Source of the DNA: Eutreptiella sp. 'Long Island Sound 2002'
Lineage: Eukaryota > Euglenozoa > Euglenophyceae > Eutreptiales > Eutreptiaceae
DNA: 64,000 nt
NCBI GenBank assembly: GCA_964036045.1
Contig: OZ038397.1
Coordinates: 19,159,742 to 19,223,741 of the forward strand
Direction of reading: 5' to 3'
Positions 1-64,000 of the stretch are shown here, piece by piece; positions within the stretch are counted from its first letter, which is position 1; every line of letters starts with the position of its first letter. A program made the position numbers and the translations under genes. The notes beneath the pieces are model-generated. The model saw only the letters and a list, made by a program, of their open reading frames with translations, was not told the DNA's origin and ran no database searches.

Positions 1-2258
1 CCATAGGATTGGAATTTTTATTTTGTGTCCCACATGAAGTTTTGATGTGGGGGGGATCCATTTTAGGATTTCCCACCATGTGACATAGTCAATTCCTAAC
101 CCTATACCCATAGGATTGGAATTTTTATTTTGTGTCCCACATGAAGTTTTGATGTGGGGGGGATCCATTTTAGGATTTCCCACCATGTGACATAGTCAAT
201 TCCTAACCCTATACCCATAGGATTGGAATTTTTATTTTGTGTCCCACATGAAGTTTTGATGTGGGGGGGATCCATTTTAGGATTTCCCACCATGTGACAT
301 AGTCAATTCCTAACCCTATACCCATAGGATTGGAATTTTTATTTTGTGTCCCACATGAAGTTTTGATGTGGGGGGGATCCATTTTAGGATTTCCCACCAT
401 GTGACATAGTCAATTCCTAACCCTATACCCATAGGATTGGAATTTTTATTTTGTGTCCCACATGAAGTTTTGATGTGGGGGGGATCCATTTTAGGATTTC
501 CCACCATGTGACATAGTCAATTCCTAACCCTATACCCATAGGATTGGAATTTTTATTTTGTGTCCCACATGAAGTTTTGATGTGGGGGGGATCCATTTTA
601 GGATTTCCCACCATGTGACATAGTCAATTCCTAACCCTATACCCATAGGATTGGAATTTTTATTTTGTGTCCCACATGAAGTTTTGATGTGGGGGGGATC
701 CATTTTAGGATTTCCCACCATGTGACATAGTCAATTCCTAACCCTATACCCATAGGATTGGAATTTTTATTTTGTGTCCCACATGAAGTTTTGATGTGGG
801 GGGGATCCATTTTAGGATTTCCCACCATGTGACATAGTCAATTCCTAACCCTATACCCATAGGATTGGAATTTTTATTTTGTGTCCCACATGAAGTTTTG
901 ATGTGGGGGGGATCCATTTTAGGATTTCCCACCATGTGACATAGTCAATTCCTAACCCTATACCCATAGGATTGGAATTTTTATTTTGTGTCCCACATGA
1001 AGTTTTGATGTGGGGGGGATCCATTTTAGGATTTCCCACCATGTGACATAGTCAATTCCTAACCCTATACCCATAGGATTGGAATTTTTATTTTGTGTCC
1101 CACATGAAGTTTTGATGTGGGGGGGATCCATTTTAGGATTTCCCACCATGTGACATAGTCAATTCCTAACCCTATACCCATAGGATTGGAATTTTTATTT
1201 TGTGTCCCACATGAAGTTTTGATGTGGGGGGGATCCATTTTAGGATTTCCCACCATGTGACATAGTCAATTCCTAACCCTATACCCATAGGATTGGAATT
1301 TTTATTTTGTGTCCCACATGAAGTTTTGATGTGGGGGGGATCCATTTTAGGATTTCCCACCATGTGACATAGTCAATTCCTAACCCTATACCCATAGGAT
1401 TGGAATTTTTATTTTGTGTCCCACATGAAGTTTTGATGTGGGGGGGATCCATTTTAGGATTTCCCACCATGTGACATAGTCAATTCCTAACCCTATACCC
1501 ATAGGATTGGAATTTTTATTTTGTGTCCCACATGAAGTTTTGATGTGGGGGGGATCCATTTTAGGATTTCCCACCATGTGACATAGTCAATTCCTAACCC
1601 TATACCCATAGGATTGGAATTTTTATTTTGTGTCCCACATGAAGTTTTGATGTGGGGGGGATCCATTTTACGATTTCCCACCATGTGACATAGTCAATTC
1701 CTAACCCTATACCCATAGGATTGGAATTTTTATTTTGTGTCCCACATGAAGTTTTGATGTGGGGGGGATCCATTTTAGGATTTCCCACCATGTGACATAG
1801 TCAATTCCTAACCCTATACCCATAGGATTGGAATTTTTATTTTGTGTCCCACATGAAGTTTTGATGTGGGGGGGATCCATTTTAGGATTTCCCACCATGT
1901 GACATAGTCAATTCCTAACCCTATACCCATAGGATTGGAATTTTTATTATGTGTCCCACATGAAGTTTTGATGTGGGGGGGATCCATTTTAGGATTTCCC
2001 ACCATGTGACATAGTCAATTCCTAACCCTATACCCATAGGATTGGAATTTTTATTTTGTGTCCCACATGAAGTTTTGATGTGGGGGGGATCCATTTTAGG
2101 ATTTCCCACCATGTGACATAGTCAATTCCTAACCCTATACCCATAGGATTGGAATTTTTATTATGTGTCCCACATGAAGTTTTGATGTGGGGGGGATCCA
2201 TTTTAGGATTTCCCACCATGTGACATAGTCAATTCCTAACCCTATACCCATAGGATTG
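1..2258. repeat. 107-bp satellite, block A (about 21 units)
   Basis: Head-to-tail 107-bp units, nearly identical, running in from outside the window. Each unit contains a short inverted repeat (CCCACAT ... ATGTGGG), a run of 7 G, and a CCTAACCCTA stretch that resembles degenerate telomere sequence. Units near the right end carry a T-to-A variant (ttattatgtg). Because 107 is not a multiple of 3, the open frames seen on the minus strand are an accident of the repeat. Block A stops 12 bases into a unit at the pogo-like element. It could be centromeric or subtelomeric satellite; the sequence does not decide. Confidence 0.97.
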
Positions 2259-2673
2259 GGGGGAAAACTTCGCCCGGGGACAATTTCGCAGGGGAAAATT
2301 TCGCCAGGGGAAAATTTCGCCACCCTTGAAATCCCGAAAGCCCCAAGCAAGCATGTGTCTCGCAAAATGTCTCTCGATTTTCAAAAAAAAAATTTTGTCT
2401 CTCGGTCTTTATATGCCCCTTGAGGACCTAGATGCTAGATCTGGTCATTACTCCAGTGGTACATGCACTTGGTTCTGATGGCACAGGCGTTGGTTCAAAC
2501 CCAGTGATGTGAATCTGATGAGATTGGTTTTTCATGCACAAACAAACCCTGCCTGAAGCAGTCTCCAATGGTCACAAAACAACAACACATGCACTACACA
2601 GGGGGTCCAAAACTGCAACAGGCTGGCACAACATGGTCCCAGAATTGTGTTTTCCAAGAGGAGCCAGGCGCGC

Positions 2674-3876
2674 CTACAAACGCGCCTGAGCCAACCGTTT
2701 CTTGCGCAGCTTCATGAAATCTGGTGCAGACGATCCAGTAACTGGTGCAGAAGGTGCAGGCTTCTTTTTCAAGGCATCAACAATCCTTAATGCATGGGAC
2801 TCAATTTTCACCAAGGTATCATAATTAAGATGGCTGGACACATTGTCCACCAATAGAACTGATGGCATGTCCAATGGGAGGGAAGCTTGTTTCTTCACCT
2901 CCAATAGACTGCAGTCCAAATCTTTGCAGAACCGCATGAACGTGTCATGGGTCTGTGTCTTTTTGACAGCATGATCATGATGAATGCATGGATGCATAAA
3001 GTGTTGCGTTCTGTTATTGAAACGTGGGTGACATCTGTTGGACTTGCCCTTCCAAATAATCTGGAAGTAAACAATGGCACCAGAAGCATTTGACACTGGT
3101 CCACCAGTAACCATTCGCTTTTCTCGGCTCAGGGAGAGGAACACATTCTGCACATCAGGAAACTCATAAGTTCCCTTTTGCTCTGCAAAGTACTTCAGGG
3201 GCGTTTCGTCGAATGCCAGCCTAGTATCCAGAGGGATAGCACTGTGATCTGCTGGCATGGGGATTCCATGGGCTGCAGGATTTTCAAAAACATCCTGCAC
3301 AAACCGTCGCCACTTGTTATCTTCAACGGTATCCGCAATAGTGGAAGGGCGTCGATCTGTGTCCCCTCCGCGCCGGCTCCAGCCCTGACGACGCTTGAAA
3401 TCTCGGGCCCAGGATTCGTTGAAATATGTCGCATCCAAAGCAGTTGATCCCTGCGCTGTTTTCAAAACGTGTTTTGCGATGACAAGAAGTGCCTCGGCGT
3501 CAATGACAGCACCCTCAGACCGCGTTCCAGAGAAATACTTCGCCACGGCTGCAGTTTCCTCCGGTGTTAGCTTCGGTGGACGTCCCATGGGGTTCACTTT
3601 GCCTTGCATTGCATACTTATCTGCCCAGTCTCGTAGTGTGCTACGTGGGGGACATGATGCACCATACTGGAGCTTGCAACCGTCCATCTTTTTACGAAGA
3701 TAAAGTAATGCAGCATCCTCACGTTGTTGTTGGTCCCAGTTTGCCCATGGTTTTGAATTGTACCCTTTGCACTTTTTTTCTTTCGGTGGCAATGTGGATG
3801 CAAACTCCTTCAAATTGTCAACGAGACCATCCACAGCACTTTGGGATGCACTTTTGCGGATGACAAATTTGTCCAT
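2674..3876 (-). CDS. pogo/Tc1-type DDE transposase, probably inactive
   Basis: Open frame of 400 codons from the ATG at 3876; upstream in-frame sequence to 3978 is hydrophobic and unlike the family. The N-terminal part has the basic helix-turn-helix character of pogo-like DNA-binding domains (CTLRDWADKY-like helices near residues 75-115). The catalytic core shows the first Asp in LAFDETPLKYF and the second in LLVDNVSSHL. After the second Asp only about 50 residues remain, ending in a Lys/Arg-rich tail, and the usual third acidic residue (in a QPLD-like motif about 35 residues on) is not visible. I infer an internal or 3' deletion that removes catalysis. Transposition would need a complete relative elsewhere. 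Confidence 0.75.
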   Translation of the reverse strand: MDKFVIRKSASQSAVDGLVDNLKEFASTLPPKEKKCKGYNSKPWANWDQQQREDAALLYLRKKMDGCKLQYGASCPPRSTLRDWADKYAMQGKVNPMGRPPKLTPEETAAVAKYFSGTRSEGAVIDAEALLVIAKHVLKTAQGSTALDATYFNESWARDFKRRQGWSRRGGDTDRRPSTIADTVEDNKWRRFVQDVFENPAAHGIPMPADHSAIPLDTRLAFDETPLKYFAEQKGTYEFPDVQNVFLSLSREKRMVTGGPVSNASGAIVYFQIIWKGKSNRCHPRFNNRTQHFMHPCIHHDHAVKKTQTHDTFMRFCKDLDCSLLEVKKQASLPLDMPSVLLVDNVSSHLNYDTLVKIESHALRIVDALKKKPAPSAPVTGSSAPDFMKLRKKRLAQARL

Positions 3877-3970
3877 GGAAAAGCTGTCAAAAACAGACAG
3901 CACGTGCAAGGGGTACAAAGGATTGCATCCACACTGCCACCGAAAGACAAAAAGCACGTAGCACACTGCG

Positions 3971-4450
3971 ACTAACACCGGAGGAAACTGCAGCCACGTG
4001 GATCAAGTGCTTTGGATGCGACATATTTCTTCTGGATACTAGGCTGGCATTCGACGAAACGCCCCTGAAGTACTTTGCAGAGCAAAAGGGAACTTATGAG
4101 TATCCTAATGTGCAAAATGTGTTCCCTTCCCTGCCGCAACAGTTTATGCATCCAAGCATTCATCATGATCATGCTGTCAAAAGGATGTTGTACCCGAAGC
4201 CGAAAGTGTTGATGATGTTCCGCCCACTCCTGCAGTCATTTACCTGCCTCCCCCCCTTCAGTGTTGAGGAGGCTGAAGAGAGAGGTAAACCTACGTCACC
4301 ATTCAGGACTGTTGATGCCTTGAAAAAGAAGCCGACAGCTCCAACACCAGATACCCGATTGTCAGATTCATGCATCTGCGCAGCAAATGGTTGGCACAAG
4401 CGCGTTCGTAATTGCGCCTGGCCCTGCTCACGAAACACAATGCCTGCAGC
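3971..4450 (+). pseudogene. Inverted fragment of the same pogo-like transposase
   Basis: Read on the plus strand this repeats pieces of the neighbouring minus-strand gene: the segment around CCGGAGGAAACTGCAGCC, then the first catalytic block (LAFDETPLKYFAEQKGTYE), then a jump to the HHDHAVK block and the VDALKKKP tail. Pieces between are missing, so it is a rearranged, non-functional copy facing the first one head to head. It probably arose from two elements nesting or from inverted duplication. Confidence 0.75.
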
Positions 4451-4568
4451 TGTGGTGAAGGATGGAACTGTTACGCCAAAATTTCGCCAGGGGAAAATTT
4501 CGCCACCTTTCTTAACGGCGAAATTTTCCCCGCGAAATTCTCCCCTGGCGAAGTTTTCCCCCCCCCTG

Positions 4569-7500
4569 TAGTCAATTCCTAACCCTATACCCATAGGATT
4601 GGAATTTTTATTTTGTGTCCCACATGAAGTTTTGATGTGGGGGGGTTCCATTTTAGGATTTCCCACCATGTGACATAGTCAATTCCTAACCCTATACCCA
4701 TAGGATTGGAATTTTTATTTTGTGTCCGACATGAAGTTTTGATGTGGGGGGGATCCATTTTAAGATTTCCCACCATGTGACATAGTCAATTCCTAACCCT
4801 ATACCCATAGGATTGGAATTTTTATTTTGTGTCCCACATGAAGTTTTGATGTGGGGGGGATCCATTTTAGGATTTCCCACCATGTGACATAGTCAATTCC
4901 TAACCCTATACCCATAGGATTGGAATTTTTATTTTGTGTCCCACATGAAGTTTTGATGTGGGGGGCATCCATTTTAGGATTTCCCACCATGTGACATAGT
5001 CAATTCCTAACCCTATACCCATAGGATTGGAATTTTTATTTTGTGTCCCACATGAAGTTTTGATGTGGGGGGGATCCATTTTAGGATTTCCCACCATGTG
5101 ACATAGTCAATTCCTAACCCTATACCCATAGGATTGGAATTTTTATTTTGTGTCCCACATGAAGTTTTGATGTGGGGGGGATCCATTTTAGGATTTCCCA
5201 CCATGTGACATAGTCAATTCCTAACCCTATACCCATAGGATTGGAATTTTTATTTTGTGTCCCACATGAAGTTTTGATGTGGGGGGGATCCATTTTAGGA
5301 TTTCCCACCATGTGACTTAGTCAATTCCTAACCCTATACCCATAGGATTGGAATTTTTATTTTGTGTCCCACATGAAGTTTTGATGTGGGGGGGATCCAT
5401 TTTAGGATTTCCCACCATGTGACATAGTCAATTCCTAACCCTATACCCATAGGATTGGAATTTTTATTTTGTGTCCCACATGAAGTTTTGATGTGGGGGG
5501 GATCCATTTTAGGATTTCCCACCATGTGACATAGTCAATTCCTAACCCTATACCCATAGGATTGGAATTTTTATTTTGTGTCCCACATGAAGTTTTGATG
5601 TGGGGGGGATCCATTTTAGGATTTCCCACCATGTGACATAGTCAATTCCTAACCCTATACCCATAGGATTGGAATTTTTATTTTGTGTCCCACATGAAGT
5701 TTTGATGTGGGGGGGATCCATTTTAGGATTTCCCACCATGTGACATAGTCAATTCCTAACCCTATACCCATAGGATTGGAATTTTTATTTTGTGTCCCAC
5801 ATGAAGTTTTGATGTGGGGGGGATCCATTTTAGGATTTCCCACCATGTGACATAGTCAATTCCTAACCCTATACCCATAGGATTGGAATTTTTATTTTGT
5901 GTCCCACATGAAGTTTTGATGTGGGGGGGATCCATTTTAGGATTTCCCACCATGTGACATAGTCAATTCCTAACCCTATACCCATAGGATTGGAATTTTT
6001 ATTTTGTGTCCCACATGAAGTTTTGATGGGGGGAGGATCCATTTTAGGATTTCCCACCATGTGACATAGTCAATTCCTAACCCTATACCCATAGGATTGG
6101 AATTTTTATTTTGTGTCCCACATGAAGTTTTGATGTGGGGGGGATCCATTTTAGGATTTCCCACCATGTGACATAGTCAATTCCTAACCCTATACCCATA
6201 GGATTGGAATTTTTATTTTGTGTCCCACATGAAGTTTTGATGTGGGGGGGATCCATTTTACGATTTCCCACCATGTGACATAGTCAATTGCTAACCCTAT
6301 ACCCATAGGATTGGAATTTTTATTTTGTGTCCCACATGAAGTTTTGATGTGGGGGGGATCCATTTTAGGATTTCCCACCATGTGACATAGTCAATTCCTA
6401 ACCCTATACCCATAGGATTGGAATTTTTATTTTGTGTCCCACATGAAGTTTTGATGTGGGGGGGTTCCATTTTAGGATTTCCCACCATGTGACATAGTCA
6501 ATTCCTAACCCTATACCCATAGGATTGGAATTTTTATTTTGTGTCCGACATGAAGTTTTGATGTGGGGGGGATCCATTTTAGGATTTCCCACCATGTGAC
6601 ATAGTCAATTCCTAACCCTATACCCATAGGATTGGAATTTTTATTTTGTGTCCCACATGAAGTTTTGATGTGGGGGGGATCCATTTTAGGATTTCCCACC
6701 ATGTGACATAGTCAATTCCTAACCCTATACCCATAGGATTGGAATTTTTATTTTGTGTCCCACATGAAGTTTTGATGTGGGGGGGATCCATTTTAGGATT
6801 TCCCACCATGTGACATAGTCAATTCCTAACCCTATACCCATAGGATTGGAATTTTTATTTTGTGTCCCACATGAAGTTTTGATGTGGGGGGGATCCATTT
6901 TAGGATTTCCCACCATGTGACATAGTCAATTCCTAACCCTATACCCATAGGATTGGAATTTTTATTTTGTGTCCCACATGAAGTTTTGATGTGGGGGGGA
7001 TCCATTTTACGATTTCCCACCATGTGACATAGTCAATTCCTAACCCTATACCCATAGGATTGGAATTTTTATTTTGTGTCCCACATGAAGTTTTGATGTG
7101 GGGGGGATCCATTTTAGGATTTCCCACCATGTGACATAGTCAATTCCTAACCCTATACCCATAGGATTGGAATTTTTATTTTGTGTCCCACATGAAGTTT
7201 TGATGTGGGGGGGATCCATTTTAGGATTTCCCACCATGTGACATAGTCAATTCCTAACCCTATACCCATAGGATTGGAATTTTTATTTTGTGTCCCACAT
7301 GAAGTTTTGATGTGGGGGGGATCCATTTTAGGATTTCCCACCATGTGACATAGTCAATTCCTAACCCTATACCCATAGGATTGGAATTTTTATTTTGTGT
7401 CCCACATGAAGTTTTGATGTGGGGGGGATCCATTTTAGGATTTCCCACCATGTGACATAGTCAATTCCTAACCCTATACCCATAGGATTGGAATTTTTAT

Positions 7501-10500
7501 TTTGTGTCCCACATGAAGTTTTGATGTGGGGGGGATCCATTTTAGGATTTCCCACCATGTGACATAGTCAATTCCTAACCCTATACCCATAGGATTGGAA
7601 TTTTTATTTTGTGTCCCACATGAAGTTTTGATGTGGGGGGGATCCATTTTAGGATTTCCCACCATGTGACATAGTCAATTCCTAACCCTATACCCATAGG
7701 ATTGGAATTTTTATTTTGTGTCCCACATGAAGTTTTGATGGGGGGAGGATCCATTTTAGGATTTCCCACCATGTGACATAGTCAATTCCTAACCCTATAC
7801 CCATAGGATTGGAATTTTTATTTTGTGTCCCACATGAAGTTTTGATGTGGGGGGGATCCATTTTAGGATTTCCCACCATGTGACATAGTCAATTCCTAAC
7901 CCTATACCCATAGGATTGGAATTTTTATTTTGTGTCCCACATGAAGTTTTGATGTGGGGGGGATCCATTTTACGATTTCCCACCATGTGACATAGTCAAT
8001 TGCTAACCCTATACCCATAGGATTGGAATTTTTATTTTGTGTCCCACATGAAGTTTTGATGTGGGGGGGATCCATTTTAGGATTTCCCACCATGTGACAT
8101 AGTCAATTCCTAACCCTATACCCATAGGATTGGAATTTTTATTTTGTGTCCCACATGAAGTTTTGATGTGGGGGGGTTCCATTTTAGGATTTCCCACCAT
8201 GTGACATAGTCAATTCCTAACCCTATACCCATAGGATTGGAATTTTTATTTTGTGTCCGACATGAAGTTTTGATGTGGGGGGGATCCATTTTAGGATTTC
8301 CCACCATGTGACATAGTCAATTCCTAACCCTATACCCATAGGATTGGAATTTTTATTTTGTGTCCCACATGAAGTTTTGATGTGGGGGGGATCCATTTTA
8401 GGATTTCCCACCATGTGACATAGTCAATTCCTAACCCTATACCCATAGGATTGGAATTTTTATTTTGTGTCCCACATGAAGTTTTGATGTGGGGGGGATC
8501 CATTTTAGGATTTCCCACCATGTGACATAGTCAATTCCTAACCCTATACCCATAGGATTGGAATTTTTATTTTGTGTCCCACATGAAGTTTTGATGTGGG
8601 GGGGATCCATTTTAGGATTTCCCACCATGTGACATAGTCAATTCCTAACCCTATACCCATAGGATTGGAATTTTTATTTTGTGTCCCACATGAAGTTTTG
8701 ATGTGGGGGGGATCCATTTTACGATTTCCCACCATGTGACATAGTCAATTCCTAACCCTATACCCATAGGATTGGAATTTTTATTTTGTGTCCCACATGA
8801 AGTTTTGATGTGGGGGGGATCCATTTTAGGATTTCCCACCATGTGACATAGTCAATTCCTAACCCTATACCCATAGGATTGGAATTTTTATTTTGTGTCC
8901 CACATGAAGTTTTGATGTGGGGGGGATCCATTTTAGGATTTCCCACCATGTGACATAGTCAATTCCTAACCCTATACCCATAGGATTGGAATTTTTATTT
9001 TGTGTCCCACATGAAGTTTTGATGTGGGGGGGATCCATTTTAGGATTTCCCACCATGTGACATAGTCAATTCCTAACCCTATACCCATAGGATTGGAATT
9101 TTTATTTTGTGTCCCACATGAAGTTTTGATGTGGGGGGGATCCATTTTAGGATTTCCCACCATGTGACATAGTCAATTCCTAACCCTATACCCATAGGAT
9201 TGGAATTTTTATTTTGTGTCCCACATGAAGTTTTGATGTGGGGGGGATCCATTTTAGGATTTCCCACCATGTGACATAGTCAATTCCTAACCCTATACCC
9301 ATAGGATTGGAATTTTTATTTTGTGTCCCACATGAAGTTTTGATGTGGGGGGGATCCATTTTAGGATTTCCCACCATGTGACATAGTCAATTCCTAACCC
9401 TATACCCATAGGATTGGAATTTTTATTTTGTGTCCCACATGAAGTTTTGATGTGGGGAGGATCCATTTTAGGATTTCCCACCATGTGACATAGTCAATTC
9501 CTAACCCTATACCCATAGGATTGGAATTTTTATTTTGTGTCCCACATGAAGTTTTGATGTGGGGGGGATCCATTTTACGATTTCCCACCATGTGACATAG
9601 TCAATTCCTAACCCTATACCCATAGGATTGGAATTTTTATTTTGTGTCCCACATGAAGTTTTGATGTGGGGGGGATCCATTTTAGGATTTCCCACCATGT
9701 GACATAGTCAATTCCTAACCCTATACCCATAGGATTGGAATTTTTATTTTGTGTCCCACATGAAGTTTTGATGTGGGGGGGATCCATTTCAGGATTTCCC
9801 ACCATGTGACATAGTCAATTCCTAACCCTATACCCATAGGATTGGAATTTTTATTTTGTGTCCCACATGAAGTTTTGATGTGGGGGGGATCCATTTTACG
9901 ATTTCCCACCATGTGACATAGTCAATTCCTAACCCTATACCCATAGGATTGGAATTTTTATTTTGTGTCCCACATGAAGTTTTGATGTGGGGGGGATCCA
10001 TTTTACGATTTCCCACCATGTGACATAGTCAATTCCTAACCCTATACCCATAGGATTGGAATTTTTATTTTGTGTCCCAAATGAAGTTTTGATGTGGGGG
10101 GGATCCATTTTAGGATTTCCCACCATGTGACATAGTCAATTCCTAACCCTATACCCATAGGATTGGAATTTTTATTTTGTGTCCCACATGAAGTTTTGAT
10201 GTGGGGGGGATCCATTTTAGGATTTCCCACCATGTGACATAGTCAATTCCTAACCCTATACCCATAGGATTGGAATTTTTATTTTGTGTCCCACATGAAG
10301 TTTTGATGTGGGGGGGATCCATTTTAGGATTTCCCACCATGTGACATAGTCAATTCCTAACCCTATACCCATAGGATTGGAATTTTTATTTTGTGTCCCA
10401 CATGAAGTTTTGATGTGGGGGGGATCCATTTTAGGATTTCCCACCATGTGACATAGTCAATTCCTAACCCTATACCCATAGGATTGGAATTTTTATTTTG

Positions 10501-13500
10501 TGTCCCACATGAAGTTTTGATGTGGGGGGGATCCATTTTAGGATTTCCCACCATGTGACATAGTCAATTCCTAACCCTATACCCATAGGATTGGAATTTT
10601 TATTTTGTGTCCCACATGAAGTTTTGATGTGGGGGGGATCCATTTTAGGATTTCCCACCATGTGACATAGTCAATTCCTAACCCTAGACCCATAGGATTG
10701 GAATTTTTATTTTGTGTCCCACATGAAGTTTTGATGTGGGGGGGATCCATTTTAGGATTTCCCACCATGTGACATAGTCAATTCCTAACCTTATACCCAT
10801 AGGATTGGAATTTTTATTTTGTGTCCCACATGAAGTTTTGATGTGGGGGGGATCCATTTTAGGATTTCCCACCATGTGACATAGTCAATTCCTAACCCTA
10901 TACCCATAGGATTGGAATTTTTATTTTGTGTCCCACATGAAGTTTTGATGTGGGGGGGATCCATTTTAGGATTTCCCACCATGTGACATAGTCAATTCCT
11001 AACCCTATACCCATAGGATTGGAATTTTTATTTTGTGTCCCACATGAAGTTTTGATGTGGGGGGGATCCATTTTAGGATTTCCCACCATGTGACATAGTC
11101 AATTCCTAACCCTATACCCATAGGATTGGAATTTTTATTTTGTGTCCCACATGAAGTTTTGATGTGGGGGGGATCCATTTTAGGATTTCCCACCATGTGA
11201 CATAGTCAATTCCTAACCCTATACCCATAGGATTGGAATTTTTATTTTGTGTCCCACATGAAGTTTTGATGTGGGGGGGATCCATTTCAGGATTTCCCAC
11301 CATGTGACATAGTCAATTCCTAACCCTATACCCATAGGATTGGAATTTTTATTTTGTGTCCCACATGAAGTTTTGATGTGGGGGGGATCCATTTTAGGAT
11401 TTCCCACCATGTGACATAGTCAATTCCTAACCCTATACCCATAGGATTGGAATTTTTATTTTGTGTCCCACATGAAGTTTTGATGTGGGGGGGATCCATT
11501 TTACGATTTCCCACCATGTGACATAGTCAATTCCTAACCCTATACCCATAGGATTGGAATTTTTATTTTGTGTCCCACATGAAGTTTTGATGTGGGGGGG
11601 ATCCATTTTAGGATTTCCCACCATGTGACATAGTCAATTCCTAACCCTATACCCATAGGATTGGAATTTTTATTTTGTGTCCCACATGAAGTTTTGATGT
11701 GGGGGGGATCCATTTCAGGATTTCCCACCATGTGACATAGTCAATTCCTAACCCTATACCCATAGGATTGGAATTTTTATTTTGTGTCCCACATGAAGTT
11801 TTGATGTGGGGGGGATCCATTTTAGGATTTCCCACCATGTGACATAGTCAATTCCTAACCCTATACCCATAGGATTGGAATTTTTATTTTGTGTCCCACA
11901 TGAAGTTTTGATGTGGGGGGGATCCATTTTAGGATTTCCCACCATGTGACATAGTCAATTCCTAACCCTATACCCATAGGATTGGAATTTTTATTTTGTG
12001 TCCCACATGAAGTTTTGATGTGGGGGGGATCCATTTTAGGATTTCCCACCATGTGACATAGTCAATTCCTAACCCTATACCCATAGGATTGGAATTTTTA
12101 TTTTGTGTCCCACATGAAGTTTTGATGTGGGGGGGATCCATTTTAGGATTTCCCACCATGTGACATAGTCAATTCCTAACCCTATACCCATAGGATTGGA
12201 ATTTTTATTTTGTGTCCCACATGAAGTTTTGATGTGGGGGGGATCCATTTTAGGATTTCCCACCATGTGACATAGTCAATTCCTAACCTTATACCCATAG
12301 GATTGGAATTTTTATTTTGTGTCCCACATGAAGTTTTGATGTGGGGGGGATCCATTTTAGGATTTCCCACCATGTGACATAGTCAATTCCTAACCCTATA
12401 CCCATAGGATTGGAATTTTTATTTTGTGTCCCACATGAAGTTTTGATGTGGGGGGGATCCATTTTACGATTTCCCACCATGTGACATAGTCAATTCCTAA
12501 CCCTATACCCATAGGATTGGAATTTTTATTTTGTGTCCCACATGAAGTTTTGATGTGGGGGGGATCCATTTTAGGATTTCCCACCATGTGACATAGTCAA
12601 TTCCTAACCCTATACCCATAGGATTGGAATTTTTATTTTGTGTCCCACATGAAGTTTTGATGTGGGGGGGATCCATTTTAGGATTTCCCACCATGTGACA
12701 TAGTCAATTCCTAACCCTATACCCATAGGATTGGAATTTTTATTTTGTGTCCCACATGAAGTTTTGATGTGGGGGGGATCCATTTTAGGATTTCCCACCA
12801 TGTGACATAGTCAATTCCTAACCCTATACCCATAGGATTGGAATTTTTATTTTGTGTCCCACATGAAGTTTTGATGTGGGGGGGATCCATTTTAGGATTT
12901 CCCACCATGTGACATAGTCAATTCCTAACCCTATACCCATAGGATTGGAATTTTTATTTTGTGTCCCACATGAAGTTTTGATGTGGGGGGGATCCATTTT
13001 AGGATTTCCCACCATGTGACATAGTCAATTCCTAACCCTATACCCATAGGATTGGAATTTTTATTTTGTGTCCCACATGAAGTTTTGATGTGGGGGGGAT
13101 CCATTTTAGGATTTCCCACCATGTGACATAGTCAATTCCTAACCCTATACCCATAGGATTGGAATTTTTATTTTGTGTCCCACATGAAGTTTTGATGTGG
13201 GGGGGATCCATTTTAGGATTTCCCACCATGTGACATAGTCAATTCCTAACCCTATACCCATAGGATTGGAATTTTTATTTTGTGTCCCACATGAAGTTTT
13301 GATGTGGGGGGGATCCATTTTAGGATTTCCCACCATGTGACATAGTCAATTCCTAACCCTATACCCATAGGATTGGAATTTTTATTTTGTGTCCCACATG
13401 AAGTTTTGATGTGGGGGGGATCCATTTTAGGATTTCCCACCATGTGACATAGTCAATTCCTAACCTTATACCCATAGGATTGGAATTTTTATTTTGTGTC

Positions 13501-16500
13501 CCACATGAAGTTTTGATGTGGGGGGGATCCATTTTAGGATTTCCCACCATGTGACATAGTCAATTCCTAACCCTATACCCATAGGATTGGAATTTTTATT
13601 TTGTGTCCCACATGAAGTTTTGATGTGGGGGGGATCCATTTTACGATTTCCCACCATGTGACATAGTCAATTCCTAACCCTATACCCATAGGATTGGAAT
13701 TTTTATTTTGTGTCCCACATGAAGTTTTGATGTGGGGGGGATCCATTTTAGGATTTCCCACCATGTGACATAGTCAATTCCTAACCCTATACCCATAGGA
13801 TTGGAATTTTTATTTTGTGTCCCACATGAAGTTTTGATGTGGGGGGGATCCATTTTAGGATTTCCCACCATGTGACATAGTCAATTCCTAACCCTATACC
13901 CATAGGATTGGAATTTTTATTTTGTGTCCCACATGAAGTTTTGATGTGGGGGGGATCCATTTTAGGATTTCCCACCATGTGACATAGTCAATTCCTAACC
14001 CTATACCCATAGGATTGGAATTTTTATTTTGTGTCCCACATGAATTTTTGATGTGGGGGGGATCCATTTTAGGATTTCCCACCATGTGACATAGTCAATT
14101 CCTAACCCTATACCCATAGGATTGGAATTTTTATTTTGTGTCCCACATGAAGTTTTGATGTGGGGGGGATCCATTTTAGGATTTCCCACCATGTGACATA
14201 GTCAATTCCTAACCCTATACCCATAGGATTGGAATTTTTATTTTGTGTCCCACATGAAGTTTTGATGTGGGGGGGATCCATTTTAGGATTTCCCACCATG
14301 TGACATAGTCAATTCCTAACCCTATACCCATAGGATTGGAATTTTTATTTTGTGTCCCACATGAAGTTTTGATGTGGGGGGGATCCATTTTAGGATTTCC
14401 CACCATGTGACATAGTCAATTCCTAACCCTATACCCATAGGATTGGAATTTTTATTTTGTGTCCCACATGAAGTTTTGATGTGGGGGGGATCCATTTTAG
14501 GATTTCCCACCATGTGACATAGTCAATTCCTAACCCTATACCCATAGGATTGGAATTTTTATTTTGTGTCCCACATGAAGTTTTGATGTGGGGGGGGTCC
14601 ATTTTAGGATTTCCCACCATGTGACATAGTCAATTCCTAACCCTATACCCATAGGATTGGAATTTTTATTTTGTGTCCCACATGAAGTTTTGATGTGGGG
14701 GGGATCCATTTTAGGATTTCCCACCATGTGACATAGTCAATTCCTAACCCTATACCCATAGGATTGGAATTTTTATTTTGTGTCCCACATGAAGTTTTGA
14801 TGTGGGGAGGATCCATTTTAGGATTTCCCACCATGTGACATAGTCAATTCCCAACCCTATACCCATAGGATTGGAATTTTTATTTTGTGTCCCACATGAA
14901 GTTTTGATGTGGGGGGGATCCATTTTAGGATTTCCCACCATGTGACATAGTCAATTCCTAACCCTATACCCATAGGATTGGAATTTTTATTTTGTGTCCC
15001 ACATGAAGTTTTGATGGGGGGAGGATCCATTTTAGGATTTCCCACCATGTGACATAGTCAATTCCTAACCCTATACCCATAGGATTGGAATTTTTATTTT
15101 GTGTCCCACATGAAGTTTTGATGTGGGGGGGATCCATTTTAGGATTTCCCACCATGTGACATAGTCAATTCCTAACCCTATACCCATAGGATTGGAATTT
15201 TTATTTTGTGTCCCACATGAAGTTTTGATGTGGGGGGGATCCATTTTAGGATTTCCCACCATGTGACATAGTCAATTCCTAACCCTATACCCATAGGATT
15301 GGAATTTTTATTTTGTGTCCCACATGAAGTTTTGATGTGGGGGGGATCCATTTTAGGATTTCCCACCATGTGACATAGTCAATTCCTAACCCTATACCCA
15401 TAGGATTGGAATTTTTATCTTGTGTCCCACATGAAGTTTTGATGTGGGGGGGATCCATTTTAGGATTTCCCACCATGTGACATAGTCAATTCCTAACCCT
15501 ATACCCATAGGATTGGAATTTTTATTTTGTGTCCCACATGAAGTTTTGATGTGGGGGGGATCCATTTTAGGATTTCCCACCATGTGACATAGTCAATTCC
15601 TAACCCTATACCCATAGGATTGGAATTTTTATTTTGTGTCCCACATGAAGTTTTGATGTGGGGGGGATCCATTTTAGGATTTCCCACCATGTGACATAGT
15701 CAATTCCTAACCCTATACCCATAGGATTGGAATTTTTATCTTGTGTCCCACATGAAGTTTTGATGTGGGGGGGATCCATTTTAGGATTTCCCACCATGTG
15801 ACATCGTCAATTCCTAACCCTATACCCATAGGATTGGAATTTTTATTTTGTGTCCCACATGAAGTTTTGATGTGGGGGGGATCCATTTTAGGATTTCCCA
15901 CCATGTGACATAGTCAATTCCTAACCCTATACCCATAGGATTGGAATTTTTATTTTGTGTCCCACATGAAGTTTTGATGTGGGGGGGATCCATTTTAGGA
16001 TTTCCCACCATGTGACATAGTCAATTCCTAACCCTATACCCATAGGATTGGAATTTTTATTTTGTGTCCCACATGAAGTTTTGATGTGGGGGGGATCCAT
16101 TTTAGGATTTCCCACCATGTGACATAGTCAATTCCTAACCCTATACCCATAGGATTGGAATTTTTATTTTGTGTCCCACATGAAGTTTTGATGTGGGGGG
16201 GATCCATTTCAGGATTTCCCACCATGTGACATAGTCAATTCCTAACCCTATACCCATAGGATTGGAATTTTTATTTTGTGTCCCACATGAAGTTTTGATG
16301 TGGGGGGGATCCATTTTAGGATTTCCCACCATGTGACATAGTCAATTCCTAACCCTATACCCATAGGATTGGAATTTTTATTTTGTGTCCCACATGAAGT
16401 TTTGATGTGGGGGGGATCCATTTTAGGATTTCCCACCATGTGACATAGTCAATTCCTAACCCTATACCCATAGGATTGGAATTTTTATTTTGTGTCCCAC

Positions 16501-17994
16501 ATGAAGTTTTGATGTGGGGGGGATCCATTTTAGGATTTCCCACCATGTGACATAGTCAATTCCTAACCCTATACCCATAGGATTGGAATTTTTATTTTGT
16601 GTCCCACATGAAGTTTTGATGTGGGGGGGATCCATTTTAGGATTTCCCACCATGTGACATAGTCAATTCCTAACCCTATACCCATAGGATTGGAATTTTT
16701 ATTTTGTGTCCCACATGAAGTTTTGATGTGGGGGGGATCCATTTTAGGATTTCCCACCATGTGACATAGTCAATTCCTAACCCTATACCCATAGGATTGG
16801 AATTTTTATTTTGTGTCCCACATGAAGTTTTGATGTGGGGGGGATCCATTTTAGGATTTCCCACCATGTGACATAGTCAATTCCTAACCCTATACCCATA
16901 GGATTGGAATTTTTATTTTGTGTCCCACATGAAGTTTTGATGTGGGGAGGATCCATTTTAGGATTTCCCACCATGTGACATAGTCAATTCCCAACCCTAT
17001 ACCCATAGGATTGGAATTTTTATTTTGTGTCCCACATGAAGTTTTGATGTGGGGGGGATCCATTTTACGATTTCCCACCATGTGACATAGTCAATTCCTA
17101 ACCCTATACCCATAGGATTGGAATTTTTATTTTGTGTCCCACATGAAGTTTTGATGTGGGGGGGATCCATTTTAGGATTTCCCACCATGTGACATAGTCA
17201 ATTCCTAACCCTATACCCATAGGATTGGAATTTTTATTTTGTGTCCCACATGAAGTTTTGATGTGGGGGGGATCCATTTTAGGATTTCCCACCATGTGAC
17301 ATAGTCAATTCCTAACCCTATACCCATAGGATTGGAATTTTTATTTTGTGTCCCACATGAAGTTTTGATGTGGGGGGGATCCATTTTAGGATTTCCCACC
17401 ATGTGACATAGTCAATTCCTAACCCTATACCCATAGGATTGGAATTTTTATTTTGTGTCCCACATGAAGTTTTGATGTGGGGGGGATCCATTTTAGGATT
17501 TCCCACCATGTGACATAGTCAATTCCTAACCCTATACCCATAGGATTGGAATTTTTATTTTGTGTCCCACATGAAGTTTTGATGTGGGGGGGATCCATTT
17601 TAGGATTTCCCACCATGTGACATAGTCAATTCCTAACCCTATACCCATAGGATTGGAATTTTTATTTTGTGTCCCACATGAAGTTTTGATGTGGGGGGGA
17701 TCCATTTTAGGATTTCCCACCATGTGACATAGTCAATTCCTAACCCTATACCCATAGGATTGGAATTTTTATTTTGTGTCCCACATGAAGTTTTGATGTG
17801 GGGGGGATCCATTTTAGGATTTCCCACCATGTGACATAGTCAATTCCTAACCTTATACCCATAGGATTGGAATTTTTATTTTGTGTCCCACATGAAGTTT
17901 TGATGTGGGGGGGATCCATTTTAGGATTTCCCACCATGTGACATAGTCAATTCCTAACCCTATACCCATAGGATTGGAATTTTTATTTTGTGTC
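4569..17994. repeat. 107-bp satellite, block B (about 125 units, higher-order repeats)
   Basis: Same 107-bp unit as block A. Diagnostic variants recur at fixed multiples: the GGGGGGAGGATCC variant at 6026 and 7738 and the AATTGCTAACC variant at about 6288 and 8000 are 1712 bp apart (16 units); the variant trio starting at units 12182 and 13359 is 1177 bp apart (11 units). This is higher-order structure of the kind produced by unequal exchange in centromeric-type arrays. There is no gene in the block. Confidence 0.97.
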
Positions 17995-18202
17995 TATGGT
18001 GAGCATAACCTGGCATACCAGGAATACCTGGGAGTATACGGGTAAAAAAGGGGGTTTTGGGAGAAAGGGGTATGTGGCATGTACAGGTGGGTACGAATGT
18101 ATAATGCACAATGCATGCATAGGTGGTTTGGGGAATACCTCTAGTTTGCCAATTGTGATGGTCAATGTTGTGTTTGAAACTACCCCATTTTGGGCTCTTG
18201 GG

Positions 18203-18296
18203 GTATACGGCCGTATACTCAAGGCTCCAATACCTCAGTATACGGCCGTATACTCTGGAGTATACGGCCGTATACTTGGAGTATACGGCCGTATAC
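18203..18296. repeat. TE-1 palindrome cluster 1 (4 copies)
   Basis: Four perfect copies of the 16-bp palindrome GTATACGGCCGTATAC start at 18203, 18238, 18260 and 18281. The last three are 22 and 21 bp apart. They lie between the left TIR and the first gene, a place where transposase- or regulator-binding sites are usual. Confidence 0.9.
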
Positions 18297-18525
18297 TGGG
18301 GGTATTTGTTTGCACCATGTGGTTGTTTCAAGTTGAAAAATTCCATTGTTGTGCCTTTTGTGCCCATCTTGTTGCATGCTTTGCCTTTGCCCAACAATTG
18401 CACACCACTTGAAACCAATCTAGGCTCATACTTCACTCAAGATTGCAATGTATGTCTCCATATGTGTCCATTCCAATCCATATTATGTTGCTTCTTGCTC
18501 TCCCAGGCCCTCTTTTTCTGCCACC

Positions 18526-21500
18526 ATGACTGATGTTGGCACTCATGCCTTGTTGAAGAAGTGGGCCGATGCCGTAGCTCTCCGCACAGTGCACAGAGGT
18601 GTTTACAGCCCCGACAGCACACGCACCGTGTCTTGGCCTTCTCTTGAGAATTGTGCTTGGTCCACCTTGGACACCCCTGTGGCCCTGGTGAAGCTAACGC
18701 ACCCCGGCGTTGCCCAACCCCACAGCCTCACTGACCCTTTGTTGTCGTTGTTTGACAACAACCCTGATCTGCAAGCTATTGTGTTGCAGCTCCATGATTC
18801 GGATGCCCGCGCTGTCGCGGAGCATGTTAAAAAAAGCTGTGGGGGGCCCAATAGGGGGATGAGTTTGTATTTGAGGGAATGGGAGATGCAGGATGGCTCT
18901 CCGGGGATTCATGTCTCGGGGGACGTGGCCGCTGGCTGGCGCAAATGGGAGTGCAAGGCCCAGCAAGTGCAGCGGGGGCATTGGGAGGACACCGCCCCCC
19001 TCTACTCCCTCCACTCCCAATCGCCATGGTCCTGGCATGCCGATTTGGAGGGCCACACCCTCCCCACCTGGTACAAGGGTACTGGGATGCACCCCTCCCT
19101 TTTCTTCCCCCTCACCACCACCCCCCTTTTTGGTGTTGAACACCATCGTGTCTCCATCCCCGTTGACGTCGTCGATCATCGTCATGTCGACGACCTCAAG
19201 GATTTCAAGGAATGGGGCCATGCTTTCCAATCTGGCTTCATTTCTGTCAATTGGATGGACAAGCTTCAGGATGAGTATGGGGAACTTAGGGCAGATGCGG
19301 GGCTCAATATTTTTAATGAGGATTGGCCCGCCGAGACTCGTGCAGGGGACAGTGACACCCGCCGCACAATGACTCCACCGGAGGGGGGTGCAATGTACAG
19401 TTTCGCAAGGGAGGTCCTCATACCCCACTTGGAGACTCATTTGGGTTGGAAGTGTCCGGTCGTGAATGTTACCACCTTTATTGTGGTGAAGGCCGGTACA
19501 GTGGATGTGGAAAAAAAACAGTGTTGGCACCGTGACATTAACCTCAGCTATGTTGCCGGCCCGGACCAACACCATGTTATTTGCTTGTTTCCGATGTTCT
19601 CCCCCACACCCGATGATGGTTGTGCTGGGGATTTTGTGGTTGCCTCCCACACGGGCCTGCCGGACCCGTGGGTGGTGGCCCCGATGTCCCCATTGGACAT
19701 CGGGGATGTGTGGTTGGGCAATGCACTGACTGTGCATCGCGGAGGCATCTGCCCTACCACAAACCCCCATCGGCCCCGTGTTTATGGTTTCATATCGGTT
19801 GGTACCTCCAGGTTCGACTACAACAACACTTGCCCTGTTGTTGTTCCCCCTTGGGCCGGCAAAGCGGCTGCATCCCCCGAAGGGTCTCAAGGCCCTCATG
19901 CCACTTGTGGTGCAGTTGGTTGTGAGGTGTTGTTGGATGTGAGTGATGCTACCACAGTTTTTTGTGTTACATGTGGTAACGTGCCATTGTGTGCCACCCA
20001 CGCCCTGGAGGGGCAGTGTGGTGCCTGTGAGGAGGGCGCTTGGAATCAGGGTGAGACAATGACGCAACACAGTGGTGTTGCATGGGGTCGTTGTCCGGCC
20101 CCACTTCAGTTCTACATGCCCGTTGATGGGGCTACTTTTTTTGCAGTTCATGAACATTTGTCCCCTAGCCCCCTTCGAGTTGGGGTTGAGGGTCACCCTT
20201 CATATGAGGAGTGCCCATTGCGGCAAATGCATGCTAACCCCTTGCCTTCTGTGGGCTCGGATGGCACTTTCCTTGCTTGTCCCCCCGGTTCATTGGTGGT
20301 TTCGCGGGGTTTGATTGGTGGTGTTGCTTTGGCTTCCACCGATACCACAATTGGCGGGGTTTTGCATTGGTTTGCACTTGGGCACAAGCACCACCTCATG
20401 GATGTTGCACTGGCGGAGAGCTACGGTTGGGTGAAGTGGTGGCCATTCAAGACGGTTTCGAGAAAGAAGAAGTCGAAGCCGAAGCCCAAGGCGAAGTCAA
20501 GGAAGGGCAAGGAGAAGGCCGGAGAAGAAGATGAGGACGTGGAGGAGGAGGAAGAGGAGAAGCAAGAGCTGTGGTGCATCTGTAATCAGGTATTTGTGGG
20601 ATCCGGGCATGGGTTTAATTGAACTGTGTTGTTGTTATTCATTAAGTCCCATTTATCTAAAACGGTAGGGTCACTGGTGGGTTTTTTTGTTTGGCCTGTC
20701 TTCAGCGCCTCCCTATATGGTTGCAGTTCTTCAGGTTGAGTTGAATTGAATTGATCATCAACCTCTTCAACTTCTTCCCAGGATTCTTCAATGGCCTACA
20801 CATGTTTTTGCATGTTTGAGGGCAGTGGGGTTTGAACCCGGAACGTTTCGTTTGCAAGTGTAGCATGCATACCTCTCACCCACCCAGTGCCATGGTCTTG
20901 GAATACGGCCGTATACCTTGTGTATACGGCCGTATACCCACGGTATACGGCCGTATACCCCCAGTATACGGCCGTATACCGCGAGTATACGGCCGTATAC
21001 CTGCCCACCCATTTTGAGTATACGGCCGTATACTCCGAGGTATACGGCCGTATACTCGGAGGTATACGGCCGTATACTCATAGTATTTGTTGCCAATTTC
21101 AATCTATTTTGCCTAGTTCTTTGTTAGAATTCCACCCTTTCTTCCCATTCAGGTCCAGTATGATCCCTGGCCACTGCGGAGCATCACCGATTACGAGGTG
21201 GTCGAGCCCGAGGTGGAGTTGGTGGCGCCAAAGGCTGCCGCAGGACAAGTGATCTCCGGTCGGGAGTACGTGGACCCCATTCCTGTGGGTCGGGGGGATG
21301 TTGCCAGTGCGCCCTCCGACCTCGCGTGCACCACTGGCAAGGACACGGGATACTATTCCCGTTTGAATGTCCGTGCCAGTGGTGCACTTTACGACATTCG
21401 CCTGCCCATTAGGGTTGTGGCGAATGTCGCAAAGGGGGGGGGGGTTGTGGAGGCCATTTGGGGGGCTGCGGTGTGGAGCAAGAGCTCCGGGAAGGTGAGG

Positions 21501-22271
21501 GTTTTTTTGAGCACCACGGGGGAAAAATGGAGCATTTCGGACTCCATTATGGTGCTCCAAAGTTTTGGGGGGGAGCCTGTCCCCGGGGAGCACTCCCTCG
21601 CCCTCCAGGCCGAGTTGGCCTCGAGGGCGGGGAAACAGCTTGGGGGGAGGGGGCTGAAGCGGGCTCATGATGAGCCCGCTGCCACCCCTGCACCCACCCC
21701 CACCCGGAAGGCCCCCAAGCCTTCCGGGTCTGCTGCTGCTGCTGTTGCTGTTGGCTCGGGGGGGCTTGAGGGGTTTGGGGGGGTGGGGGGGATTGAAGCA
21801 GCTGCCCGCCGTGGCACATGCGAGGCCCTGGGGGACCTCGATGTGCCCAGCACCGCTGACATTGTCAGCGGTGTTGTGGCGGGCTTGGGGAAGTCCCGGC
21901 TGAACATCTCCCGAGAGATCGGGGAGTTCAGCCGGACTTCCCTGACCTCCTTGAGGGAGGCCAATGCCTCCCTCAAGGAGGAGCTGAAGGTTGCCCATTC
22001 TGAGGGTGACGCCAAGGACAAGAGGATTGCGGACCTGGAGACCAAGTTGGCCGATGCCACCGCAAGTGCCCATGACTGGCACCTCAAGGCCAAGGAGTTG
22101 GAGACGCGACTCCAAGCGGCCAAGGCCAACGAGGAGTGGGCGAGGTCCATTGTGGCCCATAGTGTCACACGGAGTGCACCCCCACCCCAAGGGTCTGGGA
22201 GTCAGGGCAGTGGGAGTCAGGGCAGTCAGTCCGCCTCCCCAACACGTGGCCTCCCCCCAAAGCCGCAATGA
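18526..22271 (+). CDS. TE-1 accessory protein: PhyH-like 2OG/Fe(II) dioxygenase with coiled coil (spliced)
   Basis: Start chosen at 18526 because of its strong context (gccaccATG). Exon 1 is 18526-20589, intron 20590-21152 (GT...CAG, phase 0), exon 2 21153-22271; together about 1060 residues. Exon 1 has a double-stranded beta-helix dioxygenase core with the metal triad HRD (His335, Asp337) and distal His404 (LTVHRGG), and Arg418 placed to bind 2-oxoglutarate, as in phytanoyl-CoA dioxygenase-like enzymes. A Cys/His-rich finger follows (about 461-505), then a Lys-rich and Glu-rich linker (about 646-685) ending WCIC. Exon 2 has a low-complexity stretch and a coiled coil (about 950-1025). Substrate unknown; a role on nucleic acid or chromatin is inferred from the transposon setting. 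An alternative donor at 22225 would splice in frame to 22300 and fuse this protein to the TET/JBP-like domain. Confidence 0.75.
20901..21077. repeat. TE-1 palindrome cluster 2, inside an intron (8 copies)
   Basis: Eight copies of GTATACGGCCGTATAC start at 20901 (one mismatch), 20922, 20943, 20964, 20985, 21018, 21040 and 21062. The first five are exactly 21 bp apart, the last three 22 bp. The cluster lies within the predicted intron 20590-21152 of the dioxygenase gene. Confidence 0.92.
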
Positions 22272-22299
22272 CTACCCCCATCCAACCCCGCCCTTGCAG

Positions 22300-22886
22300 C
22301 TTTATGCCGAGAGTTGGTGTACCGCAAGGTGCACATCTTGGGTGTACAAGTGCACAATGTGCAGTTTGGGGCTACAGGGACACGCAGTCAGGGGAAGGAT
22401 TGGCGCCGTGCGCGCTTGTGCAGCGGCAATGAAAGGCAAAGGGAGCTAATTTGCCTTTCAAATGCACATGCGCATGCGAATTTTCCAAGGTGGTTCCATT
22501 GGACCACCATTCAAGTGGTACAATGCGATACTTCACAAAGAATGCCGGGCCATCGCCATATGAGGGATCCTTCTCCGCTTTCCGCCATCTGCGTTGTCGG
22601 GGCGCATAGTGGTGGGGAGGTCTGTGTTGAAACAGGTGGAGTGCTCCATAGTCCCATGCAAGGGACCCCGATGCGGTTGGATGTACATGGAGGTGGTGGT
22701 GTGGATGCGAAGGCCTACAAGGGCTGGCCGGGTGTGGTTTTCAACTCCAAAGCCCACCACGGGCCTGCCCCATGGAGGGGGGAGCGCTATGCCATTGTTT
22801 TCTACAATGGGTGCAACACAGATTACCTCCAGGATGAGTCTGTTGATGAGTTATTGGCCTACGGCTTTCGTCCTTGGGGCCACTAG
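22300..22886 (+). CDS. TE-1 TET/JBP-like dioxygenase domain (exon or separate gene)
   Basis: Open frame with no good ATG at its start but a good 3' splice site before it (cccgcccttgCAG, ending 22299), so it looks like an exon. The last 110 residues resemble the TET/JBP-type 2OG/Fe(II) fold: WTTIQV strand, a His-containing turn, VVGAHSGGEV (the GG-E/L-W type strand), then FNSKAHHGPAPWRGERYAIV with the distal His and the Arg near the end. In place of HxD the sequence reads HRHMRD, so the first metal-binding Asp appears displaced or replaced. Splicing 22224 to 22300 would be in phase with the upstream gene and give a single protein of about 1240 residues with two dioxygenase domains; this is a prediction. 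TET/JBP enzymes oxidise 5-methylcytosine or thymine in DNA. Confidence 0.6.
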
Positions 22887-22894
22887 TGAGCACC

Positions 22895-22980
22895 GTATAC
22901 TACCAGTATACGGCCGTATACCTCCGAGTATACGGCCGTATACCTGGAAGTATACGGCCGTATACTCGAAGTATACGGCG
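22895..22980. repeat. TE-1 palindrome cluster 3
   Basis: A half-site at 22895, three full GTATACGGCCGTATAC palindromes at 22906, 22928 and 22950, and a final incomplete copy at 22971. Spacing is 22, 22 and 21 bp. It lies between the TET/JBP-like exon and the transposase gene, so it may also serve as the regulatory region of the latter. Confidence 0.9.
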
Positions 22981-23325
22981 AAAGATTTGTGCTGAATCGT
23001 ACATGCTGTGCGCCTGTTGCATGCGCCTGTGCGCACGGTTTCACTGGGCAACTGGCCCACATATGCCTCGCACATATCTCCACAGCAATTATTGTAAGCA
23101 ATATGTTTGCAAATGCCCATCAGAAGGAGAAGGGGCTTTGTTTGGAGAGCATTCAAGATTTTTGTGAGGGAATCAAACGCCGGCATTTGACCCCCTATGC
23201 AGTATGTGCTCTGCATCCACAAACGTCAACGCCAGCACCCTATTTTGTTTCACATGTTATGGCCCACCCTGTTTTTTTTACAATAGGATTGCGGGGAAAG
23301 AGGGCAACGGCAAAGACGTTTGTGG

Positions 23326-24912
23326 ATGCAATCGGTAGCATCAGCATTGCTTGGTGACGATGTACTTTTGCGACCCCATGCCCAAGGCCTCATGATTATT
23401 TTAAAAGATGGTGAGGTGGATGTGGCCGACAAGGAGGCAATTAACCTACTCCGATGGATGCGGCGGCACCACATTTCCATCCGGGCATTGAAGGGTTGCA
23501 TGAGGACCACATGCACTTGGGACCATGTGATGGCAATGCGTAAGACCCTCACACCTTACCTGTCCAAGGGGAGGGTTTTGGAGGTGGCCACTAAAGGGGG
23601 TACCCGGACATGTGGGGTGGTGGAATTGCATGATATTGTCACCACCATGGTTGCATGTGCCCATGCCGAAGACAGCATTCGGAAGTATGAGGAGAATACA
23701 TATTTGGCTGTTGTAATCTGTTCTGATGCCACTGTTTTTCATAATGCCAGTGCCACACGTTGTGACGTGTTTGTGGACCTATGGGAGGATAGGGGGGCAC
23801 ACCATGATGGTCAGGCATGGGCCTCATGGTGGGTTTTTGATGGGGGGGACGATATGGCCCATCTGCAAAGGATGGATGCCGTGGGGAAATTGAATGACCA
23901 AGTCAAAAAACTTGAAGCCGAGGGCGGCATAGAAATTGGGGGTACTCCCAAAAAGTTATTGTGTTTTAAAAGTGGGGATGGGAAAGTCATGATGTCGGGT
24001 TCGTGTGGGAAATGTTGGAATTGCAATCTCAAGTATGACCAATTTCAAGCCCATTTGTTTGCAATTGCAGATTTTCCAGTGCTTCCTCGCATTGGGTCCC
24101 TTATGTCTTGCATCCCTCCTGTCCGCAATGTTGGAGATGTGGCACATTGTTGTGCAAGGGTGGGGACAGGCATTGGGAAACGTCTCAAGGACAGCGCCCG
24201 CACATGGGGTTCACCAGGAGCTCTAAGGGCCGTGTCCCATTTCATTTCTAACCTCCGGCAAGAAGCAAAGCACATCCCTGTGGCCGAGAGAGTGATGCGT
24301 GCTCCCTCGAAAGAGAAGGAACACACTCTCGACATTAACGCCTCCCGTCTTTTTTTCGAAACACCTGAGTTGCACGCCGAGTTGGTGCGCATTGTTGCAA
24401 TGTATTGTACCCATGTTGTGAAGTGGGAGGGCAACAGGTGGCTCAAAATCAGTGCCGTCCTGCACCTCATGTTGCAGGCCTGTTACTATATGCAAAAGAT
24501 TTGGCGCCATGTGGGTCCTGTTCCCATGGATCAACGCCAACGTTATGCATCCATGGTTACACAATTCACCAAGGCATGGGGGGCATTGGGGTGGAGTGTT
24601 CCGGTTTGGGTGCATTGGGTGGTGTGCCACAGTGGGGCACACCTCCAAAGGTGGGGGAATTTTATTAAGTTTTCCTCCATTCCCACGGAATGGAGGAACA
24701 AAAGTTTTAAAATGGACATCCGCCATTGTTTTCAAGGGTGGAAGCTGAGCAAGCCTTATGTCACCCGATGGGGACTAAGGCATGCTCTGCACCTGGATGC
24801 CCTTGATTGGGGCATCCGGTTGTGGTTTGGGGAAAAGGGTTTGGGTAGAGAGGGGATCAAGTTTGGCATGCAACGCATGCGGAAGAAGCATCGTGCACCA
24901 AAGCACATGTAG
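23326..24912 (+). CDS. TE-1 transposase candidate, DDE/RNase H-like
   Basis: 528 residues from the first ATG of the frame. It is the only protein kept by the deleted TE-1 copy, which supports its being the transposase. Candidate catalytic positions: Asp134 in ICSDATVF at the end of a beta strand, Asp218 in FKSGDGK, and Glu455 in IPTEWRNKSFK, with a helical insertion that contains DVAHCCARVG (Asp271, His274). A CxxCxxC cluster (227-233) follows the second Asp. The order of DDE residues with an alpha-helical insertion before the Glu is typical of several eukaryotic transposases, but I cannot assign a superfamily. The C-terminus is Lys/Arg-rich. The fold assignment is inferred from motif pattern only. 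Confidence 0.65.
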   Translation: MQSVASALLGDDVLLRPHAQGLMIILKDGEVDVADKEAINLLRWMRRHHISIRALKGCMRTTCTWDHVMAMRKTLTPYLSKGRVLEVATKGGTRTCGVVELHDIVTTMVACAHAEDSIRKYEENTYLAVVICSDATVFHNASATRCDVFVDLWEDRGAHHDGQAWASWWVFDGGDDMAHLQRMDAVGKLNDQVKKLEAEGGIEIGGTPKKLLCFKSGDGKVMMSGSCGKCWNCNLKYDQFQAHLFAIADFPVLPRIGSLMSCIPPVRNVGDVAHCCARVGTGIGKRLKDSARTWGSPGALRAVSHFISNLRQEAKHIPVAERVMRAPSKEKEHTLDINASRLFFETPELHAELVRIVAMYCTHVVKWEGNRWLKISAVLHLMLQACYYMQKIWRHVGPVPMDQRQRYASMVTQFTKAWGALGWSVPVWVHWVVCHSGAHLQRWGNFIKFSSIPTEWRNKSFKMDIRHCFQGWKLSKPYVTRWGLRHALHLDALDWGIRLWFGEKGLGREGIKFGMQRMRKKHRAPKHM

Positions 24913-25159
24913 GTATATATCATGTGATGTGCAATATGCGTAAGTGTGTATATTAGGTATATATAACATGGGGAAGTGGATCACATTTGACATTTCGGAT
25001 GGGACATCAAACAAGGTTGCTTCTGGTGGTCTTCTGCTTTGCTCATATGGTGCTCTTTTGTGTGTACAATGTGTTTGGGGGTTGCAGGGTCATGAGTAAA
25101 TGCAAGGGGGAGGGGTAGGTGATGAGAATGGTGGCATGGGTGGGAGGCAGAAAGTCCCC

Positions 25160-25223
25160 GTATACTCCAAGTATACGGCCGTATACTTCTGAGTATACGG
25201 CCGTATACTCCGAAGTATACGGC
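25160..25223. repeat. TE-1 palindrome cluster 4, near the right end
   Basis: Half-site GTATAC at 25160, full palindromes at 25171 and 25193, and an incomplete copy at 25215 (spacing 22 bp). It mirrors cluster 1 at the other end. Between 24913 and 25160 I see nothing coding. Confidence 0.9.
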
Positions 25224-25461
25224 AAGAATAGTTCTCCAATACCTCGAGTATACTGACAAATACCTCAAAAAGTGTAAATTGCCATGCATAGGGGTGGGTG
25301 TGCGGAATTGTCTTTCTGGTTTTTTGACCCCCACCCCCCCTATTTTGAGGGTGCTAAACTCATTTTTTCACATCCCATGGGCCCACGGAACGACTAGGTA
25401 CATGTTACAAAATGGCCATTTTGGGGGGGTATTCTTGGTATGCCAGGTTATGCTCACCATA

Positions 25462-26109
25462 TCCCACATGAAGTTTTGATGTGGGGGGGATCCATTTTAC
25501 GATTTCCCACCATGTGACATAGTCAATTCCTAACCCTATACCCATAGGATTGGAATTTTTATTTCGTGTCCCACATGAAGTTTTGATGTGGGGGGGATCC
25601 ATTTTAGGATTTCCCACCATGTGACATAGTCAATTCCTAACCCTATACCCATAGGATTGGAATTTTTATTTTGTGTCCCACATGAAGTTTTGATGTGGGG
25701 GGGATCCATTTTAGGATTTCCCACCATGTGACATAGTCAATTCCTAACCCTATACCCATAGGATTGGAATTTTTATCTTGTGTCCCACATGAAGTTTTGA
25801 TGTGGGGGGGATCCATTTTAGGATTTCCCACCATGTGACATCGTCAATTCCTAACCCTATACCCATAGGATTGGAATTTTTATTTTGTGTCCCATATGAA
25901 GTTTTGATGTGGGGGGGATCCATTTTAGGATTTCCCACCATGTGACATAGTCAATTCCTAACCCTATACCCATAGGATTGGAATTTTTATTTTGTGTCCC
26001 ACATGAAGTTTTGATGTGGGGGGGATCCATTTTAGGATTTCCCACCATGTGACATAGTCAATTCCTAACCCTATACCCATAGGATTGGAATTTTTATTTT
26101 GTGTCCCAT
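25462..26109. repeat. 107-bp satellite, block C (6 units)
   Basis: Continuation of the same satellite unit after TE-1. It ends within a unit at tgtgtccca, where the Penelope-like element begins. The C and T variants in tatcttgtg and catcgtcaa are also found around 15400-15800 in block B, which ties this block to that part of the array. Confidence 0.96.
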
Positions 26110-26137
26110 GTACATCCTACTTCATGTTGTACACAGG

Positions 26138-26191
26138 CTGAGGAGGTCTTTTTTGGAGGCGAAACGCGTACTTTAACACTTTGGAAGTGTT
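26138..26191 (+). ncRNA. Possible degenerate hammerhead ribozyme motif
   Basis: CTGAGGA (fits the CUGANGA core) at 26138, a short stem with one bulged G, then GAAAC at 26161 followed by GCG and a 7-bp hairpin AACACTT/AAGTGTT. Hammerhead motifs are known from the terminal regions of Penelope-like elements. Stem II pairs poorly with several G-U pairs and I do not find a clear cleavage-site stem, so it may be decayed. Confidence 0.35.
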
Positions 26192-26302
26192 GTTTGTTTT
26201 ATATGCTTTTGCACCGTGATTGAAGAGTTCGAGATTAACTTCGTGGATTTTGCTTTTCAAAAACGAGGGTGAAAACATCCAAGGCGATTTTATTAACTAC
26301 AA

Positions 26303-27650
26303 GTGGAAGATTACCCGCCGTTAGAGATGCCTAACAACAATCGTGCCAAGTTTGAATTGTCCAAAGTGCCGTCGGAGTTGAAAAAGACCACTTTGGACCA
26401 CCTCTTATCCTATCGCACTTACAAGCAGAAGGAGTTCGCCCATAAGAAACTGAGGCATCAAATGCTCAACGATTTCAAACCTAAAGAATCTACCTTTCGA
26501 GATGGCACGCAAATCGTGAAACACGTGGTCAATGAAGATCTTCAACGTACATTGCATCAAAACGAATGTGAACTTCGGCTCCAATTCCACCAAAACGATG
26601 TGGATAATGCAAAGAAAGCGGCGGACGTGGCACAACAAGAGTTCATGTCGCACAAGGAAACACGTCACAGTAACGATGGGAAACACTGAAATCCAGATGT
26701 CAGGTGCACAAATGATGCAGTACATGTTTGACCAACCGATGGAGTAAGGGCGCTGAACGCGCCCAGCCTGTATGGGGAGACTCCATAGAATGGTATACTT
26801 TCCTGTTTTATGTCATACCACGCATACATGTCATTGCGTTTAGCTCAAGAACCGAAACCACGCCGGAATGGAACACGAGATGGACAGGAACCGTCAGGAA
26901 CATGTCCCTTGCTGCACTGTTTTAGGTCAGCCCATGGGTTTTTGACAAGCGTTCTTGTGCTCTGCTTTTGCATTGCTGAATAATCAACCACACGCTCGCA
27001 CTTTGAGGCAAAGGACACATTGGTGAAGCAATACAAATTTGGAGACTTTCTACAAGATGATGCGGATGTGCTTATGGCACTTGATACACAATATGATGGC
27101 ACCGTATCGGCGCTTCGTGACCACATGAAACACGAGTTGGAAGCTGTCATAGCACAAGTGGTTGATGCACGCCGCAAGATTGACTTTGAATGTGAGAATG
27201 CACACCAAAAATACTTAGACTTTCATGCTAAAAAATTTGGTGGACCGTTCAATACGCATTCAAAATGAAACCGTACGCAAGGAGGTGGAGAAGGCCTTAG
27301 CACAAGACGAAGTTGTCCAAAATCAACAAGAACAAATCAAAATGTTGACCGAGGCGATGAAGTTGCTCATGCAGGATAAAGGGCGTGGCGGATCAAAAAA
27401 CGGGCAGCAACGTGGTGGTGGCGGCGGAGACAAAAAGCGAAGCAAAACCCCACCGCCGCGTCAACCTCGGAAACCCTACACACCCCGATCCAAGAGCACG
27501 AATTCTCCACGAACTCCACGCGCAGCGACGCCATCATCATCCACGGGCAACAAACGCAAAAGGCTAACAACAAGTGGCAAAAAACGAAACGCAAAGCGAC
27601 ATGGCAAAGGCAAAGGCGGCGGACCAAAAGGCAAGAAGCAACAAGGGTGA
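26303..27650 (+). pseudogene. ORF1 of the Penelope-like element (frameshifted)
   Basis: Coding pieces in three frames follow each other: 26303-26689, 26532-26747 overlapping it, about 26984-27268, and 27225-27650. The pieces share a polar, coiled-coil-like composition, then a Lys/Arg/Ser/Pro-rich tail with RGGGGGDKKR, as in nucleic-acid-binding Gag-like proteins. One break lies at an A6 run near 27230, so some shifts could be assembly errors. The stretch 26750-26980 holds stops in all frames that fit. No domain could be named. Confidence 0.5.
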
Positions 27651-29902
27651 AAGATGCACTCAACGTGAGATTGCATGTACAAACTCTCAAAGGGGACGCA
27701 GTGGAAGAGCCACCGCCGTATCTCAAACTCTTGTTGTCCTTGGGACCGAAATATGTCCCCCATCCCCACGCGCCTCACTTTGTGCCGCGCCTCAAAGCTA
27801 TTCGCCATGAGTGTGAGGAACTGGCTCGCACGTTGGGTTGGTCCGCGTTTTTTGAAAAGAAAAAGCGAGATGGCCATCATGACGATCCAGACTTTCGCAC
27901 CACACTACCATACAAGAAGTTGTTTCGCCCGAAAGGTACTTCACTCCCGATAAAAGTGATTGAAGAAATTCCGGAAGCATATTCGATCATTGAAGCGGAA
28001 GTGAAGCGTGCGGAGGAAGATAGTCTTTTGTGCATTGATTATCTTCGGTCCAAACCGTTGTATCGACGTGGCATTGCTTTTAAGTCGTCCCTCGTTGACT
28101 CGTATCTTAAGGATACCTTGGTTGTGGGCGCCGATAAGGACGGTTCATCGGTATGCATTTCAAAACAATCTTACATGCGTGAGGTGAGCAACCACATGCA
28201 GAGTGAGGTGTACCGCAAATTGGATGGTGATACAAACACATGGCAAGAGAAAGCAAAAGCATGGATGGAATACCTACATATCCTCATTCGTTCGGTTATG
28301 CCAATGAATTTGGAAAAAGTGATTTTGAATTTCCTTGATCAATCAAAGACCCTCGTGCTTGCAAAGTTTTACTTGTCGTGTAAGACACACAAGTCTCTTT
28401 CCCTCAAGAAAGATGGAGGTTGGGCATCTCGCCCCCTTGTGGGATTGTACCGATGGAGCACCACAAGCGCCTCCATTTTACTATCTATTGGTGGCACAAT
28501 TTTGTTAAAATGTGACCGTGATCGCGACGCTTTGAGGACCCCACTCCGTGATACCAGGGATGTGTTGTCACGTTTACACCATGAAGACGTGCAACACTTC
28601 ACAAGAATGTCCACGGTGGATTTCTCTTCATTGTATACAACTATAAAGTGGTCCGACGTTTCACTTGCCTATCGTTATTGGCATGCATGGTACAAGCAAG
28701 ACGGCAAAACCATGAAAGTGATGTCCGAGGAAGAAGCGGAATTCATGGACATGCTTTTTACTCCCATGTCCATTGAGTCATTTCGTATGTACAACCCGCT
28801 CTTCCCTTTTTCAACCCTTGAGTACTCACCCGTTTTAACAATCGGCGAGTTTCTTTTACACGTGATTTTCACTCATTGTGTTTTTGAAACCCCCGGACTT
28901 GGTGTTTATGTTCAACTTTCGGGATGGGCGATGGGCACGAATGCGGCGCCCACATGGGCCAATTTGGTGCTTCGTTTTTACGAAAGCCGTGTCCCACCCC
29001 CAAGCTCCCATGTGATGACTCGGTTCATTGATGACGGTCTTGTCCTCCAGCACCCCGATGTTACTCGCGAGCAATTATTACAAGACATTCAAAGTCTATA
29101 TCCTCCACATTTGAATGTTGAGTTTGAAGTGTTCAATCGTATGACAAACATTCCTTACATGGACTTGTTAATTGTAAAGGTGAAGCCACTTGAAACAAGT
29201 GTGTACTTTAAACCGACCCATACTTGTTCTTACATCCCGTGGGGTTCTAATACACCACGGCATGTGAAGTTAGGTTGGGTCACCGGTGAATGCATTCGTT
29301 TTTTACGCCTATGCTCTCATGAACACTATTTCAATGCATGTTGGTCTAGACTCCAAGGAGCTCTTATGAGACTAGGGTATCCTAAACATGCATGGCGAAA
29401 AGCACCAAGACAATGGAGTGATAAGAGGAGGTATGTACATGACCGTGGCAAATTGGATGAGATTGTGCACGCTGTTCGAGTGCCATATCATTCATCTATG
29501 CCAATTCCTTGGGCTGCTATGTTTTCCCGAATTCGTTATAAACTATTACCGTCAATACCAGGTTTGCAAGTGCGAGTCACTTTGAAGTCTTCTCCTAATT
29601 TACGCATATTATTTCACGCACGGCGAAGGCGAGCATTGGAAAAGATGAACTCTAAGTGCGTGCGGCGACATGTGATTCGATCTGTCGCGCATGTGATTGC
29701 AGAATACACCGTTCAATTTAATTTTACTCGTCCAGTTCAGTTCTCTGCTCCATTTTCCGTGACATTGCCAGTTTTCCTTTCTGTTGGTACGCGCGCACGC
29801 AGCCTCATCAGCGTGCGCGCACGCGGCACAGAACGCGAGAACACAGCAGCAGCGAAGTATACATCCTGGATGTGGCACCATGGTGGTATCTCTCGGATCT
29901 GA
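27647..29902 (+). CDS. Reverse transcriptase of the Penelope-like element (ORF2)
   Basis: Uninterrupted 751-codon frame. It begins with GTG overlapping the ORF1 stop, and the first in-frame ATG lies far inside, so expression by frameshift, reinitiation or splicing from ORF1 is likely. Palm motifs: A, STVDFSSLY (Asp325); B, GWAMGTNAAP (around 429); C, TRFIDDG (Asp462-463); then NVEFEVF and IPYMDLLI for motif D, and a KPTHTCSY thumb-side motif. The cysteine- and GIY-YIG-type endonuclease region is not seen; the last 150 residues are basic and unassigned. The last 47 bases lie in the 803-bp duplicated segment, so the original stop may have been lost. Confidence 0.8.
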   Translation: MKDALNVRLHVQTLKGDAVEEPPPYLKLLLSLGPKYVPHPHAPHFVPRLKAIRHECEELARTLGWSAFFEKKKRDGHHDDPDFRTTLPYKKLFRPKGTSLPIKVIEEIPEAYSIIEAEVKRAEEDSLLCIDYLRSKPLYRRGIAFKSSLVDSYLKDTLVVGADKDGSSVCISKQSYMREVSNHMQSEVYRKLDGDTNTWQEKAKAWMEYLHILIRSVMPMNLEKVILNFLDQSKTLVLAKFYLSCKTHKSLSLKKDGGWASRPLVGLYRWSTTSASILLSIGGTILLKCDRDRDALRTPLRDTRDVLSRLHHEDVQHFTRMSTVDFSSLYTTIKWSDVSLAYRYWHAWYKQDGKTMKVMSEEEAEFMDMLFTPMSIESFRMYNPLFPFSTLEYSPVLTIGEFLLHVIFTHCVFETPGLGVYVQLSGWAMGTNAAPTWANLVLRFYESRVPPPSSHVMTRFIDDGLVLQHPDVTREQLLQDIQSLYPPHLNVEFEVFNRMTNIPYMDLLIVKVKPLETSVYFKPTHTCSYIPWGSNTPRHVKLGWVTGECIRFLRLCSHEHYFNACWSRLQGALMRLGYPKHAWRKAPRQWSDKRRYVHDRGKLDEIVHAVRVPYHSSMPIPWAAMFSRIRYKLLPSIPGLQVRVTLKSSPNLRILFHARRRRALEKMNSKCVRRHVIRSVAHVIAEYTVQFNFTRPVQFSAPFSVTLPVFLSVGTRARSLISVRARGTERENTAAAKYTSWMWHHGGISRI
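29791..29820. other. GC-rich hairpin near the 3' end of the retroelement
   Basis: Perfect 10-bp stem GCGCGCACGC / GCGTGCGCGC with a 10-base loop. It lies within the last codons of ORF2, 36 bp before the duplicated segment starts. It could be a structure for reverse transcriptase recognition or simply local repetition; function is unknown. Confidence 0.6.
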
Positions 29903-30658
29903 CTGAGGCCCTTGCTCCCTCGGTACAGTGCCGGTACATCGCAGACCGTGTCAGGTGGAGTGTTGGAGAGATGCGCACGGCCACATGGCGGCTGACTGGG
30001 GAAAGTGTGTCTCGGCTGATTGGGAAAGTCTACCTGTCGGATTCCGGAATGCCCCCGATGTTTGTGATCTCCGAGGCCGACTACGAGGCACGGAAAAAGC
30101 GCATCACGGATCGGCCCAAGAACACGGGTGACACAACAACACGCAAACAAGGCCTAATCACCGCGGATGAGATGGCCAGGGCCATGGAGTTGGACGACCA
30201 AGTCGACAAAGTCATCAGCTCCCTCAAACGCAGGCATTACCTCCACCTGGGGGGGGCCGTCGCCCTAAGGCGACCTACGAAATCATTGCGTCGCCTTAAG
30301 GCGCCTTATGGCGACTTAAGGCGCCGCGGCGCCGGAATAAGGGCGCTGACAGCGCGCGCGCCGCCGCCGCAAAACAATAAGCCGCCAGCAGGGTTCGAAC
30401 CACCGCTCTCTCCCATCGCCGGCGACTGTGCCAAGGAAGCGCCGCCGCCGCAAAACGGACAGTCGCCGGCACGGTTCGAACCAACGCTCTCTCCCATCGC
30501 AGGCAACTGTGCTGACTGCTCGACCAATCAGGCTGCTGGCAATTGTATGTTTGAATTTCATAGGGGTTGGACCTCACAGAGAAAAAATTTTAAAAAAAGC
30601 GACCGACGCGAATGCACAGATTCGCCCCTGTCCAACGTACAAAGACCAAATCACCTTG
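29856..30658 (+). repeat. 803-bp direct duplication, copy 1
   Basis: Identical to 31708-32510 except for about half a dozen single-base differences, with a constant offset of 1852 bp. It repeats the 3' part of the unknown gene 30794-32560 and sits directly behind the reverse transcriptase. The high identity implies a recent event. 30659-30793 between this copy and the gene holds nothing I recognise. Confidence 0.95.
30378..30545 (-). repeat. tRNA-like (SINE-type) double unit, copy 1
   Basis: Two units on the minus strand each end in GGTTCGAACC, the tRNA T-loop/box B sequence, preceded by GATGGGAGAGAGC. The outer unit also shows a tRNA-like acceptor pairing (GCCAGCA with TGCCGGC, 6 of 7 pairs) and a D-loop-like TTGGTCGAG. 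No credible full cloverleaf forms, so this is a tRNA-derived repeat rather than a tRNA gene. Confidence 0.4.
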
Positions 30659-30793
30659 GGATGCCTCGCGCGCGTGCAGAAATAAAGGATTTTACGCTTC
30701 TGAAAAGTTCTGTTTTATATTAAAATTTCTGTTTGTAATTCAGGGTTCTCTGTATGGACTGATCATGAAGGATTTCATCAATTTCAAAGAGTG

Positions 30794-32560
30794 ATGAACG
30801 GAGTTGGTGTTGTGCTTTGCAAATTGCTCGCCGTAAATGAGATCAGTCCAGTACCCCATAGGGTATACACTATCCTGCTCGAACCTGTCAGTGATGATGA
30901 TGACAAGCCGTCGTTTCTCAACGGGGCACTTGCCCTCAAATCCAACTTACCTTTTGGCTGCGACAAGCTGCACATGGCGGACAAGTCCCTCATGCATAAA
31001 CGCACACATGATCGCTTTGATGTCTGGATTGCGAGCAGCACACCGGACTCGAGGAATCAGTCGCCGCCCCCAACGTACAAGCTCCTACGGCTTATGACAC
31101 CCGGGGCGGAGGTCGATAAGGTGGTGTTCCAGCAGCTAGATGTGCGGGACAATCAGTACGCCATCCACGTTCACAATGACTTGATCAATGGGCTGCTGGG
31201 GTCTATCGGCTTGAATTCTGATGAAGTGCATCTCCTCCTAGGAACAAACCCACGGAACTCAAAGCTGTTTTTTGCGGAATTGAATGAGGAACAGGTGAAC
31301 ACAGTGGTTTCACAGCTCGGATCCAAGCCAAGGTTCCAGATCCAGCCAGTGGAATGGTATCGTGGGGCCCACTTGACCAACATGGTTGCTGTCTTTGAGG
31401 TTAGGATAAAGAAGACACACAAGGAAACATGGTGGCCCATGCTGTATGCCTCAGTTCTCGGAATGTTCTGGATGATCTCAAGCGTCTTACAAGCGCAATC
31501 GCCAGTGAAAATCCATGTGCTGGGCCCAAGTAAGCTGCCGTTGGGCCTCACAGAAACTGGGCATTCGCTGCTGAAGACAAGGTATCATGAACCGGTGGCG
31601 GCCATTGGAGCTGTTTTCAAAGACCTGAACACAGGACAGTTCCTTGACACAGACATCATCTCCAAGCCCACTGTTCCCTCGACGTGGAAAAAGGAACTGG
31701 TGGGCACAGTATACATCCTGGATGTGGCACCATGGTGGTATCTCTCGGATCTGACTGAGGCCCTTGCTCCCTCGGTACAGTGCCGGTACATCGCAGACCG
31801 TGTCAGGTGGAGTGTTGGAGAGATGCGCACGGCCACATGGCGGCTGACTGGGGAAAGTGTGTCTCAGCTGATTGGGAAAGTCTACCTGTCGGACTCCGGA
31901 ATGCCCCCGATGTCTGTGATCTCCGAGGCCGACTACGAGGCACGGAAAAAGCGCATCACGGATCGGCCCAGGAACACGGGTGACACAACAACACGCAAAC
32001 AAGGCCTAATCACCGCGGATGAGATGGCCAGGGCCATGGAGTTGGACGACCAAGTCGACAAAGTCATCAGCTCCCTCAAACGCAGGCATTACCTCCACCT
32101 GGGGGGGGCCGTCGCCCTAAGGCGACCTACGAAATCATTGCGTCGCCTTAAGGCGCCTTATGGCGACTTAAGGCGCCGCGGCGCCGGAATAAGGGCGCTG
32201 ACAGCGCGCGCGCCGCCGCCGCAAAACAATAAGCCGCCAGCAGGGTTCGAACCACTGCTCTCTCCCATCGCCGGCGACTGTGCCAAGGAAGCGCCGCCGC
32301 CGCAAAACGGACAGTCGCCGGCACGGTTCGAACCAACGCTCTCTCCCATCGCAGGCAACTGTGCTGACTGCTCGACCAATCAGGCTGCTGGCAATTGTAT
32401 GTTTGAATTTCATAGGGGTTGGACCTCACAGAAAAAAAATTTTAAAAAAAGCGACCGACGCGAATGCACAGATTCGCCCCTGTCCAACGTACAAAGACCA
32501 AATCACCTTGATTTTCATTGCAAGACATGCATGCAGAGGTACAGAGTGACAGATGAGTAG
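30794..32560 (+). CDS. Unknown protein with repeat-derived C-terminus
   Basis: Open frame of 588 codons from the ATG at 30794. I recognise no family. Residues about 1-420 look like a genuine protein: a mixed globular composition, a possible membrane segment (WPMLYASVLGMFWMISSVL, near 215-235), and a TWRLTGESV-type segment. From about residue 440 the frame runs through a GC-rich palindromic block (AAGGCGCC repeats) and the tRNA-like repeats, so the natural end probably lies earlier or the C-terminus comes from inserted repeats. The 3' half is duplicated at 29856-30658. Confidence 0.4.
   Translation: MNGVGVVLCKLLAVNEISPVPHRVYTILLEPVSDDDDKPSFLNGALALKSNLPFGCDKLHMADKSLMHKRTHDRFDVWIASSTPDSRNQSPPPTYKLLRLMTPGAEVDKVVFQQLDVRDNQYAIHVHNDLINGLLGSIGLNSDEVHLLLGTNPRNSKLFFAELNEEQVNTVVSQLGSKPRFQIQPVEWYRGAHLTNMVAVFEVRIKKTHKETWWPMLYASVLGMFWMISSVLQAQSPVKIHVLGPSKLPLGLTETGHSLLKTRYHEPVAAIGAVFKDLNTGQFLDTDIISKPTVPSTWKKELVGTVYILDVAPWWYLSDLTEALAPSVQCRYIADRVRWSVGEMRTATWRLTGESVSQLIGKVYLSDSGMPPMSVISEADYEARKKRITDRPRNTGDTTTRKQGLITADEMARAMELDDQVDKVISSLKRRHYLHLGGAVALRRPTKSLRRLKAPYGDLRRRGAGIRALTARAPPPQNNKPPAGFEPLLSPIAGDCAKEAPPPQNGQSPARFEPTLSPIAGNCADCSTNQAAGNCMFEFHRGWTSQKKNFKKSDRRECTDSPLSNVQRPNHLDFHCKTCMQRYRVTDE
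31708..32510 (+). repeat. 803-bp direct duplication, copy 2
   Basis: Partner of 29856-30658. Here the segment is continuous with the rest of the unknown gene, so this is likely the source copy. The junctions (agtatacatcc on the left, atcaccttg on the right) show no flanking target duplication. Confidence 0.95.
32230..32397 (-). repeat. tRNA-like (SINE-type) double unit, copy 2
   Basis: Same two GGTTCGAACC-bearing units as at 30378-30545, within the second copy of the duplication, with one base change next to the box B. Confidence 0.4.
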
Positions 32561-32634
32561 ATGTAACCATGTAGCCACCCCAAAACACCAAGAATGCACC
32601 CGACCCAATGAAAAATGGCGAAAAATGGTTTGAC

Positions 32635-32678
32635 AACCCTAACCCTAGCCCTAACCCTAGCCCTAACCCTACCCTAAC
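32635..32678. repeat. Interstitial telomere-type repeat (CCCTAA / CCCTAG)
   Basis: About seven head-to-tail hexamers of CCCTAA and CCCTAG type, inside the chromosome. The first bases of this tract supply the stop codon of the neighbouring minus-strand gene, so the tract marks a breakpoint that cut the gene. It suggests capture of telomeric sequence during double-strand break repair or an old chromosome end. Confidence 0.85.
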
Positions 32679-33222
32679 GTGGAGGGGACACCTCCAAGTT
32701 GATTGGAAGACTTGAATCTATGCAGTTCATGACATCGAAACTGATCCCAAATTCGTCGAGGATGAGGTACGGAAAGTACGTAGCCGCGAGCTTGCTGAGT
32801 TTGCTTCGATGAGCCACACAAGTCTTCACTACGCATTGCTTGTTGGGGCAAACGTAGTTGAAGCTGAATAGCAAGTGAGCGGATTGGAGTCCATATAGGC
32901 GGAATGTACGGTGGTACCAGCTATCGGTGTTGGTGTCTCTTTTCAGCTCGCTGTTGCATTGCGTACACCAGCATGATGTTCCCATTTGGCCAATCAGGTC
33001 GAAGCAAACAACAGCCGGAAGGCAGAAACTCTCCAAGTTGCGTCCCCATGTACGTGTCACCACAGGGTACGGTGTATTCTTTCCAAGTGTACTACGCACA
33101 CGGCGAAGAGCATCAAGACCACTTGGACTGATCTTGTACCCTTCCTTGGCTCCAGTCTTACCCCCAACGGCCAATACGGAAAGTATACCACAGGTGGCAA
33201 ATAATAAGATCTTGAGTATCAT
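32674..33222 (-). CDS. Zinc-ribbon protein, DUF6729-like, 3' truncated
   Basis: 182 codons. Residues 1-20 are hydrophobic and look like a signal or membrane segment. The core has two metal-binding pairs, CWCTQC and CPNKQC, separated by about 40 residues with YHRTF and LFSFNYV, followed by LSKLAATYFPYLILDEFGISF. This order (Cys pair, W/Y strand, Y-x-Cys pair, then an FP-x-L helix) resembles the DUF6729 domain found at the start of transposon-encoded proteins. The stop codon lies in the telomere-type repeat, so the C-terminus is missing. The start lies 10 bases from the TIR of the next element, so the 5' end may also be disturbed. Family assignment is tentative. Confidence 0.45.
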   Translation of the reverse strand: MILKILLFATCGILSVLAVGGKTGAKEGYKISPSGLDALRRVRSTLGKNTPYPVVTRTWGRNLESFCLPAVVCFDLIGQMGTSCWCTQCNSELKRDTNTDSWYHRTFRLYGLQSAHLLFSFNYVCPNKQCVVKTCVAHRSKLSKLAATYFPYLILDEFGISFDVMNCIDSSLPINLEVSPPR

Positions 33223-33419
33223 TTTGGCACCTAAGGTAAAGGGACCGGTTCATCCCCGGTGACCAGTTGAGCCCCACCCTGGGGATTATCAGGGCAGGGT
33301 GGGGATGAATAAGACACCCCCTGGGGATAAAAAGGGCACCCCCGGGGATAAAGAGGACACACCCTAAAATACTACAAACCATAAAAAGCTTGTGGCACAT
33401 GTTTTCCTTTACAAACCCT

Positions 33420-34030
33420 GTAATGTTTTTCTTTCTCGTAAAAGGTTGTTCTCTTTTCTTTTTGTGAAACCATGCAGAGAGTTACGTCGCTCAAAACCCC
33501 GTGATGTGTTTTCTCCGTACCAAAAGTGTTTGACTAATGGTTTGTAAAAACATGCAACGTTTATTGGTTTTCTTACAACCGTGTACTATTGATGTGCCCT
33601 GTTTTGTACAACCATGCAGAGGCTTTTTATTTTTGAAAACTTTGTAATCTATTTGTAAGTACCAGGTTGCACTCTCCTATTTCATACCACTGTACAACTT
33701 TTAATTTTTTGTAAAACCATGCAACGTTTATTTCTTTGTAAAACCAATCAATGTTTGTTTTTTCGGGCAAAAGGTTGCACTGTTCTGTTTTGGAAAACCA
33801 TGCAAGGTTTATTTTTTTTCCAAAACCTTGGACTGTTTTTTTTCTTGCTAAAGGTGGATGTCTCCCATTATGTAGAACCATGCAAGGTGTTTGTTTTTTT
33901 AAAACCGTGCAATGTTTTTTTGTTGCAAAAGGTATTTTCGTTTGTAAAACCATGCTTTTCAAAATTAAGGAGTGGTTTTTTTTTTTGGGAAAACGTGGTA
34001 ATCTCCTGCTTTGTATACCTGTGCACTGTC
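33420..34030. repeat. Degenerate tandem repeat (AAACCATGCAA...GTTT)
   Basis: A motif close to gtaaaaccatgcaaggtttatttttt recurs about ten times with divergence and variable spacing. There is no coding signal; open frames here are Phe/Lys-rich products of the repeat. Confidence 0.7.
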
Positions 34031-34759
34031 TCCCTAGCACACTTGCACAGAGCAACACGGTGACAGTTTCTGAATGCTCCCGTACACCTGTTGTAAAGGT
34101 ACTTGAAGCACTGAGACAGCTTATGGACATAAGCGTGTACCTGGCTGAAAGTGTATGGCTTTGCACTTTTGATGACCGCGCCTAAAAGCACAATCATTCT
34201 AAGTCTGCCAGTGTGTCCCATGACATACCCGGGGGTAGCCGGAGTCACGGGTGTGCAGAGTCACCACCCCGATTTTGAACTGGTTTTTTCGTGTTCAAAA
34301 CTTCTCATCGTTTTAATTTGTAATGTCTGCGGTCCCCATGGCATCAAGCAATTGCCAGCAAGTGGCAAGCACGTGGGATGGGAGAGCATCAACCCTGCAG
34401 AAAGGAGGCTTCTCTTCACAATCTGTTGAAGCGTGTACCCTGCACCATATGCACCACAGATTGTAACGCGCACGCTTCCCACTGTACTCTGCTCCCAGCA
34501 CGCTGTTCGGAGCAGGATGTGCACTGCACACAGCACTCAACCCGATGCAGACCACACCTTGCGCACTGCACCAACTGCCCTGTGCAGTGTGCACACTTCA
34601 TACTGTCCATACACAGAGCACGACACGGTGTATGCAAGGAAAGTGGCTGGCGCGGTGGTTCCAGAGGGGATAGGAAGAAATTGTTTCAGGAGCAACAACG
34701 GCCCATGTTGACCTCGGTGGAGATATGGCAGGCACATCCTGTTGAAGGCAGATTACATT

Positions 34760-34911
34760 AGTGCGTGCGTGCATTGTGCACGATGCGGGCGTGCAGCGTG
34801 CACAATGCATGCGTGCAGTGTGCACAGTACGTGCGTGCAGCGTGTACAATGCGTGCGTGCAGTGTGTACGATGCGTGCGTGCAGTGTGCACAGCGGGTGC
34901 GTGCGATTTGC
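34760..34911. repeat. Tandem repeat of about 21 bp, GCGTGCAGTGTGCAC type
   Basis: About seven diverged units containing the palindrome GTGCAC and runs of GTGC. Open frames on both strands are Cys/His/Ala peptides created by the repeat. Confidence 0.8.
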
Positions 34912-35067
34912 TGGCTGGGATACGACCGGTGCGCACTGGCAGAGGGGTTGCATGAGAAACGGTGGCAAAACAGCAGTGGCTCTCGGGCACCGAACCGAAT
35001 GTTTCCTTCTGGTTTCTGAAAGGCACTCCAGGCATCATGAGTTTGTCGTTCCGATTTGTATGGGCAC

Positions 35068-35246
35068 TGTATGATGGAGGCACCTGAGAATCCAAGGCAC
35101 TTGGCCTCCATGAAGAAGTCGTAATCAAACTGCTCGAGCTGCATTTTCTGCATGGCCACTGCATGTGTGTGCATCATGAAAAAGCGCTGCAGGAACCAAT
35201 TGTCAATCTTCGTGATGTCGTGGATCTCCGTAATGGTCATTCCCAT
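35068..35246 (-). pseudogene. Orphan exon of carbamoyl-phosphate synthase large chain
   Basis: On the minus strand the exon starts after a good acceptor (ccctcgcttCAG) and reads ITEIHDITKIDNWFLQRF, then FFMEAKCLGFSGASII, ending before a GTGCCC donor. This matches the start of the oligomerisation domain of CPSase large chains (ELHxLTxIDxWFL and AKxxGFSDxxIA). The usual Asp in GFSD is Gly here. No flanking CPSase exons are visible on either side, so it is a captured exon or a remnant inside the TIR element rather than an active gene. Confidence 0.65.
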
Positions 35247-36289
35247 CTGAAGCGAGGGAATTCAGACACTTGGAATTGTGACTGGATCCCACTTGGAATC
35301 AAATGACTGCCCCTGTTGCAGACTTGTCGCAGCACATAGGTGGAAGACAGAGATGTCCCTCCGGAGAAGTAATTGTGGGCTCCGTTGCACCCAAGCCTCC
35401 AGCAAGTCACTTGCCGAGTGCCGTCAGTCCCAATGTCGAACGCCCTCCTTTGTCTTTGACTGCTGACTGCTGTCAACTATTTGCCAACCGTAGTCAATTA
35501 ATAGTAAAAAAAACCAGTGTCGGAAGGGCGACCTCATGGAGAATAACAGCACTTTGAGACAAGCAACGTGCGAAATTAACAGCGGACAAACATGTACGAC
35601 CAGGGGTGCAGAGGTTTGTGGGCTCAACCCATGTGTGAAACACCAAAGTCACGCATCAAACCGTTGCTCGTGCCTGATCTGTCCTGTACGAATCCGCTGA
35701 CCGGCCAGGCTCGACACGATGGACTAAATTTGCATCGCGTTCTGAACCTGGTTCTGCACCAACAGTCCACTGCAAGAAGAACTGAAAGCGTCGCTTTTGC
35801 TCCCTGTTTTCTCTGTGTGTTTGCGCTGGTAGTGCAGGTGGGTCCCAACCGCATTATCTAAAATGAAAAAAAACAAAGGGAAATCAATCTCGGAATCGTA
35901 TATTTCGCGCAGTATTCATTTTGCTTTTACGTGGTGACATTTGGGCTTACGTAACTTTGCGGCGCTAATTTACGCAATTTCCCGCGGTAGTATCTGGCGA
36001 TTTACGGGATCGCCAGATGGATCTCGATTATTTTTATAATGTTCAAAAGAATATTTCTTTGATTATAAATCGTCATCTCCTGATAACATTATTTGCCTGG
36101 CGATCCTGCGCCGCGACAGTGGGTGTCTAACTGGTCCCTTTACCTTATTATTATTAAGTATTTGTTAAATGAAGGTTTAAATTGAATTTGGTTGTGTAAG
36201 GTTGACTTAAATTATGTCGTTACAAGTTACATGCAGTTTTACACTTAAATTTTTGCACATAGCTACAAGCAAAGTCAACAGGTGGTTGA

Positions 36290-36490
36290 CAGTTTTGCTG
36301 TAGTTTTGATGGTGGTATTGAGCCTGGCGTAGGTTCGATTCCTGATTCGAGCATCAGTGCTGGATCGCTCGCCGCCGATCGCAGCGATCGGCGCCGATCG
36401 CTGCCATCAGTGGAGCGATCGCTGCCATCAGCAGAGCGATCTGACAATTGTTCCCAGAGGGATTCGAACCTTAAGTTATAAAATTGCAGC
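36290..36490 (-). repeat. Box-B-like tRNA-related repeat and GATCGC palindromes
   Basis: GGTTCGAATCC on the minus strand (at about 36463) and GGTTCGATTCC on the plus strand (at about 36332) resemble tRNA T-loops. Between them lie several CGATCG and GCGATCGGCGC palindromes. It is a possible SINE-like remnant; no cloverleaf was found. Confidence 0.3.
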
Positions 36491-36554
36491 GCCGACTGTG
36501 ACGCCCTAGAGCGCCGGCGCCTCATCGACTGTCCAGTCATCCCAAAAATTCCTG

Positions 36555-36992
36555 TATGGTTGCCACTCAAGTGAAGGATTGGAGCTAAAAAAAACACTCA
36601 AGTGAAGAGGGATAGAGAAGACACTCAAGTGAAAGGGCGGCTCATGTATGACTAAGGAAGGGGAGCGATTGGATTAGGAATGAAGGGATCCATGTCAAAA
36701 TTCGTAAATTTTTTTTTCGGGCGCCCTAAATGTAATCCTACCATCATTAAAATTCGGATTTTTTCAAGCCTTTGTGGGTATGGTTGCCACTCAAGTGAAG
36801 GATTGGAGCTCAAAAAAACACTCAAGTGAAGAGGGATAGAGAAGACACTCAAGTGAAAGGGCGGCTCATGTATGACTAAGGAAGGGGAGCGATTGCATTA
36901 GGAATGAAGGGATCCATGTCAAAATTCTTAAAATTTTTCTTCGGGCGCCCTAAATGTAATCCTACCATCATTAAAATTCGGATTTTTTCAAG
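36555..36992. repeat. Tandem duplication of 224 bp
   Basis: The block starting tatggttgccactcaagtga occurs at 36555 and again at 36779 with only a few changes (for example ggattggatt versus gcattgcatt types). The short phrase CACTCAAGTGAA recurs three times per copy and again at 37130. No gene is present from 36150 to 37216. Confidence 0.9.
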
Positions 36993-37216
36993 TTTGTCGA
37001 ATCATGGATGTAGACATGGGCTTTCAAAATCCGATTTTTCAAATTTCTCGAATTTGAGGATCTCAACATAGGATTTCAAGATGTCTCTTCTTCTTCAACG
37101 GCAACCATAGAATAAATGGCTTGGTTGCCACTCAAGTGAAACCTGCAAAACCCTAAGCATGTGCAATGAGCAAATTCATTCTCCAATGCGACATAGTACA
37201 CCATGTAACAAAGTAC

Positions 37217-37948
37217 TCAACATGCAAACATGTAGTCATTTAGGTTAATCTCCTTTGGATTACTGGGGCCAATAGTCATTCTCGGGAGGTTGGAACATGA
37301 ATTGGAAAGTGGGCCCGGGTCAAGTGGCAATGGCTGTTGGTCAAAGGGTTGGAAAGGTTGTTGGTCAAAGGGTTGAAATGGCAAAGGATCAACATTCATG
37401 GGAGGTAAGATGGCAGGGTGCCATATTGCATTCACTTGAGGCTGAGAAACCGGAGGATTGTGGTCACCGTTAGGGCTTATTTCACTAGGCTCATAGGTCA
37501 GAGAGGCTTCAACTGCCTCAGGTGGGTTAGCTGCTTGAGATGGAGGTGCCTCATGAGAAGGAGAGTCTTCCCTGGTTGCCGCAGGGCCGGGAGTAAATGT
37601 CTTGGTAGATGCCGATGTGCTGCATGTAGGACACCTATAGCGAGGGTGAAGCAAAGCGCAGTTTTCGCTTGCCATGCAAACCACATGCTTTGACCACCCG
37701 TGTTTTTTAGCAGGGCCACGGCAATCAGGACATACGGGCCTCCAATTATACATTTGCTCCGGGTGCCATACGTAATAGGCAGGTGCACCACGAGGTCGAT
37801 TGGTAATTAGCACACCAATCTCGCCAATGGTGCGTCCATGCATTTCACGGACAACATCGGAGCATTTCCAATCAAAGCGTTTGGGATTGGAGTGTGTGCC
37901 CAAACATAAGGAACACACAAGTAGCAAAATCACTAAGCGAATATTCAT
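37217..37948 (-). CDS. Zinc-ribbon protein with signal-like N-terminus, DUF6729-like
   Basis: 243 residues from the ATG at 37948 (MNIRLVILLLVCSLCLG, a good signal-peptide or membrane-like start). The core reads MYNWRPVCPDC, KKHGWSKHV, then RYRCPTC: two Cys pairs about 34 residues apart with a GW between them, the pattern of DUF6729 zinc ribbons found on transposon proteins. The C-terminal half is Pro/Gln-rich with a direct repeat (FQPFDQQP twice). A secretory start on a presumed DNA-binding domain is odd, and the same oddity occurs in 32674-33222. Palindromic GTATATAC repeats begin 85 bp upstream of the ATG. Confidence 0.5.
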   Translation of the reverse strand: MNIRLVILLLVCSLCLGTHSNPKRFDWKCSDVVREMHGRTIGEIGVLITNRPRGAPAYYVWHPEQMYNWRPVCPDCRGPAKKHGWSKHVVCMASENCALLHPRYRCPTCSTSASTKTFTPGPAATREDSPSHEAPPSQAANPPEAVEASLTYEPSEISPNGDHNPPVSQPQVNAIWHPAILPPMNVDPLPFQPFDQQPFQPFDQQPLPLDPGPLSNSCSNLPRMTIGPSNPKEINLNDYMFAC

Positions 37949-38032
37949 TCCGAGCTGTGACAGAAAAAAGAAGAAAATCAAAAATGAAATTCAAATTGGT
38001 CTAGAAGTTCAAAATTCGAATTTGTCAGCGCT

Positions 38033-38190
38033 GGTATATACGGCAGCGATGGTATATACTGTGGTATATACTGCGGCGGCGATGGTATATACTGTGGTAT
38101 ATACTGCTGCGGCGGCTGGTATATACCGCGGTATATACTGCGGTATATACTGGTATATCGGTATATACCGCTCGTACATACCGGTATTTA
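38033..38190. repeat. Palindromic GTATATAC repeat cluster
   Basis: About ten copies of GGTATATACYG in tight array, alternating with GCGGCG spacers. It resembles the TE-1 palindromes in design (GTAT...ATAC) but not in sequence. It lies just upstream of the zinc-ribbon gene, so it may be its subterminal or promoter region. 38200-38740 shows no gene. Confidence 0.85.
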
Positions 38191-38744
38191 CGCGAGCGGC
38201 AATCATCACAAAATTCCCCCACCCAGCTGTTCCGCCGGGAGCCCCACCCAGCGCTTCATCGTCATTCACCCCCTCCAGGTGGAGGCCTTGCCATTTGCGC
38301 CCTCATTTGCCCCTGAAAGATTTTTTTTTTTGGATGTGCAGGATTTCAGACGTTTCAGGATTTTGGGACCATGATGTCTATGCAACTTGTTCTGAAAATT
38401 TGATTACGCATGTTTGGAATTCCTGTTGTAAGTTACCTAACTTAACTTACCTGTGTGCTTGTAGTGGATCACCATGCCCGTACCATTGCAATCGTAGCGA
38501 CGAGTACCGATCTCGTTTGCATTTTTTGTGCCCATGCATACATTACCTTCTTCATGCAATCGACAGCTAAAGAGTGCTTTTGCCATCGTTAAGTGCCTAC
38601 GAGAGTTGGAAAACTTGTTGTACATCCTTATCAAAGACCTCAGTCCCTTTGTCAGCTTTCTGCCCACATCTCCTCAAGGAACGACAAGCAGTAGGCGAAA
38701 AGCACAGGTGTGGGGACACAATACACGTTGCACTTTGTAGTTTA

Positions 38745-39576
38745 TGCATCCCCCCCTAGAAAACGTAATGAACGTGGAAAGCGCAGGAAAACGTACAAAA
38801 CGTTGGGAACGTAGGAAACGTAGAATACGTGCATCCGGGTTTTGCATCCACACGCCAATATTCCTTTGTCTACCCGCCCATGTGCAGCCAAAAAAAGCAG
38901 CCGAAATATTTTTCGTCACAAAATTTTATGAAAAGTGGTACATCTAGGTTTTTGAACGTGCCGAACGCGATGGAAACGTCCGTTTCTGATGGTCTTAACT
39001 TTTTATTTTTGGCTGCAAATGTGCAGCCAATACGCAGCCACAGCCTCCTTTGTATTTTTAGCCTCCAGCCTGCTGGCCGCATTTAAATTGAGCCTCCAGC
39101 GCGGCTGCATGCAGCCAGAGCGCGGCTGCATGGTGCAGCCAAGACGGCTGCACGTTTTGGCTGCACAATGCAGCCAATTGGCTGCACCATGCAGCCACTT
39201 TTTTGGCTGCTTTTTTTTGCCTCCGGCTGCACTTGGCTGCGTTGGTCGTATCGACAGCTGAAAATGCAGCCAAAATCTTGGCTGTCCGCGGCCGGACCAG
39301 CCGGTAGACAAAGGAATATGCATCCACCCCTGTTCCCCCTGTGAAAAGCACACGTTCCCAACAGTGCGTTCCATTTTTTTTGGTGCATGGGGGTTGCCCC
39401 CCGGCGTGCATAACACAAAAGCGGCCTAACCACGGGCAAGTGAGCGTTCATGGCGAGCCGAAGTTCATCGAAGGACAGCAGCCATATGTACAGTAACTCA
39501 GGGGGTGTGACCCTGCTGACAGTGCGTTCCATGCGTTGGCAACGTACGTTCCCAACAGGTTTTTAGGGGTGGATGC
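38745..39576. mobile_element. MITE-like element with nested inverted repeats
   Basis: Outer ends: GCATCC(C)CCCCTA(G)AAA at the left, and its reverse complement with A for the variable bases at the right. Subterminal ACGT-rich repeats (GAACGT, GTTGGGAACGT) occur at both ends in opposite orientation. Flanks GTAGTTTAT and GTAGTGAAT could be an imperfect 9-bp target duplication. Inside, ATATTCCTTTGTCTACC at 38857 and its reverse complement near 39300 form a second inverted pair around many GGCTGCA/TGCAGCC palindromes (38880-39290). There are no coding genes. Confidence 0.55.
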
Positions 39577-39828
39577 GTAGTGAATGTACGTATTGTAGCC
39601 AAAGGAATATGGTGAGCATAACCTGGCATACCAGGAATACCTGGGAGTATACGGGTAAAAAACGGGGTTTTGGGAGAAAGGGGTATGTGGCATGTACAGG
39701 TGGGTACGAATGTATAATGCACAATGCATGCATAGGTGGGTTGGGGTCCAGGGTCCAGGAATACCTCTAGTTTGCCAATTGTGATGGTCAATGTTGTGTT
39801 TGAAACTACCCCATTTTGGGCTCTTGGG

Positions 39829-39922
39829 GTATACGGCCGTATACTCAAGGCTCCAATACCTCAGTATACGGCCGTATACTCTGGAGTATACGGCCGTATA
39901 CTTAGAGTATACGGCCGTATAC
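39829..39922. repeat. Palindrome cluster, left part of TE-1 derivative
   Basis: Four GTATACGGCCGTATAC copies at 39829, 39864, 39886 and 39907, in the same positions relative to the TIR as in TE-1. The right counterpart at 42135-42198 has one perfect copy, one with a C-to-T change and two half-sites. Confidence 0.9.
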
Positions 39923-40151
39923 TAGGGGTATTTGTTTGCACCATGTGGTTGTTTCAAGTTGAAAAATTCCATTGTTGTGCCTTTTGTGCCCATCTTGTTG
40001 CATGCTTTGCCTTTGCCCAACAATTGCACACCACTTGAAACCAATCTAGGCTCATACTTCACTCAAGATTGCAATGTACGTCTCCATATGTGTCCATTCC
40101 AATCCATATTATGTTGCTTCTTGCTCTCCCAGGCCCTCTTTTTCTGCCACC

Positions 40152-40268
40152 ATGACTGATGCGGGCACTCATGCCTTGTTGAAGAAGTGGGCCGATGCCG
40201 TAGCTCTCCGCACAGTGCACAGAGGTGTTTACAGCCCCGATAGCACACGCACCGTGTCTTGGCCTTCT
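40152..40268 (+). pseudogene. Leftover 5' end of the dioxygenase gene
   Basis: The first 39 codons of the TE-1 accessory protein (from MTDAGTHALLKKW) remain, then the sequence jumps through the deletion joint into the region before the transposase gene in another frame. No enzyme domain is left. Confidence 0.85.
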
Positions 40269-40323
40269 CTTTTTTTTACAATAGGATTGCAGGGAAAGAG
40301 GGCAACGGCAAAGACGTTTGTGG

Positions 40324-41919
40324 ATGCAATCGGTAGCATCAGCATTGCTTGGTGACGATGTACTTTTGCGACCCCATGCCCAAGGCCTCATGATTATTTT
40401 AAAAGATGGTGAGGTGGATGTGGCCGACAAGGAGGCAATTAACCTACTCCGATGGATGCGGCGGCACCACCTTTCCATCCGGGCATTGAAGGGTTGCATG
40501 AGGACCACATGCACTTGGGACCATGTGATGGCAATGCGTAAGACCCTCACACCTTACCTGTCCAAGGGGAGGGTTTTGGAGGTGGCCACTAAAGGGGGTA
40601 CCCCGACATGTGGGGTGGTGGAATTGCATGATATTGTCACCACCATGGTTGCATGTGCCCATGCCGAAGACAGCATTCGGAAGTATGAGGAGAATACATA
40701 TTTGGCTGTTGTAATATGTTCTGATGCCACTGTTTTTCATAATGCCAGTGCCACACGTTGTGACGTGTTTGTGGACCTATGGGAGGATAGGGGGGCACAC
40801 CATGATGGTCAGGCATGGGCCTCATGGTGGGTTTTTGATGGGGGGGACGATATGGCCCATGTGCAAAGGATGGATGCCGTGGGGAAATTGAATGACCAAG
40901 TCAAAAAACTTGAAGCCGAGGGCGGCATAGAAATTGGGGGTACTCCCAAAAAAATTTTGTGTTTTAAAAGTGGGGATGGGAAAGTCATGATGTCGGGTTC
41001 GTGTGGGAAATGTTGGAATTGCAATCTCAAGTATGACCACTTTCAAGCCCATTTGTTTGCAATTGCAGATTTTCCAGTGCTTCCTCGCATTGGGTCCCTT
41101 ATGTCTTGCATCCCTCGTGTCCGCAATGTTGGAGATGTGGCACATTGTTGTGCAAGGGTGGGGACAGGCATTGGGAAACGTCTCAAGGACAGCGCCCGCA
41201 CATGGGGTTCACCAGGAGCTCTAAGGGCCGTGTCCCATTTCATTTCTAACCTCCGGCAAGAAGCAAAGCACATCCCTGTGGCTGAGAGAGTGATGCGTGC
41301 TCCCTCGAAAGAGAAGGAACACATTGACACTCTCGACATTAACGCCTCCCGTCTTTTTTTCGAAACACCTGAGTTGCACGCCGAGTTGGTGCGCATTGTT
41401 GCAATGTATTGTAATACCCATGTTGTGAAGTGGGAGGGCAACAGGTGGCTCAAAACCAGTGCCGTCCTGCACCTCATGTTGCAGGCCTGTTACTATATGC
41501 AAAAGATTTGGCGCCATGTGGGTCCTGTTCCCATGGATCAACGCCAACGTTATGCATCCATGGTCACACAATTCACCAAGGCATGGGGGGCATTGGGGTG
41601 GAGTGTTCCGGTTTGGGTGCATTGGGTGGTGTGCCACAGTGGGGCACACCTCCAAAGGTGGGGGAATTTTATTAAGTTTTCCTCCATTCCCACGGAATGG
41701 AGGAACAAAAGTTTTAAAATGGACATCCGCCATTGTTTTCAAGGGTGGAAGCTGAGCATGCTCTGCACCTGGATGCCCTTGATTGGGGCATCCGGTTGTG
41801 GTTTGGGGAAAAGGGTTTGGGTAGAGAGGGGATCAAGTTTGGCATGCAACGCATGCGGAAGAAGCATCGTGCACCAAAGCACATGTAGGTATATATCATG
41901 TGATGTGCAATATGGGTAA
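40324..41919 (+). pseudogene. TE-1 transposase candidate, C-terminally frameshifted copy
   Basis: Almost identical to 23326-24912. It has two small in-frame differences (extra codons for Ile-Asp and for Asn). A 31-bp gap after KLS, between GCA repeats, shifts the frame and replaces the last 54 residues, removing the Lys/Arg-rich end; the candidate DDE residues (SDAT, SGDGK, PTEWRN) stay. The protein could still be made but its C-terminus is wrong, so activity is doubtful. Confidence 0.8.
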
Positions 41920-42492
41920 GTGTGTATATTAGGTATATATAACATGGGGAAGTGGATCACATTTGACATTTCGGATGGGACATCAAACAAGGTTGCTTCT
42001 TGTGGTCTTCTGCTTTGCTCATATGGTGCTCTTTTGTGTGTACAATGTGTTTGGGGGTTGCAGGGTCATGAGTAAATGCAAGGGGGGGGGTAGGTGATGA
42101 GAATGGTGGCATGGGTGGAAGGTAGAAAGTCCCCGTATACTCCAAGTATACGGCCGTATACTTCTGAGTATACGGCTGTATACTCCGAAGTATACGGCAA
42201 GAATACTTCTCCAATACTTCGAGTATACTGACAAATACCTCAAAAAGTGTAGATTGCCACACACAGGTGTGGGTGTATGGAATTGGCTTTCTGGTTTTTT
42301 GACCCCCCCCCCCCCTATTTTCAGGGTGCTAAACTCATTTTTTTATATCCCATGGGCACACGGAACGACTAGGTACATGTGCCAAAATGGCTGTTTTGGG
42401 GGGGTATTTTTGGTATGCCAGGTTATGCTCACCATACAATGCGGGATTGTTGAGCCGACCACCCGGCTTTGCTGACTTAACCGTCCTAGGGC

Positions 42493-43302
42493 AATAGGCA
42501 GGGGGGGGAGGGGGGGTACTTTTCAGGTCTGTGTTGGGCCTGTGTTAACACAACACATGAGGGGGTGGGGGGGTACTTTTCACCGCTGTGTTGGGGCCGT
42601 GTTAACACGTCCAATAGGTGGTGTGTTGTGGTACGTGTTGTTGTGTAGTGTTGTGTTGTGTTGTGTTGTTTTCCTTTTGTGTTATGTTGTGTTATGTTGT
42701 GTTATGTTGTGTTGTGTTGTGTCATTCCTTGTTTTGTTTTGGGTTTTTTTCTTGTGTCATTTTGTGCAGTGTTTTCCTTTTTTATTTTGTTGTGTGGTGT
42801 TGTGTTGTGTTGTTGTGTTGTGTTGTGTTGTGTTGGGTTGGGTTGGGCAACCCAACCCAACACAACACAACACAACCCAACCCAACCCAACCCAACCCAA
42901 CCCAACACAACACAACACAACACACTACAACACAACACAACACAACACAACACAACACAACACAACACAACACAACCCAACACAACACAACCCAACACAA
43001 CACAACCCAACCCAACACAACCCAACACACTACAACACAACACAACACAACACAACACAACACAACACAACACAACCCAACACAACACAACACAACACAA
43101 CACAACACACTACGACACAACACAACACAACACAACACAACACAACACAAAATCTTCGGCTTCTTGTGTTGCCATGGGGTGGACAAAGGGGGGGGGGGTA
43201 CTTTTCAGGTCCGTGTTGGGCCTGTGTTAACACAACACAAGAGGGGGTGGGGGGTTACTTTCTACCTCTGTGTTGGCCGGCCGTGTTAACACGCCTAATG
43301 TC
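42493..43302. repeat. Giant TGTTG/CAACA inverted microsatellite with flanking direct repeats
   Basis: From about 42618 to 42846 the plus strand is mostly TGTTG/GGGTT pentamers; from 42847 to 43152 it switches to CAACA/CCCAA pentamers, with a perfect turn (gggttgggcaaccc) at 42846. The strand could fold into a hairpin of more than 200 bp. Blocks of about 120 bp with TACTTTTCA and the palindrome GTGTTAACAC flank it in direct orientation (42493-42616 and 43183-43302). Long frames rich in Thr-Thr-Gln-His-Asn are products of the repeat. Confidence 0.9.
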
Positions 43303-43455
43303 CCTAGCGAGACTACGAGGAACAGCATATTCTGTCGCCGAAGATTGTGCTGCTGGGGGCAAGAATTTGAATGGAGCCTCGGGTGCTACTACGTTGTCAC
43401 CCGAGACGACTAACACAGTGGACCGAATGCCGGTGGGATAGGAGAATCGCACTTT

Positions 43456-43866
43456 CTAGCCATTGGTAACTATGCTGGGTATCGTGAAGTACATCCTTGA
43501 ATGTTTGGTCAATGGGGGCGTTGTATTTGAGTGTGTCAATTGTTTCCTACCTTTGCAGAATGGACCATTGTAGAGCGTGAAAGCCAACCTCCATGGTTCA
43601 TTTTCAACACTTTCGATGGTGCCTTCGTCATTGTTTGGACCTCTCTTTATGTTGTATAGGAAATCTTGTAGTGGTTCCGTGCATAAATCTTTGCCTTGGT
43701 GGCTCGGTGCTTCCTTTTCCTTGAGGCGGTGCCTTATCACCAAAGAATGACGTTTCCACTCAAAGAAGATTTCTTGAGTGCCGATGGATTGGTTTGTTGA
43801 AAACGCATCGTAGTGTGACGCATGGACCTCGCCGACTCCTTGAAGAGACCATCGACGAAGCACCAT
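43456..43866 (-). CDS. Hypothetical protein fragment
   Basis: 136-codon ATG frame, polar and charged, with no recognised motif (EIFFEWKRHSLVIRHRL near the middle). Its ATG lies 17 bp from the left end of TE-2, so it may be an exon cut by that insertion. It could be spurious. Confidence 0.2.
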   Translation of the reverse strand: MVLRRWSLQGVGEVHASHYDAFSTNQSIGTQEIFFEWKRHSLVIRHRLKEKEAPSHQGKDLCTEPLQDFLYNIKRGPNNDEGTIESVENEPWRLAFTLYNGPFCKGRKQLTHSNTTPPLTKHSRMYFTIPSIVTNG

Positions 43867-44099
43867 CCCAGTTGTACCCTAGTTATGTACCCACCCGTAT
43901 TCTCCCCCTAAAACGAGGCCGCTGTGCACGTGCATAGGTTGATTTGTGTGCACCTATGGGTGCAAATAGAGGTGCCATTTTGTCATACCGGCACCTTTGC
44001 GCTTCAAACCTTTTCCATGGTCACAATGCATGCACAATGAGTCAAATCCAGCCCATGTAGACACTTTGATGCTGATTTATGTACTTGTGGCAGAAGGAA

Positions 44100-44310
44100 C
44101 AACTATAGGTGTGCACAAAGCACGATGCAATAAAAATGCAGTCTCTTGCTATGCGTACATTGCACAAAACCAAGATACGCGCATGTCTCAATTGCACGAA
44201 GCTTGTGCGCCATGCAATTTTTCGAGCAACCTAAGCGTTGTGTTGTGCGCAATTCAATCTGTACTGCAAACTGTGCGCATGATTCGCAACTCAAGCACAA
44301 CATACTGTAC
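44100..44310. repeat. Palindrome-rich left subterminal region of TE-2
   Basis: Many short palindromes and inverted copies of TGTGCGCAA, TTGCACAA and TGCGCATG. The right end has related motifs within its 52-bp repeats. These may be transposase binding sites. 44320-44626 holds nothing else I can name. Confidence 0.5.
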
Positions 44311-45214
44311 AAAGCCTTAGGGGAAAGGCCGCCTTGGAATATCACTGCATAATGTGGTTCATCCATTGCACCCTGTGTGCCTTGGCCCTGAATTTCCTCC
44401 GGTAGCCAAGAGTCATATGACTTTACGATTTTGGATTATTCATGGGGTTAATGGGGTGATATTGTACTGCATGCAGCACACGTCGCTCTGTGAACCATCC
44501 GCATCTCTGCAGAAAGCTTTCGCTCAGGCCACTTGGCTCTTTTGCATGTGCTTTGTTTGCTTTGCTCTTGAGTCGTGGTAACCAAAGCCTCCGTTGAAGC
44601 AGAGATGGTAGAGTATCCAAGACGGTTTAGTGATGTATCCACGGCTTGTAGGCATCCCACAAGCGTTTGTTGTTCTTGCGCACTTTGTATCGACGTCCCT
44701 TAAGTCGCACTTGCAGTTTGCGCAGCACCCACCTTGCAACATCGTATGACAACACTACTTCAAATCCACACACTGCCCCTTTCCACTGCCCATGTGTTGA
44801 CAATTTTATATCGGTCTTGAGCTGGCGCCAACGGCCCTCAAACCCATGACACAAAAATGGAAACAGTGTGCCAAGTTCCTGCAGGTACTGAGGGACATGA
44901 CATGTCCACACGTGACCCCATGGGGTGGCAGGTGCATCAAACAAATGGAGCAAATCCCTTAACTTTTGTGCTGCGGTCACCACACTATTAATCTGGACGG
45001 CTTTTGGTTTTTGGGTGTATACCACGTCCAACATTGTCTTGGTGTGGGCGAACATTGCTCGCAATAGGTCTGCCTTCTGATAATGTGTACCACGCCACAG
45101 TAGCTGAGTACCACAACTTGCTTGAACCTTCGCAATAATGGCATTATATGCCTGTGTATCATAGAACTTGAGTGCATTCGAGATTGAACGTGGGTACCCG
45201 GTACCCTCCTCCAC

Positions 45215-46033
45215 TAGGATTCGAACGAAATTTACAAGCGAAATTTTCAAGGTAATTTTCAACGAAATTTTCAACGAAATTTAAGTTTATCTTTCAAACG
45301 AAAATTTCAATGAAAATTTGCCGTTCCTTCTTTTTTTATAGACAACATGAAAAACAAGAACTTGAGCACCTGGGGACACTTTACCGTAGTGGAGTACATG
45401 GGGGAGTTGGGGTGGGAGGGGTGTGCTGACGAGGAGATCCTGCTGTGCAGTTGTGGGTTGAGCCCCCCCACCCCCGGTAGCCCCCGCAGCACCTCCCCAG
45501 CAAAGCCCCCCCCCCCCGCCGAGAAACCCAAACCCCCTGCCCTGCCCCCCCCCCAAACCCACGCAACCCAAAAAGCCCTCCATGCTTCCTCTCCAGCAGC
45601 TGCATTGGGCAAGGTTGTGGCTTGTCTTCCAGCCAGCCAAGCCCCGACGGAGCGAGTGTTTAGCTCAGCCGACTGGCAATGTGCTAATCGGGAGCGCCTG
45701 AGTTTTTCCATGTTGGCAACTAAAGTCTTCATTCGTGTCAACTACATGAAGTTGTGCCACGCATGAGTATATCATTGCCATTGGCATCCATCATATTGTT
45801 TGTGGACTTCGCCATTCCAATTGTGATGCGTCCATCAATTTCTTTCATCAAGGGCTTGGTTATAGGTGCCAGGATTCAGTGCTATGATGTTATAGAACCT
45901 CCGCCTTCCCATTGGGACCATAAATTTCATAATTTTCATACTTTTCAAAAAAATCGAAAATTTCACGAAATTTTCACGTTATATTTCACCTGAAATTTAA
46001 AATCCTCATTTTTCACGAAAATTTTAAATCCTA
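45215..46033. mobile_element. Small hAT element nested in the TE-2 transposase gene
   Basis: 819 bp with inverted ends TAGGATT and AATCCTA, and a perfect 8-bp target duplication TCCTCCAC at 45207-45214 and 46034-46041, the hallmark of hAT transposons. Subterminal DNA is full of GAAATTTTC repeats in both orientations. Inside is a remnant of a hAT transposase C-terminus. It is non-autonomous. Confidence 0.92.
45347..45766 (+). CDS. hAT transposase C-terminal dimerisation fragment
   Basis: 139-codon frame. After a Pro-rich stretch, residues about 92-135 read ASQAPTERVFSSADW, then RERLSFSMLATKVFIRVN, the classic hAT C-terminal dimerisation signature (A.SAPxERxFS ... R..L.......L.F...N). The catalytic RNase H part is missing. 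The fragment may come from an internal deletion of a full element. Confidence 0.75.
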   Translation: MKNKNLSTWGHFTVVEYMGELGWEGCADEEILLCSCGLSPPTPGSPRSTSPAKPPPPAEKPKPPALPPPQTHATQKALHASSPAAALGKVVACLPASQAPTERVFSSADWQCANRERLSFSMLATKVFIRVNYMKLCHA

Positions 46034-47096
46034 TCCTCCACATCACCGGTATACGTCACAGTGCCTGTCATGTTGAGCTTGTCAAGGAAATCACTGATCT
46101 GTGTCTCAGTCATTTTGCAGTCTACCCGTAGGATGTCTTCGACAACTGGCTGCTGTACACCATACAACAGGTTCACAATGCCATGAGCGCAATCCATTGG
46201 TCTTTGGTAAATTGGAATTTGGTCAAACAATGCATCTACGGACAATGTGGGCGGTCGCACAGCTGCATCATACCGGCGCACCTCTGGTGCATTTGCATTG
46301 CAGTGGTGGGTAGTGTGCAGGTTGGTGCATCTCGGCCATTCACCTTGTAGTTGAGCATGTGGTCTCCACAAAGGAATACGCGCCCCTGGTAGTCATGCTC
46401 CTCAATGTTGTACATAGTTGTGTTCAACTCGTGCACCATTTCTTCCATTCTGGACACTTGTGAGCTTACCATTTCTTTCAATGTTGCAAGGGTCTCCTGT
46501 CCACGCAATAGAGCAACCAAGGAATGGCGGTCAGGACAATGTGGAGGAATGTTATGAAGGTCAGAGCATAGGGCCACTGTTGCTGCAACAACATGACTGT
46601 GCCACAGGGGTACCCCATCGAAACCAATTCGCATCCACATCTCACCATCTTTCTGCGGGTCAACACAGTCCCAGTTTCCATTTGCAGACAGTGCTGCAGT
46701 CTGCAGCTTGACTACATCATGCCGGTCGCTCCAAACGAGGGGACATTCCCCAACTTGCTTACTCTGGGTAGCAACTGGATCCTGCAAATGATTCCACACG
46801 GGCTCCACACACTCCCAAGGGACTGGACGATCAATGTTGTCACGGATGTCTTTACATGACGCCTTTAATTGTAGGCGCAATCTACATAAGTTCACGGCCT
46901 CCTCGTAGATTGATCGGAGTGTGTCCACAGGTTGCTCAGGTGCCAGCGAGGATTCCGAATTGGTCAGGGTGACAGAGGCCTTGTTCCACGTGTGAACGTT
47001 CCACTTGCCACCAAACTCTCGCTGTAGCTGAGTTTTGATTTTGGTTTGTGCAATTTCCTCGCGTCTTGGCATTGTGCGTTTTCAAAGGTCTGAGAC

Positions 47097-47313
47097 ATGG
47101 CCAGCGATACTAGCAGCGGCTCAGGTGGTTGCCCGGCCCGCAACCCATATGTCGCCCAAATTCAATTGCCGGACCTCACGTGGTCAACAGCCGACCATCA
47201 GATCCTGGGTGTGGGCTATGACGAGGACCTTGGGGTATGGAGTGTGCGGCTCGAGACGCCTTCAGGGGAAACACAAGAACTGCCGGAGACCAACGTGCGC
47301 ATACTGCACTCAG
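47097..47313 (+). CDS. TE-2 accessory gene, first exon
   Basis: ATG at 47097, 25 bp from the start of the divergent transposase gene, so both probably share a promoter. The frame gives about 72 residues (ASDTSSGSGG..., VGYDEDLGVWSVRLETPSGE) and ends at a CAG|GTACTA donor; beyond it the frame turns into repeat sequence and stops. The second exon must lie after the 52-bp repeats, but no acceptor I tested (47684, 47719, 47753) keeps the phase, so the join is unresolved. Confidence 0.5.
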
Positions 47314-47443
47314 GTACTACTGTGCGTTGTTTGGTTTGTGCATGTAGCGTATTATGCATGACAACACAATGCATGACGAATGCATGACATGGCACCAGTT
47401 TCTGTCGGTTGGGTCCATCTATGTGCACCACACAAACGTCCAT

Positions 47444-47660
47444 GCAGTATGTTGTGCACAGGACCACAAAAAACATGCACGGTGCACAAGTCTAATTAGT
47501 ATTGTGCGCACAGGACTGCAAAAAACATGCACGGTGCGCAAGTCTAGTTGGTATCGTGCGCACAGGACTGCAAAAAACATGCACGGTGCACAGGTCTATT
47601 TAGTATCGTGCGCACAGGACTGCAAAAAACATGCACGGTGCACAGGTCTATTTATGCAAC
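47444..47660. repeat. 52-bp tandem repeat, 4 copies, in the TE-2 accessory intron
   Basis: Units start (at GGAC) at 47461, 47513, 47565 and 47617, exactly 52 bp apart. Core: AAAAACATGCACGGTGCACA followed by GTCTA and TGCGCACAGGAC. Related 52-bp units lie at 49784-49965 after the gene. Confidence 0.93.
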
Positions 47661-47810
47661 CCCCCCCCCCCCGACCCCCTGCAGAAAATTCTGACTGCAC
47701 CCCCCCCCCCTCCCTGCAGTGTTTTGTCCACCCTGACACAAATTCTGACACAGGCACATGCTTGGGCAACACGACTGGCCCCGCTCCCTGCTTGCCTCCT
47801 GCTGCCCATC

Positions 47811-49220
47811 ATGGTTCGTGAAAAAACACAAAAGGCCGGGCAGTACCGCAAAGTTGCTGTGGCTGCGAGTATGCACATCCAGGGTGCATCCAGAGCGCTG
47901 GCATATGGCGAGGGAGCAATGCCGGGTACGAAGACAGCCCAGGTGCCTACAACAACAAAGGGCATGCATGACTTGCGCAACCCCGACACCTTGGCGAAGA
48001 CCTGGCTGTACGCGCTGCAATTGGACAAATGCCAAGCGGACTGGATGGCAGCGTTCCACCACTCGCCTTCAACAGCGCCTACCGCAACGACCCTACAAGC
48101 ATGGGAGCCGCGCCTAGTAGGCGCATGGTCATGTGGCGAGGCCTCACCGGCTGCAAATGCACTCATCAGCGTGGTGTGTTTGCTATTCGCTGACGTATTC
48201 GATGACTTTTCCAGCTTGTTGCCTGAGAAGCGCGCCTTCAACAAGGAGATGCATCCGTGGTCCCAAAGGCTAACGTTTGGACTTCTGGGCTATGGGCTAC
48301 TTATGGTCACCGACCGCAACTGGTATGTTCCGCACAATGAGGAAGCTGCCCTTGATGCCCGCCACCTCACCGTGAACTTCCGGTTGCACCATGCGCTGAA
48401 GCCCTTGGCAATCAATACCGGGCACCGTTTGATGAGGGAGGAGACGAACCCTGCTGTCCCTGTAGACAAAGCGGGCCCACCGAAAACACCCACTTCAGCC
48501 CCAACGCAGCCCAAGCCGCGAGCACCCACCACGACTGCCAAGGGTGCAAAGGTGTCAGCAGGTGTAGTTGCCGCAGGAGAGTGGGTTGATGTCGACAACA
48601 ACAAGGGATCCGACAAGGCCCGGCACATCCACCTGGTGTGCAAGCAACCTGCTGCAGGGGTGGTGGGGACCGTTGCGGTGCAGGTGCGAGTTGGGCAAAG
48701 CCGCGCGGCAGCAAACACCATCGGGCTACCATGTAAGGCGAAACGTGGTGTGGTTTCCCCAAGTGCCAGCATGCAGGTTCAAGATATTGTGCTCTTGGCT
48801 TTGTGGTCCAACAATAGGATCCGTTGCATTGCAATGGAACCCATTGACACGGACACTTGGGCATTTATTCGCCCTTTTACCAGCTTTCCTTTGACGTCTT
48901 TGACAGCCCTCAAAAAGGGCCCATTGCCCGAGCCATTGGGTAACCTGGCTCGGCAGGCATTGGCCGTGTTCATGCGGCAGGGCAACAATGTGCCTCGCAC
49001 GCCTTTTGTTGTTTCGCAAGATATGTCAGGTCATCAGGTTCAGGCACCCGCAGACCAGGAGCAAAAGCCCAAGAACCCGAAGAAGGACAAGAACCAGGAC
49101 ACCAGGGATAAGGGGGGGGGGGGTCCCACAAAAAAAACAAGAACAGGAGCAACAGCCGGCCCAAAAAAAGCAGGAGCCGGAGCAGGAGCAGGAGCAAAGG
49201 GAGGGGTCCGAAAAAAGTAG
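47811..49220 (+). CDS. TE-2 accessory protein, main exon (unknown, RS-rich end)
   Basis: From the ATG at 47811, 469 codons; the frame is open further upstream and probably belongs to a spliced gene starting at 47097. No known domain. The first 200 residues include a globular stretch (LLFADVFDDFSSLLPEKRAF, FGLLGYGLLMVTDRNWYVP), followed by a Pro/Thr/Lys-rich linker and a beta-rich region to about 400. After a G12 run at 49112-49123 the annotated frame becomes Ala/Gly-rich and stops at 49220. The next frame stays open to 49659 and encodes many Arg-Ser repeats (SRSRSRSNS, SPSGDRSRSPSHRDS) and a conserved-looking tail ending in WIDALPVDL. I suspect an indel in the G run, so the true end would be 49659. 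Confidence 0.55.
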   Translation: MVREKTQKAGQYRKVAVAASMHIQGASRALAYGEGAMPGTKTAQVPTTTKGMHDLRNPDTLAKTWLYALQLDKCQADWMAAFHHSPSTAPTATTLQAWEPRLVGAWSCGEASPAANALISVVCLLFADVFDDFSSLLPEKRAFNKEMHPWSQRLTFGLLGYGLLMVTDRNWYVPHNEEAALDARHLTVNFRLHHALKPLAINTGHRLMREETNPAVPVDKAGPPKTPTSAPTQPKPRAPTTTAKGAKVSAGVVAAGEWVDVDNNKGSDKARHIHLVCKQPAAGVVGTVAVQVRVGQSRAAANTIGLPCKAKRGVVSPSASMQVQDIVLLALWSNNRIRCIAMEPIDTDTWAFIRPFTSFPLTSLTALKKGPLPEPLGNLARQALAVFMRQGNNVPRTPFVVSQDMSGHQVQAPADQEQKPKNPKKDKNQDTRDKGGGGPTKKTRTGATAGPKKAGAGAGAGAKGGVRKK

Positions 49221-49659
49221 GAGCAGGAGCAGGAGCAACAGCAAAGGGGGGTGGTCCGAAAAAAGCAAGAGCAGGAGCCGCAGCAAGGGGAAGTCACAGA
49301 AGGGTCGTTCTCCCAGCGGCGATCGTAGTCGTAGTCCGAGCCACCGTGACAGTTCCGACGGTAGTTCAAGCAGCGCGTCGGACAAGTACAGGTCGCGGAA
49401 GACGCGCCGCGCCGAGCAGCAGCAGGCTCTGCAGGAGGCCCACGCGCTTAATCAGGTTTTAGAAAAGCAGTTGCACCGTGTTTGTACCGTGTTTTCGCTG
49501 AAGGGCACGGCTGCCTCCGACTGGGCACAGTGTGCCCTATCGCGCACGACAGTGGCCCGGACCTACAAGGGCGCCACCAGAGGCGAGCCCATGCCTGATT
49601 CTTTTTGGAGTGACTGGATCGACGCGCTGCCGGTGGACCTGCATTCTGCCACCAAGTGA
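49221..49659 (+). CDS. RS-repeat C-terminal part of the TE-2 accessory protein (shifted frame)
   Basis: Continuation in the +1 frame after the G12 run. It contains Gln/Glu-rich, then Arg/Ser dipeptide repeats as in splicing-type RS domains, then a helical Glu/Gln/Ala stretch and a compact tail with SLKGTAASDW and SFWSDWIDAL. It is best read as the real C-terminus of the upstream frame. Confidence 0.5.
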
Positions 49660-49783
49660 TGTTGCAGTTTTTGCTGGATTTGATCTGTGTTGTGTTGTGT
49701 TGTGTTGTGTTTTGTTATTTGTGTGCCGCACAGATTGCTACTTGGACAGATCTACATTGCAGAAAGAGCTTAGGTAGTACAAA

Positions 49784-49965
49784 AAACTGCACGGTGCACG
49801 GGTCCAGATAGTATGTTGCGCACAGATAGTATAAAAACATGCACGGTGCATGGGTCCAAGTAGTATGTTGCGCACAGATAGTATAAAAACATGCACGGTG
49901 CACGGGTCCATGTAGTATCTTGCGCACAGATAGTATAAAAACATGCACGGTGCACGAGTCTAGAT
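49784..49965. repeat. 52-bp tandem repeat near the right end of TE-2
   Basis: Four units with the core TGCACGGTGCACGGGTCCA and TTGCGCACAGATAGTATAAA, 52 bp apart. They are clearly related to the intron copies at 47444-47660, so the repeat is both subterminal and internal to TE-2, as the palindrome is in TE-1. Confidence 0.9.
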
Positions 49966-50118
49966 TGCAACGGTATGCAACCTAAACCGAAGTCTAGGTA
50001 GTCAAAAGCATGCACCACACACGGGTTCGGATTGCTTTTTCTGGCAACCTACACCCGAAAATTGTGCGTAATACTGCATGCAAACGGCGCAAAGCATGAG
50101 AATACGGGTGGGTACATA

Positions 50119-53100
50119 GGGTTAGCACGTACATACAATGACACACCGCAAATGCAAAGACAAAGCAGAGAACAAGAAGGGATATTATTCAATATTATGT
50201 GCCCAACGAACAGCAAACCATGGGGACATGCACACCATACAAGTTTGTCGACTACATTTGCTAAAGGGAATGCATTTTTGACAAATATTGCTTTGCATAT
50301 TGCATTGCGTGAACACTCATCGGCTGTGTTGGCATCCAACTGGCAACCCACAACGGCACCGATGGCCAAACAACAATCTGTGATAGGTTTTGATAGCGCC
50401 ACGAAAGGGAATGGACAAAAATGTGAGTGCAAAGGTTTTAGGTGTTCATTTGCATAGTGCATTGACATGCACCTTCCATACTATGTTGAGACCACCACCA
50501 TGCTCAATTGATTTGGTTGAGGAGTTGGGGCGTGTTTGCCTACTGGTGGCCACTAAACCTACCTTCATGTTTGTGTGCCCTGCTGAAGTGGTTGTGTTTG
50601 CTACTGGTCCTTGTGCAGAAAGGCTGTGTGCCGAGTGTCTCTTTTTTTTGTTTTTGTTTGCATCGTGCCGTGCAATTCAAGGATAGGGTCTAGCACCAGT
50701 AGAAGCTTGAGGAGTTCTTTTCGTTGTTTTCTATGATTCTATCTATCATTTTGCAATGGTGTTGAGGTCGTGCAACAGCAATTATGCCCATTGTAATTTA
50801 CCTAGTAGACACGATGGTGGGCATGACACGGTATTTACGAGGGGTTGGAAACAAGCTACACATGTTACACACATGTAGCACACCTAGGTTACAAATGGGG
50901 TTGTGCCACCGAACTACACACCTAGGATTAGGGTGACAGCGGGGGTGGGGGGCCGGGGAAATCAACCAACCATGACAATGCCTCCTCATGCCCCTTGATG
51001 CTAAACACAAAACAAAAGATGCACCAACCTCTTCACCACGGCTTAAAACCTCATCAACTTCCATGAGTCAGGGGTACCACAACTACCCAGCACTGCTCTC
51101 AAACACCAACAACACATGCAAGGCAATGGTGGCTGACAGCAACCACACCGGGGGCAGATTTGATTCTTGGGACTGAAGAACCATGCCACTCAATTCCGTA
51201 TGCGCTTTCCTTGCCTTGTTTCGAAATTTAGCACCATGGACCTTCCAAACCGTTCCCTGCAAAGCACACGACATAAGACCAAAATGGTGAATGAGCTTTG
51301 CAAAACAAATGAGGGACACAACTGAAGGTGGGGAGTCATGCTAAGTATAGGCAGTTTCCGAAAGACACTCACATGAAATACGACAAGTGCTCTTGTGCTT
51401 TGCGTCTTGCATTGCAATTAACTCTGTTTTTGTGTTTCACAGTCTTCTTCCATTGAGATTTGTGCACTGCTGCATTTGTACTGCCCTGTCCGTTGGAACC
51501 AAGCTGAAAAGGCACTGCCCAAAGGGACTGCATTTAGGAGAGAAGATGTGACATGTGTTGTGCCTGCACAATTTTATCCCACAAGTGCGTGGGACAATAC
51601 ACTCTACGCAATAATTTTCATTGAACACAACCATTTCTAGACCACGTGTGCTGTACAACGCTGCAAGCTTCAAACATGTTGAGTGGTCTAAAATAGAAGA
51701 GCAATGCTAAAGCATTGCACAGAGGCGCCCCAACGGAGACTGGGTAATAGGGGGGGGGGGGGTTCTTGAGCTCCGATCCACGATCCGCGCCGATCCTGGG
51801 GGGGGGGGATTTTCTTGAGCTGCGATCCACGATCCATGGAAGGTATAGTGAGGAGACAGGTTGCCAATTGGACTGAACTTGCAACATAAATTGTTCATTG
51901 TACAGAAATTTGAAAAACAAATTTCAATCAAGAAGCATGCGTGGATGATTTTTTGCTTTGTGCTTGCATTCTACACCATAATAGCAGATGCACTTTGAAC
52001 AATTGTTTAGAAGCATTTTGTGGATCGTTTTTGCCTTTGTGCTTGCATACTACACTTTGTACAATTTTTTAATAAGCATTTTGTGGATCGATTTTTGCTT
52101 TGTTGTTACATGCTACCTCAAGCAAGAAGCATGTGTGGATTGTTTTTGCATAGTACTCCATAACACCAGATGCACTTTGCACAATTTTTTAATAAGCTTT
52201 TTGTGGATCATTTTTTGCTTTGTGCTTGCGCGTCATAACTAAACACCGGGCGTCATTTCCTTCAAGGTTGGGCATGTTAGATAGATATGAGGATTATGAC
52301 CCCGCCTTCTACGGGATCGGTTTTGAGATTGATCGTTTTGGGGGGCAAGCAGCCGGTGGTCGTTCATACTTGCTCACACAAGTTGGGTTCCCCTCTTTTG
52401 TGCTTGAGTACGTGTACTTGAAGTACCTCCATGGGCGTAGCACCTATGTCTATCAACGGTGGCATCAATTCTCTCGTTGTGACTTATGGGTGCTGTTTGC
52501 TTCTTGAAACATCACCCACCTATGCCTTCCATGCCTTCGACCCATGTGTTTTGGCTGGTTTTGGTGGTTTTTGAACTTTTTGATCCGCACCCCTAGGCAA
52601 CAAGGGGGGGGGGGGGTTGCCGGACCTCCGATCCACGATCTGCGCCGATCCTTGGGGGGGGGGGGTTCCCGGACCTCCGATCCGCCGCGGATCAGATTGC
52701 CCAACATTGTGTCACCAACATACTGAGCCTGGGGTGCCCTTTTTATAGTTGGGTATAGTGGTATAAATCAGTCATGCCCTTACTTCTACAAAAGCACCAA
52801 GACTGATGTGCTGGTCGGGATAGAGGAGGCAAAGCGTCACGTGTGATTCTATGGTGCTTAACGACCCTGTTTCAGGTGCAGATGCTGTTGATATGACTAT
52901 CAGAGTACAGGAGCCAGCACACGAAAAGCGGGGGCTGAGTTGGCAACCGTACTCGGAACACGGGTAAGGGAGGGCTGTCGTGTTTCATATGCTTTGCTGT
53001 GCTTTTTCTGGTCACTGAAATGTATGAGGGTGCACCTGCAGGTAAGGTTTCAAGTCAGAGACATGCCCTGTGATAGTACTCACCTCATGGGCAGTGTGGA

Positions 53101-54470
53101 AAAACATGAGGAAGTGGGACGGATGCATGATTGCAGTGTACATACATGCATATATGCATCAAGCAGTTTTGCCGAGGCGAGATAGCATGATCAGCACCCT
53201 TTGCCTGTGTGTCGATTACGATTTCTGACTCAGCTTCTCATGAGCAATATTGTGTATTGATTGAGGAGTTGTGCGGGTGTTGAGCGTGCTCTTGTGAGTT
53301 GGTCTCCAAAGCGGAGAGGAATCAAAGTGGCAACATAACTCCTTTTGGGTCCCCCATTGGCAAACCTCTTGATTCGACGGTTCTGGAAGTGTGTGTGTCA
53401 GGCAAACACTCCCTTTCACGAGGTGCCTAGCTGCAGCCCTTGACACCAACAGCCCCACCCCCCTCAAGATGGCCAAAATGTTTAACAAGGTCCCGACCAC
53501 ATTTGGCATTGAAGGCGCCAGAAAATTTTTTATCACATGGTGGGAGGTAAATTTTCTTTTCTACCCCAAGTGTGTATGCTCAAGATGCTCAGAGTTTCAT
53601 GGGGAATCTGAATATGTGTGCAAAACATCAGGAGTTTTTCTGACCCCTAATCTCCCCCATCCAGCCCCCCCAATTTCAAATTGTTTGCTGGGACCGAACC
53701 TCCCAGGGGGTAAAAATTTTGTTTCAAGAACCCCACATCATTTTGAGGTATGTATGTTGGGACCCCATACTGGCTGCCCCCGTGACCCCCCCCATCCCCC
53801 CCCTTCAGGGGGGCAAAATGTTTAGGGGGTGCCGACGTCGGGAGCTGCACCTGGGCGCCCCCCATGCTCCCTATAGGGGGGCTGGATCATGCGCACTAGT
53901 GGACCAGACGTACGTAACAGCCATGCCACAAATAGAAACATTTGTCATGGAAACAACTGTCACCTGTCACCTCGTGGGAATCAGTATATCCATTTGAAGT
54001 ACACTCGGAATGGGCTATGAGTGCAAAGTGGGAACAGTGATGAGAGTCACCGAGGCACAGATGAGCTCTGGTCGGCGCAAGGTTGCCCGCAGAGTCCGCA
54101 GCCTCCACTGGCCATCATGGTGGAATGCATGTCGTGATTGTGGCAGAGGTGGCTGACTGGATGCCCAACTGACTGGATCCCCGGAACCCCCCCCCCCCCC
54201 ACCCCACCCCACCCACCCCTCCTTGGTCGAACGACAACCCTGCCTACAGCTTGTGCACATTTGATGAAAACAACTCTTGACAGCGCTGATCGACACTGAA
54301 TGCCACCATGAAAGCCCCGTGGCATGCTGGGCTGAAGCACTGAGAGATCCCGACTCACTGCAATCCTCGAGGCTTACTGCAATCATCCACCCTCGTCGGT
54401 GCAGCATTCGCACCGCCCTGTCCCGTGTCTGCAGGACGGTCCGGATGTCTCGTTGTTGTTGTGCGGCGGC
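50119..54470. other. Mostly non-coding interval with scattered repeats
   Basis: No gene can be supported apart from weak frames. Two related blocks of long G runs around CCGATCCACGATC lie at 51750-51837 and 52604-52692. Diverged repeats of ttttgtggatc...tttgctttgtgcttgc fill 51930-52230. A possible exon at 53391-53549 (ending KFFITWWE before a GTAAAT donor) has no recognised relatives. A C run followed by CACCCCACC repeats lies at 54188-54215. Confidence 0.6.
52274..52507 (+). CDS. Hypothetical small protein
   Basis: 77 codons from an ATG; Tyr/Phe-rich (MLDRYEDYDPAFYGIGF) and unlike the surrounding repeat-derived frames. No family recognised. It may be an exon or a chance frame. Confidence 0.2.
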   Translation: MLDRYEDYDPAFYGIGFEIDRFGGQAAGGRSYLLTQVGFPSFVLEYVYLKYLHGRSTYVYQRWHQFSRCDLWVLFAS

Positions 54471-55766
54471 ATGTTAGACCGGAGCAGGCAGGATGTTCAA
54501 TACCTTGTGGACCACGGTGTGCCAGCGTTGATCAACGAAATGCTCCTCCGCTTGCTCGAGGTCAAGCCGCGCCAGGCCGTCCCGTTCTTGTGCGATCTGC
54601 TGTCCAAACAGCAGTTGCGGGCTTCCTCCACCTCAGTGCAAGCTCTAAACGATTTCCTGCGGTGCAAAGAGGCTCACCTGAGGCACAAGCCTGTGTTTGT
54701 TATGGGGAATGAGTCGGCAGATCTCGATTCCATGGTGTCGGCCATTGCCTATGCCTTTTTGGAGTACCAGGACCACCATCTGCACACTGTCCCGGTGATC
54801 AACATCCCGCGGCACGAGTTCGTGTTCCGCGCAGAGGCACTGTGGTTGTTCGAAAGCCTCGGCATGTCCCATGACTGCCTCACTTTCATCGATGAGATCG
54901 ATCTCGCCCGATTCTGCAACGACCGGGCGGCCGAGCTGTTCCTGGTGGACCACAACAAGCTCTGCCCGCGGCAGGAGCACCTCGCCTCGATGGTGTGTGG
55001 TGCTGTCGACCATCACGTGGACGAGCATTTATACACCAACACGTGCACTCGACGCAGGGTGATCCATCCCTCCGGATCCGCTTGTACACTGGTGGCCGAG
55101 GCTTTTTTTGAGCCGTCATGCGGCGCCACGTTGCCTGCTGCGCTCGCCAAGATGCTTCTGGCAACCATTTTGGTGGATACCATGGACCTGGACCCCGCGA
55201 AACTGAAGGTCACGCCTCGAGACGTTGTGGCTGCAGAAAAGCTGTTGGGTGTTGTTGCTGGAGACGATACGACTGCCCAACGGGCGGCGCGGGCCGCGTT
55301 GTTTGACACGTTGCAGAAAGAGAAGTACAATACTGCGCGGCTGAGCGTGCAGGACTCTCTGCGGAAAGACTACAAGGCCTACAAGTTTGGACCGTATCCG
55401 GTCGGCATTGCGTCAGTGTTGGACAACATTCATGACTTGGTGGCAAAGGATCCCGCCAACTTCTCCTCCGTATGCGACAGTTTTTGCACACAGAACCAAA
55501 TCCTTGGGCTCATCATAATGTGCGCGTATTTTGTGGAGCGGGAATTCAGACGGGAGATTGTCGTCATCCAGGCCGGCAGTGATGAAGCGGGCTCATTCTA
55601 CCAAAAACTCGTGGGGTCTTTGGAGGCGCAGGCGGACCTGGATCTCAAGCCCATGAACCGCAAAGTGTGGCCGGCGACTGCAGTGAATGGCTCCTGCTAC
55701 AGCCAGGGGAACACTGCTTTCTCCCGCAAGAAGCTGTCCCCTTTGCTGGAAAAGTGCTTTCAATGA
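54471..55766 (+). CDS. PRUNE/PPX1-type DHH phosphoesterase with RIIa-like N-terminus
   Basis: 431 residues from the ATG at 54471 (upstream frame has no ATG; an upstream exon is possible because TCTGCAG precedes the frame). Residues 78-260 hold the DHH core: MGNESADLDS (Asp84, Asp86), LFLVDHNKL (Asp160), VDHHVDE (Asp180-His182, the DHH motif) and LVDTMDLD (Asp236), all metal ligands of manganese-dependent exopolyphosphatases and PRUNE cyclic nucleotide phosphodiesterases. The C-terminal DHHA2-like domain contains RKDYKAYKFGP and GLIIM. Residues about 6-45 (VQYLVDHGVPALINEMLLRL, then KPRQAVPFLCDLL) resemble the RIIa/DPY-30 docking domain, common in flagellar proteins. This suggests anchoring of the enzyme, perhaps in a flagellum. 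Substrate not determined. Confidence 0.85.
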   Translation: MLDRSRQDVQYLVDHGVPALINEMLLRLLEVKPRQAVPFLCDLLSKQQLRASSTSVQALNDFLRCKEAHLRHKPVFVMGNESADLDSMVSAIAYAFLEYQDHHLHTVPVINIPRHEFVFRAEALWLFESLGMSHDCLTFIDEIDLARFCNDRAAELFLVDHNKLCPRQEHLASMVCGAVDHHVDEHLYTNTCTRRRVIHPSGSACTLVAEAFFEPSCGATLPAALAKMLLATILVDTMDLDPAKLKVTPRDVVAAEKLLGVVAGDDTTAQRAARAALFDTLQKEKYNTARLSVQDSLRKDYKAYKFGPYPVGIASVLDNIHDLVAKDPANFSSVCDSFCTQNQILGLIIMCAYFVEREFRREIVVIQAGSDEAGSFYQKLVGSLEAQADLDLKPMNRKVWPATAVNGSCYSQGNTAFSRKKLSPLLEKCFQ

Positions 55767-58700
55767 TCGCCTCGAAGTTTGCCCCAAACTTGCAGACGTT
55801 GTACCCTTGACGTGGGGTGCGTGCGGCGTTCGAAGCGCATTGGCGCCCGCACCTTTGTGCGACCAGGACTGTGACGACTTCAGGCTCTGTTTTTTCTCCG
55901 TCCGAACCGTCCGAAACCGAGAGTGATTGGCAGGTAACCTACAGCGAGCGGTCAACCACCTTCAGCAGCCCCGAACCAACACCAACGGTGAACCATGAGG
56001 AACAATCAACTTGGGCACCGGCAGCGCCCGAAAAATTTGTTTGGCCTCTGTGGACCGGGGCACAGAATTTTCTCCGCCATTTTGCCCCATTTTCCCCTAT
56101 TTGTGGAGAATGATAAAGGGGGATGTTGCACCCCCCGACTAGTGTATATATCAAAATGCTCAGAATGAAACGGGAAATTCAAAAATGCCCCGAACCTCCG
56201 AAAAAACAATTTAATCCCCGCCCCCCCCTCCCCCTCCGCCCTCTGGATCCACTTGCCCACGAAGCGGGGATTGCCTGCCCCACGTGCGGTAAACCCACAG
56301 CAAGGGGCGATTGCCGTCCAGCGGTTGGTGGGGAACCAATGGCAGGTGCGGGCCACATAGGGTTCGTGCGTACCGCACTCCAGCAGTAGTTCTTCTTTTG
56401 CCCCAGCCAAACGATCTGGTGGTCTGTATGAAGCATGGGCATTCAGTGCTGAGCCTAGCGATTGTCACCGGCCGCGTGTGCGCCAGCCATAATGCGGGCG
56501 TTATTTCTGTCATGTACATGAGTGATCGAAGCAGTTGCAACGACGACCCCTCGGGCATCCCGATGGGGTCTCTGTAAGGTCCAATTTCAGAGCACACTCA
56601 TGGTCATAAAAAACCACAATTTGACGCAAAAAAACGACGGACGGTGGATGTGCCAATGCACATGGCCTACCTTAGGCGTATCCTCTACAGACTCTGGTGG
56701 GGGGAGGCCTTGATTTTCTGCGCCAAACATCTGTTAACAAGTGTCTGCTCCGATGGTTCGCTGTATTTTACTGTGCGATCCCTCATCTGAAGTCCAGTCC
56801 ACACTGGCATCAGGCACTCAGGGGTTGTCTCCGTGATACTACAGTGGGCAGATTGGTCGCTTCCTCTGAGGCCCCCTCCTCCTTGGTGCGCGCATGCCAT
56901 GCACAATTCTGAGGAAGCCGAAGCCACATTGGGAGAGGCTGGCGGATGGATTCCACTTCCCGGTGTGTGGCCACCGTGCACCCCATGTGCCCCGACCTCA
57001 AAGGCAACTGACAACCAGGTTTTATGGTTAAACTTATGGTTAGGAGCCCCCTTGTGCCCTGAGCATCACCAACTTTCCTAAGCAGAAGTAGGGAACTCGT
57101 CACACTACCCCTCCATCAGCCTTGCCACGAAGGGGAACAGATTCAAGCCCTTGCTGCGCTCATCGCAGCCTGTCTTTGCATATTTAACCAAGTGCCCAGA
57201 GGTTGCGTCAACATTGTTTGTCTGCCAGCTGGACGATCTGACTTGGCTTGAAAATGTGCTCATTGTTGGACTGGGTCTGCCCATGTGACTCCCTGCTCCC
57301 CCGGCTCTCTATTTGTTTCCGACATCAGTGCAGGGGCATGCTGTGCATTCAAGGTGTCTAGCCTCTTCCAAAGTGTTTTGCTCCGTAAGAAAATCGCCGG
57401 GGCCGTGCAGATTGGGTGCCAGCTAATTAGCAAAGGCCAGCCGCACCTCAAAGGACTCGCTGAAAGTGGCACACGTCAGAAGATTTGCCCACAAATATCA
57501 GCAGCTGAGGGGTTGTGTCAGCACTGTCTCAAATAGAAGTGCTGTGTTTGGATTTTAGGAACGTGGCTTGGCTTAAAGTGCCTGTGGGGGAGCGTTAGTG
57601 CGCCGGGCGTGCGCCAGGCATCTTCTTGGGCCCATTTCCCACCCAAGACCATTTTCGACTCCCTCCCTGCTTTGCCTCACCCCATATCCACACCAAACAA
57701 TCCACAATTGAGTGGCCCCTTGAGTTGGGGATATGGACTCACAACCCAAAAATGTACGTGGGTGGTATAGGGCATGCATTGAGCATTTGTTTGGACAGTT
57801 GTGGCATTAGGGTTTGGTTAGGAACATCTGGCGTGGCAGCCCTGATGAGCTGCACCAGTCCGTGCGTGTTTTGTTGCATTTCACGCAATTTTGCATTCTG
57901 AGGCAGGTCCGTCACCCTCCTTATGGACGGGGACCATGTCCCTCCGCATGTTGGGACTGATAAAAGCAACTCAGCCGCCACACAAGATGATGGAGATGAT
58001 AAGGCAGAGGTGTGTGTTTTGTCCTTCGCTCCACCATCACAGTTTGTGGTGAGTGCAAGGAGCATTTTTGAGCTGAATGTATCGACGCCCACACTTATGG
58101 GAATGATACTGTTTGTTAGGCACATGAGAAGTTATGATGTTGAATTCAGCTGTTTCGCCTTATGCAACGTGCTTTGTAGGGAAGGTTTGTGGTCCACTCT
58201 GGTGTACTTGGGGAGCTTCTCCAGGAGAGGGTAAATCTGGGGTTGGAGTCGAGATAGTTAATTCAAAAGTAGCGCTCCAGGCGTGCGCTGGGCGTGCGCC
58301 GGGCAAACTCTCCCCCTGTGTGGAAAGACTAGCGGCCCATGCCAACGGAATCTGCAAGGGGTTGCCGGTGTAAAGATGTCCTTCAGGAGTGTCCGCCTTC
58401 GCCACTCTTTGCACATTGTGCCACAGGTCCTGGCAGAGCCCCCCAGAGGTATTGTGACGCTTGCAGCGTGTTCATGGCACGCATTGCATTGTTGGGGCCA
58501 GGTTCAGCATTGCAGTGCTTAAAATCTGCTGCAACACAGATCCGGCCTCTGAGTGGCAGACCGTTGTGCGTCCTGCCCCCCATGCGTCTGAAGCCCTCCC
58601 GTCTCTAGCATCCTGTGTGAGGGCATCTTCTTGTCCTTTCCGCCTCAGCGAGCGAGTGACGGAGTGGTTGAGCGAGCGAGCGAGTTAGCGAGCCAGTGAG

Positions 58701-59788
58701 TGAGGGAGTCCGGCTCATGTTTCGTGGATTCGAAATGTAGTCCGTGGGGAGTAAGCATCGCAATCGCCTTGGCATGTGCTGCGAACCGTTCTTCGATCGA
58801 CTGTACAACCAAACCTCCTTTCCAATCGCTTCCAACCGCCTTAATTTTTTTCCCGCACCTCAAGGTGGACGTGTGAGCGCGCATCCGTTCAAACCCACGC
58901 GTCGAACTCCAGAATTGCGTCGGGGAGCGTGCACCTGCTGTTCTCACGGCACTGGGCTCCCGTACCCGGAAGTCTTGGCTGCGGCTGCCCGGTGCACCCG
59001 TTCTCCGTGAAGCAAAAGGCCCTGCTGGGTGCATGGGTGCATAGGTGCATGGGCGCATGGGTGCATGAAGGGTGCAATTTGGTGATGAAGGAGACGGCCC
59101 CCAAGCTGAGGTTTCCACAGGCCAGCCTGGGTACCACCACCAGATGGACGCTGCAGCGGAGGACAAGCACTGGGCAAATCCATTTCCCCATCGATCCAGC
59201 CCCATGTCCTCCCACTTGGCCGAGACCTTTGAGCCACTTGGCCCAAGATGGGGACCCCCAGACGGCAGGCCGAGACGGCATGGGTTGTGTAGCCCCTTTT
59301 GATCCCTCCCCCTACACTGCTGCCTTGCAATGGGGGGTGATACAACACATATGCGAACCCGGCCGGAACACCCCACCTTGGGTCACAAGGCCAAGCTGTG
59401 GAGTCGATATGAAGGTACGTTGCGTCTCCGGGAAGCCCAATTCAAGTGCTGGTGGCGCATTCTCCATTTTTTTCCCTTGCTTCAAAAGCATTGAGTGGTC
59501 GGTAGATTATAGCCTGCAGCAGGTTGCCACCAATCCGCACTTTGTAGACAGCGATCGGTGGTTTGCAGACACCAATCTGCAACTTGCAGACACTGTGCAT
59601 TAGTGCCCGCCCTGCCCCACTCGCTCCCGTGTCCAGTGACCGCCGTGTCCAACGGCCTCCGATTTTGAATTACGACGTTCTTTCCCTCTTCTCCGGTGCA
59701 ACCTTCTGCCTCCTGTGCGAAGGGGGTGCAGGCAGTGTGCGTGCCCTCCTGCTGTCCCGCTCCATGTGCCCTGCTGCAGCTCTACTCT
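55767..59788. other. Intergenic interval, no supported gene
   Basis: Open frames here lack motifs and coding character. A GAGC/GCGA microsatellite lies at about 58647-58710 and GGTGCAT repeats at 59025-59075. Introns or exons of unrecognised genes cannot be excluded. The part just before 59789 is the 5' region of the glutaminyl cyclase gene. Confidence 0.5.
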
Positions 59789-60949
59789 ATGCCAAAATGT
59801 CCGCAGCGGCGACGGGAGTCCGGGAAACGAAGTGCCGCTTGGTGGTGGTGGGCATTGGGGGCGAGTGCCGTTGCGCTGTTTGCATTGGTCACGTATTGGG
59901 CGGTAGCGGATGTCATGCGCCCCCGCCGTAGGTCGTCCCAGACCGTTGACCAGAACGCCGAGCACAGTGCTGAGCTGCGTCATGACCCGGGCCCAAAGTT
60001 GCGGGTGCGTCCGGTGGACGAACACGTGCGTGGTAACATTGCCGTTGATCAACTGAAGGCGGATGTTGATGCTATTTTGGCTGCCGGCCCCCGGGTGGCC
60101 GGCAGCTACAGCCATGGGCACAATTTCACGCGTGACCTCCTCACCTCGCGCCTGGAGAGCTTGGGCTTGGAGGTGGAGACGGACACCTTCACACAGAACA
60201 CAGTGTTGGGGCGCCGCACCTTTATCAATGTGATCGGGACCTGGTATCCTGCAGAGCTGCTGGAGGACCCCCAGGTGGATCCTCGTGCAGGGCCCTGGCT
60301 GATCCTGGCCGCCCACCTTGACTCGAAGCTCTTCGATTTCCACTTCGTCGGGGCCACGGACTCCGTTGCCTCCTGCGGCATGCTGCTGGACATCGCCTTC
60401 AACCTGACGCAGAACGCCTCGCTGTGGATTGCCTCGCGCAACGCCCCGGTGGTCAAGTTCGTGTTCTTCGACGGGGAGGAGGCATTCAAGGAATGGACGA
60501 GAACCGACTCCATTTACGGTGCACGTCACCTGGCCAAAAAGTGGCAGAGGGAGCGTGTCCTGTCCCGCATTGAGGTGTTCGTGCTGCTGGATCTGATTGG
60601 TGCCGCGGACGGGCAATACATCAGTTGGTTCCCGGACACGCACGGCTATCACTTGCAGCTGGCGGACTCCGAAGCGGCGTTCCGCAGTCAAGGGCTGCTG
60701 AAGAGGGACCACAAGTACTTCCACAAAAGCTACTACCAGGCCGGCATCGAGGACGACCACACGCCGTTTCTCGAGCGTGGGGTCCCGATCCTCCACTTGA
60801 TCCCGTACCCGTTTCCGAGGGAATGGCACAAACCGGGGGACACTGGTGAGTTCCTGGACTGGGACACCATCTACGACATGACGCTGTTGGTGAAGCATTT
60901 TGTGGAGCACTACGTTGCCCACCCGACCACCAGACGCACCCGCGCATGA
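59789..60949 (+). CDS. QPCT-like: Glutaminyl-peptide cyclotransferase (membrane-anchored, Golgi type)
   Basis: 386 residues from the ATG at 59789, single exon. It converts N-terminal glutamine (or glutamate) of peptides to pyroglutamate. A short basic N-terminus and one hydrophobic segment (about 16-40, starting WWWW) predict a type II membrane protein, as in the Golgi isoform QPCTL. The M28-type zinc site is complete: HLDSK (Asp178), FDGEEAF (Glu230/Glu231) and EWHKPGDT (His347); GATDSVA (Asp191) and DDHTPFL (Asp322-323) are also present. Start at this Met rather than the upstream frame start (59696) because the sequence before it is Cys-rich and unlike the family. Length fits the family. 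Confidence 0.93.
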   Translation: MPKCPQRRRESGKRSAAWWWWALGASAVALFALVTYWAVADVMRPRRRSSQTVDQNAEHSAELRHDPGPKLRVRPVDEHVRGNIAVDQLKADVDAILAAGPRVAGSYSHGHNFTRDLLTSRLESLGLEVETDTFTQNTVLGRRTFINVIGTWYPAELLEDPQVDPRAGPWLILAAHLDSKLFDFHFVGATDSVASCGMLLDIAFNLTQNASLWIASRNAPVVKFVFFDGEEAFKEWTRTDSIYGARHLAKKWQRERVLSRIEVFVLLDLIGAADGQYISWFPDTHGYHLQLADSEAAFRSQGLLKRDHKYFHKSYYQAGIEDDHTPFLERGVPILHLIPYPFPREWHKPGDTGEFLDWDTIYDMTLLVKHFVEHYVAHPTTRRTRA

Positions 60950-63027
60950 CACGGGGTGTCACGACGCTGAACTCGCACTGCCCGAGCGGCGCCACGGCGG
61001 CGCCATGTGTCCGTCGGCCCGCCCCTCGGGCGCCTTCTGCTTTCGGAATCACGTCCTTCCGGTCGCGGGCGCATGGGGCGGAATCGCTGTGGGTTTCCGC
61101 TGTCGAACACGCGACGGCATTGGAACAGTGCAAGGACGCTACATTGCATGGGCTCAAGGTCAGGGAAAGGTGCGGGCTTCGGGACTCCGGTCACGAATCT
61201 TGTTCTGTGGCCCGGTCTCGATCGGTGGTGCAGGTTTGTGGAGACACACCAGCGGGCCAGCACGCGCGTGGCTGCCGATGCTGCCTCGATGCTGCCTCGT
61301 TGACATTATGTCTTCTCGGCGCCCGATAAAAGGGAAGAATATGTGATGTAGCGGCGACTATGCACTGCAAGATGTGTCGTTGATATGCAGGAATCTGCTC
61401 TCGTTTGCAATGGCTTGCAACATCTCTTTGTCCAGCTGATGGATGGCGTCATCGCTGTATTTGGCGCTGCTTTCGGGAAGGTCATTGCCTCATCAGGGAG
61501 GTTGCTGCACGCGCGACATGCCGCCGACCATATATCTCTGTCCCAAGGGGCAACGGCCGGGTTGACGTGATTCTCAGTTAGCCACCCCCCAGTCAATTTA
61601 CATCCAAAGGTCTGCCTGCCAGCAACCTCCCCCCCAGCACAGCCTTGTCCCCGTCGGAGACGGCGGTGCTGGTGTGTTTTTCTGACCGCGAACAAATTTG
61701 TTGGTCAAGAATGCCAGACCAAATGTTGCGGGGTCCTTGTAACGGGAAAGAGGGGCTGTGTCATTTTGGTTGAGACTGTGACCCACTTCTATTTGTTTTC
61801 ATGAGCGATTTTCAGTGAATGTTACTGCAATGGAGCCCGAATCCTACAAAACGCTTGCCCGTGGGTCATGTGTAAGCACGGCGTTGTGCAGGCACGGGAC
61901 CCTCGCCTGACTGTCGGACGTCGCAGTGAGGTCCCATTTTCCCGATGTTTCGGTCGGCGAGTGTTGGTGAGTTTGTTTTGAGCAAGGATACAGTGGGAAG
62001 GGCAGTTGTTTGGGAAACTCTAATGTATTATTTGCTTATAACGTCACGTTTGTCCGTTTTCGGCGTCATGTCAGGGCACTCAAAAACGGTTCTGCCGTTT
62101 GTGGTTGTGTTTGTGGTTGTGGTTGTCGGTGGTTGTCGCTTTACAGGCCGCACATTCAACGCAAACGCACAGATACAACTGCAAACACCAACACGGATTC
62201 TAACACAAACTTGTGTTTGCGAGCGGTGCGAGCAAATAAAAGTTTTCGAATAGTATGTAATGTATTGTATTGTATTGTATTCAGTTGCAATTTGTTGCCG
62301 GACCACCCTGGTCCAACAGGTTATGCCAGCCCGGACACAGACGAGACTGTACGGCGATTGCTGAAAACAGACAAGCAAACGTGCCCTTCCCCACCCATTT
62401 ATACCGTCTGTCTCCATTCCCCCCAATATTACTCAGTTTTCGCGAGTCCAGTGGTGAACTTGTGACGTTTGGTGGCGGTGAGCTCAGCGGGGGGACATAA
62501 GTGAAGTGTCCGTGTGCACTGGAAAGGTGGGCATTGTCGCGAAGCCTGTGGTGGGATCCCATTGCAAGTTTCGGAGCACGAACGGATTTTTATGTAGATT
62601 GGCCATGATGATCGTCAACTTGAAGAGTGTTTTTTTTCGGGGGGGATCACACTGGGGTGTCCCCACCAAGGGGCATCGCATTGGGTGCCGCCTTGAGCCT
62701 TGACTCCGTGAGCCACGGGACATGGGTGTCTTGTAGGAACCATGCCCGCCATCCACACCGGCAAATAGCCTACGAAGGGTCAGAATAACAGTGTTGTGGG
62801 GCGCTCTGCATGTATTGCCAGTGGACCCAGAACCTCCTAAGAAGTTGAAGCCTTGGTTCTGTTGACGCATGTGCATGCTCTGGGCAATGAAGGTGTTGGT
62901 CGCACTGGGCCCTGAAGCCGCAAAAGAAGTTCCACACTCAGATGCGAAGGGACGGGCGGATGTGATAGCAACCCAGCCACACCCTTGCAGTAGCTGGAGT
63001 GCTGACCCAAGTGAGCAACGTTATCAG
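60950..63027. other. Intergenic interval, no supported gene
   Basis: 3' flank of the glutaminyl cyclase and further non-coding DNA. The only structured items are a short TATTG microsatellite (about 62252-62281) and TTGTGGTTG repeats at 62100-62130. Frames present show no motifs. Confidence 0.5.
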
Positions 63028-63814
63028 TTACTGAAGCGCTGTGATTTGAGCGCCCTCCGACGGCCCGAATTCAATCAACCCCAGAGAGTAACAGTGACCC
63101 GAGTCACAGGCTCCTTTGTTCCTGAACTGTACCAACCTGTCATGAAAGAGCTGAAAAACATGGGAGTACTCCGCTAGGGGCTCCCATCCAACAAGTAGAG
63201 CTGTGAACTTCACCCAAATGGTGAGTAGGGCGTCAAGGGTGGGCATGCCCCCCCTCCTGTATGTGTTACGGAAAGTCCAATGGGCAGCAAGGGCTGCCCA
63301 CTGTGCAATGCCCTGCGGGCTTCCAAAGGTGTAACGAGTTGGGATGTCGCCAGATTCGTATTGCTGCCCTTTTATGTGCACTGGTTCCCACACTTTTTGA
63401 AGCACCGCTGTCATTACCTTGTGAAATAGACATCCACCGAGTGCGTGGTCCAGTGTTTGCACGGCCTTGCACAGGGGGCACGTCGAGTCCTGGGTCCACG
63501 GGCTCAGCCGCTCCGCCACACGCAATTTTTTCCATAGAGCTTGGTAAACGAAATCGTGCAAAGACGGGAAGAATTTCGCCCTCCAAAAGAGGCTCCACAC
63601 TTCCGGGGACTGTCGCGCTTCTGTGCATGTGCATGTGCTTGACCTGCGTGACCCCCGGCCTGATCAGTGCAGGACAGTAGTATGTCAGCTGTTTGTCATT
63701 CTGGAAGATTGCCGAGTGCCACAGGGCTGTGCTAGAGGTCAGGGATTCATCTGGATTTGCGCATCTGAAGTAAGAAATGCGCTTCTGAGGGCTCATTGGC
63801 CCTTGGCTTTGCAC
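63028..63814 (-). pseudogene. 3' fragment of a LINE-type retrotransposon
   Basis: Two overlapping minus-strand frames (63814-63266 and 63600-63028) together read like the end of a LINE ORF2. The first has TALWHSAIFQNDKQLTYY and LIRPGVTQVKHM, the connector that follows the polymerase. The second has FWRAKFFPSLHDFVYQALWK, STCPLCKAVQTLDHALGGC, the zinc knuckle (C..C...H....C) of zf-RVT domains. The change of frame near 63590 and absence of the polymerase show it is a truncated, decayed copy. Confidence 0.7.
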
Positions 63815-64000
63815 GTGATACCTTGATGCCTGTCACCTGCTCGCAGGGCAGACACTCACTCTGCGATTCCAACACACCTCAAGTTTCAGGGGTCTGTGAG
63901 TGGCTCACCAGCACACAACTGGGCGAATGTCGCAAGGGCAGGCAAGCAAAACAATACTACAATGTGCAAGTGGGAACACATAAGATGCACATGGGTGCGA

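Follow-up and report, generated by a model that had tools for sequence, protein, structure and literature searches.

The window analysed here, a 64,000-nucleotide stretch of DNA, contains a complete transposon of 7,467 bp at 17995-25461, boundaries that agree with those of the original prediction. The element begins with TATGGTGAGC and, as had been claimed, is bounded by 34-nt terminal inverted repeats (TIRs; 17995-18028 on the + strand and 25428-25461 on the - strand) that are 97% complementary, its termini reading TATGG..CCATA. The 25-nt tip of the TIR occurs four times with zero mismatches in the 64-kb window, and 0 times in 100 shuffles; two of the four occurrences bound this element, and the other two bound another copy at 39608-42436. 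The insertion splits a 107-bp satellite unit, whose arrays occupy 4569-17994 and 25462-26108. The unit is GTGTCCCACATG; the satellite to the left of the element stops at GTGTC and resumes on its right with TCCCACATG, and TC is thus the duplicated target, one copy lying inside the satellite at 17993-17994 and the other at 25462-25463; the precise insertion into a satellite unit with a TC duplication, as originally described, is confirmed. An alternative reading, in which TA is duplicated and the TIR is shorter, was rejected because it would leave the satellite unit interrupted by this copy unrestored, and it is also ruled out by the varying two base pairs beside TATGG among copies. Scanning the window against Rfam at gathering scores gave no match.

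All of the genes discussed lie on the + strand. The leftmost, which we call the accessory gene, consists of exon 1 (18526-20589, 688 codons), a predicted GT..AG intron (20590-21152, 563 bp), and exon 2 (21153-22271, 372 codons plus a stop). A spliced gene had been proposed; the frame and splice signals of 18526-20589 and 21153-22271 agree with that proposal, and joining the exons as the sequence implies would give a predicted protein of 1,060 amino acids. The putative PhyH-like 2OG/Fe(II) region of exon 1 lies around an HRD (19528-19536, residues 335-337) and is followed by a Cys/His-rich stretch and then a basic/acidic tail, whereas exon 2 ends in a candidate coiled coil, for which the Pfam matches fall below curated cut-offs. 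ORF3 (22314-22886) has 190 codons. The transposase is encoded largely by 23287-24912 (541 codons plus a stop), to which splice signals add a probable first exon at 23103-23201 (33 codons), whose N-terminus resembles those of P0023 and P0029 by eye; we infer that this two-exon arrangement is the better gene model.

The possibility that ORF3 encodes a further dioxygenase, of TET/JBP type, was raised by a C-terminal H..RY pattern that we took to be TET/JBP-like, but this was rejected: HRH stands in place of HxD in the window and in all nine genomic copies compared. ORF3 had no Pfam match, no similarity to the PhyH profile described below (score 13.9), nothing in a PDB sequence search at E<=10, and weak matches only in PHROGs.

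The window copy at 39608-42436, also on the + strand, is internally deleted and was absent from the original prediction. It retains element positions 1-651 and 5275-7467, and with them both ends, both subterminal arrays, and transposase exon 2; the accessory gene is almost entirely missing and the C-terminus of the transposase is frameshifted. Its flanks are AA/CA, without a clean target duplication.

Counting TIR copies and target duplications across the genome had been suggested as a check, and the searches covered the 2.28 Gb genome containing the window. Allowing up to three mismatches, the TIR matched 408 times in forward and 381 times in reverse orientation, these being counts of ends and not of elements, and the reversed pattern matched 0 times. 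Of 34 listed sites on contig C1, 20 were examined as 10-kb stretches; both ends were present in nine of the 20, and an exact 2-bp duplication in eight of those nine (the exception is L020). Both expected ends were read for 10 further copies and were found in eight, with matching 2-bp duplications in seven of the eight. Counting both window copies, 16 of 19 end pairs carry a 2-bp target duplication, whereas chance would give about 1 in 16. The duplicated pairs differ among copies (TC, AT, TT, TG, TA, AA, AG, CT, AC, and CC), TA accounting for three of the 16. The genome harbors many near-identical copies with 2-bp target duplications of variable sequence, and the element is a complete DNA transposon, predicted to be autonomous and to move by cut and paste. 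L016 is 99.9% identical to the window element along the full 7,467 bp, and the transposon has therefore been recently active.

The DDE-like protein reported originally proved to have 27 homologues, and P0017 represents a transposase family 55% identical to it. Its motifs GDGK, CWNC, HWVVCH, and IPTE are conserved in the aligned members covering them, with exceptions (P0025 and P0026 have CWLGDC, and P0018 has lost the first D). Sequence searches with the transposase matched no named superfamily: PF02992 (Transposase_21) gave no match at E<=0.1 among 18 members, a threshold that a distant relative could escape; the KDZ transposase family gave no Pfam match; a transposase profile found no RAG1 among PDB sequences, only three unrelated chains at E 0.39-1.7; PHROGs held nothing for the transposase; and viral_contigs scans with P0014 and P0023 returned no relatives. 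The profile search proposed for the transposase thus yielded neither KDZ nor CACTA by sequence, but the fold search returned RAG1/Transib. The claim that the element matches no known superfamily accordingly stands for sequence and falls for predicted fold and motif order, which are those of RAG1/Transib and of the CMCT clade; the claim that it is not a KDZ element is upheld by the length of the duplication (2 bp). C(2)C and H(3-4)H motifs lie between the second D and the E of the transposase, as in the CMCT clade, and the predicted fold and the 2-bp duplication (within the 2-5 bp of the clade, at 16 of 19 end pairs) agree with that placement. The CA..TG termini that are usual, if not universal, in the clade are replaced here by TATGG..CCATA. 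With a predicted fold and a motif order shared with RAG1/Transib and CMCT, the element is therefore a distinct lineage inside a known clade and not a new kind of transposon. A DDE transposase of RAG1/Transib fold is strongly supported, one that would insert the element at cuts staggered by 2 bp.

The candidate 2OG/Fe(II) site of the accessory protein comprises HRD 335-337, H404, and the downstream R418, an arrangement that fits the HxD...H facial triad plus 2OG arginine; among homologues, P0031 has HCD, and broken copies depart from it. Since 156 of 20000 shuffles also produce the pattern in full, it is by itself weak evidence, and the dioxygenase assignment rests on profile comparison. A host PhyH profile was derived from 37 PF05721 matches, from which 12 loci and then 11 reading frames were taken and nine of the 11 aligned; a near-duplicate locus (L047) and two in the wrong frame (L040 and L041) were left out. 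The query for hhalign combined residues 201-500 of the accessory protein with P0028 and P0038. Its HRD was placed over HQD of the PhyH profile, and its distal HRGG over HFGG, in 79 columns that span the HRD to the distal H, the arginine falling outside; the score was 36.5 (P 4e-4), the probability of 35% is modest by the HH-suite measure, and the match is built on few sequences. Compared over 300 columns, the score of 35.6 exceeded those of all 200 column shuffles (maximum 23.9), of the query reversed (12.4), and of eight further protein segments from the window (11-20).

Pfam, in contrast, gave no dioxygenase and no PhyH match for the accessory gene, the PhyH gathering score not being reached, and we therefore use the term PhyH-like rather than calling the protein a PhyH member. 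Sub-threshold Pfam matches in exon 1 were to unrelated families (7tm_2, E 0.04-0.27; zf-C2HC5, 0.87), and Tet_JBP had no match in the scan at E<=10, under filters that drop most matches above 0.1. Homologue searches with the accessory protein found no relative outside the family in this genome, and the 11 proteins retrieved with the catalytic region were, every one, already among the homologues retrieved before; there were no relatives in viral_contigs, nothing for the accessory region in a PDB sequence search at E<=10, and in PHROGs nothing for exon 1 and only weak matches for exon 2. AlphaFold, given residues 1-518 and six close sequences, yielded a pLDDT of 30 and no usable fold. The intact PhyH-like site originally claimed is thus favored by HRD/H404/R418 and by the profile comparison, without backing from Pfam, and the suggested check against 2OGFeDO families divides likewise, the host PhyH profile being positive (35.6 versus a shuffle maximum of 23.9) and Pfam blank. 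Overall, the sequence comparisons support a predicted PhyH-like 2OG/Fe(II) dioxygenase region in exon 1.

The genome search for exon 1 gave 3345 first-look candidates and scored the top 65 of them, a sample biased to good copies, and 48 of these best 65 are stop-free. Eleven of the 65 are identical to the window protein (the window included) and 15 share one lower score, and these two equal-scoring, stop-free groups amount to 26 genomic copies. Stop-free is not always intact, as L030 and L031, within the 48, have shifted frames. The possibility that the genes were captured only once, which would have counted against the original prediction, is excluded by the 26 copies in two stop-free groups and by the 48 stop-free among the best 65; the data support an accessory gene carried through many rounds of transposition.

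Variants were analysed in 22 copies, the window included, that cover at least one fifth of exon 1. Those present in at least two copies comprise 57 synonymous and 49 nonsynonymous changes (pN/pS 0.25) and no stops, whereas lone-copy variants comprise 123 and 262 (ratio 0.63) and include 11 stops (Fisher p 6e-5 for shared versus lone). Part of the exon 1 deficit is attributable to mutational bias or shared history, since even the lone variants give a ratio under 1. Exon 1 is stop-free in many copies and is under purifying selection. Shared variants elsewhere are few (synonymous/nonsynonymous): 11/25 in exon 2 (pN/pS 0.78), 3/4 in ORF3 (0.39), and 5/6 in transposase exon 2 (0.34). Between the window and L014, a member of the 15-copy group, the corresponding counts are 21/20 in exon 1, 5/2 in the transposase, 9/13 in exon 2 (p 0.09), and 3/7 in ORF3. 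Relative to L010, L011, and L027, the ratios are 0.36-0.47 in exon 1, 0.48-0.92 in the transposase, 1.05-1.18 in exon 2, and 0.61-1.53 in ORF3. Exon 1 gives 0.44 between the window and the 87%-identical L029; the other pairs among the window, L029, L030, and L031 give 0.54-0.80, the catalytic part alone reaching 0.85. Within the accessory gene, constraint is stronger on exon 1; neither ORF3 nor exon 2 is under clear constraint, that on exon 2 being weak or none.

Lone transitions are found at 1.68% of CpG sites versus 0.57% of other cytosines, a 2.96-fold difference (p 5e-21), and the observed/expected CpG ratio is 0.56 in the element versus 0.77 at 54399-61000 of the window. The host genome has 55 PF00145 methyltransferase matches, six of them nearly full-length without stops; PF00145 includes enzymes of other specificity too. 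These data suggest that the host probably methylates CpG. The exact palindrome TATACGGCCGTATA occurs 16 times in the 17995-25461 copy, five times in the 39608-42436 copy, and nowhere else in the window; each palindrome has two CpGs, and transitions at those CpGs are found in other copies. There are four palindromes in the left subterminal array (18204-18295), seven in the intron (20923-21076), three in an intergenic array (22907-22964), and two full ones in the right subterminal array (25172-25207). The left array was kept in 28 of 28 projected copies, partly by design, since copies were chosen by their left end; L006 (131 matching bases) was not among them.

The best explanation, to which we would give an even chance of being right, is a CMCT-clade autonomous transposon with a PhyH-like anti-silencing enzyme. 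The transposase would cut and join in the RAG1/Transib manner, and the accessory protein would be recruited to the palindromes, with their CpGs, that lie near the two ends and between genes, there to oxidise a silencing mark, most likely 5-methylcytosine; removal of the mark might then allow the element genes to be expressed or the ends to be used by the transposase. The enzyme may, in short, remove host DNA or chromatin marks. The fuller statement, that a RAG1-fold transposon took a PhyH-family rather than a TET/JBP enzyme, targeted by palindromes and oxidising 5-methylcytosine, or some other mark, on the ends of the element itself, is offered tentatively, and we consider it possible but doubtful. 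A 2OG oxygenase acting not on DNA but on protein (histone, host factor, or transposase) or RNA is rather unlikely, although the familiar substrates of the PhyH superfamily are small molecules and proteins, and the PhyH genes of the host (37 matches) make capture of such an enzyme plausible: CpG palindromes confined, within the window, to the element and the CpG deamination footprint hint, if indirectly, at a DNA mark. Transposons often capture host genes, and the accessory gene could be a passenger that benefits the host and not the transposon; however, purifying selection is seen in variants common to transposon copies and the lone-copy variants include 11 stops, so selection acts on the moving lineage, and we regard such a passenger as highly improbable.

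A second protein beside the transposase is also described for maize Spm and SmTRC1 in PMC1636069. Together with palindrome arrays at both ends, retained even in the deleted 39608-42436 copy, and the C-terminal coiled coil (below cut-off), this would suit a TnpA-like DNA-binding partner of the transposase with a dioxygenase-like fold that is noncatalytic or minor; the HRD and distal H nonetheless sit in PhyH register and constraint falls more on exon 1 than on exon 2, which makes this improbable. We attach a similarly low probability to a standard EnSpm/CACTA element that has diverged and whose second ORF is unrelated, the PhyH resemblance being due to convergence or chance. The fold, the CxxC..HxxxxH..E order, and the 2-bp duplications suit CMC elements, and 2-bp repeats are given for seven of 14 SmTRC1 copies in PMC1636069, but the termini are not CACTA/CAC, PF02992 is unmatched, and the PhyH alignment outscores 200 of 200 shuffles.

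TET/JBP genes in fungal transposons suggest that mobile elements counter DNA methylation with dioxygenases. If the PhyH-like enzyme of this CMCT-clade transposon has the same role, the strategy would be more general than TET/JBP, a dioxygenase that demodifies DNA would have arisen independently, and the demethylation linked to Spm TnpA would have an enzymatic counterpart. The enzyme, palindromic sites, and RAG1-fold transposase would then form a compact system in which targeted demodification and transposition can be tested jointly; the transposase family itself would be an additional divergent RAG1-fold branch. A literature search, in which subscription journals were poorly covered, found no PhyH-like cargo in a CMCT transposon in print.

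The element resembles Transib and RAG1, the antibody-gene recombinase, in the fold predicted for almost all of the transposase and in the order D, D, CxxC, HxxxxH, E; the E lies 20 residues past the second H, in agreement with the spacing in RAG1. It differs in having an extra gene and palindrome arrays and in its 2-bp duplications, those of Transib and RAG1 being 5 bp, and no sequence similarity to them was found in the PDB. With EnSpm/CACTA, typified by maize Spm, it has in common a second protein beside the transposase and short duplications, and its palindrome arrays recall the repeated subterminal motifs of Spm, but the CACTA/CAC terminus is absent and PF02992 unmatched. KDZ (Kyakuja-Dileera-Zisupton) elements are alike in dioxygenase cargo but have 7- or 8-bp duplications and TET/JBP genes, in place of 2 bp and a PhyH-like gene. 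PMC10398659, like PMC1636069, ties Spm TnpA to demethylation, whereas here the candidate demethylation factor itself looks like an enzyme. The remaining comparisons rely on Kojima 2025 (PMC12730594). IS3EU, as described there, is alike in its termini (TAYGG..CCRTA) and TIRs of more than 30 bp and is set apart by 6-bp duplications versus 2 bp here. The TET+ EnSpm, ESTA, and Plavaka transposons of fungi carry TET/JBP genes, whereas the gene here resembles PhyH. Their termini are CAC..GTG, TGT..ACA, or CATCA..TGATG rather than TATGG..CCATA; ESTA duplicates TA, which is only one of several pairs duplicated here, and PlavakaA agrees in its 2-bp duplication but not in its TGT..ACA ends. These TET+ fungal transposons are nevertheless alike in a transposase of the CMCT clade that has the C(2)C and H(3-4)H motifs, in short target duplications, and in an internal iron/2OG dioxygenase gene with a proposed anti-silencing role.

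In the transposon, the accessory gene and the transposase gene flank ORF3 (22314-22886), which shows no length changes in seven of the nine genomic copies that cover it; the copy comparison gave no clear signal of selection on this ORF. HRH is found at the position where HxD, the Fe(II)-binding motif of 2OG dioxygenases, might be expected, and ORF3 is perhaps the leftover of another enzyme gene. In the predicted protein P0029, the transposon's accessory gene is fused to the apparent N-terminal part of a transposase from this family, but a divergent one; P0029 likely represents either a nested insertion, i.e., an element within an element, or a hybrid element.

The 107-bp satellite is also interrupted at 2260-4568, and a single ORF (2674-3978, minus strand) sits there. 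This ORF contains DETPL and LLVDNVSSH stretches and by eye resembles a pogo/Tc1-type transposase; its sole match in a Pfam search was unrelated and sub-threshold. Similarly by eye, the 751-codon ORF at 27647-29902 (plus strand) looks like a Penelope-type reverse transcriptase, and two minus-strand ORFs with an HGFEGRWRQLK stretch (44627-45274 and 46236-47072) may be fragments of another transposase; the Pfam search returned no match for any of these last three ORFs. A near-identical pair of segments with 81-bp repeat units (30358-30512 and 32210-32364) is apparently a local duplication, and parts of ORFs are common to 29872-30723 and 30791-32560. The long uninterrupted ORFs at 54399-55766 and 59696-60949 (both plus strand) are likely host genes, their sequences resembling on inspection a Prune-type phosphatase and a glutaminyl cyclase, respectively.
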